NCBI GenBank assembly: GCA_013297675.1
Contig: JAAFHZ010000013.1
Coordinates: 1-54,493, forward strand
DNA length: 54,493 nt
Direction: 5' to 3'
From: Synechococcales cyanobacterium bin59.metabat.ball.084
GTDB taxonomy: Bacteria > Cyanobacteriota > Cyanobacteriia > Cyanobacteriales > Chamaesiphonaceae
The notes beneath the pieces were generated by a model, which saw nothing but the letters and a program-made list of their open reading frames with translations, did no database searches and was not told where the DNA came from. The position numbers and the translations under genes are program-made. Below are positions 1 through 54,493 of the stretch, piece by piece. Each line of letters starts with the position of its first letter. Within the stretch, counting starts at the first letter, position 1.

Positions 1-220
1 TTCAAAAACTGCTCTTTAGCCTACCTTGGAACAGCACACCCTCCTGATAGGCCACATAATTGCTCCACCCTTGACCCTTCAATGTTTTAATTCTCCTCCC
101 CTTTCTAAAATGAGCGAACAGGCAGTAATAATGTTTATGCGTTGACGGTTAGGCAAGCGTGGGCTTCGGTTGGTTGGCATCCGCCAGGTGGAGATGATTG
201 ATGGCCTCAAGGTAATCATT

Positions 221-883
221 TTAAGATTGCTGGCCAGCGCTCAAAATTTGTGATGCGGTAAGAGTCAGGCTTGGGAAAATACTCGAGACAATTTTGTCAG
301 TGCCGCGCAACCGCTGTTTGTTATAGTAGCCATCATCCCCTAATGTACAAATGGTGAGGGTGGCTTGTTTAGGGCGACCGATAAATTCTAGTCCGCCCAA
401 TGCCGCATAATCAACGATCCAGTATTCGGGAATTCCTAAGATGGCGTATTCATCGACTTTTCGAGCATAGTCGTTTTGCCAATTGCTGCTCACGACTTCA
501 ACCACTAGTTTTACTGAGCGACCCAGGGTGATGGTTGCTTCTCTAGACCATAATGGTTCGTGAGTTAGTTGTTCTTTGTCTAGAACGAGTAAATCGGGGC
601 GTAGTCCTGTCCAATCGCCGAGGGGTTTGACGAGGCAGCGTTGGGGAAGAAAGTAGGGTAGTTTTAGGTGATCTATTTGGACGTTGAGTTTTCGATCGAT
701 AAATGCTGCTACTTCTTCGTGGGGGCCGGTTGGTTCCAAGTCAAATACCTCTCCGTCAATTAGTTCGTAGCGATCGTCGTCGCCGTATTGGGCGAGAAAT
801 TCTTCTAGGGTGATCGGTTTCTGTTGTATGGGGTGTTCTATTGCGTTCGCGTAGCGTCGCTGAAGGGGAATCGGCATAAACAA
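221..883 (-). CDS. Uma2 family (DUF820) putative endonuclease, copy 1
   Basis: The 220-residue protein has the Uma2 (DUF820) layout, a PD-(D/E)XK-like fold that is greatly expanded in cyanobacteria. Visible hallmarks are the N-terminal 'YELIDGEVFDLEPTGPHEEV' segment, 'RPDLLVLDKEQ' in the middle, and the C-terminal 'KLVVEVVSSNWQNDYARK' and 'YAILGIPEYWIVDY' motifs; the acidic residues and lysine there are the expected active site. The cellular role of the family is unknown. The protein differs from its twin at 3484-4122 by only four substitutions and by an eight-residue insertion near the N-terminus (PLQRRYAN), which is encoded by a 24-nt inserted element. The start is the ATG shared by both copies. 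Confidence 0.85.
   Translation of the reverse strand: MFMPIPLQRRYANAIEHPIQQKPITLEEFLAQYGDDDRYELIDGEVFDLEPTGPHEEVAAFIDRKLNVQIDHLKLPYFLPQRCLVKPLGDWTGLRPDLLVLDKEQLTHEPLWSREATITLGRSVKLVVEVVSSNWQNDYARKVDEYAILGIPEYWIVDYAALGGLEFIGRPKQATLTICTLGDDGYYNKQRLRGTDKIVSSIFPSLTLTASQILSAGQQS
846..869. mobile_element. 24-nt SDR5-like insertion in a HIP1-like octamer
   Basis: Compared with the second Uma2 copy, exactly 24 nt are inserted between 'gcg' and 'atcggc'; the second copy reads gcgatcggc uninterrupted at 4106-4114. The insert carries the small hairpin CGC-gta-GCG. It adds eight codons without shifting frame. Established knowledge: the cyanobacterial small dispersed repeat SDR5 occurs only inside HIP1 octamers. 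Here the empty site is a 7/8 match to HIP1. The assignment to SDR5 is my inference from size, hairpin and target. Confidence 0.75.
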
Positions 884-1113
884 TGAACCATGAAATCTTG
901 TGTCCTAATTTTACTGTATTCGTCTAGGATATTGCTGCAAAATCTGTGTATTGTCTAATCTAGGCATGAGGTAAGTATAGTCTAACTCCCATTCGGCAAG
1001 GAGATAAGAGACTGGTGCTGCGCTTCCCGAAGTAAACGATCGATTATCTCGATGCAGCGAAGCTGAACAGAGCTAAAATAGATCGGGCACTTCAGTACTA
1101 AATTCTAGCAATT

Positions 1114-1950
1114 ATGACTAAACAAGAACGAGTTGCCTTGGCTATCAAGGAAGTGGTATCCAGCATGATGAATAGGGTAATGGAGAACGTATTAATCAAA
1201 GATCCTTTTCTCAAAGATAAGCATCGAGCGAGTAAACCACTGTATGCAGCATTAGTACCTGATGAAATATTTAAAGGATCACATTTTGAAAGAAGGTTTG
1301 TAACTCCTTTTGGTAGCGTTTGGGAAAAGCTGGCTCAGGTTGTTGCTGTAGAAGCACATGGCAATTGCTTAATGGGTCATAGTATCGATGGAGTAGTCGG
1401 TAGCGAAAGCTTAAGAAGAATTCAAGAAATATTGAATCAGTTAGAGCACAATAAAAAAGGCGACGAAAAAATCAAGCCCGATTGGGACAAGGAAATTAAA
1501 TATATTAAAAAAGGTGGCGGTGAGCCGATTCCAGTGAGTGTGGTTTGCGATATTTTCATTCACAACGAAGAAACTAAGACGAAATATGCTTTTGAATTAA
1601 AGGCTCCCATGCCAAATAATGACCAGACCAAGGTAAGCAAGGAGAAGATGTTTAAGTTGTTAGCTATGAAGCCAAAGCAAGTTGATCATGCTTTTTTTGC
1701 GTTGCCTTATAACCCTTATGGTAAAAAAGAGGATTATGCTTGGACTTTTCCCAGGCGATGGTTTGATATGCAGCGCGATAAATCTGTTTTGATTGGGGAT
1801 GAGTTTTGGGAATTAATAGGGGGTGAAGGAACTTACAACAATTTTATAATAGAAGTGAATCTAATAGGGAAGGAATATCGGGAAAGGATTTATAGAGAAT
1901 TCTTAGAAATGGAGCCGCCGACAGATTTTGACCAGGATTTACTCAAATAG
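1114..1950 (+). CDS. Type II restriction endonuclease, TdeIII-like
   Basis: The 278-residue protein resembles the TdeIII family of type II restriction enzymes (known specificity of the family GGNCC). A PD-(D/E)XK core is visible as Asp146 followed by 'FELKAP' with Glu161 and Lys163; the following 'PMPNNDQTKVSKEKM' segment is typical of the family. The gene ends 3 nt before the methyltransferase start, so the two are almost certainly co-transcribed. The AT-rich composition and the flanking direct repeats suggest horizontal acquisition. The GGNCC specificity is inferred from family resemblance and needs a methylation or digestion test. Confidence 0.8.
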   Translation: MTKQERVALAIKEVVSSMMNRVMENVLIKDPFLKDKHRASKPLYAALVPDEIFKGSHFERRFVTPFGSVWEKLAQVVAVEAHGNCLMGHSIDGVVGSESLRRIQEILNQLEHNKKGDEKIKPDWDKEIKYIKKGGGEPIPVSVVCDIFIHNEETKTKYAFELKAPMPNNDQTKVSKEKMFKLLAMKPKQVDHAFFALPYNPYGKKEDYAWTFPRRWFDMQRDKSVLIGDEFWELIGGEGTYNNFIIEVNLIGKEYRERIYREFLEMEPPTDFDQDLLK

Positions 1951-1953
1951 AAG

Positions 1954-3447
1954 ATGAATAGCTCAAATAAATTTACGTTCATAGATTTGTTCTCCGGTAT
2001 TGGGGGATTTAGAATTGCTCTTAGCAATATTGGGGGAGAGTGCCAAAATTTTAGTGAGATTAATAATGATGCAATAAATACTTATTGTACTAATTTCAAA
2101 GAAAGTGCTGATGGTAATTTGGGAGATATTACTAAGATTAAAGAGTTACCGCCCCATGATATTTTGACGGCGGGGGTACCTTGTCAGAGTTGGTCGATCG
2201 CGGGTAAGAATTTGGGTTTTGATGACGATCGAGGGCAATTGTGGAATGACACTATTTATTTGCTGAATCAATCTCGACCCAAGGCTTTTATTTTTGAAAA
2301 CGTGAAGGGCTTGGCTGATCCGAGAAATAGAGATGCTCTGTTTTATATCTTGAAGCGGATTAAGGATGCTGGTTATTTTGCTAATTATTATGTGATTAAT
2401 TCTTTTGATTATGGGGTTCCTCAGAACAGAGTGAGGATTTATATTGTGGGTTTTAGAGAGAAGGAGTTTTCTTTGAAGTTCAATATTCCTAACCCGTCTA
2501 GTGAAAAGATTAGGCTGGGGAATATTTTATCGAATTTCAATTCAAAGTTTGTAAAAAAGGAGCAAATTGTTCAACAGAGTTTGTTTGGGGATTTTGCTCA
2601 AAAGAAGTACACCAGCCTATCTAGTAATAATGGCATCAATGATTACTTTTTATTCAATGATCTGCGGAATGGTCATTCGACTATACATTCTTGGGATATT
2701 GTAGATACCACAGAAAGACAGAAGGAGATTTGTTATTTGTTGTTAAAGAATCGCCGGAAAAGTGCTTATGGTAATTTAGATGGAAACCCTTTGTCGCTTC
2801 AGCATTTTCAGGGGTTAGATCCAACGATCGAGCAGCAGGATTTAGATGGGTTGGTGATGCTGGATATTCTCAAGGCGGAGAAATATGCTTTCTTGATCGA
2901 GTCTTTTGATGGGGTGGATCTTTCTGAGGAGGAGTGTGCGGTGTTGCAGCATGGTAACAATGGCAGGTTGGTGATTGATGATTTGAAAAGCAGTGGGTCA
3001 CTAAAGCTTAAGAAAATATCGGTGTTGAAAACTGTGACATCGTTGTTGGATAAGGATGTTATTGTTTGTGATGAGGTCAGGTATGATTTTAAAAACACTA
3101 AAATAAGCACGGGGCTGTTTGGTGTTAATCGCATATTTTTGCCTACTTCGGATATTTTTCCGACGTTGGTGGCTAGTGATTCTAATGATTATATTACTTT
3201 GGAGGAAATCAAGGCTGAGAGGGTGGAGGATTATAAGCGGCTGTTTATTGAGCGGGTTTATAAGAAGAAGAATTACCGGAAAATTACTAGGGAGGAGGCT
3301 TGTCTGATTCAGGGGTTTCCGGAGGATTTTATGTTGCCGGAGAGTCGGGTGCGGTGGATGAGGTTGTTGGGGAATAGTGTTTCGGTGCCGGTGGTTGAGA
3401 TGTTGGGGAGGGCGATCGTGGAGACAGGAGTATTTGATGGAGGTTAA
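1954..3447 (+). CDS. DNA (cytosine-5-)-methyltransferase of the R-M pair
   Basis: This 497-residue C5-methyltransferase has all the main catalytic motifs in order: motif I 'FIDLFSGIGGFR' (residues 9-20, AdoMet binding), motif IV with catalytic Cys77 in 'PCQSWS', motif VI 'ENVKG' (115-119), motif VIII 'QNRVRIYIVGF' (157-167), and motifs IX-X near the C-terminus ('GNSVSVPVVEMLG'). A long variable region of about 270 residues between motifs VIII and IX is the target-recognition domain. It protects host DNA from the endonuclease encoded 3 nt upstream. The protein is complete and longer than a minimal C5-methylase (about 330 residues) because of the large variable region. Confidence 0.93.
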   Translation: MNSSNKFTFIDLFSGIGGFRIALSNIGGECQNFSEINNDAINTYCTNFKESADGNLGDITKIKELPPHDILTAGVPCQSWSIAGKNLGFDDDRGQLWNDTIYLLNQSRPKAFIFENVKGLADPRNRDALFYILKRIKDAGYFANYYVINSFDYGVPQNRVRIYIVGFREKEFSLKFNIPNPSSEKIRLGNILSNFNSKFVKKEQIVQQSLFGDFAQKKYTSLSSNNGINDYFLFNDLRNGHSTIHSWDIVDTTERQKEICYLLLKNRRKSAYGNLDGNPLSLQHFQGLDPTIEQQDLDGLVMLDILKAEKYAFLIESFDGVDLSEEECAVLQHGNNGRLVIDDLKSSGSLKLKKISVLKTVTSLLDKDVIVCDEVRYDFKNTKISTGLFGVNRIFLPTSDIFPTLVASDSNDYITLEEIKAERVEDYKRLFIERVYKKKNYRKITREEACLIQGFPEDFMLPESRVRWMRLLGNSVSVPVVEMLGRAIVETGVFDGG

Positions 3448-3460
3448 CAATACGATATCT

Positions 3461-4196
3461 TTGATGGCCTCAAGGTAATCATTTTAAGATTGCTGGCCAG
3501 CGCTCAAAATTTGTGACGCGGTAAGAGTCAGGCTTGGAAAAATACGCGAGACAATTTTGTCAGTGCCGCGCAACCGCTGTTTGTCATAGTAGCCATCATC
3601 CCCTAATGTGCAAATGGTGAGGGTGGCTTGTTTGGGGCGACCGATAAATTCTAGTCCGCCCAGTGCCGCATAATCAACGATCCAATATTCTGGAATTCCT
3701 AAGATGGCGTATTCATCGACTTTTCGAGCATAGTCGTTTTGCCAATTGCTGCTCATGACTTCAACCACTAGTTTTACTGAGCTACCCAGGGTGATGGTTG
3801 CTTCTCTAGACCATAATGGTTCGTGAGTCAGTTGTTCTTTGTCTAGAACGAGTAAATCGGGGCGTAGTCCTGTCCAATCACCGAGGGGTTTGACGAGGCA
3901 GCGTTGGGGAAGAAAGTAGGGTAGTTTTAGGTGATCTATTTGGACGTTGAGTTTTCGATCGATAAATGCTGCTACTTCTTCGTGGGGTCCGGTTGGTTCC
4001 AAGTCAAATACCTCTCCATCAATTAGTTCGTAGCGATCGTCGTCGCCGTATTGGGCGAGAAATTCTTCCAGGGTGATCGGTTTCTGTTGTATGGGGTGTT
4101 CTATTGCGATCGGCATAAACAATGAACCATGAAATCTTTTGTCTTATTCTACTATATTCGTCTAGGGTATTGCTGAAAAATCTGTGTATTGCCTCA
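3461..4196. repeat. Right copy of the ~740-bp direct repeat
   Basis: Same orientation and content as 198-957. It begins 14 bp after the methyltransferase stop codon and ends shortly upstream of the Uma2 start, where the two flanks diverge. This copy lacks the 24-nt insertion, so it preserves the empty target site at 4106-4114. Confidence 0.9.
3484..4122 (-). CDS. Uma2 family (DUF820) putative endonuclease, copy 2
   Basis: This 212-residue protein is the near-identical partner of the gene at 221-883. The four substitutions seen are R/S and V/M around 'KLVVEV', N/D in 'YYDKQ' and S/R in 'VSRIF'. All conserved Uma2 motifs are present ('YELIDGEVFDL', 'RPDLLVLDK', 'VEVMSSNWQNDYARK', 'IPEYWIVDY'). 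The N-terminus reads MFMPIAIEH, without the eight extra residues of copy 1, and is probably the ancestral form. Such high similarity points to a recent duplication or ongoing gene conversion. Confidence 0.85.
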   Translation of the reverse strand: MFMPIAIEHPIQQKPITLEEFLAQYGDDDRYELIDGEVFDLEPTGPHEEVAAFIDRKLNVQIDHLKLPYFLPQRCLVKPLGDWTGLRPDLLVLDKEQLTHEPLWSREATITLGSSVKLVVEVMSSNWQNDYARKVDEYAILGIPEYWIVDYAALGGLEFIGRPKQATLTICTLGDDGYYDKQRLRGTDKIVSRIFPSLTLTASQILSAGQQS

Positions 4197-4413
4197 TTTT
4201 TGGTTCATGGAATGCCAAAACGATGTCTTCGGGAGGCACACCAGCTTGCACCAGGTCGTTGGCGATACCATCTTCAGTCAGGTCTTCTTCGATCCAAAAT
4301 TTGTGATCTCGAATCCTCACATATACTGTCATATCGGTTACTCGATCGCCTTTCTGCCAGCCAAGATTCATCCAAATATAGTGGGCTTTGGCTTCATCTA
4401 TTTTCAGGAATTG
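4162..4413 (-). pseudogene. 5'-truncated xisI-like gene remnant
   Basis: The readable frame gives the C-terminal two thirds of a XisI family protein (fdxN-element excision-controlling factor family): 'HYIWMNLGWQKGDRV', 'HKFWIEEDLTEDGIAND', 'GVPPEDIVLAFHEPK', 'YTDFSAIP'. Normal XisI proteins are about 110 residues; here an in-frame TGA (4414-4416) precedes 'QFLKIDEAKAHYIW', and no N-terminal region can be recognised beyond it. The only ATG (4371) lies inside the conserved 'LGW' block. The usual partner xisH is absent. I read it as decayed, although a short product from 4371 cannot be excluded. Confidence 0.65.
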
Positions 4414-4507
4414 TCAAGTTGCTTTACTGATAATCCAATCGAATAAAAATTCTCACGTTAACAACTAGTTGTTGCAATTAAATGACAGATCAGCATATGA
4501 CTAATTC

Positions 4508-5797
4508 TCATTCTTGCTTTTGATTCTCAAACAATGATTTTCCAAAATAGCAATATTGAATACAAATTATAATGGCTACAAGTAAAATTGCTGGAAGGTA
4601 CATATCAGTAAATGTTTCAACAATGATAAATACAAACACGAGGGAATTTAGTATTGTTATAGCAACATAAAGTACAGGTAATCTATTTATGGTCTTTCTG
4701 ACTTTTTTTCTAATTTGGATAGAATCATCCTCTAAAGCATTTGCAATAATAGATGAACTATCGTAAATTTCGTTTAATTCCTTCTCGAAATTATCCTTGA
4801 TATTTACTATATCATCTTTCAGTAAAGCTATCTCATAGCTGTTATAAAACGCATACATAATGTAAGCAACAAGCATTAAGATACCACTAAACGCCCTCTG
4901 TTCAGATTTAAATCTGAATGTTGCGAACACAGAAGCGGCAACTGATATAACTAAAGATCCTAATTTTGATGAAAACTTACTATTAATTTCTTGTAAGGTA
5001 TTAAAGTATTTATCACGACTATCCCTAAACTTGGTTTTCACTTTATCAAAAGAGAAGTTTTTAAGATAGATTTCAAAATCCAGTGTAGCTGAATCAATAA
5101 TTAATGGATACTGCTTCAAAAAAGATTCATACCTATTTTCAGTGCTTTCATTTACAAGGAATCTACAAATTTCATTATTCAAAAAAGGAGTAAAATCTTT
5201 TCTTTTAATTTGTTCTTGTAAATCATGAAATATCATTTTTAGGTCACATTCTAATAGACCTTCTTTTTGGACTTGTGGATATCCAATGGGAAAGGCTTTG
5301 TTTCCTACTGAAGATACTAAAATCAGTTCGTTTTTTGCTTTATCATTATGAATAGCAAGCATTTGACCAACCAAATCACGTATTTTCTTGAAATAGATTG
5401 TATTATCAATTAGTTTACCATCTGATTCAATTAATTCTTTATCTGAATTTATCTCAAAAGTTTTACTGTCATTATGGCTGAAAAATAAATAAGAATTATC
5501 AGTGTACTGAATTATAGCGAAATCCATTGTTAATTCTTTATCATGAAAATCCTTGAAGTATATTTCCTTGTTTGGGAAAACTCTGATATTTTCAGCATAA
5601 AGTTTTATTGTGATTTCATTCTGGTTCTCCGAATCATATTTTTCAAACGTATTTCCTAAGGTATTTAAATCCTTGCTACTTTCTTCAAATGTTAAAGTAA
5701 GCTCTCTGTTTTGATATAAATATTTTGAGCTGCTTTTATATAATTCATATAGACTTAGGAAGTCCATGAAATTCCCAGAATTTACATTCATAGTCAT
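4508..5797 (-). CDS. Four-TM membrane protein, partner of the NA37 protein
   Basis: I do not recognise the family of this 429-residue protein. The first 275 residues are polar and probably cytoplasmic. Four hydrophobic segments follow at about 279-295, 303-322, 373-393 and 400-417, with a charged loop between the second and third that could form a short coiled coil. Its start codon overlaps the stop codon of the upstream NA37 gene (ATGA at 5794-5797), so the two are translationally coupled. The sequence is much richer in A+T than the core genes nearby. A membrane protein paired with a nucleoid-associated protein recalls two-gene defence systems such as Kiwa in layout, though I see no homology to KwaA. 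Confidence 0.7.
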   Translation of the reverse strand: MTMNVNSGNFMDFLSLYELYKSSSKYLYQNRELTLTFEESSKDLNTLGNTFEKYDSENQNEITIKLYAENIRVFPNKEIYFKDFHDKELTMDFAIIQYTDNSYLFFSHNDSKTFEINSDKELIESDGKLIDNTIYFKKIRDLVGQMLAIHNDKAKNELILVSSVGNKAFPIGYPQVQKEGLLECDLKMIFHDLQEQIKRKDFTPFLNNEICRFLVNESTENRYESFLKQYPLIIDSATLDFEIYLKNFSFDKVKTKFRDSRDKYFNTLQEINSKFSSKLGSLVISVAASVFATFRFKSEQRAFSGILMLVAYIMYAFYNSYEIALLKDDIVNIKDNFEKELNEIYDSSSIIANALEDDSIQIRKKVRKTINRLPVLYVAITILNSLVFVFIIVETFTDMYLPAILLVAIIICIQYCYFGKSLFENQKQE

Positions 5798-6828
5798 TCT
5801 CTATACTCATTTATACTATCAGCAAGTTTTTGAGATTGAATAATTACAAGATCTCCGTCAGTTTTAACCTTATTTGAAAAATCATCAAAGTTAAATTCTA
5901 GCTTAATATTATCTTCAAATACACTAACATTCACCAACTTTTTCAATATTTTTTTACTCGGTTTAAATTCAGGATCGATAGTAATTCCTTTTTCTTGAGC
6001 AAACTTATAAAAAGTGTCTTCTCCACCAAATAAAATTTCATCCAACATAGTCAGCCTTAGTACTGAATTTGATGAATCTTTTATGACATTAAAAACTTTT
6101 CTTTTCAGCATCTCTCTCGACATAGGTTTGCCATCCGTATCTAACGGTAGAGGAATAGCTGTACATATATCAATTAGTGCCTTGGTATATAATTCTTCAT
6201 CAACCAATTCTTTTGCTGAAATCCATTTTGTAAAATACTCTGAAAAATCTTGATTTTTCCTTGTAAAGCTTAAATATCTTCCTTCAGACTTCAAGTAACT
6301 ACCCTTATTTATTCTACATCCCATCGCCAATTTTTCCAAATCTAAATGGTTTATACTATCAATTTGATAAGAATCTGTAGTTTTATCTTTCTTGACTAAT
6401 TTTCCTTCTGTATTTCTGATCAAAAATACAGCATAAAAATCTTCTGACCGCATCGTATAATCAGCAAATATAAAATACCCTCCCTTTGCCGCAGAGATAT
6501 TTTGAACCATTCTTTTTAAGTCATACAGGGTCACTTCTGCCATTTTGATAAAGCTATCATCAGAAACATTGCTTATATATTCTTCGAATTCCTTAGGAAA
6601 TACTTCATCATCCTTAATATTGTCAGAGAATTTCCCATGCCTAATATTTGTCTTGCTGGAAGAGTATCTACCAACTAGTATCTCAAGTAGTGATGTTGAT
6701 TTCTGATCGACGGGTAACAATCTACTTGACAGATATACCTCAGCTTCCGTTTTTGTTTGTTCCTTAACTAGTTCATGGATAATCATGTGATTAACCTGTG
6801 TTGTTGATTCCGTAATTGATTTTGGCAT
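5794..6828 (-). CDS. NA37/NdpA-like nucleoid-associated protein
   Basis: The 344-residue protein resembles the 37-kDa nucleoid-associated family (NA37; NdpA/YejK). The matching region is the middle: 'AKGGYFIFADY' (residues ~114-124), 'LDLEKLAMGCRIN' (~163-175) and 'YLSFTRKNQDFSEYFTKW' (~185-202). NA37 proteins bind DNA and are found both as house-keeping chromosome proteins and, in divergent forms, in mobile islands. This copy sits in an AT-rich accessory block next to a restriction-modification system and overlaps a four-TM protein gene by 4 nt. Similarity is recognisable but not strong, so a diverged defence-associated paralogue is more likely than the chromosomal protein. Confidence 0.6.
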   Translation of the reverse strand: MPKSITESTTQVNHMIIHELVKEQTKTEAEVYLSSRLLPVDQKSTSLLEILVGRYSSSKTNIRHGKFSDNIKDDEVFPKEFEEYISNVSDDSFIKMAEVTLYDLKRMVQNISAAKGGYFIFADYTMRSEDFYAVFLIRNTEGKLVKKDKTTDSYQIDSINHLDLEKLAMGCRINKGSYLKSEGRYLSFTRKNQDFSEYFTKWISAKELVDEELYTKALIDICTAIPLPLDTDGKPMSREMLKRKVFNVIKDSSNSVLRLTMLDEILFGGEDTFYKFAQEKGITIDPEFKPSKKILKKLVNVSVFEDNIKLEFNFDDFSNKVKTDGDLVIIQSQKLADSINEYRE

Positions 6829-7512
6829 AACTTAGATCAGTATATTCTTGATTCACAAGGCTTCATATATACTAGCAAATCATGGTCTTAATTACCTGTG
6901 ATTTGTAACATGCTTCCAGTGACAGTTAATATAGTTTCCTTTAGGAAGATGTATTAACTGTTTCGATCTCAAGACGATTTCAATCAAGCTACTCAGGACA
7001 ATTGTACTATATATCTCGTTCGATAGCAAGATATCGATTCTATGGCATTCAGGCTACACAGGGTGAATCTCGGAAAAACCTTCAAATCAACTCATAGACA
7101 ATGGTTTCAACCGTAAGCAGTCAATGAGGGAATCAGTATTTCAACTAATTACTTTGATTTTCCAGACAACTGTTAGAGGATCAGCCAGAATATTGAAGCA
7201 ACCCAAAGCAGTGTAACTAACGGTAGTATTTGCAGAAAAATTGTGACAATCTGCCTTGAGGCAACACTTTGTAAACGACATCGAAACCGGCAACTTTGAA
7301 CTAGCCGACAACACCATGGCAGCCACCCAGAAACTCCTCGATCGCCCTTAATGCAAACAAAGCAATCCACCCTCCAAACATGGGCGAATCAGCCATCAAA
7401 CAGTTGTTCATCAATTTTTGCTCCCGAAACCCGAAAAAGCCAATATAATTTAGTCGTGCTCACCCCTGGTGCAGACACAGCGATCGAATAACCCAAAGCT
7501 TCGGAGAATACA
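6829..7512. other. 684-bp gene-free stretch with inverted repeat and coding debris
   Basis: No convincing gene is present. It contains a 38-bp inverted repeat (6923-6960) about 100 bp upstream of the NA37 gene. On the + strand a short frame (about 7247-7351) reads 'FVNDIETGNFELADNTMAA' followed by 'TQKLLDRP' and a stop, which looks like the tail of a lost gene; no start codon or upstream domain remains. The rest is AT-rich sequence without recognisable signals. Confidence 0.5.
6923..6960. repeat. 38-bp inverted repeat upstream of the NA37 module
   Basis: The outer arms CAGTTAATA (6923-6931) and TATTAACTG (6952-6960) are perfect complements and an inner TTCCT/AGGAA pair adds further stem. There is no T-tract on either side, so it is not a standard terminator. 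It could be an operator for the NA37-membrane pair, whose first start codon lies about 95 bp away. Confidence 0.5.
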
Positions 7513-7740
7513 ATGGTTTCAATTCTCAACAAACCATCCTCACTAGTCCATGAGATTTGCCTCGAACAAGTAGAAGGCTGGAAACTATTCAAATTCAGCA
7601 AATCTCTCCAGCAGCGCATGAAAATACTACTAGAGAAAAAGAAAGCAGACCAGCTCGTCGCTGACGAAATAGCAGAACTCGATTCGATCAAGTTCTCCGA
7701 TCGAATCTTGACCCATATCAATGCCATGGTCGCAGCGTAA
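7513..7740 (+). CDS. Small conserved-looking cyanobacterial protein
   Basis: The 75-residue product ('ICLEQVEGWKLFKFSKSLQ', then a Lys/Glu-rich helix and 'DRILTHINAM') resembles small cyanobacterial proteins that often sit beside HNH endonuclease or toxin-antitoxin genes; I cannot name a family. The ATG at 7513 opens a clean frame. No HNH gene follows here, only an in-frame remnant after the stop, so it may have lost its partner. Confidence 0.5.
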   Translation: MVSILNKPSSLVHEICLEQVEGWKLFKFSKSLQQRMKILLEKKKADQLVADEIAELDSIKFSDRILTHINAMVAA

Positions 7741-7908
7741 GACCCACAGTGGTTAGAGGAAGTTGGCGAAAAAATAGATACAGCAGAGGCTTTGATCGCC
7801 CATGGTGAAGGTGTTGATTTTGATAGTGTTATGGGACAAATCTTCGATCGATTAGCTTCTTGCTTAGCTTTGCTGACTAACTTACTAGCAAATTTGGCAA
7901 CTCTTTAA
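7741..7908 (+). pseudogene. Antitoxin-like gene remnant
   Basis: Directly after, and in frame with, the TAA of the preceding ORF, the sequence reads on as 'DPQWLEEVGEKIDTAEALIA', then 'HGEGVDFDSVMGQIFDRLAS', with no start codon. The 'EVGEKIDTAEALI...GEGVD...VMGQIFDR' pattern is like the C-terminus of small cyanobacterial antitoxins. No toxin gene follows. This is debris rather than a functional gene; the family assignment is tentative. Confidence 0.35.
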
Positions 7909-7921
7909 GACGCGCTAGATT

Positions 7922-8761
7922 TCAATATTGGCTTAAGACAAATCGATCGATTGCCGCAGCCACCCCATCTTCATCTACAGCAGGTGCCACCCAATTAGCC
8001 TGAGCTTTCACGGCAGCGGGAGCATTGCCCATAGCTACACCCCAACCGGCATAAGCCAGCATTTCTACATCATTGTGGTTATCGCCGATTGCCATTACTT
8101 CATCAGCGGTAATGTTTAGGAGATTTTTGGCTAGGTAATCGATCGCGGTACCTTTATTAACTGCCGGATTAGTAGTTTCTAAGAAAATTGGCACTGAGGT
8201 AGTCACATGAAGCTGATCGGAGCGGTATTTAGTTTTTAGGTCAGCCAAGAGTCGAGCAATTAGATCTTCATCTTCATGCATGGCCAAAATTTTAGTCGGT
8301 GGTGTAGTGAGAGCATCCCGAAGATCGGCGAGGGGATGGGCTACTACTGAGCTACGCTGGGTATAGGCTTCGGTGTCTTCCTTGACGGCTTGGACGTATA
8401 GCTTATCGCCGACATAGACATGAATAGAAAGATCGGCGGGTAGATGGGGTTGCTCAAAATAGGTGATGAGTTCTTTGGCGATCGAGGTATCAACCTGTAG
8501 ATGTCGATATGGCTCCGGCTTGGCCGGATCTTGAATCCAGGCTCCTTGGTAGGCCATTATTGGCACATTGGCTCCAATGTCGTGATGAAAGCGCAGGGCA
8601 GATTGGTACATGCGCCCGGTGGCGACCCCGACTTTGATGCCTCGATCGAGTGCGGCTTTGAGGGCGGCTTTGACTTTGGGGCTAACCTGGTTATCTTTAC
8701 CGGCGATCGTGCCGTCGATATCGACCACAATAAGTTTGATGGGTGCGGGTGGGGTGGTCAT
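7922..8761 (-). CDS. Cof-type HAD-IIB hydrolase
   Basis: The 279-residue protein is a haloacid dehalogenase superfamily phosphatase of the Cof/IIB type. Motif I is 'IVVDIDGTIAG' near the N-terminus (nucleophile Asp and acid/base Asp of DxD), motif II 'VATGRMYQSAL', and the C-terminal motif 'MAIGDNHNDVEMLAYAGWGVAMGNA' region with the metal-binding GDxxNDxxM. The central insert is the cap domain. Proteins of this type dephosphorylate small phosphorylated metabolites; the substrate cannot be told from sequence. The length is normal. Confidence 0.9.
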   Translation of the reverse strand: MTTPPAPIKLIVVDIDGTIAGKDNQVSPKVKAALKAALDRGIKVGVATGRMYQSALRFHHDIGANVPIMAYQGAWIQDPAKPEPYRHLQVDTSIAKELITYFEQPHLPADLSIHVYVGDKLYVQAVKEDTEAYTQRSSVVAHPLADLRDALTTPPTKILAMHEDEDLIARLLADLKTKYRSDQLHVTTSVPIFLETTNPAVNKGTAIDYLAKNLLNITADEVMAIGDNHNDVEMLAYAGWGVAMGNAPAAVKAQANWVAPAVDEDGVAAAIDRFVLSQY

Positions 8762-8821
8762 GATATGGGGGAGAAACTTGTTAGTGTAGTTTAGACTATT
8801 TACTCTAAGCTCCAGTAAAAA

Positions 8822-11056
8822 TTAATTCTGCTCCGACATTTCGGTAATGCGCCGCACATGCAAAACATCGTGCATTTGGCGAATTTGATTGATACAGCGT
8901 TCTAGCTGCGATTTATCAATCACTTCTACTATAAAGTCTAGCATTACCGGCTTGGACTTGTTATCTGCTGTCACCTTGGCCTGTCGAATATTTACTTTGT
9001 TATCACTGAGCCGCGACATGACATCTCGCATTACCCCTAGTCGATCGAACACCTCCACTTGCAAAGTCACAATATAGCTGCGGCGATTGCCCTGCTGTTT
9101 GGCGCTGTGGTGCGGATTCCAGCGCACCGGCAGAATCCGATCGCCATCTACATTTGCGACGTTGCCACAGCCCTGACGATGGATAGAAATACCATTCAGC
9201 TTAGTTACAACTCCCACGATCGGCTCTTCGGGGATTGGGTTACAACAGCCCGCTAAGTGGTGCATTAAGCCCTCAATGCCAATAATCGGGAAATCCCCGT
9301 CGCTGCTGCTGGGTTTCTTGGTGGTGGTCGGCAATATTTCTACTAACTCGGCAGCTTCGGCTACCGTAGTCTTGACCGTATCTCGAATCCGATTGACCAC
9401 ATGGTTAATGGTGGTTTCACCATACCCCAAGGCCGCCAACAAGTCTTCTACGGTCTGGTAATTACACTTGTGAGCAGCCACCAGCATTGGCTCCGATTTC
9501 AGCAGAGCATCTAAGCCGTTTTTGCCCAGTTCTTTTTCAAGCAGCTCGCGGCCTCGGGCGATATTTTCATCTCGATTCGATCGCTTATACCATTGGGTGA
9601 TGCGGTTTTTAGCGGTGGGGGTGGCCACAAAGTTCAACCAGTCTAGGCTGGGATGACCGCTTTCCTTGGTCATAATTTCGACAATATCACCATTGCGCAC
9701 CTGCGTTGAGAGAGGCACAATCCGGCCATTGATTCTAGCTCCAATGCAGTGGTTGCCCACCTCGGTATGAATCCGATAGGCAAAATCGATCGTGGTGGCT
9801 TTTTCGCGTAGGGCTACAACTTCACCTTGGGGGGTAAAAACATATACATCGGGGTCACAGAGCTGATCTTTGAGATTATCCGAAAATTCTTGAGCGTCTT
9901 TAAAGTCGCTTTGCCATTCTAAAAGCTGGCGCAGCCAAATAAATTTATCGTCTTTTTTTGGTGCCGAACCGGCATTATTGGCAGCTTCTTTGTATTTCCA
10001 ATGAGCAGCAATACCATATTCGGCAATTCGATGCATTTCGGTAGTGCGAATCTGAATCTCTAAGGGGGTGTTACCAATCCCCAATACTGTAGTGTGCAAG
10101 GACTGGTAGCGGTTGGGCTTCGGCAGACCAATGTAGTCTTTAAAGCGCCCCGGAATTGGCCGAAAAGCATCATGGACTTCGGCTAAGACTCGATAACAGT
10201 CGGCGTTGTTGGGGACAATAATTCTAATGGCTGTGAGGTCATAAATTTCGCCAAATTCTTTCTTTTGGCTCTTCATTTTTTGATAAATGCTAAACAGGTG
10301 CTTCGGACGACCACTGACCTCAAAGTAGCTAAAATCGGCATCGGCTAAACGGGTGCGAATTTGCTCAACGGTGCTAGTAATTCTTCCTTCCCGCGATTTG
10401 CGGGTTTCTTTTACCAAGTCTTGGATATTACGATATTCATCTGGCTCAATATATTTAAAGGCCAAGTCTTCTAGTTCCCATTTAATGCGACCTAAACCCA
10501 GGCGGTTGGCTAAGGGGGCAAAAATATCGCGGGTTTCTTGAGCAATGAGCTTTTGCTTTTCGATCGGCATATGCTCTAAGGTCTGCATGTTGTGCAGTCG
10601 ATCGGCCAGTTTCACCACAATTACCCGAATATCGCTGGCCATAGCCAAAAACATTCGCCGGAAGTTCTCGGCTTGCTGTTCTTTTTTGCTGCGAAAATTT
10701 AGTTTAGAAAGCTTGGTGACTCCTTCTACTAAGTGGGCGGTCTCGGCCCCAAACATTTTTTCGATATCGGCAACGGTAATTTCTTCTACGTCTTCTACAA
10801 TGTCGTGCAGAAATCCCGCTGCAATCATCGGCGCTTCGCCGCCCAGGTTGTATAAAATATCGGCGACTGCGATCGGGTGGCAAATGTATGGTTCACCAGA
10901 TTTGCGCATTTGGCCGGTGTGTTGTTCTCGGGCAAACAGGTAAGCTTGATGAATTAATCGATCGCTGGCCAGCTCAGATTCGCCTGTCGCCGCCAGCCAA
11001 GCGGGCAGCACTAGCTCTTGATCTTTCATGGTTAACTGGTCAACAGAGATCGTCAT
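8822..11056 (-). CDS. Bifunctional (p)ppGpp synthetase/hydrolase Rel (RelA/SpoT homologue)
   Basis: This is a complete 744-residue long RSH enzyme. In order: the HD hydrolase domain ('GFLHDIVEDVEEIT', residues ~80-95), the synthetase domain ('DLTAIRIIVPN', 'GLPKPNRYQSLHTTV', ~260-330), a TGS domain ('DVYVFTPQGEVVALREKAT', ~415-475), a zinc-finger/CC region with 'HLAGCCNPIPEEPIVG', and a C-terminal ACT domain (~665-740). Both catalytic domains keep their hallmark residues, so it is expected to both make and degrade the stringent-response alarmone. It is the only RSH gene in the window and is transcribed alone, divergently from the PatD-like gene. Confidence 0.95.
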   Translation of the reverse strand: MTISVDQLTMKDQELVLPAWLAATGESELASDRLIHQAYLFAREQHTGQMRKSGEPYICHPIAVADILYNLGGEAPMIAAGFLHDIVEDVEEITVADIEKMFGAETAHLVEGVTKLSKLNFRSKKEQQAENFRRMFLAMASDIRVIVVKLADRLHNMQTLEHMPIEKQKLIAQETRDIFAPLANRLGLGRIKWELEDLAFKYIEPDEYRNIQDLVKETRKSREGRITSTVEQIRTRLADADFSYFEVSGRPKHLFSIYQKMKSQKKEFGEIYDLTAIRIIVPNNADCYRVLAEVHDAFRPIPGRFKDYIGLPKPNRYQSLHTTVLGIGNTPLEIQIRTTEMHRIAEYGIAAHWKYKEAANNAGSAPKKDDKFIWLRQLLEWQSDFKDAQEFSDNLKDQLCDPDVYVFTPQGEVVALREKATTIDFAYRIHTEVGNHCIGARINGRIVPLSTQVRNGDIVEIMTKESGHPSLDWLNFVATPTAKNRITQWYKRSNRDENIARGRELLEKELGKNGLDALLKSEPMLVAAHKCNYQTVEDLLAALGYGETTINHVVNRIRDTVKTTVAEAAELVEILPTTTKKPSSSDGDFPIIGIEGLMHHLAGCCNPIPEEPIVGVVTKLNGISIHRQGCGNVANVDGDRILPVRWNPHHSAKQQGNRRSYIVTLQVEVFDRLGVMRDVMSRLSDNKVNIRQAKVTADNKSKPVMLDFIVEVIDKSQLERCINQIRQMHDVLHVRRITEMSEQN

Positions 11057-11121
11057 TGAAATGCGCTAGGAAGAAGATGCTATTCTATCTATTCTTTGGG
11101 TCATTTGACAGCAAAAATCAT

Positions 11122-11481
11122 ATGAATGATCAGATATCACACAACATATGTGATCTAGAGCTAGCTGAGACCTTTGCTGAGTTTTTGGTCAGGTTACGAG
11201 GCTGTGTAGAAAATGATGATGCGGTGGGGGCGTTGGCGGCGGCTAAAACCTTACAAGGCTCGTTCGATCGACTGCTCCAGGCGGTTAGTCCCGATGCCCC
11301 CTATCAAGTTCGAGCCAGCCTCACGGAGATCCACCGCTTACTCAGAATATTAAACCGCGATTTACTGTTTTGGCAGGGATCGAAGCAGACTCGTGCTGAT
11401 CGCAGTGCCCAGGTTTTGGCTACTTTGCTATCGATCGAGGGTTTTTATCAAGCTTTAATTAACGCTCGCAAAGTAGATTAA
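11122..11481 (+). CDS. PatD-like (heterocyst frequency control family) protein
   Basis: The 119-residue helical protein resembles cyanobacterial PatD, in particular the C-terminal part 'ASLTEIHRLLRILNRDLLFW' followed by 'QGSKQTRADR'. In Nostoc-type cyanobacteria PatD influences heterocyst frequency; homologues also occur in species without heterocysts, so the role here is open. I chose the ATG at 11122, because the longer open frame (from 10888) runs back through the Rel coding sequence on the other strand and its extra N-terminus looks like a shadow. The Rel and PatD-like starts are only 65 bp apart and divergent. Confidence 0.6.
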   Translation: MNDQISHNICDLELAETFAEFLVRLRGCVENDDAVGALAAAKTLQGSFDRLLQAVSPDAPYQVRASLTEIHRLLRILNRDLLFWQGSKQTRADRSAQVLATLLSIEGFYQALINARKVD

Positions 11482-11735
11482 AATTTCTTTGAAAAAAAGA
11501 TTCAGGAAAAAGTCAATTAGCTTCAAAACAGCGATCTATTTTCCTCTCTAAAAAAAATTGAGATTCGTAATTTTGATAATACATTTTAATCACAAGAATC
11601 TCATCTTTTTACCGATGTATTTTTTTAGAGGATTTGGTGTATCATCATGCATGTTGGTTTTTCCGAATAACTCCCAAAATAATCTTATGATTCCACGAAG
11701 TTATATTTTGCCCTTTTGCACTAAGAGTTTTAAGT

Positions 11736-12191
11736 ATGCGGCGGTTGATTAAAGGCTTTGTTATTAGCATTTTTTACCTACAATGGTCTTTACCCGCATC
11801 AGCTACACCTGCTATGTGCGGTTCTGTCGTAAAAAACCCTTCTCCACCTTCTCAACTAATAGCAAATACTTCATCAACACAGCTTGATGCTCTAGGCTCT
11901 TTTGAGCTAACTTGCTGCCCAGATGGTCAAGAATCTATGGGTGGTAAAGTCACGCTTTCGATTGTTTCGGCGCAAAGTACTATTCCTAGCGGCATGGCAA
12001 CTATTAAGCTGTCTGATCGCAGTGATTTTGCAGATAGAATCGAGAACATACCTTACAAGAAAGAAACTTCTTATCAGGTCAAGGTTTCTGACTCAAATGG
12101 AGAGATACTCAAGCCTGGTGATTATCGTGTGGCAGTAAAATTTGAGTTAACTGATATACCATCATGTGTTTTACTCTCCATTGATCCATAA
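11736..12191 (+). CDS. Secreted pilus-associated protein (first gene of chaperone-usher locus)
   Basis: The 151-residue protein has an N-terminal signal peptide (MRRLIKGF then a hydrophobic stretch to 'ASA'). The mature part contains several cysteines ('AMCGS', 'ELTCCPDG', 'IPSCVL') and beta-rich sequence ending 'YRVAVKFELTDIPSC'. It is followed at once by a pilin-like gene, a PapD-like chaperone and an usher, so it is probably a minor or tip subunit. I cannot assign a specific family. It is preceded by a 250-bp AT-rich gap in which I see no other gene. Confidence 0.6.
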   Translation: MRRLIKGFVISIFYLQWSLPASATPAMCGSVVKNPSPPSQLIANTSSTQLDALGSFELTCCPDGQESMGGKVTLSIVSAQSTIPSGMATIKLSDRSDFADRIENIPYKKETSYQVKVSDSNGEILKPGDYRVAVKFELTDIPSCVLLSIDP

Positions 12192-12248
12192 TATCCTTGA
12201 TTAATCTGTCAGCAAACCATGTTCAATCCAATCAATACACGCAGGAAA

Positions 12249-12788
12249 ATGAAAAAAATTCTAGCTTCGTTATTTGTAGCTGCTGCTGCAATTTGCTCCA
12301 CTTCCGCTGCTAATGCTCAAACTGCCCCTGAACCTGCCATATCTATTCATACTGGTACCATCCCTACCTCCTGTAGATTCAATAGTCCAACGCTTGAGGG
12401 TTCCATCGCTGCCACAAGGCAGGGAACATTAATACCCAATATTGAAACGGCACCTACTTCATTAAGTTCTCTCACCAGTCCAGGTAGCTTAACAATTATC
12501 TGTAACTCAAGGCATAAATTTGAAGCTAGGCTATTAACAGGTGCAAGTCCAATACCGGTAGTAGAAAAGTTCAGGTTTATTAATACTCCCGAACCATATG
12601 ATCGAATCAATAGTTCATTTAATCTTGGTGCTACAAACACAATTCCTATCACAGTAACAGGCTTGCCTGCAACTGAGCGAGAAGGTTATATTGTGGGCGT
12701 TGCCGCAGAGGCTAGCTTGGCTAATGGAGGAGTGTTACCTCCTGGTACTTATACTATTAATGTTGAAGCTAAAATAACTGCGGAGTAG
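12249..12788 (+). CDS. Fimbrial major subunit-like protein of the chaperone-usher pathway
   Basis: This 179-residue protein starts with a clear signal peptide ('MKKILASLFVAAAAICSTSA'-ANA). I prefer the ATG at 12249, preceded by an AGGA-type ribosome site, over the one at 12219 that would add ten residues before the signal. The mature sequence has two cysteines ('TSCRFNSP' and 'LTIICNS') spaced as in a pilin disulfide, and ends in an alternating hydrophobic strand 'GTYTINVEAKITAE', typical of subunits completed by donor-strand exchange. A strong hairpin follows the gene (12809-12872) before the chaperone gene. Confidence 0.65.
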   Translation: MKKILASLFVAAAAICSTSAANAQTAPEPAISIHTGTIPTSCRFNSPTLEGSIAATRQGTLIPNIETAPTSLSSLTSPGSLTIICNSRHKFEARLLTGASPIPVVEKFRFINTPEPYDRINSSFNLGATNTIPITVTGLPATEREGYIVGVAAEASLANGGVLPPGTYTINVEAKITAE

Positions 12789-12808
12789 ATAAATGTTAAT
12801 TGTGTAAT

Positions 12809-12872
12809 TAGACTTAAGTTTCGGTTAAATTACTTTTTGTTGTTTGACCGAAACTTGCTGTTGATAAGTCTA
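12809..12872 (+). terminator. Intercistronic hairpin between pilin and chaperone genes
   Basis: AAGTTTCGGT (12816-12825) pairs perfectly with ACCGAAACTT (12847-12856), and TAGACTT (12809-12815) with AAGTCTA (12866-12872). There is no T-tract directly after it, so it is more likely an mRNA-processing or stabilising hairpin, or partial attenuator, than a full terminator. Such an element would let the pilin be made in excess of the assembly proteins. Confidence 0.5.
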
Positions 12873-12996
12873 TTTAGCAATCAAAAGTAAATTAACATCA
12901 CAAATGAAGTTTTAAGTAGCATTTATCTCAAAATGTTTGTTTGTGGTTTCAGCAATCAAGCTACTAAAATTAAATCCATAATTATTATTTCGTTTA

Positions 12997-13806
12997 ATGA
13001 CTAATATCACTCAATGGACTAAGGGACTAATTGCAACTATCAGCCTCCAATTGTTCAGTACTTTACCCGCTGCTGCCCAAGACTTTACGCTTTCGCCATT
13101 AGTCACTATTTCCACTGCCAAGAGTGGAAAATCGAGAGGTTCACTTAATGTGACCAATCATGCCAAAGAACCAGTACGGATGCGGATATTCGCTGAAAGC
13201 TTTGCCTATGATCGAAAAAAAGGATATGTACAAACCCCTAAAGATGATCGTAGCGCTGTTCCTTACCTCAACTTTTCTCCTAGAGAGTTGACCGTTCTGC
13301 CTGGAGTCACCAGAAATGTTCGGGTAGCTGTCACCTTACCGCCGAGCTTACCCAACCAAGAATATCGTGCTGCTGTGTTTATAGAAGAACTCAAAGCCAG
13401 AGATGTTCAAAATATTAACAGTCCTGCCAGTAACCAAAAAGTATCTGTTCGTTTACGAATAGGTGCAGTATTTTTCTTTAACAAAGGCAGTGATAATATT
13501 GCCAATCTTCAGGCACGTAGCATGATTTGGAACCCTATTGACAAAAAAGCTGCTCTATTAATCGAAAACACCGGCAAACAAACTGCACGCCCGATAGTTT
13601 CTTGGCAAATCGAGAAAAACGGCCAAAAAGTTACAAAAGACAATATTAATGGTGTAATTATCCAAGCCGAAAACTCTCGCGAAGTTGTTTTACAAACTAA
13701 CGGTAAATCACTAGATTTAACCCGAGGTGAATACAGAATTGTGGGTGACATTATCAACGATGGTCAAAAGCCTATTGCTTTTAGCCTGCCATTGATAGTT
13801 CCTTAG
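12997..13806 (+). CDS. PapD-like periplasmic pilus chaperone
   Basis: The 269-residue protein has a signal peptide (cleavage near 'PAAAQD') followed by two immunoglobulin-like domains. The N-terminal one contains 'GSLNVTNHAKEPVRMRIFAE' and 'FSPRELTVLPGVTRNVRV', the pattern of the fimbrial chaperone G1 strand; the C-terminal one ends in 'GEYRIVGDIINDGQKPIAF'. It should cap pilin subunits in the periplasm and hand them to the usher encoded 41 bp downstream. It lies third in a same-strand run of four pilus genes. Confidence 0.8.
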   Translation: MTNITQWTKGLIATISLQLFSTLPAAAQDFTLSPLVTISTAKSGKSRGSLNVTNHAKEPVRMRIFAESFAYDRKKGYVQTPKDDRSAVPYLNFSPRELTVLPGVTRNVRVAVTLPPSLPNQEYRAAVFIEELKARDVQNINSPASNQKVSVRLRIGAVFFFNKGSDNIANLQARSMIWNPIDKKAALLIENTGKQTARPIVSWQIEKNGQKVTKDNINGVIIQAENSREVVLQTNGKSLDLTRGEYRIVGDIINDGQKPIAFSLPLIVP

Positions 13807-13847
13807 CCCAAAGCTTTCGGTTTAATCCACAAATACATTAAAGTCCA

Positions 13848-16800
13848 GTGAACACCAAGGCTATTCGACAATTTACACCACGCATATTTTTTCTCATCGT
13901 TATTGTATTTTGTCAATTTATCCTCAGTATTAGTGAAGTCAAAGCAAATACTGACGAATTAATTGATAGTAACCAAGTTGCTCCTACCAGCACCGCCTTA
14001 TCATCAAACCCCAAACAAAGATTACAAAAATCCATAGCAGCATCTAAGGTATTACCCGGTGTCGATTATTTTGTACCCACCAATATTGACAACTTAGCCC
14101 CAACCTTCACCGCCGATGCCCAATACTTTCCCCGCAAAATAGCCGTAGGAGTAGCGGTTAATGGCACAGCAAAGCTCAGCAACAACAGTATTTATATCTG
14201 GGGCGAAGAACGCCGATCGAACCCCATTAATTTTTCAGATTGGTTAATTCCTGTCAACGAAATCAATAAAATCACCGGCTGGCCCACAGACATTGTGGCT
14301 GACCAATTAGAAGTAGTAGCCGGTAACTTAAAAACAACTCGCCTACCCATCCAGACCGCTCCCGCCGAAGCTGGATTTAGCCAAGCCATTGCCATCAAAG
14401 ATCTGGCCAGCATTCCAGGAGTAGAAATTAAATTTAATGCCCGCACCTACTCGATCGATTTCACCATTCCAGTTTATAAGCCGATCGAAAGAACCTTAAG
14501 CGCACCAAACCCCAAAAATCCGATCCGAGCCAACACCTCTCTAAGATACTTCTCCAGCGAAAAACCCGAAAAATGCGCCTGCCAAGACCCCTACCGGATG
14601 TTAGTAGGGCTATATGTCAACGGAGTGCAAAAAATCGAAGCATTCTTCGTCATCGGCCAAGAAGACGGCACCGCCGCAGTAGACTTCGATAACTGGATAC
14701 TGCCTTTCGACGAAATATCACCAGCAATTGGCTGGAAAATCAAAGAAGTAGATGGCTACTTAGATATTTCTACCCCTAGCCAAAGATTTCGGATTGCTGC
14801 TAACAGAATATTTAATCACCCCGAACTGGGGCGAGCCATTAAAGTTGCCGACCTAGCGGCCATTCCTGGCTGGACAATTAACTTTAATATCAATAAATAC
14901 GCGATCGAAATCACCACTCCCAACACCATTAGGCGCACCAGCACCGCCGAGCCGCCGATCGTCATGACCGGCTTAGACCCAGTTAGCCCAGCCAGTGGAG
15001 TCAGCATTGTGCAGCAGCGGATCAACACTTCTGGCACCAGCAATAGCCCAGTCAATATCCCCCAAGGAGACTTTCAAGCCGCTGGCAGCATCGGCGATAG
15101 TAGCTGGTACTTACGCGCCAATCAGCCCAATATTACCGATACCCGCACTTGGAATTTATCAGAAGCCTCAGTTATTCACCAAACCAAACTTAGCGATGTT
15201 ATTTTGGGTTCTCAAACCCCATTTTGGCGGCAGCGTAGCAGTGGAACTGGCAGCTACTGGGCAGCCACGGCTGTCACTCGCCAAGGATTTGAACCACCTG
15301 TTAAAGTCTATGGCGGAGCCTACACCCTAAACGAAAGGCTCCAAGCTCGTCAGACTAGCCGGGTAGTCTCAGGTATTGCTGAGCCAGGAACCTTAGTACA
15401 ACTGGTGAACAGTAACAATCGTACCCAGGTCTTACAAGAAACATTAGTAGATAGTTCTGGCGTTTATCGCTTCAATAACGTGCTGGTAAGCGGCAACCTC
15501 GATGACAGCGCGATCGGTCGAGATTATCAGGTACTGCTGTACCCCAGAGGCCAAATTACCGCCAACCCCATTGCTCAAAATGTTTCTTTTACGAGCTTTA
15601 ATGGCCAAATTCCTCTAGGGGCAGAAGCCTTTGTTTTTTCTGCCGGGGGCAACCGTTTAACCCGTGGCAACTTTGGTTCTTTTGACGGCGTACAGGGCGG
15701 AGTTTTGTATCGGCGGGGCTTAACCGAATCTCTCACCATCGGGGCTGGAGTTGCCTACGACAGAGAAGTGCGAGGTGTCGGAGAATTCTTTTGGCGACCT
15801 AACGCGGCATTAGAATTAACCGGTGCGGCGACCAGCGGCAGCGATCGATGGGACTACGCCGGTAGACTAGCCTACAACCCCTCCCGCGATTTTAACCTGT
15901 ATGCCAATACCGATCGGTTATCTACCAACGCCAACTCTACTTGGCGACTGGGCAAAAACTTTGCGGCCATTGGCAGCTACGATAATTTGCGCGGGCCAGC
16001 GATCGGCGGTGAATATTTTAACAGCAGTGCCGATGCCTCCACTCAAGTAAGAGCCGATATTGACCTGCAAGGCCGCACCAGAATCTCCGCCAATCAAAGA
16101 TTAGGCGAGTGGCAAGCCAGCTATTTGGGCAACGAATCTGCCGATAATTTGCAGCTAACTTACCGGCTCCGCGATAACCGTAGCTATGGCAGCAACAGCG
16201 GTAGTGACTTTGTTGCCGGGTACCAAGCTAGCAAACAAGCTACCAACTCCAGTTTAACCAGCATTGTCTGGCGCTATCGATCGCCCGAAATTTTGCGGGA
16301 TGGTCGTAATTTGTGGCAAACAGAGCTGGGCTACGGTTTCAACAACTTTGGCAGTGGTCTATTAGCCGCCGCCGATTTAAATATTCTGCCCGGTTTGCAA
16401 TTACGCGCCAGCTACCGGGGCATTAATGACAATTCCAGACAGGGCAACTATGCCCTAGAGTTAACTACCACTTTGCTAACTGGCAATGGCATTCGAGGTA
16501 CTGCCGATCGAGTCGAAGATTTTCGCAGCTTAGGCAAAGTCATCTTTCAGCCCTTCTTAGACAAAAATCAAAATGGCCGTCAAGACGCTGGCGAAGCAGG
16601 CTACTGGGACCCCTTACTGGTGCGGCTCAATGATCGCCCGATCGATCGATATCGCCCTCAAGTCCACGATGACCGCGCTGACCTGAATTTACCCAATGGC
16701 AGCTACCGTTTAGATATTGACCCTGCCGGATACCCAGACAATACCCGCAGTCGCTTAGAAGCTCTGCGCATTGATGTAGTAGCAGGCGGTATCACCACCA

Positions 16801-17135
16801 TTCCAATTCCCCTAATTCAGTCTTATTCCGTGGTCGGCTTTGCCAAAGACCCCAGCGGTGAAGCAATTGTCGGCGGTCGAGTAGAAGCTACTAACCTGCG
16901 CACCAAAGTAAAAACGGTATCTGTCACCAACGACTCCGGCTTTTATACTTTAGAAGGGTTAGATCAAGATGAATATCAAATTAAAGTCAGCGATCTACCT
17001 AGCAGCCTCGATAGCCCCGCTGTCACCAAAGGCGATTCTCTTCCAGAGACACTTCGTGATCGGCTAAAAATTGTGCCGAGTTCTCCGGCTCAGCAAGAAA
17101 TAAATCTGACTGTCCAAACGGCTCAGAGCAAATAA
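13848..17135 (+). CDS. Fimbrial outer-membrane usher-like protein with duplicated N-terminal domain
   Basis: The 1095-residue protein starts at a GTG and has a signal peptide (to about residue 34). Two homologous domains follow at about 99-208 and 251-358; both contain 'VNG', an 'F(S/D)(D/N)W(L/I)(I/L)P(V/F)(N/D)EI...GW' block and an 'IKDLASIPG...FN...Y' block. The central ~500 residues are rich in alternating beta strands and resemble the usher beta-barrel ('LGSQTPFWRQ', 'GAYTLNERL', 'GGVLYRRGLTESLTIGAG'). The C-terminus holds a calcium-binding-like 'DKNQNGRQDAGEAG' and a carboxypeptidase-regulatory-like fold ('VVGFAKDPSGEAIVGGRVEA'). It forms the pore for subunit secretion. A 24-nt element at 17037-17060 adds eight residues near the C-terminus. 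Confidence 0.75.
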   Translation: MNTKAIRQFTPRIFFLIVIVFCQFILSISEVKANTDELIDSNQVAPTSTALSSNPKQRLQKSIAASKVLPGVDYFVPTNIDNLAPTFTADAQYFPRKIAVGVAVNGTAKLSNNSIYIWGEERRSNPINFSDWLIPVNEINKITGWPTDIVADQLEVVAGNLKTTRLPIQTAPAEAGFSQAIAIKDLASIPGVEIKFNARTYSIDFTIPVYKPIERTLSAPNPKNPIRANTSLRYFSSEKPEKCACQDPYRMLVGLYVNGVQKIEAFFVIGQEDGTAAVDFDNWILPFDEISPAIGWKIKEVDGYLDISTPSQRFRIAANRIFNHPELGRAIKVADLAAIPGWTINFNINKYAIEITTPNTIRRTSTAEPPIVMTGLDPVSPASGVSIVQQRINTSGTSNSPVNIPQGDFQAAGSIGDSSWYLRANQPNITDTRTWNLSEASVIHQTKLSDVILGSQTPFWRQRSSGTGSYWAATAVTRQGFEPPVKVYGGAYTLNERLQARQTSRVVSGIAEPGTLVQLVNSNNRTQVLQETLVDSSGVYRFNNVLVSGNLDDSAIGRDYQVLLYPRGQITANPIAQNVSFTSFNGQIPLGAEAFVFSAGGNRLTRGNFGSFDGVQGGVLYRRGLTESLTIGAGVAYDREVRGVGEFFWRPNAALELTGAATSGSDRWDYAGRLAYNPSRDFNLYANTDRLSTNANSTWRLGKNFAAIGSYDNLRGPAIGGEYFNSSADASTQVRADIDLQGRTRISANQRLGEWQASYLGNESADNLQLTYRLRDNRSYGSNSGSDFVAGYQASKQATNSSLTSIVWRYRSPEILRDGRNLWQTELGYGFNNFGSGLLAAADLNILPGLQLRASYRGINDNSRQGNYALELTTTLLTGNGIRGTADRVEDFRSLGKVIFQPFLDKNQNGRQDAGEAGYWDPLLVRLNDRPIDRYRPQVHDDRADLNLPNGSYRLDIDPAGYPDNTRSRLEALRIDVVAGGITTIPIPLIQSYSVVGFAKDPSGEAIVGGRVEATNLRTKVKTVSVTNDSGFYTLEGLDQDEYQIKVSDLPSSLDSPAVTKGDSLPETLRDRLKIVPSSPAQQEINLTVQTAQSK
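17037..17060. mobile_element. 24-nt SDR5-like insertion inside the usher gene
   Basis: The element lies between gcgat and cggc; removing it restores gcgatcggc, a 7/8 HIP1 octamer, and leaves the frame intact. It has two adjacent mini-hairpins, CTCT-tcc-AGAG and CAC-ttc-GTG, and encodes LPETLR. Almost the same 24 nt occurs in the EamA gene at 47605-47628. I infer an SDR5-family element. Confidence 0.75.
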
Positions 17136-17156
17136 CATCTACACATCTACAGCACC

Positions 17157-17756
17157 ATGCCAGACAACATCGAAATTTATGTAAGCACTGATATCGAAGC
17201 TGATGGGCCCATTCCTGGCCCCCATTCCATGATTAGTTTTGCCTCAGCCGCCTTCAGTGCTGATCAACAATTACTCGATACTTTTAGCGCTAACTTAGAA
17301 ACTCTCCCAGGAGCAGTAGGACATCCCGACACCATGGCCTGGTGGGCAGGTCAATCCGTTGCCTGGGCGGCCAGCCGCCAAAATTTACAAAGTCCCGCCG
17401 CTGCCATGCAGCAATATTATGACTGGCTGCAATCACTGCCCGGTCAACCAGTATTTGTGGGCTACCCGGCAGCCTTTGATTTTATGTTTATTGAGTGGTA
17501 TTTAATCAACTTTGTAGGTAAAAGTCCTTTTCAGCACTCTGCCCTAGATATTCGCTCTTATGCCATGGCCTATTTGCAACAGCCCTACACTCGATCGGGT
17601 AAAAAGGCTCTGCCAGTGGAGTGGCTCGAAGGCTTACCACTAACTCACGAAGCCCTCGATGACGCTATTCAGCAAGGAAGACTGTTTGGTAATTTGCTCC
17701 GGGCAAATACCAAACAGTCTCAAACACCGGCTAACGAATCACCGGAGCATCACTAA
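17157..17756 (+). CDS. DEDDh-type 3'-5' exonuclease
   Basis: The 199-residue protein has the exonuclease (DnaQ-like) motifs: ExoI '[12 protein letters not shown]', ExoII '[13 protein letters not shown]', and ExoIII '[12 protein letters not shown]' with the catalytic His and Asp. The fold removes nucleotides from 3' ends of DNA or RNA; the substrate cannot be inferred. It begins 22 bp after the usher stop and may be co-transcribed with the pilus genes by position only. Its last 26 nt overlap, tail to tail, the gene on the opposite strand. Confidence 0.85.
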
Positions 17757-19083
17757 CCTGGTCAATATAGTCTCTGATAGCAGGAATGCCGTTCATTTTC
17801 TCATAAAAGAAATTGTTGACGATTTTCATCACTTCATCCCGCGCGATCTCTACCTCTTCGCCTAAGGGCTGATCAGGAGCCTGACGGCACAGGTGGCGAT
17901 ACAAGCGCAGCATGGGCTTGACTACTGCCAACTCTTCTTCGCCGCTTAAGGCTGCTATTACCCGCAAAATCATTTGCTCGGCTTCATCTAAAATACTCTC
18001 CAAGTCAAAGATGGTGGCGCGATCTCGGGCATCTTGGATGGTTTCGATCAGGGCATGAATTTGATACAGCATAGCCGCCGGTTCATCAAACAGCTCCCGC
18101 AAAAAAGCCGCTTCTTCATAGTGGCCATCTAGCCGAAAAATATTGTAGAGCCGCTTAGCCGCTTTACCGTAGTTAGTATGACCTTCTTGAGTGTAATTTT
18201 TGACCTCACCTTGCAGACGGGCAATATAGGTTTCCATGTTATCTGGAGAGGCAAACTTCATTAGCTTACTCACCACTGCCGCCGATTCTGGCTGTAAGTA
18301 TACTTCTTGATAATAGCCATCTAAATAACCATCCAGAGAGATAATATTGCCATCAGGACTCTCCCAGGTAATATCTAAAACATTACTAGCATTGGTTAGT
18401 TGACCTCTAATCGAATCGGCTACCACCCAATTGAGTCCGCACCAGCCCGGGTTATGGGCAACTTCATCCCAAGTAATAATCACCGGATTTCCCTGTTCGT
18501 CTACGGCGGCAATTTGGCCAGCAACCACTTCATCTGGTTGCCAGACAATCAACCAGCCTGCTCGTTTGCGCTTATCGCCTCGCATCACGGTAGATGGATA
18601 GCAGCCAAATTTTAGTTCAATCAATTGGTAGTTGCTACCAGATAAGAAAGCTAATGCTTTTTTGCGCATTTCACGCGCAAAGATTTTGCAACATTCTTCC
18701 CGAGTTGGGGCAATAATGTTAATCCGCTCAAAGAAATCACAGTCTCCCGGATATACCTGCATCCGAGACTGGGCAGCAGAGCCAGAGATAGACAAGGCTG
18801 TTTCCATCACCCCAGGAATATCTTCAAACTCGACTATTTTGCCGATCGATCGCAATCTGGCCACATCCTGAGGATCGAAATCTGCCATGGTCACTTGATG
18901 ACCAAAAATACCGGTTTCATCGTCGGCTACGATGTTGTCGTCGCCGGTAGATTCATTGATCGATTTTAGCCAGCGCTCCAGTTCTTGCTCGTTGAGCTGT
19001 ACCCCCAACCGATCGGCTGATTGCAAAACTCGATCGCGAACATCTGGATTTTGGTCGGCTTTTTGATAAGTGGAATTTGTCAT
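17731..19083 (-). CDS. Unrecognised protein with a nucleotidyltransferase-like motif
   Basis: I do not recognise the family of this 450-residue protein. Residues 101-116 read G-S then eleven residues then D-C-D ('[19 protein letters not shown]'), which fits the polymerase-beta nucleotidyltransferase signature G-S-x(9-13)-D-x-D. '[20 protein letters not shown]' and '[16 protein letters not shown]' follow as a beta-rich section, and the last 170 residues are predicted helical. No signal or membrane segment is seen. The gene is convergent with the exonuclease and overlaps it by 26 nt. The nucleotidyltransferase reading rests on one motif only. Confidence 0.55.
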
Positions 19084-19258
19084 GATTGAGCACCTCAGAT
19101 ATGCAGTGTTTTTGATCAGTTCAAAATAAATTGATAGTAAACAAAGATATTAGCAACTCACGGATCAAAATTAGCTGAAATAAATATTTCTTAAATAATT
19201 AGATGGTAATTTGCCCCAAATTTGTTTCGGGGCATCTTGACCTCAAATTTTTTCCTCA

Positions 19259-19289
19259 CCAAAAACGGGACAGATCAAAGACTGTCCCG
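19259..19289 (-). terminator. Rho-independent terminator of the DUF2949 gene
   Basis: On the minus strand, CGGGACAG pairs with CTGTCCCG (19282-19289 with 19266-19273, 8 bp perfect) and is followed by a run of five T. It lies about 30 bp after the DUF2949 stop codon. Confidence 0.85.
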
Positions 19290-19320
19290 CTTAATTATTT
19301 TTAATGTTATGCCTAATATA

Positions 19321-19518
19321 TCAAGAAGCCTTGTCTAGCCAATCATATATTTGGTTGAGCTGCTCGATCGTCACTAGGCCATACTGCCACAAGATCATTG
19401 GCAGAGGACCGGGATTTTCTTCCACTTGGCGCAGCGCAATATCCATCGATGCTGTAGAGATAGACAAATCTTCTTTGAGAAACCTGATTAATTTGGTTAA
19501 GTGGGTTGAGGCCATCAT
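19321..19518 (-). CDS. DUF2949 family protein
   Basis: This small cyanobacterial protein matches DUF2949: 'STHLTKLIRFLKEDLSIS' and 'NPGPLPMILWQYGLVTIEQL'. Function is unknown. An ideal GGAGG lies just upstream; the start that gives normal spacing (8 nt) is the ATG at 19518 (MMAST), giving 65 residues. The GTG/ATG codons at 19524-19527 touch the ribosome site and are unlikely. It has a ~400-nt structured leader driven by a near-consensus promoter. Confidence 0.85.
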   Translation of the reverse strand: MMASTHLTKLIRFLKEDLSISTASMDIALRQVEENPGPLPMILWQYGLVTIEQLNQIYDWLDKAS

Positions 19519-19918
19519 CGGCATCACCTCCTTTTATATGCTTTTACTATGGGTAGATATTTATCAGCTTGTTTAAACTTAGACTACAGAACCAACACTT
19601 TTGTGGTACATTCCGGAACCTTGGCTGAAATAGCCTGGGCACCGAGACCGCATTTTTGCTCAGGGTTTAACGTTTATTTCGATCGACCGTGCTTGATTGA
19701 AGCACAAGTGATCCCCAAAAAATGGTGAATAAACCGACCTGCATTGACCAAGTTATGTTGCCAAAAGCAGCACACCGGGTCGCTAGTTGGATAGATTTAT
19801 GAAGAATAACAATCAATAACTTAATCTATTATGGAGACCGCAGATCTGCCCTCCGTGAGATCACGGAATTAGATTTTAAAGATTGGTAAACAACTAAGTA
19901 AATTTATTTATGTAATGG
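19519..19918 (-). ncRNA. Long structured 5' leader or independent small RNA upstream of DUF2949
   Basis: Apart from the promoter, no ORF occupies this stretch. Starting from the promoter at 19925-19952, the transcript would first form a compact three-way element (19810-19885): outer CAATC/GATTG and AATCTA/TAGATT stems enclosing two hairpins, CCGTGA-ga-TCACGG (19853-19866) and the palindrome GCAGATCTGC (19840-19849). Further on come GTGCTT-gattg-AAGCAC (19689-19705) and GGCT-gaaat-AGCC. I do not recognise a known RNA family. It could be a regulatory leader for the small gene downstream or a processed sRNA. Confidence 0.4.
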
Positions 19919-19924
19919 AAAGAA

Positions 19925-19952
19925 ATTATAACACTTGAGCTTCTGCTGTCAA
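19925..19952 (-). promoter_or_regulatory. Consensus sigma-70-type promoter
   Basis: Reading the minus strand: TTGACA (19947-19952), a 16-nt spacer, and TATAAT (19925-19930). Both hexamers match the consensus perfectly, which is uncommon in cyanobacterial intergenic DNA. Transcription would start near 19918 and run toward the DUF2949 gene. Confidence 0.7.
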
Positions 19953-20142
19953 TAGTAGCGATCCCCGAAATAGCAAATCTGTAACCGATCGATCATTTTA
20001 TCCGGGTTAAACCCATTATTGGCAAGGATCATAAGTAATAACACTCAAAATTTTCGCTAAAATCCAACATTTCGTAATTTTACGAAATCTGCTTAAAACT
20101 TATCTAAATCTTCATTGCTAATCAGTCAGTAATATTGCGCAG

Positions 20143-20173
20143 AAAAAAGCCGGACATGAATTTCACATCCGGC
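20143..20173 (-). terminator. Terminator of the petC-petA operon
   Basis: On the minus strand GCCGGA...TCCGGC forms a hairpin (20149-20154 with 20168-20173) followed by six T. It lies 27 bp past the petA stop codon. Confidence 0.85.
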
Positions 20174-20199
20174 CAGTAAACCAATTGGAATGAATTAAC

Positions 20200-21156
20200 T
20201 TAGAATTCTAGTTCAGCAGCTTGGACTCGTTCTACCTGCTTCTTCTTCAAAACCAAGAAGATTTGAGAAAGCATAATCATGGTTACGAAAGCCACCAAGC
20301 CGTAGATGCGGTTGGGGTTCTGTAAGACAATCTCGGAGTCTTTTTGACCAAAGCCACCCACGTTAGGATTGTTAGTCAAAGCTTGGCCAGCAGCTACAGT
20401 GTCACCAGCAGCTACCAACAGGGTGGGGCCAGCAGGAATCTTGGTTACTACCGCATCACCAGTAGCAGGCTGAATGGTAACTTCGCTTAAGCCAGCATCA
20501 CCAGCAGTAATTGAGGAGACAGTACCAGCGATCGCGGTGCTATAGACCGAGTTATTGCTTTTTTCACCGGTCGGATAAACCTGACCACGACCACGGTTGC
20601 CGCCAACGTGGATAGGATACTTACCAAAGTAAATGCCTTTATCGGTAGCAGGGTTAGGAGAAAGAATAGGGAAGATGATTTCTTCGTATTGGTCGCCAGG
20701 TAAAGGGCCAATAATTACGGTGTTTTCTTTGCCTTCACCGTAGGGTTGATAATACAAGCCCTGAATCTTTTCCTTCATTTCAGCAGGAATACGGTCTTCA
20801 GGAGCAATTTTAAAGCCATCAGGCAGCATTAACACGGCTCCGACGTTTAAGGGGCCTTTAGTACCGTCAGCAGTGACCTGTTGAACGCTGTGGTCGTAAG
20901 GTAGTTTTACTACTGCTTCAAATACAGTGTCGGGCAATACCGACTGAGGAACTTCGATTTGGGTGGGCTTAGCAGCTAAGTGGCAGTTGGCACACACAAT
21001 GCGACCTGTTGGTTCGCGGGGAGTTTCGGGATAGGTTTGTTGTGCCCAAAAAGGATACGCCTGCGCCGGTTGAGGCGTAAAGGCTAGCAGGCCGATACCG
21101 GCCAGCAGTACCAAGACAGATCTAGCGATCGACTGGTAAATAATAGATAACTTCAT
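20200..21156 (-). CDS. petA: Apocytochrome f
   Basis: The 318-residue precursor of cytochrome f of the cytochrome b6f complex. A signal peptide ends at 'AQA', giving the mature N-terminal Tyr ('[19 protein letters not shown]') that ligates the heme iron; the heme-binding motif 'CANCH' follows. The lumenal domain ('[14 protein letters not shown]', '[18 protein letters not shown]') is complete, and a single C-terminal membrane helix '[20 protein letters not shown]' anchors it in the thylakoid. It transfers electrons to plastocyanin or cytochrome c6. It lies downstream of petC on the same strand, the usual cyanobacterial operon. Confidence 0.97.
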
Positions 21157-21195
21157 TGTTTAAAGAGTAAATTAAGGTCTACAAAATAGGAGCTG

Positions 21196-21735
21196 TTATG
21201 CCCACCAAGCAGGTGAACCATCACGGAAGTCATCTTCAGTCCAAGGGGTGAGAGAAACTTTGTCTTCGACAACTGCGGCATGTGCCAAGGGTAAAGATTT
21301 TGGTGCCGGACCGCGCACCATTTTACCGGTGGTATCGTACTGCGAGCCGTGGCAAGGGCACATAAATTTGTTTTCGGCACCATTCCAGGGCACTACGCAG
21401 CCTAGGTGAGTACAAATAGCATTGATACCGTAATCCAATACGGTGCCATCACCGACTACGATGTAGGTAGGATCGCCTTTTAAGCCTTGGGTCAAAGCTC
21501 GATCGCCTTTCTGCTTACCAGCGATGAATTGGCTAACCAAGACATCATTGCCGCTAGCATCTTTGGCGGTAGCACCGCCACCCGCAGCACCGCTCGCAGG
21601 CGGCACGAAGTAGCTAATGAAAGGAAACGCGCCACCGAGCACTGTCCCGGTGATCGTACCAAATGTTAAAAGGTTCATGAATTGGCGACGACCAAGATCT
21701 GGTACGTCACTGGAGCCAGCAGAAAGTTGAGCCAT
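21196..21735 (-). CDS. petC: Rieske iron-sulfur subunit of cytochrome b6f
   Basis: The 179-residue Rieske protein has its N-terminal membrane anchor ('[20 protein letters not shown]', with an RR pair typical of Tat-exported Rieske proteins) and the two cluster-binding motifs 'CTHLGC' and 'CPCHGS' with all Cys and His ligands. It accepts electrons from plastoquinol and passes them to cytochrome f. It starts the petC-petA operon; 39 bp separate the two genes. Confidence 0.97.
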
Positions 21736-21877
21736 GACTTAAATTTTGTTGAATGTATGATTAATGTATAGGGGCTGATAGCTAACATATTGAGTCATTA
21801 TGCCATTTTTTTGCAGCCCAGAGAACAACCAAATGAATCGCTTTTTGTTCTGAGTATCTTAAATAGGAGAATCATCA

Positions 21878-22189
21878 GTGTTAACCGGAGCAGATCTACG
21901 CCAGCTTATTATCGCCAAGTGGAGCTACTCCTACGATGTGCAGTTGCGCAAACAGCCCAATAAAATTTACTTACAGATAATGTGGCGCTATCTAGAGCAA
22001 GTCTCGTTTCCGCTGTCGGAGCAAGAATACGACGAGCACCTGGAGACGATCGCTAACTACCTCAATGCCATGGGTGCCACCCAGCAGGTGATGGACTTTA
22101 TTGAGACGACCAAAGAAAAACCCCGGTTGGGCAAGGCCGTCTGTCTTGCGATCGAACTGGGAGATCGGGCTTCGGAGTGGATTTTATAA
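21878..22189 (+). CDS. DUF3067 family protein
   Basis: The 103-residue soluble protein matches the cyanobacterial/plastid DUF3067 family ('GADLRQLIIAKWSYSYDVQL', 'YLQIMWRYLEQVSFPLSE', 'KPRLGKAVCLAIELG'). The gene is divergent from petC, an arrangement commonly seen in cyanobacteria, which makes a link to b6f assembly tempting but unproven from this sequence. It ends 5 bp before the convergent lpxC stop codon. An AGGAGA ribosome site precedes the start, where GTG is used (21878). Confidence 0.8.
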   Translation: MLTGADLRQLIIAKWSYSYDVQLRKQPNKIYLQIMWRYLEQVSFPLSEQEYDEHLETIANYLNAMGATQQVMDFIETTKEKPRLGKAVCLAIELGDRASEWIL

Positions 22190-22194
22190 TGTGT

Positions 22195-23022
22195 TTAGAA
22201 TCCAGCCGATCGCAGATGTTGAGCCAGTTTGGTATGCAGATCGTGACTGGCCTTGTAGGCAATAAAATGTGCCCGAGGCAAGGTGCCCAGCAAGCTTAAG
22301 TCACCAATTAAATCCAGCATTTTGTGGCGGACTGGTTCATCGGCAAAGCGCAGCGGCGGATTGATCCAGCGGTCTTGATCACACACTAAGGCATTTTCTA
22401 AGCTGCCCCCTTTAATTAAACCGGCCTGCTGCAATTGTTCAATCTGATGCGCTAAACCAAAAGTCCGGGCTGGAGCGATGGCATCTCCGAAGCTTTCTCT
22501 ATTGGGCTGCCAACTAAACCACTGATTACCGATCGGCTTTAAGTCAAAATCTATCCCATAGGTAAACCGCAGTTCTGGTGAAGGAATCGCGGCTACGAAC
22601 TGATCGCCCTGGTGAATCCAAATTGCTTCAGTGACTGGCTCCCCGATCGACATTTCAACCGCCATTCCGGCATTTTGAATAGCCTCTACCCACAGCTTGG
22701 CCGATCCATCTAACAACGGCACTTCTAAGCCATCAATTTCAATCTGGGCATCCTGCACACCCAAAGCGGTCAAACTAGCCAATAAATGTTCTACGGTGCG
22801 GATACTGGCTTTGCCGGACTGCAATTCGGTAGATAAAGTGGTGGTATGAACAGATTCAATCACTGCCGGAATTATGGGAGCATCAGGCAAGTCAGTACGT
22901 ATAAAAAACCGTCCACTGCCCACAGGAGCCGGATAAATTTTAACCGTGGTTTGGTGGCCAGAATGTAGACCAATACCGGAGATTTCTATACCGGTGGAAG
23001 AAAAAGATGCTGCTGGGGTCAT
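22195..23022 (-). CDS. lpxC: UDP-3-O-acyl-N-acetylglucosamine deacetylase
   Basis: The 275-residue enzyme carries out the first committed step of lipid A synthesis. Zinc-binding and catalytic motifs are visible: '[10 protein letters not shown]' near the N-terminus, 'TVEHLLASL' (zinc His), '[14 protein letters not shown]', and '[20 protein letters not shown]' with the second zinc His/Asp, then 'SHDLHTKLA'. The length is normal for cyanobacterial LpxC. It lies downstream of a small coiled-coil gene and nadK on the same strand. Confidence 0.95.
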
Positions 23023-23037
23023 GGTATTAACATTTTG

Positions 23038-23391
23038 CTAAGGCTTTTCTATGAGATCAACTCGCTGATTGGTGTATCGAAGTTCTTGGATCAAAACATT
23101 GAATCGCTGATCAGATTCTTCCTGGCGCTCAATCATGGTGGCAATCCGATCTTCCGATAGCTGAATCTGGCGCTGTTGATTTAACAGAATTGCCTCTAGT
23201 CTTTCTTGGGAAGCATTAAAACGACGCTCAAACTCCTGCTGACGGCGATCAACTTCTTGCAAAGAATTATTTAAAACTTGCTGAAACTCATTAAACTGCT
23301 GCTGCTGAAGCAGCATACTCTCAGACAAAATTCGCTGAGTCTCCGCGAGAAAGGAGATGGATTCTTTAATATCTCTGATTTCTTCAGACAT
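23038..23391 (-). CDS. Small coiled-coil protein
   Basis: The protein is almost entirely one coiled coil with many Gln/Glu/Arg residues ('FNEFQQVLNNSLQEVDRRQQ', 'LLNQQRQIQLSEDRIATM'). I prefer the ATG at 23391 (MSEEIRDIKE, 117 residues) because the 20 residues from the alternative start at 23451 are not charged or helical like the rest. Such short coiled-coil ORFs are widespread in cyanobacteria and have no known function. It sits 15 bp upstream of lpxC and 9 bp downstream of nadK if the longer start is used, so it is probably co-transcribed with both. Confidence 0.65.
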   Translation of the reverse strand: MSEEIRDIKESISFLAETQRILSESMLLQQQQFNEFQQVLNNSLQEVDRRQQEFERRFNASQERLEAILLNQQRQIQLSEDRIATMIERQEESDQRFNVLIQELRYTNQRVDLIEKP

Positions 23392-23460
23392 AGGATTAAG
23401 GATCAGAAGTTTACATCTGCTCCCAGTATAGCTGAGAAGATTCAGAATCATGAAACCTGT

Positions 23461-24378
23461 TCAAGGTAATTCTACTGAAGCGGGTTTAGCAATGTGGGGC
23501 AAACCCCAACCCAACTTTTCACGCAATACTCGGAAAAATTCTGGAGCCTGCAAACGAATAAACTTGGCTGGGTAGGTCGATCGATTAACCAACACTCGAT
23601 ACTCTGGCTGAATAAAACAGCCCCCATTGCCATCTACTACCATAATTAACCGAGTAGGATTAGCTGGATAAATTACCACTGGCTCAGTGTCAGAAAAAAC
23701 CAGCGCCCGTGAAGCCAAAGAATGGGGACAGATCGGCACCAACTGCAAAGCCGCTACTCCCGGCGCAATTACCGGACCACCAGCACTCAAAGAATAAGCA
23801 GTAGACCCAGTAGGTGTAGACAAAATAATGCCATCTGCCGCAATATCTACTGGTGCATGGTTGCCTACCTCAATTTCAAAGTGGCACATGCTCGTCAATG
23901 GCTCACGGTGAATCACCATTTCATTTAGACACAAGGCTTCCCAAAGCAATGTTTCATCTTGCTTGACCTGTACCGTCAGCATGGCTCGTTCTTCGATTTC
24001 ATACTGACCAGCGATCGCCAGGTCCAGAGCTGCTGGCAAATTGTTCACAAAAGTCTCGGTCAAAAAGCCCATGTGGCCAGTATTGACAGTTAAAGCAGGA
24101 ATTCCTAGGGGTGCCAACTGACGCAGGGCAGCCAAAACCGTACCATCACCACCCAGCACGATCGCAAACTTCATTGACCGATCAAAATCTGGTGGTACCA
24201 AAGACTCGATCGGGGTGTAGCTAGCGGTAGCTGAGGGATGGGCATAGCCCAAAATACCGCGCTTACCTTCAGCCATACAGACCTCCCAGCCCAATTCAAT
24301 AAATTTGTCTTGAATTTCGCGGGCTAGGCGGGTAGCAGTGGGCTTGCCTTCGTTATATATAATGCCAATCTTGGGCAC
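23461..24378 (-). CDS. nadK: NAD kinase
   Basis: The 305-residue protein is an ATP-NAD kinase that makes NADP. The family motifs are intact: '[17 protein letters not shown]' (GGDG, ATP/metal site), the 'LNEMVIHRE' segment (NE/D motif), and '[18 protein letters not shown]' (glycine-rich NAD-binding motif). Cyanobacteria usually carry two nadK paralogues; which one this is cannot be told. It heads a run of three co-oriented genes ending with lpxC. Confidence 0.95.
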
Positions 24379-24551
24379 GTTGGTACTCTGGCTCAGAATA
24401 ATTTTTTACACCTGTTGAGCATTAAGCATAATTACTTAAAGCCTTACCCCGTGGGGTATCGGTGCGGTTTAGCATCTAATAATTTTACCATGCTCTCGCA
24501 TGGCAAGGCGGAATGAGCACAACATTGAGTTAGCCGCAGCTCAGATCGAAC

Positions 24552-25538
24552 TTAATAGAAAACTTTTTTCTTCTTGCTTTTGTTCGATTTGGATTCTTTG
24601 AGCTTTTCTTTTTCGTACTCCAGTTCCCGCAGCTTCTTCACAATCCGACCGAAGTATTCTTGTAAATAAGCCTCGATCGTAGTGTTGTCTTTAGGGTCTA
24701 GTCCTAAAATTTGGTAAGTCTCGGTCATGTCGGCATTTAAGGGCTTGCCAGTGGCCAAAATTTCCGCAAAAGCTAGACGATCGGCAGAGTTCCAACTCCA
24801 CTCAAAGAAAGTCGCAAACTTACGTAAAGCTCCCAATACGCCCAATGGCACCTTTGTTACCTTGGCTTCTTTGCCAGACAGGCGCTCACAGAGACTAATA
24901 ATTTCGTTGCCACTCCAAGCTTTGTTACCAACTACTGGCAAGGTTTTACCGTTGGAGCCTTCTGCTGCCAGCGCCTTAACCACAAACCTGGCCACATCCT
25001 GAGAATCCATAAATGCAGTCGGGGCTACTTCACCGGCCATCCAGACTGCTTGGCCTTCCAGAATGGGGATAGCATATTGACCAATAATGCCCTGCAAAAA
25101 GCCGCAAGGACGCAAAATAGTGTAATTTAAGCCCGATTCGGCCAAGAACTTTTCAGTGCAGTACTTAATTTCCATCAAGGGCACCGATCGATATTTCTCC
25201 GCATCTAAGATCGAAAGAAATACATACTTCTCAATTTTGGCCGCGACTGCGGCCTGGATCAAATTAACTTTCCCATCCCAATCTACTTCTGTGATGCCCA
25301 AAGAATCAGTGGCTCTGGCCGTAGCAGTATCAATTACCTGGCTGACACCGACCATGGCTGCTTTCAATGTTTCTGGCTGACGCACATCCCCCAATACAAT
25401 TTCGGCACCCCACTCCTTGAGAAATGCTGCTTTTCTGGAACTTCTTACCAAGCAACGCACCTCATAGCCTTCATCTAGAGCGCGTCGGGCGATCTGTCTG
25501 CCCAAAGTACCGGTGGCACCGACGATTAGTAAAGTCAT
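24552..25538 (-). CDS. ycf39: Ycf39-type NAD(P)-binding photosystem II assembly factor
   Basis: The 328-residue atypical short-chain dehydrogenase starts with the nucleotide-binding motif 'LLIVGATGTLGRQIARRALD' and continues with 'YVFLSILDAEKYRSVPLMEI', 'YTILRPCGFLQGIIGQYAIP' and a C-terminal region characteristic of Ycf39. In cyanobacteria Ycf39 works with high-light-inducible proteins in delivering chlorophyll to newly made D1. The C-terminal tail is very lysine-rich ('KLKESKSNKSKKKKVFY'). It is the first of several minus-strand genes and is followed by 170 bp before nadK. Confidence 0.85.
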   Translation of the reverse strand: MTLLIVGATGTLGRQIARRALDEGYEVRCLVRSSRKAAFLKEWGAEIVLGDVRQPETLKAAMVGVSQVIDTATARATDSLGITEVDWDGKVNLIQAAVAAKIEKYVFLSILDAEKYRSVPLMEIKYCTEKFLAESGLNYTILRPCGFLQGIIGQYAIPILEGQAVWMAGEVAPTAFMDSQDVARFVVKALAAEGSNGKTLPVVGNKAWSGNEIISLCERLSGKEAKVTKVPLGVLGALRKFATFFEWSWNSADRLAFAEILATGKPLNADMTETYQILGLDPKDNTTIEAYLQEYFGRIVKKLRELEYEKEKLKESKSNKSKKKKVFY

Positions 25539-25723
25539 TTATTAAATATAGAGTTAAGTAATGTAAATCTTTCCCTCAAATATTAACAGAATTATTGTAA
25601 ATCGGAAACATAACGTTACACTTTCCTGCCGATTGCGCCTCTGACTGCTGATCTGGAGGTGGCTTCAAAATGAGATTCATCCTCAGAGACAGGCAATCAG
25701 AGAGAGACAATCAGAGGTGCAAA

Positions 25724-25834
25724 TTATTTTTTTTCTAAGACGGCTTGAGCCTTAAGAATGCCAAAGCCCAAGGCTAGGCCAACCAAGATCATGAAAAAAG
25801 GGATAGCAGCAACGGTTAAAATTTCAGCAAGCAT
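25724..25834 (-). CDS. petM: Cytochrome b6f subunit PetM-like
   Basis: This 36-residue ORF is a single-helix membrane protein: MLAEILTVAA then 'IPFFMILVGLALGFGILKAQ' and AVLEKK. The helix followed by 'LK(I/A)Q' fits PetM, the small subunit VII of the cytochrome b6f complex. It starts 38 bp from the divergent pdxA start. Identification rests on length, hydropathy and the C-terminal motif; another single-helix thylakoid subunit is possible but less likely. Confidence 0.65.
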   Translation of the reverse strand: MLAEILTVAAIPFFMILVGLALGFGILKAQAVLEKK

Positions 25835-25872
25835 CGATTTTATTAACTCCAGAATATATATAGGTACTGTCA

Positions 25873-26907
25873 TTGTCTCACAAAGATCGGTTGCGTTTAG
25901 CCATCACCCTCGGCGATCCAGCCGGAATTGGGCCAGAAGTTGTGCTGAAAGCTCTTGCTCCCGATATTTTGGCCTTGGCTGATATTACGGTGGTAGGCAG
26001 CAAACGCCTACTTCAACAGCATCATGGCTATTTGCAAGATTCTGCTCTGCTAGAAAAACGCAGTATTGCCGACCCGAGCAACCTGCAAATTTTGGATATT
26101 GCCCTAGATTCTCAAATTACCATCGGTCAGCCCAGCTCTGCCAGCGGAGCAGCCAGTTTTCGGTATTTACAAAGATCGATCGAACGCACCCTCGCCCAAG
26201 ATTTTGATGGCATTGTTACAGGTCCAATTTCTAAATCTGCCTGGAATGCTGCTGGACATGATTATCCCGGCCAGACAGAGCTGTTGGCTGAAATGTCTGG
26301 CTGTCCAGAGTTTGGCATGATGTTTGTGGGTCGATCGCCTCATACCAAATGGCAGTTACGGGCTTTATTGGCAACCACTCATATTCCACTGGTCACAGTC
26401 AGCGCTCAGTTAACTCCAGAGCTAATGAGCAGCAAGCTTCAGCTTTTAGTTAGATGTCTGGCTCAAGACTTTGCGATCGACAAACCGCATATTTGTATTG
26501 CTGGCTTGAATCCTCACAGCGGCGAAGGTGGTCAGTTAGGCCGGGAAGAGGTGGATTGGTTACAGAATTGGTTGCAGCAAGAGCAAACTCGTTATCCGCA
26601 AGTAAAGCTCACTGGCCTATTGCCTCCAGATACGATGTGGGTGGCTCCGGGACAGGCTTGGTTTGGTACGGGTCACAGCAAAGCCGCCGATGGATATTTG
26701 GCGCTGTACCATGACCAGGGTTTGATTCCGGTGAAATTGATGGCGTTCGATCGGGCAGTAAATACCACGATCGGCTTACCTTTTGTGCGCACGTCTCCCG
26801 ATCACGGTACGGCTTTTGATATTGCAGGTAAAAACCGCGCTGATGCAACCAGTATGCGCGAGGCAATTTTACTGGCAGTGGAGCTAATCAAGAAAAGAAA
26901 TGGGTGA
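25873..26907 (+). CDS. pdxA: 4-hydroxythreonine-4-phosphate dehydrogenase
   Basis: The 344-residue enzyme of vitamin B6 biosynthesis begins at a TTG ('[20 protein letters not shown]'). The PdxA signature '[12 protein letters not shown]' is at the N-terminus; metal-binding histidines are in 'TTHIPLVTV' and '[14 protein letters not shown]', and '[13 protein letters not shown]' closes the active site. The enzyme oxidises 4-phosphohydroxy-threonine. The stop codon (26905-26907) falls inside the acceptor stem of the convergent tRNA-Arg gene. Confidence 0.95.
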
Positions 26908-26974
26908 AGAGGGACTCGAACCCCCGACCAGCTACTTAGAAGGTAGCTGCTCTATCCGGCTGAGCTATTCACCC
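26901..26974 (-). tRNA. tRNA-Arg (anticodon UCU)
   Basis: The minus strand folds as a full cloverleaf: acceptor stem GGGTGAA/TTCACCC (7 perfect pairs), D arm with AGCTCAGCCGGATAGAGC, anticodon stem GCTAC/GTAGC with loop CTTCTAA (anticodon TCT), and T arm containing GGTTCGAGTCC. CCA is not encoded. The first seven nucleotides of its 3' end overlap the end of pdxA. Confidence 0.95.
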
Positions 26975-27044
26975 CGGCGAACCACATTATAGCATCGGCA
27001 AATACTTTTGGTGCGACCGACTTCCAGATGCGTCTTATACGACC

Positions 27045-28664
27045 TTAATCTAAAATTACTAATCCCAACCTATTTGTGGGGAAGAATATTCCTAAGCAAT
27101 CCTGACTTTCTTGCTTATTGGTAATCAGCCATGGATGGCCGACAAAGGTTTTTTGTATTTGTTGGCCGCCAGCACCTAAATCAAAATAGTGCTGATTTTC
27201 ACCGCGCTGATTTATCCAGTAGACTTTAATTGGCGACAGTCTCTTATTGATCACTTGTATAGCAGTGCGCTGACCGCCTGATACAGAGCGATGTTTTATT
27301 TTGTTTTGACAGCCTGTTGACTTTAAACTATCAATTTGGCTCTCTGCCAGTCGTGAAGCTTGAGATGGTGGAGATGAAGTTGTTGGTAAGTCTGATATTG
27401 GTATGGGTGAGAAATCAATGGATCGATTAGTAAAATGACCTATGATCGCCCAACTTACTCCTGCAATAGTTCCGATTGCTAACAATATTCCAGCTTGCCT
27501 CAAGACATTCTCTAATGACATATTCTTTGATTTTGGTAAACAGACTTGCCACCATTGGGCAGTAGGTGGCGATTGCAAACGATGCCCCAATTGCTGCCAA
27601 GTGAGAGAATCAGCAATTGCCGCTTGTACGATAATTGGCAGCCAGCTAGCCCCTGGCAACTCATTTTCTAAGCCTTGTAAGCGCAGTCGTGCTTCTCGAA
27701 CGGCCAAATGGAGCGGTTGGCCACCGGCAAAAGCTGGTAAAAAGTAGCGGAGAAAAGCCTGTGCCACTCGATCGGTTACTGGTTCCCGCATCACAATAAC
27801 TTGCGGCAATTGTACCTGTTGTAATTCTAGTGCTAACCCCAGACCGTCACAAGAATTAAAAATTGCTAGTTGCAGACCGTTGGCAACTGCTTTGTGTAGA
27901 GCATGACGCAATTCAGAAATCGTCAGGCTATCAGTCTGATTGATATAAATTCTGCCCTGTTCACCTTCTGTACGGCTATGACCAGCAAAAAATAAGATAT
28001 CCCACTCCTGCTCCCACAAATGATCATTAATTTCAGCCCGTTGTGGTTCTACCAAAAAAGTGGTTTCAGCATTAGTAAAACTATTGATTAGTTGGCGATC
28101 GCTCTCAATATCAATCCCTTCTCTATTGCCCAGAATGGCCAGAATTTTTACTGGACTACGAGTAGTCATCCGGGGGGGCAAAAAAACTGGTTTTGTGTGC
28201 GTAACATTTAAAGCTATTTCTGCTGTGGGATTTTGTTCAACTAAATCCCATAAATACCAAGGTATTCGGAGGAGTGATGGCTCAGAGGTGCGTACTAATA
28301 TCAGCACTTCTTCTTTCATTAATTCGGCTAGCCACCTATCACGAATAGCCCGAAAGGAATCTACCAATAGCCAATTATTAAACTGAGTACGTACTTCTGG
28401 TTCGAGTTGCTGGCAAGCTTTAATAAATTCTTGCTGGCGATCCAGATAAATACTCTGAGGCTGGATGCGGGTTTCTCCGATGCCGTGGTAGTTGGATTGC
28501 CATCGTTGGAGAATATCTGCTAAATGGGGATTTGCCGGTAATACTCCACTAACTTCTGTCCTAAGAATTTCTTGATTCTCTCTAGTAGATTCCATGGATA
28601 ATACTACCTGGATATCTTGATGTAGATCGCCAGTTAATAATCTGAGAATAGCCTGCTTACCCAT
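27045..28664 (-). CDS. CHAT-domain protein with C-terminal VHL-beta-like domain
   Basis: The 539-residue protein has a CHAT (caspase-like) peptidase domain at about 170-355, with the catalytic His229 in 'DILFFAGHSR' and Cys272 in 'FNSCDGLGLALEL'. A single membrane helix follows (391-409). The C-terminal 464-535 region ('AIQVINKRLSPIKVYWINQR', 'FVGHPWLITN') resembles the beta domain of von Hippel-Lindau protein. The N-terminal 160 residues are a conserved CHAT-associated region. It ends a three-gene operon with DUF1822 and a sigma factor, an arrangement found in several cyanobacteria. It is likely a signalling or defence protease; the substrate is unknown. Confidence 0.8.
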   Translation of the reverse strand: MGKQAILRLLTGDLHQDIQVVLSMESTRENQEILRTEVSGVLPANPHLADILQRWQSNYHGIGETRIQPQSIYLDRQQEFIKACQQLEPEVRTQFNNWLLVDSFRAIRDRWLAELMKEEVLILVRTSEPSLLRIPWYLWDLVEQNPTAEIALNVTHTKPVFLPPRMTTRSPVKILAILGNREGIDIESDRQLINSFTNAETTFLVEPQRAEINDHLWEQEWDILFFAGHSRTEGEQGRIYINQTDSLTISELRHALHKAVANGLQLAIFNSCDGLGLALELQQVQLPQVIVMREPVTDRVAQAFLRYFLPAFAGGQPLHLAVREARLRLQGLENELPGASWLPIIVQAAIADSLTWQQLGHRLQSPPTAQWWQVCLPKSKNMSLENVLRQAGILLAIGTIAGVSWAIIGHFTNRSIDFSPIPISDLPTTSSPPSQASRLAESQIDSLKSTGCQNKIKHRSVSGGQRTAIQVINKRLSPIKVYWINQRGENQHYFDLGAGGQQIQKTFVGHPWLITNKQESQDCLGIFFPTNRLGLVILD

Positions 28665-28699
28665 CTTTGATGTTTCCTCAGCGTTTAAAAACTATAATT

Positions 28700-29659
28700 T
28701 CAGGCTACAAAATTCTCGCTAAAAAGAATTTCACCTAGATGTATTTCGACGCTAAACCTTTCATTAAGTTGCGCAGTAAAGTTAAACTCCATATTTTGAT
28801 TGGTGGGTGCTGCAACTGCCTGCATGACAGCAATTTGATGATTATCAAGTATTCTAACCTGTAGATCTACTGGTAAATATTTCTGATCGCTGCTTGATAA
28901 AATTTGGACTTTAACATTCATATCATTCTCAGAGGCAGCTTTTAGTGTAATTTGCAGCAAAATTTCCGTCGTCGTTTGAGGAGTGGTGAGCTGAAGCAGT
29001 TTACCTCGTTCCACTATTCGTTGAGCAGCATTATCTGTACTACGGAAGGCTAATTTGGATGGATTTGAGCTAAAAATCATTTGCAGATCTTGCCAACCTG
29101 TTTCAAAACAGTTATCAAGCCATTTTCTGAGATTAATTTGCCTGAGATTAACTCGATCAAGAACAGGTGATTCGCTGGAAGCAATGGAGCGTAATTGCTG
29201 CAAATACTCTGGCAAAGCATCGATCGACTGTAACTGATCGAGGGGGATAGTAGCCGTGGCAGTGGTCGTAAAACCAAGAATCTGTGCTTGCTTTAGGGCT
29301 TGATCGAATTGCACAGCTACATACCCCACTCGATCGGCTTGAACTTCAGCCGGAATTTCTAACGTATCAGCACCTGGTAAAACTGGGCGACATTCTAACT
29401 TCCCGATCGACTGCACAACTAAATCAGCTACATTCATAAATTTTAAACAGAGTGGATTCTGGCTATCACTTTGCGCGATGGCAGTGTCTATCCCCAAACA
29501 ACGCAGATAAAAATCTACTGCATAGACTGCCAAAGTATTAAGATAAACTTGTTTAGCAGTTTGCGGATTAGATTGCTGTCGCCGGAATTCCTCCGCTCGG
29601 GCATGTGCAGAAAATGAGAGGGGAACGGGGAAAGTGATTGATGCTTGTAATTGGTTCAT
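28700..29659 (-). CDS. DUF1822 family protein
   Basis: The 319-residue protein shows the DUF1822 pattern: 'VYLNTLAVYAVDFYLRCLGI' and 'LECRPVLPGADTLEIPAEVQ' with 'DRVGYVAVQFDQAL', and a C-terminal beta-rich part ('DLQVRILDNHQIAVMQAVAA'). Function is unknown. It lies between the sigma-factor gene (29 bp upstream) and the CHAT gene (35 bp downstream), so the three are probably made together. No membrane segment or signal peptide is visible. Confidence 0.85.
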   Translation of the reverse strand: MNQLQASITFPVPLSFSAHARAEEFRRQQSNPQTAKQVYLNTLAVYAVDFYLRCLGIDTAIAQSDSQNPLCLKFMNVADLVVQSIGKLECRPVLPGADTLEIPAEVQADRVGYVAVQFDQALKQAQILGFTTTATATIPLDQLQSIDALPEYLQQLRSIASSESPVLDRVNLRQINLRKWLDNCFETGWQDLQMIFSSNPSKLAFRSTDNAAQRIVERGKLLQLTTPQTTTEILLQITLKAASENDMNVKVQILSSSDQKYLPVDLQVRILDNHQIAVMQAVAAPTNQNMEFNFTAQLNERFSVEIHLGEILFSENFVA

Positions 29660-29687
29660 AATTAATCTCTAAATTGTTGTTAGTAAG

Positions 29688-30374
29688 CTATTCCTGTAAG
29701 TGTCTGTGGAAATAAGGGGTTAATTTTTGCAAGCGGCGGTTAAAAAAGCTACAGAGGGTTTGAATAGAAATATTTAATTCTCCAGAGATTTCTTCCCAGG
29801 TTCGATCTTGGACAACTTTTTCTAGAGCCAGCCATTGAAAGGTGATCTCTGGTCGCTCTCGCAAGTGTTCTTGTTTCAGTAAGTTTTCTGGATCTTCAGC
29901 TAAAAATTGTTGTAGTAGGCAATTGTCTGATATCGATTCTTCGACAGGAATATCCCAGTCCAGATCATCTAATGATCTCAAAGCCGGAGTTTTTCCTTGA
30001 TCACTGGCCGGTAAATAAGTCAGACCAGAACGGCGATAGTCATTTAAGACTCTAATAAAATATCTACTCAGTAAGAAGTTTACCCAGGCCATCACAGCGT
30101 GCTGTGGATTGTAACTGTCAATTTTTTGACAAATTTCTAGTAATGTCCGCTGAAGAGCCTCATTATAAAGATCTTCATAGAGCTGTGGTGGCCATGCTCC
30201 TTTTTGAGGATGACCTAGCTGCTGAGACTGCATCACTTGAGCAACGAGATTGTTCAATAGCCTTTGCCTAGCGGGACTTTGGGCTGGATACCGCTGGGCT
30301 GCTTGTGCTAGCTCTTGCAGCACTTGATCATTTTTGTTACCAGTCATGGAGCTATCAAAATCAGCATGGGTCAT
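29688..30374 (-). CDS. Sigma-70-like (ECF-type) transcription factor
   Basis: The 228-residue protein has a sigma region 2-like segment ('LYNEALQRTLLEICQKIDSY', 'AWVNFLLSRYFIRVLNDYRR') and a C-terminal helix-turn-helix like region 4 ('VVQDRTWEEISGELNISIQT'). It is diverged from standard ECF factors, as is usual for the sigma-like proteins found with DUF1822 and CHAT genes. It heads the operon and would be expected to control it or a linked process. No anti-sigma gene is adjacent. An alternative ATG at 30347 is possible. Confidence 0.7.
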   Translation of the reverse strand: MTHADFDSSMTGNKNDQVLQELAQAAQRYPAQSPARQRLLNNLVAQVMQSQQLGHPQKGAWPPQLYEDLYNEALQRTLLEICQKIDSYNPQHAVMAWVNFLLSRYFIRVLNDYRRSGLTYLPASDQGKTPALRSLDDLDWDIPVEESISDNCLLQQFLAEDPENLLKQEHLRERPEITFQWLALEKVVQDRTWEEISGELNISIQTLCSFFNRRLQKLTPYFHRHLQE

Positions 30375-30679
30375 ATCTCCTTACTGGATAGATTAAGCGC
30401 TGCCTAGAATATAACAATTTGCCTTGATCTCATCAACGTGACATATCTTAAACTCCCTAAAAGTCTCTACCAGTGATTGTCTGGAGCAGAATTACACCAA
30501 CGCATATTTTTACAAAACTTAATTTTTGCAGATTTGCGTAAAAAGTGAAGATTTTTCGCCAATACATGGTGATGAGGCAAAATGATGAATTTTTGCCGCT
30601 TGCTGCTTTTTCAATTAAAGGGGCAAGCAATCTAGCTACTAAATCACACATCATGTCTCTACCCTTTCACCTTAAAAAA

Positions 30680-31408
30680 ATGACTATCAAACTACTGTTG
30701 GTTGATGACCAAGATGCTTCTCGCCAAGGCTTAGCCAAGGTTTTGAACACCAAGCAAGATCTAGAAGTCGTAGGTCAAGCTGCTTATAGTCGAGATGCTG
30801 TCAGTTTAACCGCAGCACTACATCCCGATGTTATTCTGATGGAAATATGGACACCCCTGTTTGACGGAGTAATGGCTACCTGTGACATCAGCAAACAATT
30901 CCCTTGGGTCAAAATTGTTGTTTTCACCAATTGCGATGAAGAGGAATATGTCTGGCCATCTTTACAGGCTGGTGCAATTGGTTATTTGCTAAAAAACACA
31001 CCGATCGACCAATTAGTACAAGCAATTCGATCGGCTTACCGAGGTTATGCTCAATTAGGCCCGACGATTGCCCCCAAAGTGTTTGGTCAAGCATTAGCTA
31101 AACCCTGTAAAACCTTGTCTAGCTCTTCCAATAATTTTTCAGAGGCATTAAGTGCCAGAGAGTTAGAGATTTTGAAGCTGATGGCTGCGGGCAAAAATAA
31201 TCAAGAAATTGCCGGGTTGCTGCATGTTACCAAAGGAACTGTCCGTAACCACATCAGTAATATTTTGGGGCGATTAGGAGTGCGAGATCGCATTCATGCC
31301 ATCCTCTGGGCAAATCAACACTTAACAGATACTTCAGAAAATTGCAATTCTGCTTATTTGCAGCAGCAAACCTTCGGAATTAATTATCAAACAAAAGCGA
31401 CACCATGA
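30680..31408 (+). CDS. NarL/FixJ-type response regulator with Glu at the phosphorylation site
   Basis: I place the start at 30680 (MTIKLLLVDDQDASRQGL, 242 residues); the longer open frame adds 45 residues with no receiver homology. The receiver domain keeps Asp9-Asp10, Thr83 and Lys105, but the phosphoacceptor position is Glu55 ('VILMEIWTPLFDG' where a typical receiver has LMDIRMP). A LuxR-type helix-turn-helix follows at ~160-215 ('LSARELEILKLMAAGKNNQE', 'GTVRNHISNILGRLGV'). A Glu there often mimics phosphorylation, so the protein may be constitutively active. No histidine kinase is nearby. It lies directly upstream of the peptide-export operon and is the best candidate to bind the repeated motif found there. 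Confidence 0.85.
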   Translation: MTIKLLLVDDQDASRQGLAKVLNTKQDLEVVGQAAYSRDAVSLTAALHPDVILMEIWTPLFDGVMATCDISKQFPWVKIVVFTNCDEEEYVWPSLQAGAIGYLLKNTPIDQLVQAIRSAYRGYAQLGPTIAPKVFGQALAKPCKTLSSSSNNFSEALSARELEILKLMAAGKNNQEIAGLLHVTKGTVRNHISNILGRLGVRDRIHAILWANQHLTDTSENCNSAYLQQQTFGINYQTKATP

Positions 31409-31412
31409 CACT

Positions 31413-31446
31413 TGTCATATTCTAAAACATGACAAGTGTTACATGT
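31413..31446 (+). promoter_or_regulatory. Composite regulatory motif upstream of the peptide-export operon
   Basis: The element TGTCAT-N8-ACATGACA-N6-ACATGT occurs here and, with identical spacing, at 36117-36150 before the precursor peptide gene; 27 of 34 positions agree. Just upstream, ATGACA-ct-TGTCAT (31405-31418) forms a perfect dyad overlapping the regulator stop codon. It lies about 80 bp before the HlyD-like start. I infer an operator for a shared transcription factor. Confidence 0.7.
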
Positions 31447-31527
31447 GGTGATCTAGTTTTTATCGTTAGGATGCATCCAAGTATATTTTGCAGATCAGCA
31501 AACCGGTATATTCAAAATTACATTGCT

Positions 31528-32130
31528 ATGGATAATAACTTTACCATCCCTCTCTTTCGTCAAGAAGCCCTAGAACATGCTGGTCGGCGGTCATTTCTCA
31601 GTCAGGTCATTGTAACGACACCAATTCATTTTTGGGTTTCTACCATAACTTTATTAGGTTTTACGACGGTTGGTTTGTATCTTTCTACATTAGTGCAACT
31701 CCCGCGCAGGCTGGAACTCGCTGGTCAAATTGCAGCCCAGCCCAGCCCAGCAGCAGTATCAGCTCAACTGTGGGCTGATGCTGATACCATGACAAAACTT
31801 CGCCCCGGACAAGAAGTGCAAGTGAAATATGCCGCTTTCCCCTTTCAAACCTATGGAGTATTTACCGGTCGAGTGCAAGCCATCGCCGATCACGAAGTGT
31901 CTCTGAAAGAGAATCGACCCATCGAGTCTAAGAATCAGCAATATTCTCCTCAGAACTTGGCTTATCCGGTGGCAGTAGAGCTGCAGCAACCATATATTTC
32001 AGTGGGCAGTCAACAGATTCCTCTCCGTCCGGGTATGACTCTAACGGCAAACATTTTACTAGAGCGCAAAACATTATTTAACTGGCTATTGGAATCATTC
32101 ACCGGAGGGCAGAAAAATGGCAAGACTTAA
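31528..32130 (+). CDS. Short HlyD/CvaA-like membrane fusion protein
   Basis: The 200-residue protein has one N-terminal membrane helix ('FWVSTITLLGFTTVGLYL') and a beta-barrel segment typical of HlyD-type adaptors ('MTKLRPGQEVQVKYAAFPFQ', 'YGVFTGRVQAIA', 'LRPGMTLTANILLE'). It lacks the long coiled-coil hairpin and lipoyl half, so it is about half the usual length. I use the ATG at 31528; the in-frame ATG at 31429 falls inside the regulatory motif. Its end overlaps the ABC exporter start by 14 nt, as in colicin V-type export operons, and it should link that exporter to the periplasm. Confidence 0.75.
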   Translation: MDNNFTIPLFRQEALEHAGRRSFLSQVIVTTPIHFWVSTITLLGFTTVGLYLSTLVQLPRRLELAGQIAAQPSPAAVSAQLWADADTMTKLRPGQEVQVKYAAFPFQTYGVFTGRVQAIADHEVSLKENRPIESKNQQYSPQNLAYPVAVELQQPYISVGSQQIPLRPGMTLTANILLERKTLFNWLLESFTGGQKNGKT

Positions 32131-34357
32131 TCTCAAAAACTGGAAGATGCTACTGGGCTACCGTCAGCGCATTGAGCCAATCTATCAGGTAGAGGCAGCA
32201 GAGTGCGGCTTTGCTTGTCTAGCGATGGTGCTCTCAAAATATGGGCTAGAGACTAATATGCAGGCTTTCCGCTCTCGCTATCGAGTGTCACTACATGGTG
32301 CAGATCTGCACACATTAAGCGAGATTGCCCATGATTTTGGGCTAGTTACTCGTGCTCTGCGGGTGGAACTAAGCGCTCTGCCCAAACTTCGCCTACCTTG
32401 TATCGTACATTGGAATTTTAATCACTTTGTTGTGCTAGAGAGCGTCGGGCGATCGATCGAAGTTGTAGATCCGGCTTTAGGTCGTCAAACCTATGGCCTA
32501 GAAGAATTCTCACGGCATTTTACTGGGGTGGTTCTGGAACTTGTGCCGGGGGCAAATTATCGTCGCGGAACACTAGTACAGCGCTTGCGGCTGCGGGATA
32601 TTCTCAATGGTTTAATGGGCTGGCGTTCTAGTCTGGCGCATGTGTTGGTTCTTGCGACTGTTCTACAATGCGTCAGCTTAATTAGCCCTCAGTTCTTACA
32701 ACAGGGCATTGACCAGATCGCCGCCAATCAAGATATGCATTTTTTGGTGCCGCTGGTGCTGGGATTTGGATTTGTCTATATTCTCCGCATTGCCCTTTCG
32801 ACTCTGCAAAAGCTACTTGTGCTTCATTTGGGAACTCAAATTGCCTATCAATCTCAGCGCAATCTATTTCATCATCTGCTGACTTTACCCATGCGCTACT
32901 TTGAAGCCCGGAGCGTGGGAGATATCGTTTCTCGGTTTGAGTCCTTTGAGCCGATCAATAACATGGTGACAGGAGATGCGATCAGTACCCTGCTCAATGG
33001 TGTTACGGCAGCAATTACGGCTGTTTTACTCTTTACCTATAGTCCGCTGTTGGCCAGTGTTGTATTGGGTGTTTTGGGGCTGACGATGCTAGTAAAAGTC
33101 TGGTTTTTGCCCGCCCAACGACGCTTGACAACCGATAGTATTGTGGCTAGTGCCAAAGAAGATACTGTTTTTATGGAAACGATTAGGGGGATGCAGTCTA
33201 TTAAAGCTCTGGCTGGAGAGCAATTGCGTTTCCAAGCTTGGGATGCTGTCTATACCAGCGCAATTAATGCTGGGCTGCGATCAAAAAAGTTAGAAATTAT
33301 TGCTGCTGTGCCAATTGGGTTAATAGAGCTATTAGATAGCATTGGCATTCCCGCTATTGGTTTTTACTTGATTATTCAGGGACAATTCACTGTCGGAATG
33401 CTTTATGCATTTTTAGTCTATAAAGATTCTTTTTATCATGCTGCTGAAAGCCTAATTGATGTAGTTGCCAAATTCTGGCTGAATCGTCTACATTTGGAAC
33501 GATTGGGAGATATTGCTTTAGAAGCGCCAGAGATTAGTGCATTGTCTAGCTCAGAGCCAAAAGAGATCCCGGCTACCCCTGAGACCATGATCGATTCCCT
33601 GCGGGATAGCTGCGCTTCACGGGTGCAAATGTTAGAACTGCGCAATGTAAGTTTTCGCTATGCAGATCACGAACCAGATCTATTTACATCTATTGACCTC
33701 ACTTTGCATACCAACGAAAATGTTGTCTTAATTGGAGCATCAGGTGCGGGTAAAACTACATTAGTAAAAATTCTTAGTTCTCTGGAAAAGCCCAATGAGG
33801 GAGCAGTTTATCTCAATGGCAGTGCCTTACAGACCAATCAAATGACTGCCTACCGTCGCCGGATTGGGATGGTATTACAAAGCGATCGACTCTTTGCTGG
33901 TTCAGTGGCTAGCAATATTGCCTTTTTTGCTGAACAGATTGATCAGGACAAGATTGTTGCTATTGCTCAGCTCTGCGTTATTCATGACGAAATTATGGCA
34001 ATGCCGATGGGGTATGAAACCCTGGTAGGAGATATGGGCAGTGCTCTCTCTAGTGGTCAACAACAGCGTATTTTGCTTGCTCGTAGTCTCTACCGTGACC
34101 CAGACTATCTCTTTTTTGATGAAGGTACTGCCAACATCGATCCAGCTAATGAATGGCGCATTTTACAAAACCTGCGCACTGCTGGATTCGGCATTTTCTG
34201 TGTTGCCCACCATCCGGCCTGTCTGGAATTAGCCGATCGAATTTTAGAGTTAAAAGATGGACAACTGCGCGAGCTGACACCAGACAAACTCATATTTCCT
34301 CAGAGCCTAATCTCTACATCGTCAGACTTATATCACGGTGATCTGCAACGCAGGTAG
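32117..34357 (+). CDS. C39 peptidase-containing bacteriocin ABC exporter (CvaB-like)
   Basis: The 746-residue protein has three domains in order. An N-terminal C39 peptidase carries an intact triad: Cys30 ('AAECGFACLAM'), His103 ('NFNHFVVLE') and Asp118 ('VVDPALG'). A six-helix transmembrane domain spans ~170-430. The ATPase has Walker A 'GASGAGKT', signature 'LSSGQQQR', Walker B 'YLFFDEGTANID' and H-loop 'VAHH'. Such PCAT proteins cut peptide leaders after a double-glycine-type site and export the core. The linker 'FWLNRLHLERLGDIALEAPE' is characteristic of the colicin V branch. The likely substrate is the precursor encoded at 36281-36538. Confidence 0.93.
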   Translation: MARLNLKNWKMLLGYRQRIEPIYQVEAAECGFACLAMVLSKYGLETNMQAFRSRYRVSLHGADLHTLSEIAHDFGLVTRALRVELSALPKLRLPCIVHWNFNHFVVLESVGRSIEVVDPALGRQTYGLEEFSRHFTGVVLELVPGANYRRGTLVQRLRLRDILNGLMGWRSSLAHVLVLATVLQCVSLISPQFLQQGIDQIAANQDMHFLVPLVLGFGFVYILRIALSTLQKLLVLHLGTQIAYQSQRNLFHHLLTLPMRYFEARSVGDIVSRFESFEPINNMVTGDAISTLLNGVTAAITAVLLFTYSPLLASVVLGVLGLTMLVKVWFLPAQRRLTTDSIVASAKEDTVFMETIRGMQSIKALAGEQLRFQAWDAVYTSAINAGLRSKKLEIIAAVPIGLIELLDSIGIPAIGFYLIIQGQFTVGMLYAFLVYKDSFYHAAESLIDVVAKFWLNRLHLERLGDIALEAPEISALSSSEPKEIPATPETMIDSLRDSCASRVQMLELRNVSFRYADHEPDLFTSIDLTLHTNENVVLIGASGAGKTTLVKILSSLEKPNEGAVYLNGSALQTNQMTAYRRRIGMVLQSDRLFAGSVASNIAFFAEQIDQDKIVAIAQLCVIHDEIMAMPMGYETLVGDMGSALSSGQQQRILLARSLYRDPDYLFFDEGTANIDPANEWRILQNLRTAGFGIFCVAHHPACLELADRILELKDGQLRELTPDKLIFPQSLISTSSDLYHGDLQRR

Positions 34358-34450
34358 CGATCGATTCCCTTTGGCACAGCTTCACTTCACGGACTGCTCT
34401 GTAGATTTTACCTAATTTATTAACAACAGCTTATTTTGGAGGAAAATACC

Positions 34451-35428
34451 ATGAATTCAATCACTATAATGCCTTGGTTACGCCGTAGATCCCGCCAACT
34501 GCTGGCAGCAATTGCCACATTAGGTCTCATCGAAACTACCCATCTAACTATTGCTAAATTTCGGGGGGTGCCCTTGGCTTGCCCTACTAACGGCTGCGAT
34601 CGAGTTCTGAACAGTCCCTACGCTGATCTGTTTGGGGTGCCGCTCTCTCTGCTCGGGGTAATGGCCTATACTACTATTTTAGTTCTGGCAATTGCACCGC
34701 TGGTAGCCAGTCACTATCGGGCGCAGCAGTGGCAGAGATTAGTAGAAATTACCTGGCAACTACTCTTTGTTAGCACTACTGGAATGGCTGTTTTCAGCAG
34801 TTACATGATGTATGTAATGGCTTGGAAGGTGCAAGCTCTTTGTCTTTATTGCCTGGGTTCTGCAATTTTAGCGATGAGCCTTTTTACCATTACCTTGTTA
34901 GGAAATCGCTGGGAGCACTGGCGACGGCTTTGCCTGTTTGGTAGTTCGATCGCGCTAATAGTCTTATTTAGCAGCTTGGCAGTTCATGCTGATGTAGAAC
35001 GGGCTGATGTGGAGCGAGTGGCACAGGCGCAGCTATCATCTGCAAATACACTTACTCTAGAGCCTCAAGGCGAACCAACTTTGGGAGTTGGGTGGGAGGT
35101 CAAGGCATTATCTGGCACAGCAGAACTGCAACTGGCTCGACATTTGAAGCAAATAGGTGCCAAAGAGTATTCAGCTTGGTGGTGCCCCCACTGCCACATT
35201 CAAAAAGAGTTGTTTGGCAAAAATGCTTATACGGAGTTGCCCAATGTAGAGTGCGATTCCGCAGGGAAAAATGCCCAGCCAGCAGTATGTGATATGGCTA
35301 AAATAGAAGGCTTTCCGACTTGGGATATTAAAGGCCAGCGGTTAATCGGGCCGCAATCATTACAAACATTAGCAAAAGCTTCTGATTATCGCGGACTGCA
35401 AAATTTTAGCAACAAGATACCACAGTAG
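34451..35428 (+). CDS. VKOR-thioredoxin fusion, disulfide-bond forming protein
   Basis: The 325-residue protein has a VKOR domain with four membrane helices, the loop cysteines Cys44/Cys49 ('LACPTNGCDRVLNSPYA') and the quinone-side active site Cys131-x-x-Cys134 ('CLYC'). A C-terminal thioredoxin-like domain carries 'WWCPHCHIQK' (Cys245/Cys248). The fused pair oxidises cysteines in exported proteins, passing electrons to quinone. Start ATG 34451 follows a perfect GGAGG. Cyanobacteria usually have one house-keeping VKOR; this one lies in the peptide-export operon next to a two-cysteine precursor, so a dedicated maturation role is plausible. It could instead be the general enzyme placed here by chance. 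Confidence 0.9.
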   Translation: MNSITIMPWLRRRSRQLLAAIATLGLIETTHLTIAKFRGVPLACPTNGCDRVLNSPYADLFGVPLSLLGVMAYTTILVLAIAPLVASHYRAQQWQRLVEITWQLLFVSTTGMAVFSSYMMYVMAWKVQALCLYCLGSAILAMSLFTITLLGNRWEHWRRLCLFGSSIALIVLFSSLAVHADVERADVERVAQAQLSSANTLTLEPQGEPTLGVGWEVKALSGTAELQLARHLKQIGAKEYSAWWCPHCHIQKELFGKNAYTELPNVECDSAGKNAQPAVCDMAKIEGFPTWDIKGQRLIGPQSLQTLAKASDYRGLQNFSNKIPQ

Positions 35429-35460
35429 TTGAATTTAAAACGATCTCTAACAGGAATGAA

Positions 35461-36054
35461 ATGAAGACCAATACCAGAATTCAAGTCTTGCTAACATCCA
35501 CCTTAGTGCTATTAGCTGGTGGTCATAAAGTGAGCGCTCAAACTAATAGTAATGATGATCAAATAGGGCTGCCCACTAATCCAAAAAATCCTTTAGAGCC
35601 ACCCAGCAGCACAAATGATTCATCTGTGAATGCAATCAACAATTTATTACCAACTAATCCAATAACTTCATCTCCAGCAATCGACCAGCCAACCAACATC
35701 AACAACACTAATAATTATAATCCCGACGGTTATTCTATAAATTATCCAAACTGCTCTGGTACTTGTGTGTTTGCTATTGGCAAAAATGATCGTCAAAATG
35801 GTTGGCAGTTTACTACCGGCGTGATCTGGAATATTAATTCTCCAGAGAGAACTCAAGCAGAAAGCAGTAGAATGCTAGCAATCGCACAAAGTCAAAAAAT
35901 CAATACAGACAGTAATTTACTCTTAATGGAGAAGCTCACAGGGGCGATCTCCTCAGGAAAAATAGAGCAGGCCAATGGACTGGCAATTATCTTAGCTAAT
36001 CGTCTTGGCTATTCGGATCATAAGAGTTTAATAAAAGAAATCAAAGGGAAGTAA
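35461..36054 (+). CDS. Secreted protein of unknown function in the peptide cassette
   Basis: The 197-residue protein has a signal peptide (cleavage near 'KVSAQ'), an Asn/Pro/Thr-rich low-complexity linker (residues ~30-95) and a C-terminal domain beginning 'PNCSGTCVFAIGKNDR' with a Cys-x3-Cys pair, followed by a helical part. Proteins with a 'C(P/S)GTCVFAI' motif occur in other cyanobacteria without known function. It begins 32 bp after the VKOR gene and a terminator overlaps its end. Its place between the disulfide catalyst and precursor suggests an accessory or immunity role, which is inference. Confidence 0.65.
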   Translation: MKTNTRIQVLLTSTLVLLAGGHKVSAQTNSNDDQIGLPTNPKNPLEPPSSTNDSSVNAINNLLPTNPITSSPAIDQPTNINNTNNYNPDGYSINYPNCSGTCVFAIGKNDRQNGWQFTTGVIWNINSPERTQAESSRMLAIAQSQKINTDSNLLLMEKLTGAISSGKIEQANGLAIILANRLGYSDHKSLIKEIKGK

Positions 36055-36071
36055 ACAGTTCTTCCCTTTTT
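36043..36071 (+). terminator. Terminator closing the peptide-export operon
   Basis: AAAGGGAAG (36043-36051) pairs with CTTCCCTTT (36061-36069) and a T-run follows. The stem begins within the last codons of the secreted-protein gene. It separates the operon from the precursor gene, which has its own promoter region. Confidence 0.85.
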
Positions 36072-36116
36072 GGGCTGACAATAACTTTGCAATGGAACTT
36101 GTGAAATTATGATTAA

Positions 36117-36150
36117 TGTCATAGACAAAAACATGACACTAGTCACATGT
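36117..36150 (+). promoter_or_regulatory. Composite regulatory motif upstream of the precursor peptide gene
   Basis: Second copy of TGTCAT-N8-ACATGACA-N6-ACATGT, with the same spacings as at 31413-31446. It lies about 130 bp before the precursor start, directly upstream of an AT-rich stretch (TATAAA, TAGAAT) that could hold the -10 element. I see no third copy in the window. Confidence 0.7.
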
Positions 36151-36280
36151 ATATAAATTGAGGTAAAAGTAGAATGTAAACATGGAAATAAGATAAGGTT
36201 AATCGCCCAAATCCGATTTCCAATTCAGCCATCAATTTAGATGGAATCTCTCACAAAACACAAATAAAAGGAGACTCGTC

Positions 36281-36538
36281 ATGAGCACATTTCAAATCGA
36301 AAACAACGATCTACGCGAATTATCCCTTGCAGAAAAAACCGAAGTTAATGGGGCAGGAGAATGTTACCGATTCCCCAATGGTTTTCAGAACCCTTTTCGC
36401 TGGGTAACTTCTGGCTCAGTTTTTGCAATTCCACAAAAATTCAGTGGCGGACGCTACGTGAATAATGGAAGAGGTATAAACTACAATGGCAATTTTGGCG
36501 CATTTTGCAAGTCTCGTGGATACAACTACTTTTCATAA
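36281..36538 (+). CDS. Double-glycine-type leader precursor peptide (putative two-cysteine bacteriocin)
   Basis: The 85-residue ORF follows an ideal ribosome site (AAAGGAG, 7 nt spacing). Its first 25 residues fit the double-glycine leader consensus position by position: Leu-12, Ser-11, Glu-8, Val-4, Gly-2, Ala-1 ('ELSLAEKTEVNGA'), so cleavage after Ala25 is expected. The 60-residue core is strongly cationic (Arg/Lys seven, acidic one), rich in aromatics and Gly/Asn, and has just two cysteines (28 and 76), one near each end. That suits a single disulfide closing a large loop. The exporter, disulfide catalyst and shared promoter motif are all adjacent. I do not recognise the core family. Confidence 0.75.
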   Translation: MSTFQIENNDLRELSLAEKTEVNGAGECYRFPNGFQNPFRWVTSGSVFAIPQKFSGGRYVNNGRGINYNGNFGAFCKSRGYNYFS

Positions 36539-36600
36539 AATTTTTGCCCTGACTGCTTAGGGCAAAATACAGCTAGAAAATCTATTTACTAGCTTTCAAT

Positions 36601-36636
36601 GATCGCCTCTCTGACATTGGGGGGCGATCGTTTTTT
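36601..36636 (+). terminator. Terminator after the precursor peptide gene
   Basis: GATCGCC (36601-36607) pairs with GGCGATC (36623-36629), followed by G and six T. The stem is made from a HIP1-like sequence. A second hairpin, GCCCT/AGGGC, lies closer to the gene at 36548-36566 but has no T-tract in this direction. Confidence 0.75.
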
Positions 36637-36692
36637 GGTTTTCGGAGTAGCCCTTTCACTTTAGATTTGAATTGGCCTTTCTTCACCTCAAC

Positions 36693-37595
36693 CTAACCCC
36701 GCTGACGACGGCTTCGTCGCACATAGGTTAAATAGACAATCAACACCACAAACATCACTCCAGCCAAGATTAAATTAGTGCCGCGATCCATATTGGCCAT
36801 CATGTTTTGATAGGCTGCAATAATTTTATCGCCAGCAAATAGACTCACCACTGCTCCGGCTGCCAAAAATGGTCCAAGGGGAAACTTGCGGCGACTACTG
36901 CCTAGTAATACGGCACTGCCCATCACTGCCGAGCCAACGAAGGATGCCATGCCACCAGTGAGCACTACTCCCGACCAGCCCAACCAAGCACCAACCATCC
37001 CCATCAGCTTGGCATCACCGCCACCCTGGGCTAACTGACCCATCAGCAGAGTTCCCAGGATTTGGATAATGTCATAGATCCAAATTCCTAGTACCATGCC
37101 CCCGATCGAACCCATAAAATACTGCACAGCCCCAGCGATCGTCTGAGTTTCTTGATAGCCCAAAAAAGTTTGAAACACCACGCCCAAAACCAACCCGGAA
37201 CTAGTCAACGGATTGGGTAAAGTCATGGTATCTAGATCGATCGCCGCCAAAGCAATTAACCAAGCCAACAGCAAGCAATAGCCCCCGGTATGCCAAGTGG
37301 CACCAAACCGCCAAAAAGTCGCCAGCCACAGGCAAGCTGTAAAAGCTTCAAACAGCGGATATCGCACCGAAATTGAAGTATGACAATGGCGACAGCGCCC
37401 CCGCAACATCAACCAGCCCAAAATTGGAATATTTTCGGTCAAACCCAGCTTATGCCCACATTTTGGACAGCGGGAAGGCGGCCACACCAAAGAGATCCCG
37501 GCAGGGAGTCGATAGATCACCACATTCAAAAAACTGCCAACACAAGCCCCGAGGCCAAAAACTAGCCCCGCCAGAATCATTTGTTCATCAATCAT
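36693..37595 (-). CDS. pilD: Type IV prepilin peptidase/methyltransferase
   Basis: The 300-residue membrane aspartyl protease cleaves and N-methylates type IV pilins. The cytoplasmic loop has two CxxC pairs ('SRCPKCGHKL', 'GRCRHCHT') of the methylase/zinc part; the catalytic aspartates are in 'IALAAIDLDTMTLPNPL' and 'QGGGDAKLMGMVGAWLG'. About seven to eight membrane helices are seen. It lies 3 bp after a small ORF and leuB on the same strand. It is unrelated to the chaperone-usher locus, which uses a different assembly path. Confidence 0.95.
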   Translation of the reverse strand: MIDEQMILAGLVFGLGACVGSFLNVVIYRLPAGISLVWPPSRCPKCGHKLGLTENIPILGWLMLRGRCRHCHTSISVRYPLFEAFTACLWLATFWRFGATWHTGGYCLLLAWLIALAAIDLDTMTLPNPLTSSGLVLGVVFQTFLGYQETQTIAGAVQYFMGSIGGMVLGIWIYDIIQILGTLLMGQLAQGGGDAKLMGMVGAWLGWSGVVLTGGMASFVGSAVMGSAVLLGSSRRKFPLGPFLAAGAVVSLFAGDKIIAAYQNMMANMDRGTNLILAGVMFVVLIVYLTYVRRSRRQRG

Positions 37596-37598
37596 GGG

Positions 37599-37868
37599 CT
37601 ATCTGCCGTTCCGCATCTGGTGAAGTGGAATAAAGCGCTCTTCTGGCAATAAAACGGGCGCTTGACGAAACAACAGCTTGCCCCGATAAGAAATAGGGTT
37701 CAATACCACCCCGATCGGCTCCTTGGCGCGATGCTCATGGACTTGCAGATATCTTTGATACAGGGCGCGGGCAGCACCCACCAAATCTAGTTCTTCTGAC
37801 TCATAGAAATTTTCTACTTCAGAAGCAGTATTAGTCTGACTTGATGAGTGGGGGTGTTGTGTTTCCAT
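37599..37868 (-). CDS. Small hypothetical protein between leuB and pilD
   Basis: The 89-residue soluble protein has a polar N-terminus followed by 'ELDLVGAARALYQRYLQVHE' and 'PIGVVLNPISYRGKLLFRQA'. I do not recognise a family. The gene is tightly packed: 6 bp from leuB upstream and 3 bp from pilD downstream, so it is real and co-transcribed by position. No motif suggests an enzyme. Confidence 0.65.
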   Translation of the reverse strand: METQHPHSSSQTNTASEVENFYESEELDLVGAARALYQRYLQVHEHRAKEPIGVVLNPISYRGKLLFRQAPVLLPEERFIPLHQMRNGR

Positions 37869-37874
37869 GTTTAT

Positions 37875-38963
37875 TTAAATTTTAGCTAATGCTTGAACTA
37901 ACAACTCGCCCATTTGCTTACAACCTACTGGGTTCATCCCTGGAGACATGATATCGCCGGTGCGATAGTTGCCATCTAACACGGTTATGACGGCTTTTTC
38001 CAGTTGTTGAGCAGCTTCTGGTTCATTTAGCCCATACTTCAACATCATGGCGGCGCTGAGTACTTGAGCAAGTGGGTTAGCTTTATCTTGCCCAGCAATG
38101 TCGGGTGCAGAACCATGTACTGGTTCAAATACTCCCAAACCGCTGGCTCCGAGGCTAGCCGAGGGCAACATGCCAATGCTGCCGGTGAGCATGGCGGCGA
38201 TATCTGACAAAATATCGCCAAATAAGTTGCTAGTCACAATTGTATCGAATTGCTTGGGCGATCGAACTAATTGCATTGCCGCGTTATCCACATACATGTG
38301 GGTGAGTTCTACGTCTGAATATTCTTTGGCAATTTCGATCACCCGATCGCGCCAGAACTGGGATACTTCCAATACATTGGCTTTATCTACCGAGCAGAGT
38401 TTTTTGGTGCGTTTCTGAGCGGTTTCAAAAGCCACTCGGGCAATGCGATCGATTTCTGACCCGGTATAGGCCATGGTATTAACCCCGCGCTGTTCGCCGG
38501 TTTCGGTGCTAAATACGCCGCGTGGCTGGCCAAAGTAAATGCCGCCGGTTAATTCTCGTACCACCATAATATCTACGCCTTCAATTACTTCGCGCTTGAG
38601 GCTAGAAGCATCCACGAGCTGGGGGACGATCGAAGCTGGTCGGAGATTGGCAAACAATTCTAAGCCCGATCTCAGACCCAATAAACCGGTTTCGGGGCGC
38701 TGGGCACGGGGTAAGTTGTCCCACTGATAGCCGCCGATCGCCGCTAACATCACGGCATCACTGTCTTTACAGGCGGCTAAAGTTTCGGGCGGTAAAGGGT
38801 TGCCAGTGGCTTCGATCGCTGCTCCACCAATGAGGGCTTCTTTGAACACAAAGTTGATGCCACTTTTGGCTCCTACGGCTTTGAGCATCTCCACCGCCAC
38901 TGTTGTAATCTCTGGCCCAATGCCGTCGCCAGGTAACAGGGTGATGCGGTAGTTTTTGCTCAT
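37875..38963 (-). CDS. leuB: 3-isopropylmalate dehydrogenase
   Basis: The 362-residue enzyme catalyses the oxidative decarboxylation step of leucine biosynthesis. Signature segments are '[19 protein letters not shown]', '[15 protein letters not shown]' (substrate loop with Arg/Tyr) and '[20 protein letters not shown]' with the metal-binding Asp residues, then '[20 protein letters not shown]' for NAD specificity. The length is normal. It starts a three-gene run with the small ORF and pilD. Confidence 0.97.
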
Positions 38964-39084
38964 GGTTGGTCTCCGATAGATTAGTGGTTCTAGATTTTAT
39001 CAAAATATGGCGGCAATTCAGGATTCTGCCTCCACCTTATCTATTAACTCTATGGGCAACGAATGAAAATTTTGGCGATCTACA

Positions 39085-39972
39085 TTATTCGGGTTCGACG
39101 ATGGATCGATTGGCCAACAAATCGCCGATCGTCGATCGCACAATTGTAATCAAGCCCGCTCGCTCATGGAAAGCTGGGGAATGAGGATCAAGTTCTAGTA
39201 ACCGACAAGTGCGATCGAATGCTAAGAATTTTTCTACCAGAGATTTACTCGCTGCCACAATTTTATACTTTGCACCCATATATAAGGAATCGTATACCTG
39301 AATAATTCCATAGATCAGCTCTAGTTCTGCGGTTTGAGTACAATTCAACTCTCCTTGAACCCAAGGACTAACTTGGGGGGTAGCTAGCTTGAGTACCTGA
39401 TTACATCGCAACCCAATGTAGTGCAAAAGGTCATCACTGGCTGTTGATATAGAAAAATCGCAATATTGAGCGACTAGACCACTGCGATCGAACAGCATTT
39501 TTAGCCAAATACTCAGAGCTTTAATTGTTGGTTGAAAGCACAAATACCCGCGATTGTCTATCCAAATAATCCAGTTTGCCACATCAGTTTTCAAATTAAT
39601 GTTGGCAAGCTGCGTTATTAGTAATTCGCTCCATTCCGACCTGTTATCTAGTGATAGTTTGTTGCTATTTGATTGTGATCCAGTATGAACGACCGTTCGT
39701 TCTTTGAAAGTACTAATAGAATCAAAACCAGACGTTTTTAAGGGGTAGTTTATATTATCGATAGGATTATTACCTATTAATTTATGGATGACAGCGCTAG
39801 AGTATAACCCTTGCTGTGCAACAAATACAGGGCAGGTGGACATTGCTACCGGAGCATCTTTTAGCAGCGTTTGTGGCTGATTAACACTAACAATTAACCC
39901 AGACAATATTTTGCTAGCTTTAGTAGAAAGTGCTAAATCAGCTAATATGTTGCAAGATAAAAAATATGACAT
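39085..39972 (-). CDS. Stand-alone DALR anticodon-binding-like domain protein
   Basis: The C-terminal ~130 residues of this 295-residue protein resemble the DALR domain of arginyl-tRNA synthetase: 'LLHYIGLRCNQVLKLATPQV', 'AELELIYGIIQVYDSLYMG', 'KFLAFDRTCRLLELDPHSPA' and 'AGLITIVRSTIGDLL'. In ArgRS this helical bundle reads the tRNA anticodon. The N-terminal 160 residues are not recognisable and contain none of the catalytic HIGH/KMSKS motifs, so it is not an active synthetase. Related free-standing DALR proteins occur in cyanobacteria; their role is unknown. It is divergent, by about 65 bp, from a Crp-family regulator. Confidence 0.65.
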   Translation of the reverse strand: MSYFLSCNILADLALSTKASKILSGLIVSVNQPQTLLKDAPVAMSTCPVFVAQQGLYSSAVIHKLIGNNPIDNINYPLKTSGFDSISTFKERTVVHTGSQSNSNKLSLDNRSEWSELLITQLANINLKTDVANWIIWIDNRGYLCFQPTIKALSIWLKMLFDRSGLVAQYCDFSISTASDDLLHYIGLRCNQVLKLATPQVSPWVQGELNCTQTAELELIYGIIQVYDSLYMGAKYKIVAASKSLVEKFLAFDRTCRLLELDPHSPAFHERAGLITIVRSTIGDLLANRSIVEPE

Positions 39973-40038
39973 TTTAAGTTTTTAATGTAAGATAGTAAAA
40001 TCTAGAATCTACTGTTGAACCATCTATGTATATTAGTT

Positions 40039-40761
40039 ATGTATAGTGTTTATACACCATCTACCATTGAAGATTCTCTATTGCGTTGGCAGCAAATTTG
40101 TCATTGGGCGCAAGAGAATGATCGCTGTCAGCAATATCAAAAAGATGCTTTAGTATCTTGCGAAAGTGGGTGGATATATTTTGTCCAGCGGGGAGTGGTG
40201 AGGTTACATGGTCAGCAGATCAGTGAGTCTTTGCCTAACTTGTCTGACTCATCAACAGCCACTGGCTTGATCGACTCTCCCAAAGATCCGGTACCTTCGC
40301 TGTTAGCTTTAGTGGGCACTGGTCAACCTTTTGAGTTAGGGCGAGATCTCCAGATTCAGGTAACTGCTCATACCCGCAATACCCAAGTGCTGCGCATTCA
40401 TGCGCGGGAGCTGTCTTTGGTGCCCGGTTTTGAAATGGATACGCTCCAGGCTTTTCGCTATCAGCATCAGCGACAAATGCTGCGGCTCAATAATCTTACC
40501 CGAGGTCGCACGGTAGATCAGCTCTTGGGCTATCTGCATCTTTTAGCAGAAGAATTTGGTGAAGAAGATCATGCTGGTCTACATATCCCTTTTGTTCTAA
40601 CCCATGCTCAATTGGCTGGGGCGATCGGTTCCACCCGAGTAACGATCACCCGCATGTTGGGAGAACTGCGGAAGTACGGTGAAATCAGTATTTCTAGCGG
40701 CAACAAAATTTCTTTACCGATCCGCAAAAAACTAACCTGGCATCTGCACCTGATAGAATAG
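40039..40761 (+). CDS. Crp/Fnr-family transcription regulator
   Basis: The 240-residue protein (ATG 40039; an in-frame TTG at 40015 would add eight residues) has a diverged cyclic-nucleotide-binding-like N-terminal barrel and a C-terminal winged helix-turn-helix ('LTHAQLAGAIGSTRVTITRM', 'LGELRKYGEISISSGNKISL'). The recognition helix keeps the 'S(T)R.T.TR' pattern of the family. The effector site is not typical of cAMP binding, and it is not NtcA by sequence. It is divergent from the DALR protein and may regulate it. It is followed 62 bp later by rsmA. Confidence 0.8.
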   Translation: MYSVYTPSTIEDSLLRWQQICHWAQENDRCQQYQKDALVSCESGWIYFVQRGVVRLHGQQISESLPNLSDSSTATGLIDSPKDPVPSLLALVGTGQPFELGRDLQIQVTAHTRNTQVLRIHARELSLVPGFEMDTLQAFRYQHQRQMLRLNNLTRGRTVDQLLGYLHLLAEEFGEEDHAGLHIPFVLTHAQLAGAIGSTRVTITRMLGELRKYGEISISSGNKISLPIRKKLTWHLHLIE

Positions 40762-40823
40762 AGCCGCTCTGGTTTGGCCGGTGCTCAGGCACCCTAAAAA
40801 CTAAAGAAGTACATATAAAAGAA

Positions 40824-41675
40824 GTGAAAACCAAGAAACAGTTTGGACAGCATTGGCTGCGCAGCGAACGGGTGCTCGATCGCATTATGGCGGCTGCGGC
40901 TCTGGGTGAGAATGATCGTGTGTTAGAAATTGGCCCTGGGATGGGGGTTTTGACTACCAGGCTAGCCAGGAAGGTGCCGGTGGTGGCAGTGGAGATCGAT
41001 CGAGATCTCTGTACCCATTTAGTGAAAAAAATGGGTAGCTTGGATAACTTTTTGCTGCTCCAGGGTGATTTTTTGCAGATGGATGTAGCAGAGCAACTCA
41101 CCAACTTCCCCCGCTTCCAGCAGCCCAATAAGGTGGTAGCTAATATTCCTTACAACATTACTGGCCCAATTTTAGAGCAGCTCTTGGGTGATATTGCCGC
41201 GCCATTGGCTCCGGCTTTTGCCAGTATTACTTTGTTGGTACAAAAGGAAGTCGCTGAAAGATTAACCGCTAAACCAGGAACCAAAGCCTTTGGTGCTTTT
41301 ACGGTACGCATTCAGTATCTTGCTGAATGTGAGTTAATTTGTCCGGTGCTAGCCAAAGATTTTTCGCCGCCGCCCAAGGTAGATTCGGCGGTGATTCAAC
41401 TGCGACCTCGACCTTTTGCACAAGTTGCTGCCCAGCCTTTGTGGTTAGATAAACTAGTACGGATGGGTTTTAGCAGTCGGCGCAAGATGTTACGGAAAAA
41501 TTTACAGTCATCGATCGCTGGTAATCCTGACGAGAACCGAGACAAAATTGGTTGTCTATTAACTAAGTTAGGATCAAATTCAGAAGCCCGAGCCGAAGAT
41601 CTTACCGTTAGTCAATGGATTGAGCTAAGTAATATTTTGGGTCAAGAGGAGATCTGTGCATCGCCTGAGACTTAA
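40824..41675 (+). CDS. rsmA: 16S rRNA (adenine1518-N6/adenine1519-N6)-dimethyltransferase
   Basis: The 283-residue KsgA/RsmA enzyme dimethylates two adenines at the 3' end of 16S rRNA. It begins at a GTG ('MKTKKQFGQHWLRSERVLD'). AdoMet motif I is 'VLEIGPGMGVLTTRLA'; the catalytic 'NIPYNITGPIL' (NLPY-type motif IV) and 'FGAFTVRIQYLAECE' follow; 'FSPPPKVDSAVIQLRP' is the typical post-motif. The protein is complete. Confidence 0.95.
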   Translation: MKTKKQFGQHWLRSERVLDRIMAAAALGENDRVLEIGPGMGVLTTRLARKVPVVAVEIDRDLCTHLVKKMGSLDNFLLLQGDFLQMDVAEQLTNFPRFQQPNKVVANIPYNITGPILEQLLGDIAAPLAPAFASITLLVQKEVAERLTAKPGTKAFGAFTVRIQYLAECELICPVLAKDFSPPPKVDSAVIQLRPRPFAQVAAQPLWLDKLVRMGFSSRRKMLRKNLQSSIAGNPDENRDKIGCLLTKLGSNSEARAEDLTVSQWIELSNILGQEEICASPET

Positions 41676-41822
41676 ATCTGGGGCAAGACATCGACTCTCT
41701 GCTCTTAGATGCTACCCGCAGGACAGGCTCAGGCCATCGCCACCCCGCAACAGCAGACTGACAAATAATCTCTAACGAGATCAGTGGTTAAGCACTGTAT
41801 TACTACATCACCAGCAACAAAT

Positions 41823-43265
41823 ATGCACCAGTCAGATTCGCTGCCAGCTCAGCCCGCCCCCAAAGAAAAGCTAACTTTTAGTACCAAGATGGCCTATGGG
41901 GCTGGGGATTTAGGGCCAGCAATTACGGCGATGGTGTTGCTGTCGTTTCTGTCGCCTTTTTTAACTAATGTGGCACATCTCAGTCCCGGCTTGGCTGGTC
42001 AGAGTCAGTTGGTGGGCAAAATTTGGGATGCTATCAATGATCCGATCGTGGGCATGATGAGCGATCGAGGAGACATGTTTGGGGAAAAAATCAAGCAGCG
42101 CTGGGGGCGGCGTTATCCCTGGATGTTGGTGGGAGCAATTCCCTTTGGGCTATTTTTCTTTTTGCAGTGGCTGGTGCCATTTGGAGTGGAGAATCAGCTT
42201 GGTCTGTTTATTTTTTATACGGCGATCTCAATTTTGTTCAACAGTTTCTATACGGTGGTAAACCTGCCATATACGGCACTAACGGCAGAGTTGACCCAAG
42301 ATTATGATGAGCGCACTAGCCTGAGCAGCTTTCGGTTTACTTTCTCGATCGGCGGCAGTATTTTGGCGCTGTTAATTGCTACGGCTGCTTTTACGGTAAA
42401 GATTTCGCCTCAGGCACAGTATTTATGGATTGGCGGTATCTGTGGGGTGATTTCGATTTTGCCGTTATTTTGGTCGGTATTTGGTACCCGGCGACAGGCC
42501 AAGTTAAACGCTGAGCCACAGGATGAATTAGCCGATATGAGCTGGCTAGAGCAAATGCGATCGGCTTTGGGCAACAAGCCTTTTTTGTATGTGATCGGTA
42601 TTTATTTGTCTTCTTGGTTTAGTCTGCAACTTACTGCCGCCGTAATTCCTTATTTTGTGGTGGATTATATGCGGATGAGTAATAAGGATATGCCCTTAGT
42701 GATGCTAGCAGTGCAGGGGACGGCACTAGCAATGTTATCAGTATGGAGTAAGATAGCACAAAAACTAGGTAAAAAGACGGTGTATGTAATGGGCATGATC
42801 CTATGGATCTTTGCCCAGGGTGGTTTGTTTTTATTGCAGCCGGGACAGGTGAGTTTGATGTATGGATTAGCAATTTTGGCAGGGGTGGGAGTATCCACCG
42901 CTTACTTAATTCCTTGGTCGATGTTGCCAGATGTAATTGAGTTAGATGAGTTAAATACGGGTAAAAGACGGGAGGGGTTTTTCTATAGCTTTATGGTATT
43001 TAGTCAGAAGATTTGCTTGGGATTTGCAGTAGCATTGATGTTGCAAAGTCTTGATGCTACTGGGTTTAAGCCGCCAGTAAATGATATTTCGCAGGTACAA
43101 GCCCCAGCAGTTTTAATGGCAATTCGCTGGTCAATCGGGCCAATCCCTACTCTATCTTTGATTTGTGGTTTGATTTGTGCTTATTTTTACCCTATTACTA
43201 AAGAGCGTCATCAGCAGACTTTATTAGCATTAGCAGAACGCAAAAAAATGAGTGAACCAAAATAA
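41823..43265 (+). CDS. MFS transporter, GPH (MelB-like) family
   Basis: The 480-residue protein has twelve predicted membrane helices and the glycoside-pentoside-hexuronide symporter pattern: 'KMAYGAGDLGPAITAMVLLS' at the N-terminus, 'GKIWDAINDPIVGMMSDR', 'YTVVNLPYTALTAELTQDYD' and 'ERTSLSSFRF'. Members carry sugars with sodium or protons; the substrate is not evident. The ATG at 41823 is preferred over the upstream GTG at 41784. The 100-bp gap before it contains a dispersed-repeat-like stretch (41708-41745). Confidence 0.85.
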   Translation: MHQSDSLPAQPAPKEKLTFSTKMAYGAGDLGPAITAMVLLSFLSPFLTNVAHLSPGLAGQSQLVGKIWDAINDPIVGMMSDRGDMFGEKIKQRWGRRYPWMLVGAIPFGLFFFLQWLVPFGVENQLGLFIFYTAISILFNSFYTVVNLPYTALTAELTQDYDERTSLSSFRFTFSIGGSILALLIATAAFTVKISPQAQYLWIGGICGVISILPLFWSVFGTRRQAKLNAEPQDELADMSWLEQMRSALGNKPFLYVIGIYLSSWFSLQLTAAVIPYFVVDYMRMSNKDMPLVMLAVQGTALAMLSVWSKIAQKLGKKTVYVMGMILWIFAQGGLFLLQPGQVSLMYGLAILAGVGVSTAYLIPWSMLPDVIELDELNTGKRREGFFYSFMVFSQKICLGFAVALMLQSLDATGFKPPVNDISQVQAPAVLMAIRWSIGPIPTLSLICGLICAYFYPITKERHQQTLLALAERKKMSEPK

Positions 43266-43374
43266 TCAAGTCACAGTTTTTTGAATCCATGTGTTCCAAA
43301 GCAAAATGCCACGGGAATATTATTATTAGCAGTTGGCAGTAATTGCCCGTCCTATCTCGAAGAAGGCTTTGTAA

Positions 43375-44568
43375 ATGAACTCATCCAAATATAGTAGTAA
43401 GCGTCAGTCTGTTTTGAAAGCCTTGCAGCACGAAAAAACAGCCCTAAGTGTCATACAAGGGAACGAACTATTCAATGAGGGTCATTGCCAAGAAGCGATC
43501 GAATACTATGATCAGGCGATCGATCTAGATCCTTACGATTACAATGCTTGGTACAGTCGGGGCATAGCTTATACTAGCTTAGAGAAATATTCAGAGGCGA
43601 TCGAAAGTTTTGAATGTGCCATAGAAGTCAATCCAGGATTTTATCAAGTTTGGTATAGTTATGGTGTGGCTCTAAGTGGTTTAGGGAAGTTTACTGCTGC
43701 GCTGGAAGTCTTCGATCAGGCATTAAAGATAAATCCTGCTGATGGAGAATCTTGGTATAGTCGCGGTTTAGTTTCAGACAAATTAGAGAAATATGATGAG
43801 GCTCTGATTAGCTATGACAATGCAATCTGTGTGAATTTAGAAAATCATCAAGCTTGGTATAATCGGAGCTGTACTTTAAATAAAATGCAGAGGTACGAAG
43901 ATGCTTTTGCTAGCTGTAATCAAACGTTAGAAATTCAACCAGAGTTCTATCCAGCCTGGAAAAATCGTAGCTATTCTCTAGAGAAATTAGCTCGCTATCA
44001 AGAAGCCCTCAATAGCTACAATATTACCATCTCTTTCCAAGCCAATGATGCTGATGTTTGGTACAATCGTGGCAATACCTTGATGCAGTTAGGGCAGTAT
44101 CAAGAAGCAATCAGAAGCTATGGTCAGGCATTAGAAATTGACCCAAATTTATATAAGGCTATGGGCAATTGTGGAGTAGCCTTGAGTCATTTAGGTGAGA
44201 CGGCACAGGCGATCGCTATTTACCAAGAAGCTATTAAAATCAGGCCAAATTATTCTCAGGCTTGGTATAACTGCGGTATAGCTCTCAATCATTTGGGTCA
44301 GTATGAGCAAGCGATCGAAAGCTATAATAAGGCCATCAGCATTCAGCCAGATGCCAATATTTTTTATCATCGGGCTTGTACTTATGCTCTTTGGGGCAAG
44401 GTAGAAGAAAGTCTCGATTCGCTGCAATATGCTATTGGCATCGATCCAGAGCAGTTTATCAAACTTGCTGACCAAGATCCAGATTTTAATTCTATCCGCC
44501 AAAACCCTGTGTTCACGACGCTGCTAAAAACATCAGATTTTTCTGACTGTGATATTTCCTCTATGTAA
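43375..44568 (+). CDS. Tetratricopeptide-repeat protein
   Basis: Nearly the whole 397-residue protein is TPR: about nine 34-residue units recur with the pattern 'W(Y)..G.....L.....A...(Y/F).A(I/L)..(N/D)P', e.g. 'NAWYSRGIAYTSLEKYSEAI' and 'DVWYNRGNTLMQLGQYQEAI'. There is no signal peptide or catalytic domain. TPR proteins are protein-binding scaffolds. It ends 6 bp before the next gene and may be co-transcribed with it. Confidence 0.9.
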   Translation: MNSSKYSSKRQSVLKALQHEKTALSVIQGNELFNEGHCQEAIEYYDQAIDLDPYDYNAWYSRGIAYTSLEKYSEAIESFECAIEVNPGFYQVWYSYGVALSGLGKFTAALEVFDQALKINPADGESWYSRGLVSDKLEKYDEALISYDNAICVNLENHQAWYNRSCTLNKMQRYEDAFASCNQTLEIQPEFYPAWKNRSYSLEKLARYQEALNSYNITISFQANDADVWYNRGNTLMQLGQYQEAIRSYGQALEIDPNLYKAMGNCGVALSHLGETAQAIAIYQEAIKIRPNYSQAWYNCGIALNHLGQYEQAIESYNKAISIQPDANIFYHRACTYALWGKVEESLDSLQYAIGIDPEQFIKLADQDPDFNSIRQNPVFTTLLKTSDFSDCDISSM

Positions 44569-44574
44569 TTCACC

Positions 44575-45120
44575 ATGAAAACGATCGAAATCCCCGGATT
44601 GGGTTTATTGCGCCAAGAGAGCGAAGATGACTATTATTGCAGCGCACCAATACACATCCCGGTGCTTGGTGACGAAAACTGCTTTATTTGCGTCGAGAAC
44701 TATGAGGAAGATTCTTGCCCGCAAGATTTTCATGTTGCTATTCAGAACTTTTTATCGATCGATGAATCTGTTATTCGTGCTGTAGAACAGTATATTTACC
44801 AGTATTATCAGGATTGTAATAGTTGCTTTAATCCCAGCGACGAAGAATTCATCGCAATTGCTGCCCCCGAAGATATTTGGGAACACATTGAACTTGGTGG
44901 TGAAGCTGTGGTGTCACGGCGCTGTGGTGGTGATGAAGGTGTTTATATTTCTTTGTCATCTTATTGTGATTGGGAAGAAGAGCATGGCCTATTGCTGGTG
45001 TTCAAAAATGGTTTAACAGTCAATATGATTGGCTCCTGCTCTGGTCATCTTACCAACTCCGATGCTTATGGTGATGAGCAGTTCGAGGAGGTTATTTATC
45101 GATCGGTCTCTAAAATTTGA
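44575..45120 (+). CDS. Acidic protein, possibly DUF6985 family
   Basis: The 181-residue protein is very acidic and cysteine-containing. The C-terminal part ('YCDWEEEHGLLLVFKNGLTV', 'GSCSGHLTNSDAYGDEQF') looks like the DUF6985 domain, a family common among bacterial immunity-type proteins. The N-terminal half has 'GLGLLRQESEDDYYCSAPIH'. The family call is from memory of the motif and is not certain. No toxin gene is adjacent. Confidence 0.5.
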   Translation: MKTIEIPGLGLLRQESEDDYYCSAPIHIPVLGDENCFICVENYEEDSCPQDFHVAIQNFLSIDESVIRAVEQYIYQYYQDCNSCFNPSDEEFIAIAAPEDIWEHIELGGEAVVSRRCGGDEGVYISLSSYCDWEEEHGLLLVFKNGLTVNMIGSCSGHLTNSDAYGDEQFEEVIYRSVSKI

Positions 45121-45265
45121 CAGCGAATTTAGTATTCAAAATGTCAAGGTTTCATAGTGGTACTTTAAACAGATCATCAATATTTTTATTTTACAATAAT
45201 AGGTTCTTATAGTAACAGAGCGATACCTGTGGGCAGGAAACAATCTAACCCACAGATTATCAGCT

Positions 45266-45712
45266 TTATCCTACTGTTAAAAATGGATAGTCGTTATAAC
45301 CTTTAGCTCCAGGAGTATGGGCATCACCTACGGCAGCGATCGCACTGGATGATACGGGAGTCTCACCATTGGGTTGAAAATCTGGGTGAGAAGCGCGACC
45401 ACAGTGCCAAAGCTGTAGATAGATACGACCACCTTTTTTATGTACAGCTTCGGTGACTTTTTGCCAGCCTTTAACTTGAGCGTTGTGATGAATTCCAGGG
45501 CTTTCATTCCAGCCTGCGGCGGTTTCGGAGATGTTGGTGGCTTCGGCAATAATCATTCCGGCACTGGCTCTTTGAGCATAGTGTTCGGCCATGAGTTCGT
45601 TGGGAATACGGTCTTTACCAGCACGTCCTCGGGTGAGGGGAGCCATGATCAGGCGATTAGGGAGAGCTAAAGCACCTAGTTGATAGGTCGAGAACAATTT
45701 TGTGGCATTCAT
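45266..45712 (-). pseudogene. Old yellow enzyme (alkene reductase) with internal deletion
   Basis: The 148-residue ORF joins the N-terminus of an OYE-family ene reductase ('LALPNRLIMAPLTRGRAGKD', 'HYAQRASAGMIIAEATNISE', 'QLWHCGRASHPDFQPNGE', to about residue 133) straight to the family's extreme C-terminus ('GAKGYNDYPFLTVG'). Full-length members are about 360 residues, so roughly 215 residues are missing, in frame, including catalytic and most FMN-binding parts of the TIM barrel. It cannot be an active reductase. The promoter region with an ArsR-type operator and the divergent regulator are intact. Confidence 0.85.
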
Positions 45713-45792
45713 GGTTCGATCTCGCTAATTTAAACAACTGCAAAACCGATCTAAGATAGAAGAAATTTATGATCTCCTACTACAGATCGATA

Positions 45793-45809
45793 GTTCGAGT
45801 ATATCGAAC
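45793..45809. promoter_or_regulatory. Operator-like perfect inverted repeat between OYE and arsR-type gene
   Basis: GTTCGA-gtata-TCGAAC is a perfect 6-bp dyad centred in the divergent promoter region. Position and symmetry fit an ArsR-family repressor site controlling both genes. Confidence 0.7.
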
Positions 45810-45836
45810 AATGGAACTTTGTGCCAAACTAAAACT

Positions 45837-46154
45837 ATGCGTCCGCTAGCTCACCCCGATCGAGAACAATTGACTTTAACCTCTGTGCTATATGCCCTAG
45901 GAGATCCGGTGCGATTAGAAATTGTGCGGGTCTTGGCCGAGCGGGGGGATCTCTGTTGTAATGCCTTCGATCCAACTATTGCGAAGTCTACGATGTCTCA
46001 TCATTTTCGGATTTTGCGGGAGGCGGGGCTGGTGCATTCCCGCAAGGATGGTACTCAGCATATTAATCGATTACGCCGAGATGATTTGGAGTCGGTGTTT
46101 CCGGGGTTGTTGGATGTGGTGTTGCAAGCTGCTAACAATGTTGACTTGAGTTGA
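45837..46154 (+). CDS. ArsR-family transcription repressor
   Basis: The 105-residue winged-helix protein has 'VLYALGDPVRLEIVRVLAER', the DNA-recognition helix 'STMSHHFRILREAGLVHSRK' and a C-terminal dimer helix. Family members release DNA on binding metals or reacting with electrophiles. The Cys pair in 'GDLCCNAF' could be the sensor; that is inference. It is divergent from the OYE gene, a pairing seen in other bacteria where the regulator controls the reductase. ATG 45837 is used in place of the upstream GTG at 45819. Confidence 0.9.
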   Translation: MRPLAHPDREQLTLTSVLYALGDPVRLEIVRVLAERGDLCCNAFDPTIAKSTMSHHFRILREAGLVHSRKDGTQHINRLRRDDLESVFPGLLDVVLQAANNVDLS

Positions 46155-46276
46155 AAAGTTACCCAGCATTACGAACGGAGAGTGCAAATTCAAAGACTTG
46201 GTAGCAATTCAATGCTGGACAGCCATTGGCTATACTAGAAAGGGCAACCTTCATCTTCTAATCTGCGCACTTGAAT

Positions 46277-46600
46277 ATGGATAACAACAACTGGCTCCAG
46301 CAAATTGTGATGATGGGTATCGGTACCACCTCATTGGTTGCCGACAAAATCAAAGAAATGGGCGACCAAATGGTCAAAGATGGCAAGATCAACCCTGATC
46401 AAGCCAAAACCATGGTGGATGACATCATGAAGCAAGTCAAACTCGACCCCGGCTCAGTAGATGAGCAAATGCAGCGCTGGATGCGCCACACCATGCAAGA
46501 CTTGGGTGTAACTCGCCAATCTGAGACCGATGAGCTGCGCGGTCGGATCGATCGATTAGAGCGCCAAGTGCGGGAACTAGAGAACAAACTCTGGAAATAG
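46277..46600 (+). CDS. Phasin-like coiled-coil protein
   Basis: The 107-residue helical protein has 'MMGIGTTSLVADKIKEMGDQ' and 'MVKDGKINPDQAKTMVDDIM' followed by a short C-terminal coiled coil ('GRIDRLERQVRELENKLWK'). This is the pattern of phasin-related proteins found in cyanobacteria. Whether it binds polyhydroxybutyrate granules is unknown. The ATG at 46277 is more likely than the TTG six bases earlier. Confidence 0.6.
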   Translation: MDNNNWLQQIVMMGIGTTSLVADKIKEMGDQMVKDGKINPDQAKTMVDDIMKQVKLDPGSVDEQMQRWMRHTMQDLGVTRQSETDELRGRIDRLERQVRELENKLWK

Positions 46601-46646
46601 AGAGAGCTAGCCCACCATAACTCGTTACAATAATTTACAACGAGTT

Positions 46647-47150
46647 ATGGACTATGTATTTATGGGCGAACAGTTATCACAGGCTTTAGAGCCATTGGCA
46701 GAAATTTTTAGAGGTTTAAGCCTTCCAGAAGCACTTACTCACTGGGGTCATCCCTTTTTTATGAGTATTGTGATGTTTTTTATGGGCGGCTATGGAGCCT
46801 ACGCGGGCTGGAAAGGACGGCTCCTCCGAGAAACCGATAAAGATGCGGCAGCTAAGCTGCGCACTGAGCACAGCAAAGTGATGAGTGGCATGGCCTTGTT
46901 TATGGCGATCGGAGCCACTGGCGGCATTTTAGCTTTGGTAATTCAAAAGCAGCCCGTGATGGAAAGCCCCCACTTTGTGACCGGTATGACCGTGTTATTC
47001 ATGCTGTTTTTAAACGCAGTGGTTTCTTTCACCGGCTTCGCTGGCCAAAATCCAGCAGTCCGCAAAGCTCACGCCTATTTTGGCAGCGCAATTTTGATTG
47101 TGATGTTGGCTCATGCTGCCGCTGGTCTGAAGCTAGGACTATCGATTTAG
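46647..47150 (+). CDS. DUF4079 family membrane protein
   Basis: The 167-residue protein has four membrane helices with the DUF4079 pattern: 'LTHWGHPFFMSIVMFFMGGY', 'GYGAYAGWKGRLLRE', 'KVMSGMALFMAIGATGGILA' and 'RKAHAYFGSAILIVMLAHAA'. Conserved histidines in the first and last helices suggest a cofactor such as heme, but this is not established. It is found in most cyanobacteria and plastid-bearing eukaryotes. Confidence 0.85.
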   Translation: MDYVFMGEQLSQALEPLAEIFRGLSLPEALTHWGHPFFMSIVMFFMGGYGAYAGWKGRLLRETDKDAAAKLRTEHSKVMSGMALFMAIGATGGILALVIQKQPVMESPHFVTGMTVLFMLFLNAVVSFTGFAGQNPAVRKAHAYFGSAILIVMLAHAAAGLKLGLSI

Positions 47151-47376
47151 TCTGCTCTGCGACTTCGTGCTAGCACCGATAGCTTTGCGACCTGCCACTT
47201 TTGGTCTGAGGTTGCCTCAAACCAAACGTGTCCGCAGGTTGCACCACAGGCGATCATCCGATCGATTGCCAAAGCGAAGCCGCACATCCTGATATATTGG
47301 TTTAATAACAGCTTTTTTCGGATGGCCAGCAGTAACCATCAAATATTTTTAACATTAGCTCTATCCCAAACTACGA

Positions 47377-48417
47377 ATGAGCTTTAAACTAGCCAAAAAA
47401 CCAGCAATCCTGGAAAAACTACCAGCAACACCAGTTCTCATAAGTCTTGCTGCATTATTCTTTGCCCTAATTCCCATCTCTCTGGCACCAGCTCTTACCA
47501 AGTTGAGTGAGCACGAGATTGGCCCCAATGCCGTTGCTTTTCATCGCAGTTGGATCGCGGCAGTCGTTTTTGCTTTATTGTCTGCCAGAGAAGCTACCCG
47601 CGATGCTCTTCCAGAGACACTTCGTGAACGCCAAACAGCCTCAGATGTGATGATACCTGAGGTGATCACTGGCAAACCCATTGACAGTATCCCCAGGCAG
47701 CCCATGACCAAAAAGGAAATGGGGCTACTGTTAGTTACCGGTACCGCTGCTACGGCCTCTTTGCTGCTTTGGACCTGGTCTTTAAGTGAGACGAGCGTGG
47801 CCAATGTAGCTTTGCTTTCTAACTTAAATCCGATCTTTGTGGGACTAGCTGGATATTTTTTGTTTGGCCAAAAGTTCGATCGGCGATTTGTAATTGGTTT
47901 AGTACTAGCCATAGCAGGTGCAGGGGCTTTTGAACTCAGTGAAGCGCAGTTTAGTGCTGACCAGCTTCAAGGTGATGCCTTGGCATTTATTAGCGCTGTT
48001 TTTATCGCTACATATCTAATCTTGATCGAAAAACTGCAAGGCCGCTTTAGTACTTCTACGATCATGATGTGGCGCTGTGGAACTACCACGACATTTTTGC
48101 TGCCACTGCTGCCGTTTATTGAAGATAGACTGTTGCCTCAAACTCAAAATGGCTGGTTATTAATCATTTTTCAAGCTCTATTTTGTCAAGTATTAGGGCA
48201 AGGTCTTTTGGCCTACAGTCTCAGTAAACTTTCATCTGGGGTGGTGGCGATTACGCTGCTGTTAGAGCCAATCATTGCTTCAATTTTTGCCTGGTTTATC
48301 TTTGGCGAACAGATTACTTTGGCCGATTGGATCTGCTTTGTGGTGGTATTAGGAGGAGTTTACCTGGCTCAATCTAGTAAAGCCGCAGTTAAAACAACGC
48401 CTACAGAAATCCCGTAG
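47377..48417 (+). CDS. EamA-family (DMT) transporter with in-frame 24-nt insertion
   Basis: The 346-residue protein has ten predicted membrane helices in two EamA halves ('LIPISLAPALTKLSEHEIGP', 'LLLWTWSLSETSVANVALLS', 'FQALFCQVLGQGLLAYSLSK', 'SGVVAITLLLEPIIASIFAW'). Such proteins export or import small metabolites; the substrate is unknown. The cytoplasmic loop after helix two is long and contains residues ALPETLRE, encoded by a 24-nt SDR5-like element (47605-47628). The loop location probably made the insertion tolerable. No neighbour suggests a substrate. Confidence 0.85.
   Translation: MSFKLAKKPAILEKLPATPVLISLAALFFALIPISLAPALTKLSEHEIGPNAVAFHRSWIAAVVFALLSAREATRDALPETLRERQTASDVMIPEVITGKPIDSIPRQPMTKKEMGLLLVTGTAATASLLLWTWSLSETSVANVALLSNLNPIFVGLAGYFLFGQKFDRRFVIGLVLAIAGAGAFELSEAQFSADQLQGDALAFISAVFIATYLILIEKLQGRFSTSTIMMWRCGTTTTFLLPLLPFIEDRLLPQTQNGWLLIIFQALFCQVLGQGLLAYSLSKLSSGVVAITLLLEPIIASIFAWFIFGEQITLADWICFVVVLGGVYLAQSSKAAVKTTPTEIP
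47605..47628. mobile_element. 24-nt SDR5-like insertion in a perfect HIP1 octamer
   Basis: It lies between gcgat and cgcc; removal restores GCGATCGCC, which contains a perfect HIP1. It shares 22 of 24 bases with the copy in the usher gene (17037-17060), including the two mini-hairpins CTCT-tcc-AGAG and CAC-ttc-GTG. Confidence 0.8.
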
Positions 48418-48430
48418 AATTCAAGGGCGG

Positions 48431-48632
48431 TGGGGTTCGGCTCCGCTTACTCACCGATCAATGGAATCTATGAAAACATTGAATAGGTGTTCCCTGAGCG
48501 TAGCCGAAGGGAGCACCTTTGAACTCATTGAAGCCAGGGGTGGGTTCGGCTCCGCTCACCCATCAATCAATGGAATCTATGAAAACATTAAACGGGTGTT
48601 TCCTGAGCGTAGCCGAAGGGAACAATGTGGGA
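48431..48632. repeat. Imperfect tandem repeat, two 109-bp units
   Basis: Matching positions are offset by exactly 109 bp (GGGTTCGG at 48433 and 48542; CCTGAGCG at 48493 and 48602). Each unit has GGTTCGGCTCCGCT, then AATGGAATCTATGAAAACAT, then a hairpin (GGTG-t-TCCCT...AGGGA-g-CACC in unit one). The hairpin core TGAGCGTAGCCGAAGG is of the type dispersed widely in cyanobacterial genomes. It ends about 20 bp before the GIY-YIG gene. Confidence 0.8.
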
Positions 48633-48652
48633 ATCGTTAAATCCATATTCCA

Positions 48653-49012
48653 ATGGCTCATATGTATATCCTAGAGTGCTGCGATGGCACTTATTACACT
48701 GGTAGCACGATCAATTTAGAGCGACGGCTATGGGAGCATCAAAATGGATTGGGGGCAAACCATACCAGGAAACGGTTGCCAGTAACTTTAGTTTATTGTG
48801 AATTCTTTGATAGGGTTTCTGATGCTTTTTATCGGGAGAAGCAGGTACAAGGGTGGACTCGAAAAAAGAAGGAAGCCTTGATTGCGTCAGATATCAGTGA
48901 ATTGCATAAGTTAGCAATATGTCAAAATGAGAGTCATTACAAACAGTGTAATCAGGCTCAGCTTACCCGTCAATTGATCGAAGATCGTTGCTCAACCAAT
49001 TTGTCTGATTGA
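48653..49012 (+). CDS. GIY-YIG nuclease-domain protein
   Basis: The 119-residue protein consists of one GIY-YIG domain ('MYILECCDGTYYTGSTINLE' with YIL and YTGS in place of GIY and YIG, then 'RRLWEHQNGLGANHTRKRLP' with the catalytic Arg). The conserved Glu is in 'DAFYREKQVQGWTRKKKEAL'. This is the UPF0213-type small group, whose role is unknown. A short basic tail follows. It lies next to tandem repeats and an AT-rich HEPN-like gene, in an accessory pocket between EamA and ycf45. Confidence 0.85.
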   Translation: MAHMYILECCDGTYYTGSTINLERRLWEHQNGLGANHTRKRLPVTLVYCEFFDRVSDAFYREKQVQGWTRKKKEALIASDISELHKLAICQNESHYKQCNQAQLTRQLIEDRCSTNLSD

Positions 49013-49092
49013 TATTGGAAAGTTGGTTGCAAGTTAAGCAACTAAGATTTCTGAATGGTAGTTTATGTCTAAAGTATTACTCAACCAAAAAC

Positions 49093-49836
49093 CTATGGTT
49101 CTTGAGGAACAAGCTCCAGTATCAATTTTTCTACTTTATCAGCTTCACCATCAAGAGTGTATACGTACTGCATCAAAAACTCTGTTAGGTCAAGAATCTT
49201 GCTGGCTAAATTTTTATCTGGCTCTTTTTCAAAATCAAAATGGCCTGCGGTGTTTCTTCCTATTCTTAGTGCTTCCCCTAGCGAGGAAAGTGGTGAAAGG
49301 AGATTGCTGAACTCCTCTGGTAATTTTTCCGATTCCGATTTGAGCTTAGTAAATAATTTTCCAATTTGATTGGTGTTTCCTATATTTGGAAAGTTTGTTT
49401 TTGCTATTCCCTCTACAACTCTTCCACATGAATTTATAGATGATATGGGTTTTCCTGCATTAAATGTATCTATTGCCTCCCGATATGCCCGCATTATTCT
49501 TTCAGAGTTAATATCTGTCTCCGTGAATTTGTAATTTCTTATTTCTGCTTTGGGATATATCCAACATTCACACTCCCTGTTATTGTCTTTCCATTGCTGC
49601 TCTGTTTTAAAGGGAAATATCCAAATTTTTGATGTTTCACCACAGTGGATGCATCTTCCCGTCATAAAGATTGATTCCAATTGATCATCTTTAGAACTAT
49701 ATTTGGTCTGTAAACAGGCTAAAGTGTTGCAGAAACCACACACGCAATCCATGCTAGCTGGCAATACATAGCCGTTTCTTTTTTCCCATATCAACTTATC
49801 AAATGGAACTTTTTGCATACCATCGCCCAATTTCAA
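49093..49836 (-). CDS. DUF4145/HEPN-like protein with N-terminal zinc-finger motifs
   Basis: The 247-residue protein has two cysteine pairs in the N-terminal half ('DCVCGFCNTL', residues 31-36, and 'GRCIHCGET', 62-65), suggesting a zinc ribbon. The C-terminal half is helical, with 'SCGRVVEGIAK' and 'GEALRIGRNTAGHFDFE' (Arg194-x4-His199), which fits the HEPN R-x(4-6)-H RNase motif and the DUF4145 domain. DUF4145 proteins are often found with defence genes. It is AT-rich compared with its neighbours. Nuclease activity is inference. Confidence 0.6.
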   Translation of the reverse strand: MKLGDGMQKVPFDKLIWEKRNGYVLPASMDCVCGFCNTLACLQTKYSSKDDQLESIFMTGRCIHCGETSKIWIFPFKTEQQWKDNNRECECWIYPKAEIRNYKFTETDINSERIMRAYREAIDTFNAGKPISSINSCGRVVEGIAKTNFPNIGNTNQIGKLFTKLKSESEKLPEEFSNLLSPLSSLGEALRIGRNTAGHFDFEKEPDKNLASKILDLTEFLMQYVYTLDGEADKVEKLILELVPQEP

Positions 49837-49922
49837 TCATACTAAGCTTACATATTTTATACTATGAATATATCAAAGCTTCTTTGCACTAAATTACAAG
49901 AAGCTTTGCAACTGCGTAGGAT

Positions 49923-51755
49923 TTAATCTGGGTAAATCCGTAGGCGACGATTGGGTTCTTCGCCAAAGCTGTCAGATTTGAGGTGGTAATGTTCAATTAG
50001 TTCATGCTGCATCTTGCGTACTTTGTTCGATCGAGGTAACAACTCTACTGGCTGATTTTTAGGAATCACAATTTGCTCTACAGCCAATCGCGCTTCTTCT
50101 AAAGCCTCAATTTCGTCATCACTACCATCTTTAACAAACAGCCGCAGATCTGCATCAGCAGGCAACGGTTCATCCATATTCAGCATCCGGCGCAGAGTGC
50201 GAGTGAGCTGGGGAATGGTGCCCGACTTGACACTATAAATTGGCAACTGACGTACCTTAGCTACCTGACGGAGCTTGGCATGATTTTTGATATGAGTGCG
50301 CAGTGCCAATACCGCATCGGCACTATCCATATCTTTAGTGAGCACCACCGGGAGCTGTAGCACCTCAATAATTTGATCTAGCTCCTGAACACTAATCCCG
50401 TAGGGATAAACATGTAGTGGCAGATCATCGCCTTTGGCACCGGGGCCATCGATCGGGTCTTCGCCATCCCAGGCTGCTTGATTTAGCATTTCCTGAAAAG
50501 TTAGGCGCTCGGAAGTTGCTGCTACGGTAACTCGATCGGGCTGACGAATCGATTGATCGCGGCTGGCATATTGACGAGTAGTGATTGGCACTGGCTCCAT
50601 CCGACCACTCGCCCGCCAGCCACCGGGAGATAGACTGGGATTAGCGGCTGCCGGGGCAACTGTGGAGGTTTTTTGGGGGGTAATTTCTTTTTGAATAGTC
50701 ACATGACCCTGTTCATCTACAGTGCGCAGTTGCGGTGTGGGCTGACGACCCCGCAGCAAATTATCTACCATATCGGCGACGCTATCATGAATTACCCAGC
50801 GATGACGCTCTTGCATTTCTACGGCAATCGTGAAAGTAGGTGGAGCTTTGCGCTCTAGCACGGTTTTTTGAGAAGCACGGCGACGAGCTTCATCATCACC
50901 CAAGGTGACGGATTGAATACCGCCTACTAAGTCCGAGAGGGTGGGGTTTTTGATCAGGTTTTCGAGTTGGTTGCCATGGGCGGTGCCCACTAGCTGCACA
51001 CCCCGCTCGGCGATCGTCCGCGCAGCTTGAGCTTCTAGCTCGGTGCCAATTTCATCGATGACAATTACTTCCGGCATGTGGTTTTCTACAGCTTCGATCA
51101 TCACTTGATGCTGAAGCTCTGGTCTAGCAACCTGCATTCTTCTGGCTCGACCGATCGCCGGGTGGGGAATATCTCCATCTCCGGCGATTTCATTAGAAGT
51201 ATCAATGATCACCACCCGCTTATTTAGATCATCGGCAATCACTCTGGCAATCTCTCGTAGAGCAGTGGTTTTACCAACTCCTGGTCGCCCTAGCATCAAA
51301 ATCGACTGCCCGGTTTCTACCAAGTCTCGAATCATGTTGATGGTGCCAAATACCGCTCGACCCACCCGACAGGTGAGTCCGATAATCTCTCCGGCTCGGT
51401 TGCGCATGGCGCTGATCCGATGCAGGGTGCGTTCAATGCCCGCCCGGTTATCACCGCTGAACAGACCTATTCGATCGACACAGTGTTGCAAATCTTCTTT
51501 GGTTACTACTGTTTCGCTCAAATACTCTGCTCCGCTCACAAATCTGGCTTCTGGGCAGCGCCCTAGATCCAGGACTATTTCAATTAAGTCGCTCTGTTGT
51601 GGGTGTTCGCCAATGGTCTGACGGATTGCTGTGGGTAAAATATCGAGCAATTTACTGAGGTCATCAGTAATTTCTTTTCTGCCCAAACTGATGTTTTCTT
51701 CCGTCATAGATATTTGTTGGTTTTGATGAAGGTGCGGTGGCAACTCGTCAGACAT
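49923..51755 (-). CDS. ycf45: Ycf45-type AAA ATPase with C-terminal R3H domain
   Basis: The 610-residue protein has a SpoIIIAA-like AAA ATPase core: Walker A 'LGRPGVGKTTALREIARVIA', 'VVIIDTSNEIAGDGDIPHPA', and Walker B 'MPEVIVIDEIGTELEAQAAR'. A long linker leads to a C-terminal R3H nucleic-acid binding domain ('SNKVRKMQHELIEHYHLKSD' then 'RRLRIYPD'). The protein is conserved in cyanobacteria and some plastid genomes; function is unknown. An unmistakable full-length copy. Confidence 0.9.
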   Translation of the reverse strand: MSDELPPHLHQNQQISMTEENISLGRKEITDDLSKLLDILPTAIRQTIGEHPQQSDLIEIVLDLGRCPEARFVSGAEYLSETVVTKEDLQHCVDRIGLFSGDNRAGIERTLHRISAMRNRAGEIIGLTCRVGRAVFGTINMIRDLVETGQSILMLGRPGVGKTTALREIARVIADDLNKRVVIIDTSNEIAGDGDIPHPAIGRARRMQVARPELQHQVMIEAVENHMPEVIVIDEIGTELEAQAARTIAERGVQLVGTAHGNQLENLIKNPTLSDLVGGIQSVTLGDDEARRRASQKTVLERKAPPTFTIAVEMQERHRWVIHDSVADMVDNLLRGRQPTPQLRTVDEQGHVTIQKEITPQKTSTVAPAAANPSLSPGGWRASGRMEPVPITTRQYASRDQSIRQPDRVTVAATSERLTFQEMLNQAAWDGEDPIDGPGAKGDDLPLHVYPYGISVQELDQIIEVLQLPVVLTKDMDSADAVLALRTHIKNHAKLRQVAKVRQLPIYSVKSGTIPQLTRTLRRMLNMDEPLPADADLRLFVKDGSDDEIEALEEARLAVEQIVIPKNQPVELLPRSNKVRKMQHELIEHYHLKSDSFGEEPNRRLRIYPD

Positions 51756-52022
51756 CGCTCATAGAGTTTTAGAATGCTAGCCAGCAATGGGCATACTAGC
51801 GCCCTGCGAGTCTCTATTATTACACGATAAATCTTAGGTCTGCATTGGGTTCTGGGCGCTAAAGTCGATCGACTAGCTAGATGTTGACTCTCGATCGCCA
51901 AATAGGCCATAATGAAAGACTGTTTACTTTACAAGGCTCGGAACGGGTTTATTTACTCAAACCAAGTTCTACTATAGGTTTCACTTTAGTAGCCACCCCT
52001 ACGGCCAACTTATCCCTAAATT

Positions 52023-52340
52023 ATGACCTACGCAATTATTGAAACCGGCGGCAAACAAATCCGCGTTGAAGTCGGACGTTTTTATGACATCGAGCTACTT
52101 GCTGCTGAAGAGGGCGCAAAAGTTGATATCGATAAAGTTTTGCTCATTGGCAATGGTGAGACGGTTACTATTGGTCAGCCTTTGGTGGCTGGTGCGGTAG
52201 TAAAAGGCACTGTAATGCGCCACTTCCGCGATCGGAAGGTGATCGTCTACAAGATGCAGCCGAAGAAAAAGACTCGCAAAAAGCGCGGTCATCGTCAAGA
52301 AGTTACTCGTTGGATGGTCGATGAGATTGTCGCTAAGTAA
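52023..52340 (+). CDS. rplU: 50S ribosomal protein L21
   Basis: The 105-residue protein matches bacterial L21 end to end ('[20 protein letters not shown]', 'YDIELL', and the C-terminal '[20 protein letters not shown]'). It precedes rpmA by 52 bp, the usual pair. Confidence 0.97.
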
Positions 52341-52392
52341 TCTATGTTAGTTCTTTGTAAATAATTTGTAACCTAAAAGTAGAGGCACATGT

Positions 52393-52656
52393 ATGGCAAG
52401 TAAGAAAGGTACGGGTAGTACTAGAAACGGTCGCGATTCTAACGCTCAGCGGCTGGGCGTAAAACGGTTTGGCGGTCAAAAGGTAACGGCAGGCTGCATT
52501 ATTGTTCGTCAGCGCGGTACTTCGGTACATGCTGGCAATAATGTAGGCGTGGGCAAAGATTACACTCTTTACTCTTTGATTGATGGTGTAGTAACTTTCG
52601 AGCGCCGTGGTAAGAATGGCAAGAAAGTGAGCGTGTATGCGCCCGCTGTTGCTTAA
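52393..52656 (+). CDS. rpmA: 50S ribosomal protein L27
   Basis: The 87-residue protein matches L27 ('[20 protein letters not shown]', '[20 protein letters not shown]', '[20 protein letters not shown]'). The N-terminus MASKKG is the plain form, without the cleavable extension found in Firmicutes. It ends the rplU-rpmA operon, followed by a terminator. Confidence 0.97.
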
Positions 52657-52676
52657 CTAGCGATCAATTCGATTTC

Positions 52677-52710
52677 AAAAACCCTTGAACCTTGATGGTT
52701 TGGGGGTTTT
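52677..52710 (+). terminator. Terminator of the rplU-rpmA operon
   Basis: AAAACCC pairs with GGGTTTT and inner AACC with GGTT; the descending arm itself ends in TTTT and GTGTTTG follows. It lies about 20 bp after the rpmA stop codon. Confidence 0.75.
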
Positions 52711-52779
52711 GTGTTTGTAACAGCATCAACCTAGAGCGAGTCTGTGTTTCCCTACACCCAATCACTACTCCAAAGATAT

Positions 52780-52959
52780 CTAGCGGTTTGGAATTGATTC
52801 GGTGCCTTTGGCAATCTTCCAAAAAGCTGCGATGCTGAACCGTAGCATCCGCTCGAATGATTGGTTCGGCATTACACTAATTATGCGATTGCCAAAGACT
52901 TCTCGAACAGCATCGTCAATAAAGATTTGACAAGTGCGAGCAAAAGTAGAACTCGACAT
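52780..52959 (-). CDS. 59-residue hypothetical protein
   Basis: A complete frame from ATG (52959) to TAG reads MSSSTFARTC, 'QIFIDDAVREVFGNRIISVM', 'PNQSFERMLRFSIAAFWKIA', KGTESIPNR. A GGAAAGG ribosome-like site precedes it. The composition is protein-like (amphipathic, with Trp and Phe), but I do not recognise it, and it could be a fragment of a larger lost gene. It fills most of the gap between rpmA and the next small gene; nothing else is visible there. Confidence 0.4.
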   Translation of the reverse strand: MSSSTFARTCQIFIDDAVREVFGNRIISVMPNQSFERMLRFSIAAFWKIAKGTESIPNR

Positions 52960-53034
52960 CTACCTTTCCAACTTGGAATCTTTCTTGAAATCTGTCCGGA
53001 GCATTTCCCTTGTAAAATGGGATACAAAAATCTT

Positions 53035-53262
53035 TTACCTATCTGCATTTGGTGGGTTTGATTTCTGGGGCTTGATCACTTCGCTCGTTTCTCCATCTCT
53101 AACTATAGCTGCTCCATATATGTTGCGAACTACACAATAATTAGGGCAAATAAATACTTGCCCCTTACTGTCAACATATCTTTCTTGAGCAAGTGCAGAT
53201 CCAGGCATAAAGTAAGCAAGGACACTGCAAGCGATAAATCCTCTCAAGATTTTTTTGTGCAT
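53035..53262 (-). CDS. Small secreted protein
   Basis: The 75-residue protein starts with a signal peptide ('MHKKILRGFIACSVLAYFMP' to 'ALAQ') and has a short mature part with two cysteines ('FICPNYCVVRN'). The ATG at 53262 has a proper TTTTGGAG spacing (7 nt); the ATG at 53268 touches the ribosome site. Function is unknown; no neighbour gives a hint. Confidence 0.55.
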   Translation of the reverse strand: MHKKILRGFIACSVLAYFMPGSALAQERYVDSKGQVFICPNYCVVRNIYGAAIVRDGETSEVIKPQKSNPPNADR

Positions 53263-53385
53263 GGCCATTCTCCAAAAGAAAAGATTTTCAAAGGTAAGGC
53301 TAACAACAGGTTAGACTGAAACTATTCCGTATAACTCCGAGAAAAAGATTGATTAGGAAGTTTGAATTCTACGAAGACTTAATTT

Positions 53386-54015
53386 ATGTCTTACAGTCAA
53401 TTTAAAACCCTGGCAAGTGTCAAAGAAGCCTTTGGGATTGTGACCAAAGAAGGAGTTCGATTTTTCCCTGAAGATTTGCCACCTTTGCTGCCATCTCAGA
53501 TGTTGCAGGAATATTTAAATATTGGGATGCCGATCGCCACTGCAACCGGGAGTGAAAAAGTTCGCTCAGAGCTGTTGATCAGTCCAATTTTGATCGAGGT
53601 AAGGCAGATTCTCCAGCAGCAAATAGGTTTCTTTTCAGGGGAAGAATTTACTGTCGATGAATCAGTGGGTTTGAGTGGCATTTGTGATTTCTTACTGAGT
53701 CGATAGCTTCGCTTGCACCAGAGGTGATCGCCAGCCCTAATTGAAATTGAGGCACCGGTATTTACCCTGGTGGAAGCAAAGAAAGCTGATTTGCGCTTGG
53801 GTTTAGGGCAATGCGCAGCCGAAATGGTCGCAGCCCAACGGTTTAATCAGGCCAAGGGAAAGCCGATCGCCGAGATCTATGGTGCGGTGAGCAGCGGTAC
53901 CCAGTGGCGATTTATGCGCTTAGTAGAACAGGAGTTGACGATCGATGTCACCGATTATCCACTCTCACCAGTAGGACAAATTTTGGCGTATTTAGTGTGG
54001 ATGGCCAGAGGGTAG
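53386..54015 (+). pseudogene. PD-(D/E)XK-like gene split by a 24-nt insertion with a stop codon
   Basis: An N-terminal part (53386-53706, ending 'GLSGICDFLLSR' then TAG) and a C-terminal part ('APVFTLVEAKKADLR' onward to 54015) are in the same frame. Deleting the 24 nt at 53705-53728 joins them as 'DFLLSRSPALIEIEAPVF', giving an uninterrupted 201-residue protein. The Asp of 'CDFLL' and the Glu-Ala-Lys of 'VEAKK' resemble a PD-(D/E)XK nuclease core; the insertion sits between them. Similar full-length hypothetical proteins are common in cyanobacteria. The gene is probably dead unless the TAG is read through. Confidence 0.8.
53705..53728. mobile_element. 24-nt SDR5-like insertion creating an in-frame TAG
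   Basis: It lies between cgat and cgcc; removal restores gtcgatcgcc (7/8 HIP1). The two mini-hairpins are AGC-ttc-GCT and CACC-aga-GGTG, the same architecture as the elements at 17037 and 47605 but in reverse order (3-bp stem first, 4-bp second), consistent with opposite orientation. Sequence differs while the paired structure is kept. Confidence 0.75.
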
Positions 54016-54019
54016 AAAG

Positions 54020-54385
54020 CTATATACTTTGAAGCTGAGTAGCAAACCACTGGGCAGCATTGCCATTGTCATTATCCATTTGAGCCAAGGTTTGGTCGAG
54101 TAGATCGATCGGTAATCCGGCCAAAGCTACCGAAACTTGACACTCTCGATAAACCCCATCTACTAACCGGAAAGCCCAAACCTGCCGAGCACGCACACTG
54201 ATCACCCAATACTCCGGCACACCCAGAGCCAAATACAACTGTTTTTTCTCATCCAAATCAATAGTCAGCGTTGTATTTGATATTTCGGCCACCAAATCTG
54301 GCACCCGCCATCGATCGAGATTAATACGTCGCGGTTCACCGGGTTGCCAAGTGGGAGAATCAGCGCCAATATAGCGGTTCCGCAT
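54020..54385 (-). CDS. Uma2 family protein, N-terminally truncated
   Basis: The 121-residue ORF carries the C-terminal half of a Uma2 (DUF820) protein: 'WRVPDLVAEISNTTLTIDLD', 'EKKQLYLALGVPEYWVISVR'. A whole protein would be about 190-220 residues. The frame stays open upstream of the ATG for several codons and then runs into the region before a transposase start. It is only distantly related to the two Uma2 genes at the left end. Probably a remnant truncated by an insertion. Confidence 0.6.
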   Translation of the reverse strand: MRNRYIGADSPTWQPGEPRRINLDRWRVPDLVAEISNTTLTIDLDEKKQLYLALGVPEYWVISVRARQVWAFRLVDGVYRECQVSVALAGLPIDLLDQTLAQMDNDNGNAAQWFATQLQSI

Positions 54386-54428
54386 CGAATTTAGTGTATT
54401 ATATGTTCAAAGTAGATATTTATAAACA

Positions 54429-54493
54429 ATGAAAGCATACTCACTAGACCTAAGACGGAAAATTATCGAGACCGATCGTACTGAAATGATTAC
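54429..54493 (+). mobile_element. Start of an IS630-type transposase gene (cut by window end)
   Basis: The last 65 bases encode MKAYSLDLRRKIIETDRTEM, the N-terminal helix-turn-helix start of IS630-family transposases ('YSLDLR.KI'). Only 21 codons are visible, so integrity cannot be judged. The element's left end should lie just upstream (about 54386-54425), at or next to the truncation point of the Uma2 gene. Confidence 0.65.

Follow-up and report, generated by a model that had tools for sequence, protein, structure and literature searches.

The window, a stretch of 54,493 nucleotides from cyanobacterial contig JAAFHZ010000013.1, contains five genes that the first-pass annotation described as encoding a short HlyD-like protein, a C39-peptidase exporter, a VKOR-thioredoxin protein, a secreted protein, and a peptide precursor. 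We found all five as described (Table 1). Their reading frames are all open and close-set, and those of the adaptor and the exporter, a peptidase-containing ABC transporter (PCAT), overlap by 14 bp. For the response regulator, the listed frame starts at 30545, and the receiver domain begins near 30695.

Table 1. Features of the cassette and its surroundings (positions in the window)
Feature	Position	Strand	Basis or remark
NarL/LuxR-type response regulator	30680..31408	+	Response_reg 3.4e-19, GerE 2.8e-17
20-bp site ACATGACAAGTGTTACATGT	31427..31446		upstream of transporter operon
Short CvaA/HlyD-like adaptor, 200 aa	31528..32130	+	TIGR01843 match; adaptor alignment
PCAT, 746 aa, CvaB-like	32117..34357	+	domain matches, alignment, tree
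VKOR-thioredoxin fusion, 325 aa, second full-length genomic copy	34451..35428	+	domain matches, alignments, tree
Secreted protein, 197 aa, one Cys pair (CxxxC)	35461..36054	+	signal peptide judged by eye
20-bp site ACATGACACTAGTCACATGT, near-palindrome	36131..36150		upstream of precursor
Precursor leader, 25 residues, ...LRELSLAEKTEVNGA	36281..36355	+	double-glycine leader pattern
Precursor core, 60 residues, Cys 3 and Cys 51	36356..36538	+	stop codon counted in
Terminator-like hairpin 3' of precursor	36598..36632	+	consensus match only

The two 20-bp sites share the pattern ACATGACANNNNNNACATGT, which has no other exact match in the 4.64-Mb genome and no site there with one mismatch. Thus, the precursor is tied to the operon by a site common to both, and the response regulator, judging from its position and HTH type, is a candidate binder of the two sites. 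As had been claimed, no lanthionine synthetase or nitrile-hydratase-type gene occurs among the cassette's proteins; a LanM synthetase, the mark of class II lanthipeptide clusters, is absent from them and present in loci L239, L240, L246, and L247. No small membrane protein that would be an obvious immunity candidate was found among the frames of at least 20 aa at 36040-36700. Taken together, the PCAT, the extra VKOR, and the two-cysteine precursor appear to form a single co-regulated cassette that lacks a modifying enzyme.

The precursor and its exporter

The precursor was the sole match to two regular expressions for double-glycine leaders among the window's frames of 45-200 aa; the same patterns gave a mean of 0.05 matches in shuffled sequence (40 shuffles). 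Its leader has a GA cut site and a RELS motif. The core after GA has an average mass of 6803.45 in the reduced and 6801.43 in the oxidized form, a pI of 9.9, and a charge of +5.7, and is rich in Gly, Asn, Phe, and Tyr. With 6.8 kDa and two cysteines, it falls within the size range of class II microcins (about 5-10 kDa, with a possible disulfide), the bond being predicted here. At E 1 the precursor had no match in Pfam or NCBIfam, a plasmid search with it gave no match, and its fold prediction had a pLDDT of 49.7. Another contig (C146) carries, upstream of a lepA-like gene, a fragment of about 88 bp that is 88% identical to the precursor.

The PCAT contains Peptidase_C39 (5e-31), ABC_membrane (1.5e-38), and ABC_tran (2.8e-27) domains. 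The claim that its catalytic triad is intact was borne out: C30, H103, and D118, and also Q24, all of which we take to be catalytic residues, are invariant in an alignment of six sequences. In the tree, the PCAT belongs to a clade of seven with exporters of Gammaproteobacteria, Rhizobium, and Oligoflexia (support 100/100) and does not group with the sampled cyanobacterial PCATs; it thus combines intact C39 residues with CvaB-like kinship, as expected of a class II microcin exporter. In a cyanobacteria-only tree the nearest exporters were those linked to LanM, but this placement was dropped once other phyla were added; forcing the PCAT together with that group, which was chosen after the cyanobacteria-only tree, was rejected (p-AU 8.6e-7). 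The other members of this clade found in the analysis come from Pseudomonadota and Bdellovibrionota, and the cassette extends it to a cyanobacterium.

The clade's neighbourhoods read, from their sequences, as CvaA/CvaB-like. A RELS/RELT-type leader pattern, written after the cassette precursor was known, matched at four of the six other clade loci (L251, L253, L275, and L254) versus 2 of 106 further scanned loci; the match at L254 is weak and lies 6 kb from the PCAT of that locus.

The adaptor, with 200 aa versus 404-425 aa in five aligned CvaA-type adaptors, is about 205-225 residues short and is not the full-length membrane-fusion protein of class II microcin systems. It consists of an N-terminal FRxEA motif, a hydrophobic segment, and a C-terminal part; its match to the type I HlyD model (TIGR01843) is confined to positions 320-412 of 422 and scores 62.5 bits, below the model's cut-off, and 29 longer homologues have significant similarity to it at their C-terminus only. 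The absent part presumably comprises the lipoyl domain and the hairpin, and the adaptor may be a remnant. Such a short adaptor did not prove as unique as it appeared, since three LanM loci have frames of 197-233 aa directly before the PCAT, their HlyD likeness being judged by eye. The first of these is 19% identical to the cassette adaptor, and the one at L240 matched no Pfam family.

The oxidase and the secreted protein

The VKOR-thioredoxin protein contains a VKOR domain (4.6e-30), aligns to the Synechococcus VKOR 4nv2 at 9.5e-43, and has the loop cysteine pair, the CXXC, and the CXXC of the thioredoxin part that characterize the family; its eight motif cysteines are invariant in an alignment of seven sequences. 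The concern that it might be the sole house-keeping copy was removed by a further full-length copy on another contig (C184), which rules out the cassette VKOR as the genome's only one. A first exact-pattern VKOR scan across a set of genome contigs, a method that detects close relatives only, confirmed no relative. VKORs also occur on plasmids (41 records). A sister relationship of the cassette VKOR and the C184 copy could not be rejected (p-AU 0.571); constraining the two to group together gave a tree that improved on the unconstrained search by 2.97 log units. Thus, the cassette VKOR possibly arose by duplication within its own lineage. Its end branch is the longest among 54, which argues only weakly for a specialized function because that of the C184 copy is the second longest (1.41).

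A conserved link between VKOR and PCAT, which the first-pass annotation had made part of its test, did not emerge. None of the 149 other listed C39 places had a listed VKOR at a distance of 40 kb or less, and a second PCAT with a VKOR was found neither among the matches listed from 292 genomes of the phylum, nor in 388 genomes of the order, nor among 80 loci retained from at least 567 PCAT relatives. Other cyanobacterial double-glycine peptides with one to five cysteines have no VKOR alongside, so a local oxidase is no general need of such peptides. Nor was it visible that the VKOR replaces modification enzymes, as had been suggested, since inspection by eye of the clade to which the exporter belongs showed none of these.

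Nothing in Pfam or NCBIfam matched the secreted protein at E 1, and a plasmid search with it gave no match; its predicted fold (pLDDT 56) matched no PDB structure at E 0.001. The cysteine pair aligns in five of six family members. At the five loci with relatives of this protein, no match to the cassette VKOR was found, and its standing as a conserved cassette member is unsupported. It is a candidate for a second VKOR substrate, or for an immunity or chaperone factor.

Proposed route and its alternatives

A CvaB-like exporter clade with RELS/RELT-type leaders suggests that the cassette probably operates as class II microcin (colicin V) export systems do, with a second VKOR-thioredoxin added. 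The precursor is likely a microcin-like exported peptide. The PCAT would cut after GA and export the 60-residue cationic core; the VKOR would draw on quinone, and its thioredoxin domain would hand oxidizing equivalents on to the core once this is outside the cytoplasm, closing the Cys3-Cys51 bond. The product would act on competitors. We lean slightly towards the VKOR oxidizing the precursor peptide, and give antibacterial activity of the product an even chance.

The peptide might instead serve in the matrix, in biofilm, or as a signal, exported by the PCAT as EbfG1-4 are via PteB in Synechococcus elongatus, in which the Synpcc7942_1134 product has a GA cut site and the PteB PCAT is needed for biofilm (PMC4997328). 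Such a role would suit the Gly-, Asn-, Phe-, and Tyr-rich core and the lack of a recognized immunity gene at 36040-36700, but we consider it less likely, as the core is cationic and the exporter clade and leader resemble microcin-like loci, which are themselves not known here to produce an active microcin. It is also unlikely that the VKOR acts on the secreted neighbour, or on envelope proteins in general, and adjoins the PCAT through a chance ordering of the genes. The position of its gene between those of the PCAT and the secreted protein, its paralogy to a general oxidase, and the aligned cysteine pair of the neighbour would all agree with this; however, the loci with relatives of the neighbour have no match to this VKOR, whose end branch is as long as that of a specialized copy might be, even if the C184 copy comes second. 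The truncated adaptor and the precursor fragment on C146 might also be taken for signs of a decaying cassette that has lost the middle of its adaptor, left a piece of its precursor elsewhere, and exports nothing today. With five open, close-set frames and intact PCAT and VKOR motifs this is improbable, and the short adaptor is no proof of decay, because three LanM clusters have frames of similar size before the PCAT.

Within the microcin-like reading, the stub adaptor and the oxidase may be a joint adaptation, although we hold this to be doubtful. Since a stub CvaA could not bridge to a TolC channel, the PCAT would release the cleaved core on the periplasmic side, and the VKOR-thioredoxin would close the Cys3-Cys51 ring there before a separate step across the outer membrane. 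If true, this route would invert the closed conduit, with which the Dsb enzymes of the producer were reported to be dispensable: when dsbA, dsbB, and dsbD were knocked out in the MccPDI producer, singly or combined as tested, activity was not abolished, and the authors proposed that enzymes of the target cell form the bonds (PMC5311971). The site of microcin disulfide formation is thus not settled by that work as described, and a cassette that combines an oxidase of its own with a truncated adaptor would offer a direct handle on it.

Comparison with known systems

Cyanobacterial bacteriocin clusters of groups I-VII also have a C39 PCAT and HlyD near short precursors, and the main text on them contains no words beginning with epoxide, disulfide, or oxidoreductase (PMC3140520); in contrast to that setting, the cassette PCAT falls outside the sampled cyanobacterial PCATs. 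EbfG1-4 and PteB share with the cassette the GG or GA leader peptides and export by a cyanobacterial PCAT, whereas the role shown for them is in biofilm; "disulfide" is absent from the main text (PMC4997328).

A thiol oxidase in a bacteriocin operon has precedents in PedC and the bacteroidetocins. PedC of the pediocin operon and the TDORs BlpGst and BdbA are described as thiol-disulfide oxidoreductases dedicated to a bacteriocin (PMC4919988). Unlike the cassette VKOR, they are secreted thioredoxin-fold proteins of Gram-positive bacteria. They are without the VKOR membrane part. The bacteroidetocins (proposed class IIf) likewise have a PCAT, a thiol oxidoreductase gene, and a cysteine-bearing double-glycine peptide in one region, but belong to Bacteroidetes and have a 15-aa leader and, in A and B, four cysteines; their text describes the thiol oxidoreductase plus a separate five-TM protein and has "vitamin K" twice, one occurrence being about growth media (PMC6671954).

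The first-pass annotation had raised the possibility of a new class of peptide. This is unsupported, since both exporter and leader belong to the type known from class II microcins, and class IIa microcins have previously been described as carrying no modification other than disulfides (PMC10233263). We do not file the cassette as a class II microcin member, because its CvaA-like adaptor is too short; it also differs from class IIa microcins and MccV in its cyanobacterial host, the VKOR, the lack of a recognized immunity gene, and a leader of 25 residues versus the usual 15-18, although a second signal of 18 aa, and thus a two-part leader, is present in MccPDI and probably in MccS (PMC10233263). 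Its core length and GA site fit the 60-90 aa and the GG or GA cut site given for class II microcins, and it shares with the class IIa microcins and the CvaA/CvaB/TolC system of MccV a GG/GA leader, a PCAT with a membrane-fusion protein, and a disulfide, here predicted, as the sole modification (PMC10233263).

The cassette VKOR and whether a local oxidase is needed

The first-pass annotation had described a five-gene cassette, which we found as described and with the C39 residues and VKOR cysteines intact (see the table). The VKOR-thioredoxin protein matched the Pfam VKOR family at 4.6e-30, and also the Synechococcus enzyme (4nv2/3kp9); its eight cysteines (44, 49, 131, 134, 245, 248, 268, and 280) are invariant in seven sequences. 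Its three matches in its own genome (G000) are the cassette copy, a full VKOR-thioredoxin on contig C184 that is 38% identical, and, on contig C55, a protein with the thioredoxin part only. The cassette VKOR is an extra copy and not the sole house-keeping one. The gene abutting the C184 VKOR presumably encodes BtpA; a motif search found a BtpA-like gene no more than 3 kb away in 25 of the 53 VKOR rows besides that of the cassette, that of C184 included, many flanks being short. Of the end branches in a 54-member tree, that of the cassette VKOR is the longest (1.93; median 0.32), and because the C184 copy comes next (1.41), branch length is no proof of a special role. The two copies as sisters were not rejected (p-AU 0.571).

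None of the 35 VKOR loci of other genomes, read or searched, matched the C39 part of the cassette exporter; the VKOR loci L077 and L108 matched its transporter part. VKOR copies at L091:6328-7251, L092:6391-7311, and L095:6473-7414 lie beside frames with His-rich starts that, by eye, resemble metal-transport ATPases and not peptide exporters. We counted linkage over 149 other C39 places and 149 other VKOR places among those listed from 292 genomes of the phylum: 72 of these C39 places have a listed VKOR somewhere on their contig, and the closest pair among the matches listed is 40.7 kb apart, so that the supposed conserved VKOR-PCAT link found no second instance. Over all that was searched, no near pair is listed and the exporter and precursor have no close match, so the combination stands as a single case.

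In the loci read, cysteine-bearing double-glycine (GG) peptides often occurred without a local VKOR (L213, L214, L215, L219, L239, L240, L246, L247, and L250). LanM is present in four of the last five, and the substrates there would use their cysteines for thioethers. An oxidase beside the peptide gene is not a general need. Among the leader-bearing peptides of the exporter clade, the core has no cysteine in L251, L253, and L275 and one in L254, and all four loci lack a VKOR; the cysteine-free cores, though few, are consistent with a link between cysteines and VKOR. In the family f33 loci (L213-L217), a full adaptor and PCAT are followed by several GG peptides with no local VKOR, some of those in L213-L215 having three to five cysteines.

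Relatives of the secreted protein occur in four others of the 292 phylum genomes, plus a paralogue on contig C145 of its own genome; none of these five loci matched the cassette VKOR, the precursor, or the C39 part, and in L071 a plain ABC transporter lies at a distance of about 0.8 kb. The Cys pair aligns in five of six members, the sixth having CxxxC elsewhere, and the VKOR may act on this protein as a second substrate. A small frame (L072:13211-13477), about 6 kb away from the C145 paralogue, carries a GG-like leader, LTELQATEAHAVYGG, and a core rich in Lys, Arg, and Ser.

Precursor and shared upstream sites

The precursor was the sole window frame of 45-200 aa that fitted two leader patterns of our own writing (mean in 40 shuffles, 0.05). 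Its 60-residue core has Cys 3 and Cys 51, a charge of +5.7, and a pI of 9.9. No Pfam or NCBIfam family was found for the precursor or the secreted protein at E 1, and the top match of the precursor outside its own genome, in the phylum sample, had an E of 0.015 and contained internal stops. A RELS/RELT-type leader pattern, composed after LRELSLAEKTEVNGA had been seen in the cassette precursor, matched L251, L253, and L275 in the exporter clade, gave a weak match in L254 of that clade at 6 kb from the PCAT, and matched two of the 106 other loci scanned (L262 and L301). An 88-bp stretch (G000:C146:15569-15656; minus strand of L159, near 7570-7657), just upstream of a lepA-like frame (by eye), is 88% identical to the core-coding DNA (window 36352-36440); it is what is left of either a second copy of the precursor or a small mobile piece.

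The pattern ACATGACANNNNNNACATGT, spotted by eye and post hoc, is common to two 20-bp sites; 81 bp separate the first from the adaptor start, and 130 bp the second from the precursor start. With up to two mismatches, 0.26 sites were expected by chance in the window. Across the 4.64 Mb of the genome, the pattern has no exact match besides these two, no site at one mismatch, and 15 at two; the reversed control gave 7 genome sites in all. A NarL/LuxR-type response regulator gene (domain search) is just upstream of the first site, and its product is a candidate binder of both. The shared sites argue that the precursor and the transporter operon form one unit.

Exporter, adaptor, and origin of the cassette

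The exporter contains Peptidase_C39, ABC_membrane, and ABC_tran domains (Pfam search), solved PCATs (e.g., 4ry2 and 8vp3) can be aligned to most of its length, and Q24, C30, H103, and D118 are conserved in a six-sequence alignment. Among 388 genomes of the order (its own included), the closest other match has 32% identity (337.6 bits vs 1655.7). Its end branch is 2.8 in a cyanobacteria-only tree. Placing it with the LanM-linked exporters of cyanobacteria, a group picked after that tree, was rejected with other phyla included (p-AU 8.6e-7). A scan of species genomes, with an alignment of this and five cyanobacterial exporters as the query, confirmed at least 567 relatives, of which the best 80 were kept; the top five listed are from four Gammaproteobacteria and one Oligoflexia. 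The exporter, L251-L255, and L275 (Rhizobium) make up a seven-member clade, with support of 100 in a quick tree (n=71; scan relatives and earlier sequences) and 100/100 in a careful one (n=31). The adaptor directly before the exporter has 404-425 residues in L251-L255 and 418 in L275. No match to the cassette VKOR, secreted protein, or precursor was found at E 0.01 in the 80 loci (best 80 of at least 567).

The sister species G001 keeps window 36693-42872, from the prepilin peptidase rightwards, at 86.7-89.8% nucleotide identity. Synteny ends at 36692/36693, exactly the right border of the cassette, and window 20001-36692 had no match within the 19.9 kb of G001 read. Rearrangement could be the source of this break. 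Taken with the exporter tree, where the clade has six other members only, the break suggests that the cassette may have been gained from outside the phylum.

Both ends of the 200-residue cassette adaptor align with five CvaA-type adaptors, and it is shorter by 204-225 residues, the absent region being where the lipoyl and hairpin parts of such adaptors generally lie. The 29 other adaptor homologues have at least 430 aa, with a significant match at the C-terminus alone. Clipped adaptors may recur across loci; with only 19% identity between the cassette adaptor and the L240 frame, a shared ancestry of the short adaptors is not demonstrated.

Cassette genes and short adaptor-like frames before PCAT genes
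Feature	Position	Length	Remarks
Short adaptor	window 31528-32130		
PCAT exporter	window 32117-34357		
VKOR-thioredoxin	window 34451-35428		
Secreted protein	window 35461-36054		
Precursor	window 36281-36538		
Short adaptor-like frame	L239:9621-10322	233 aa	directly before PCAT, LanM locus; similar N-terminal motif
Short adaptor-like frame	L240:6491-7084	197 aa	directly before PCAT, LanM locus; similar N-terminal motif
Short adaptor-like frame	L246:8675-9280	201 aa	directly before PCAT, LanM locus; similar N-terminal motif
Adaptor-like N-terminus and hydrophobic segment alone	L256:7707-7901	64 aa	before Thermosporothrix PCAT

Comparison with known systems

Dedicated thiol oxidases are described in bacteriocin operons, namely PedC (PMC4919988) and that of the bacteroidetocins (PMC6671954), and MccPDI activity survives Dsb knockouts in the producer (PMC5311971). 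Under the wordings used, 'vitamin K epoxide reductase' was not found in the literature in combination with bacteriocin and C39, and with bacteriocin was found only in a drug/gut-microbiota context. Seven groups of cyanobacterial clusters have been described, and that main text lacks the words epoxide, disulfide, and oxidoreductase (PMC3140520); cyanobacterial GG peptides can have a role in biofilms (PMC4997328). Class IIa microcins are of 5-10 kDa, have disulfides as their sole modification, have GG or GA sites, and are exported by PCAT and MFP (PMC10233263). The new class of disulfide-closed peptide proposed at first gives way to this comparison: in its workings the cassette resembles a class II microcin system, and it is kept out of membership since the adaptor falls short of full length. 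As judged from its genes, it appears to be a class II microcin-like system known from one genome, differing in its own VKOR and its non-full-length adaptor.
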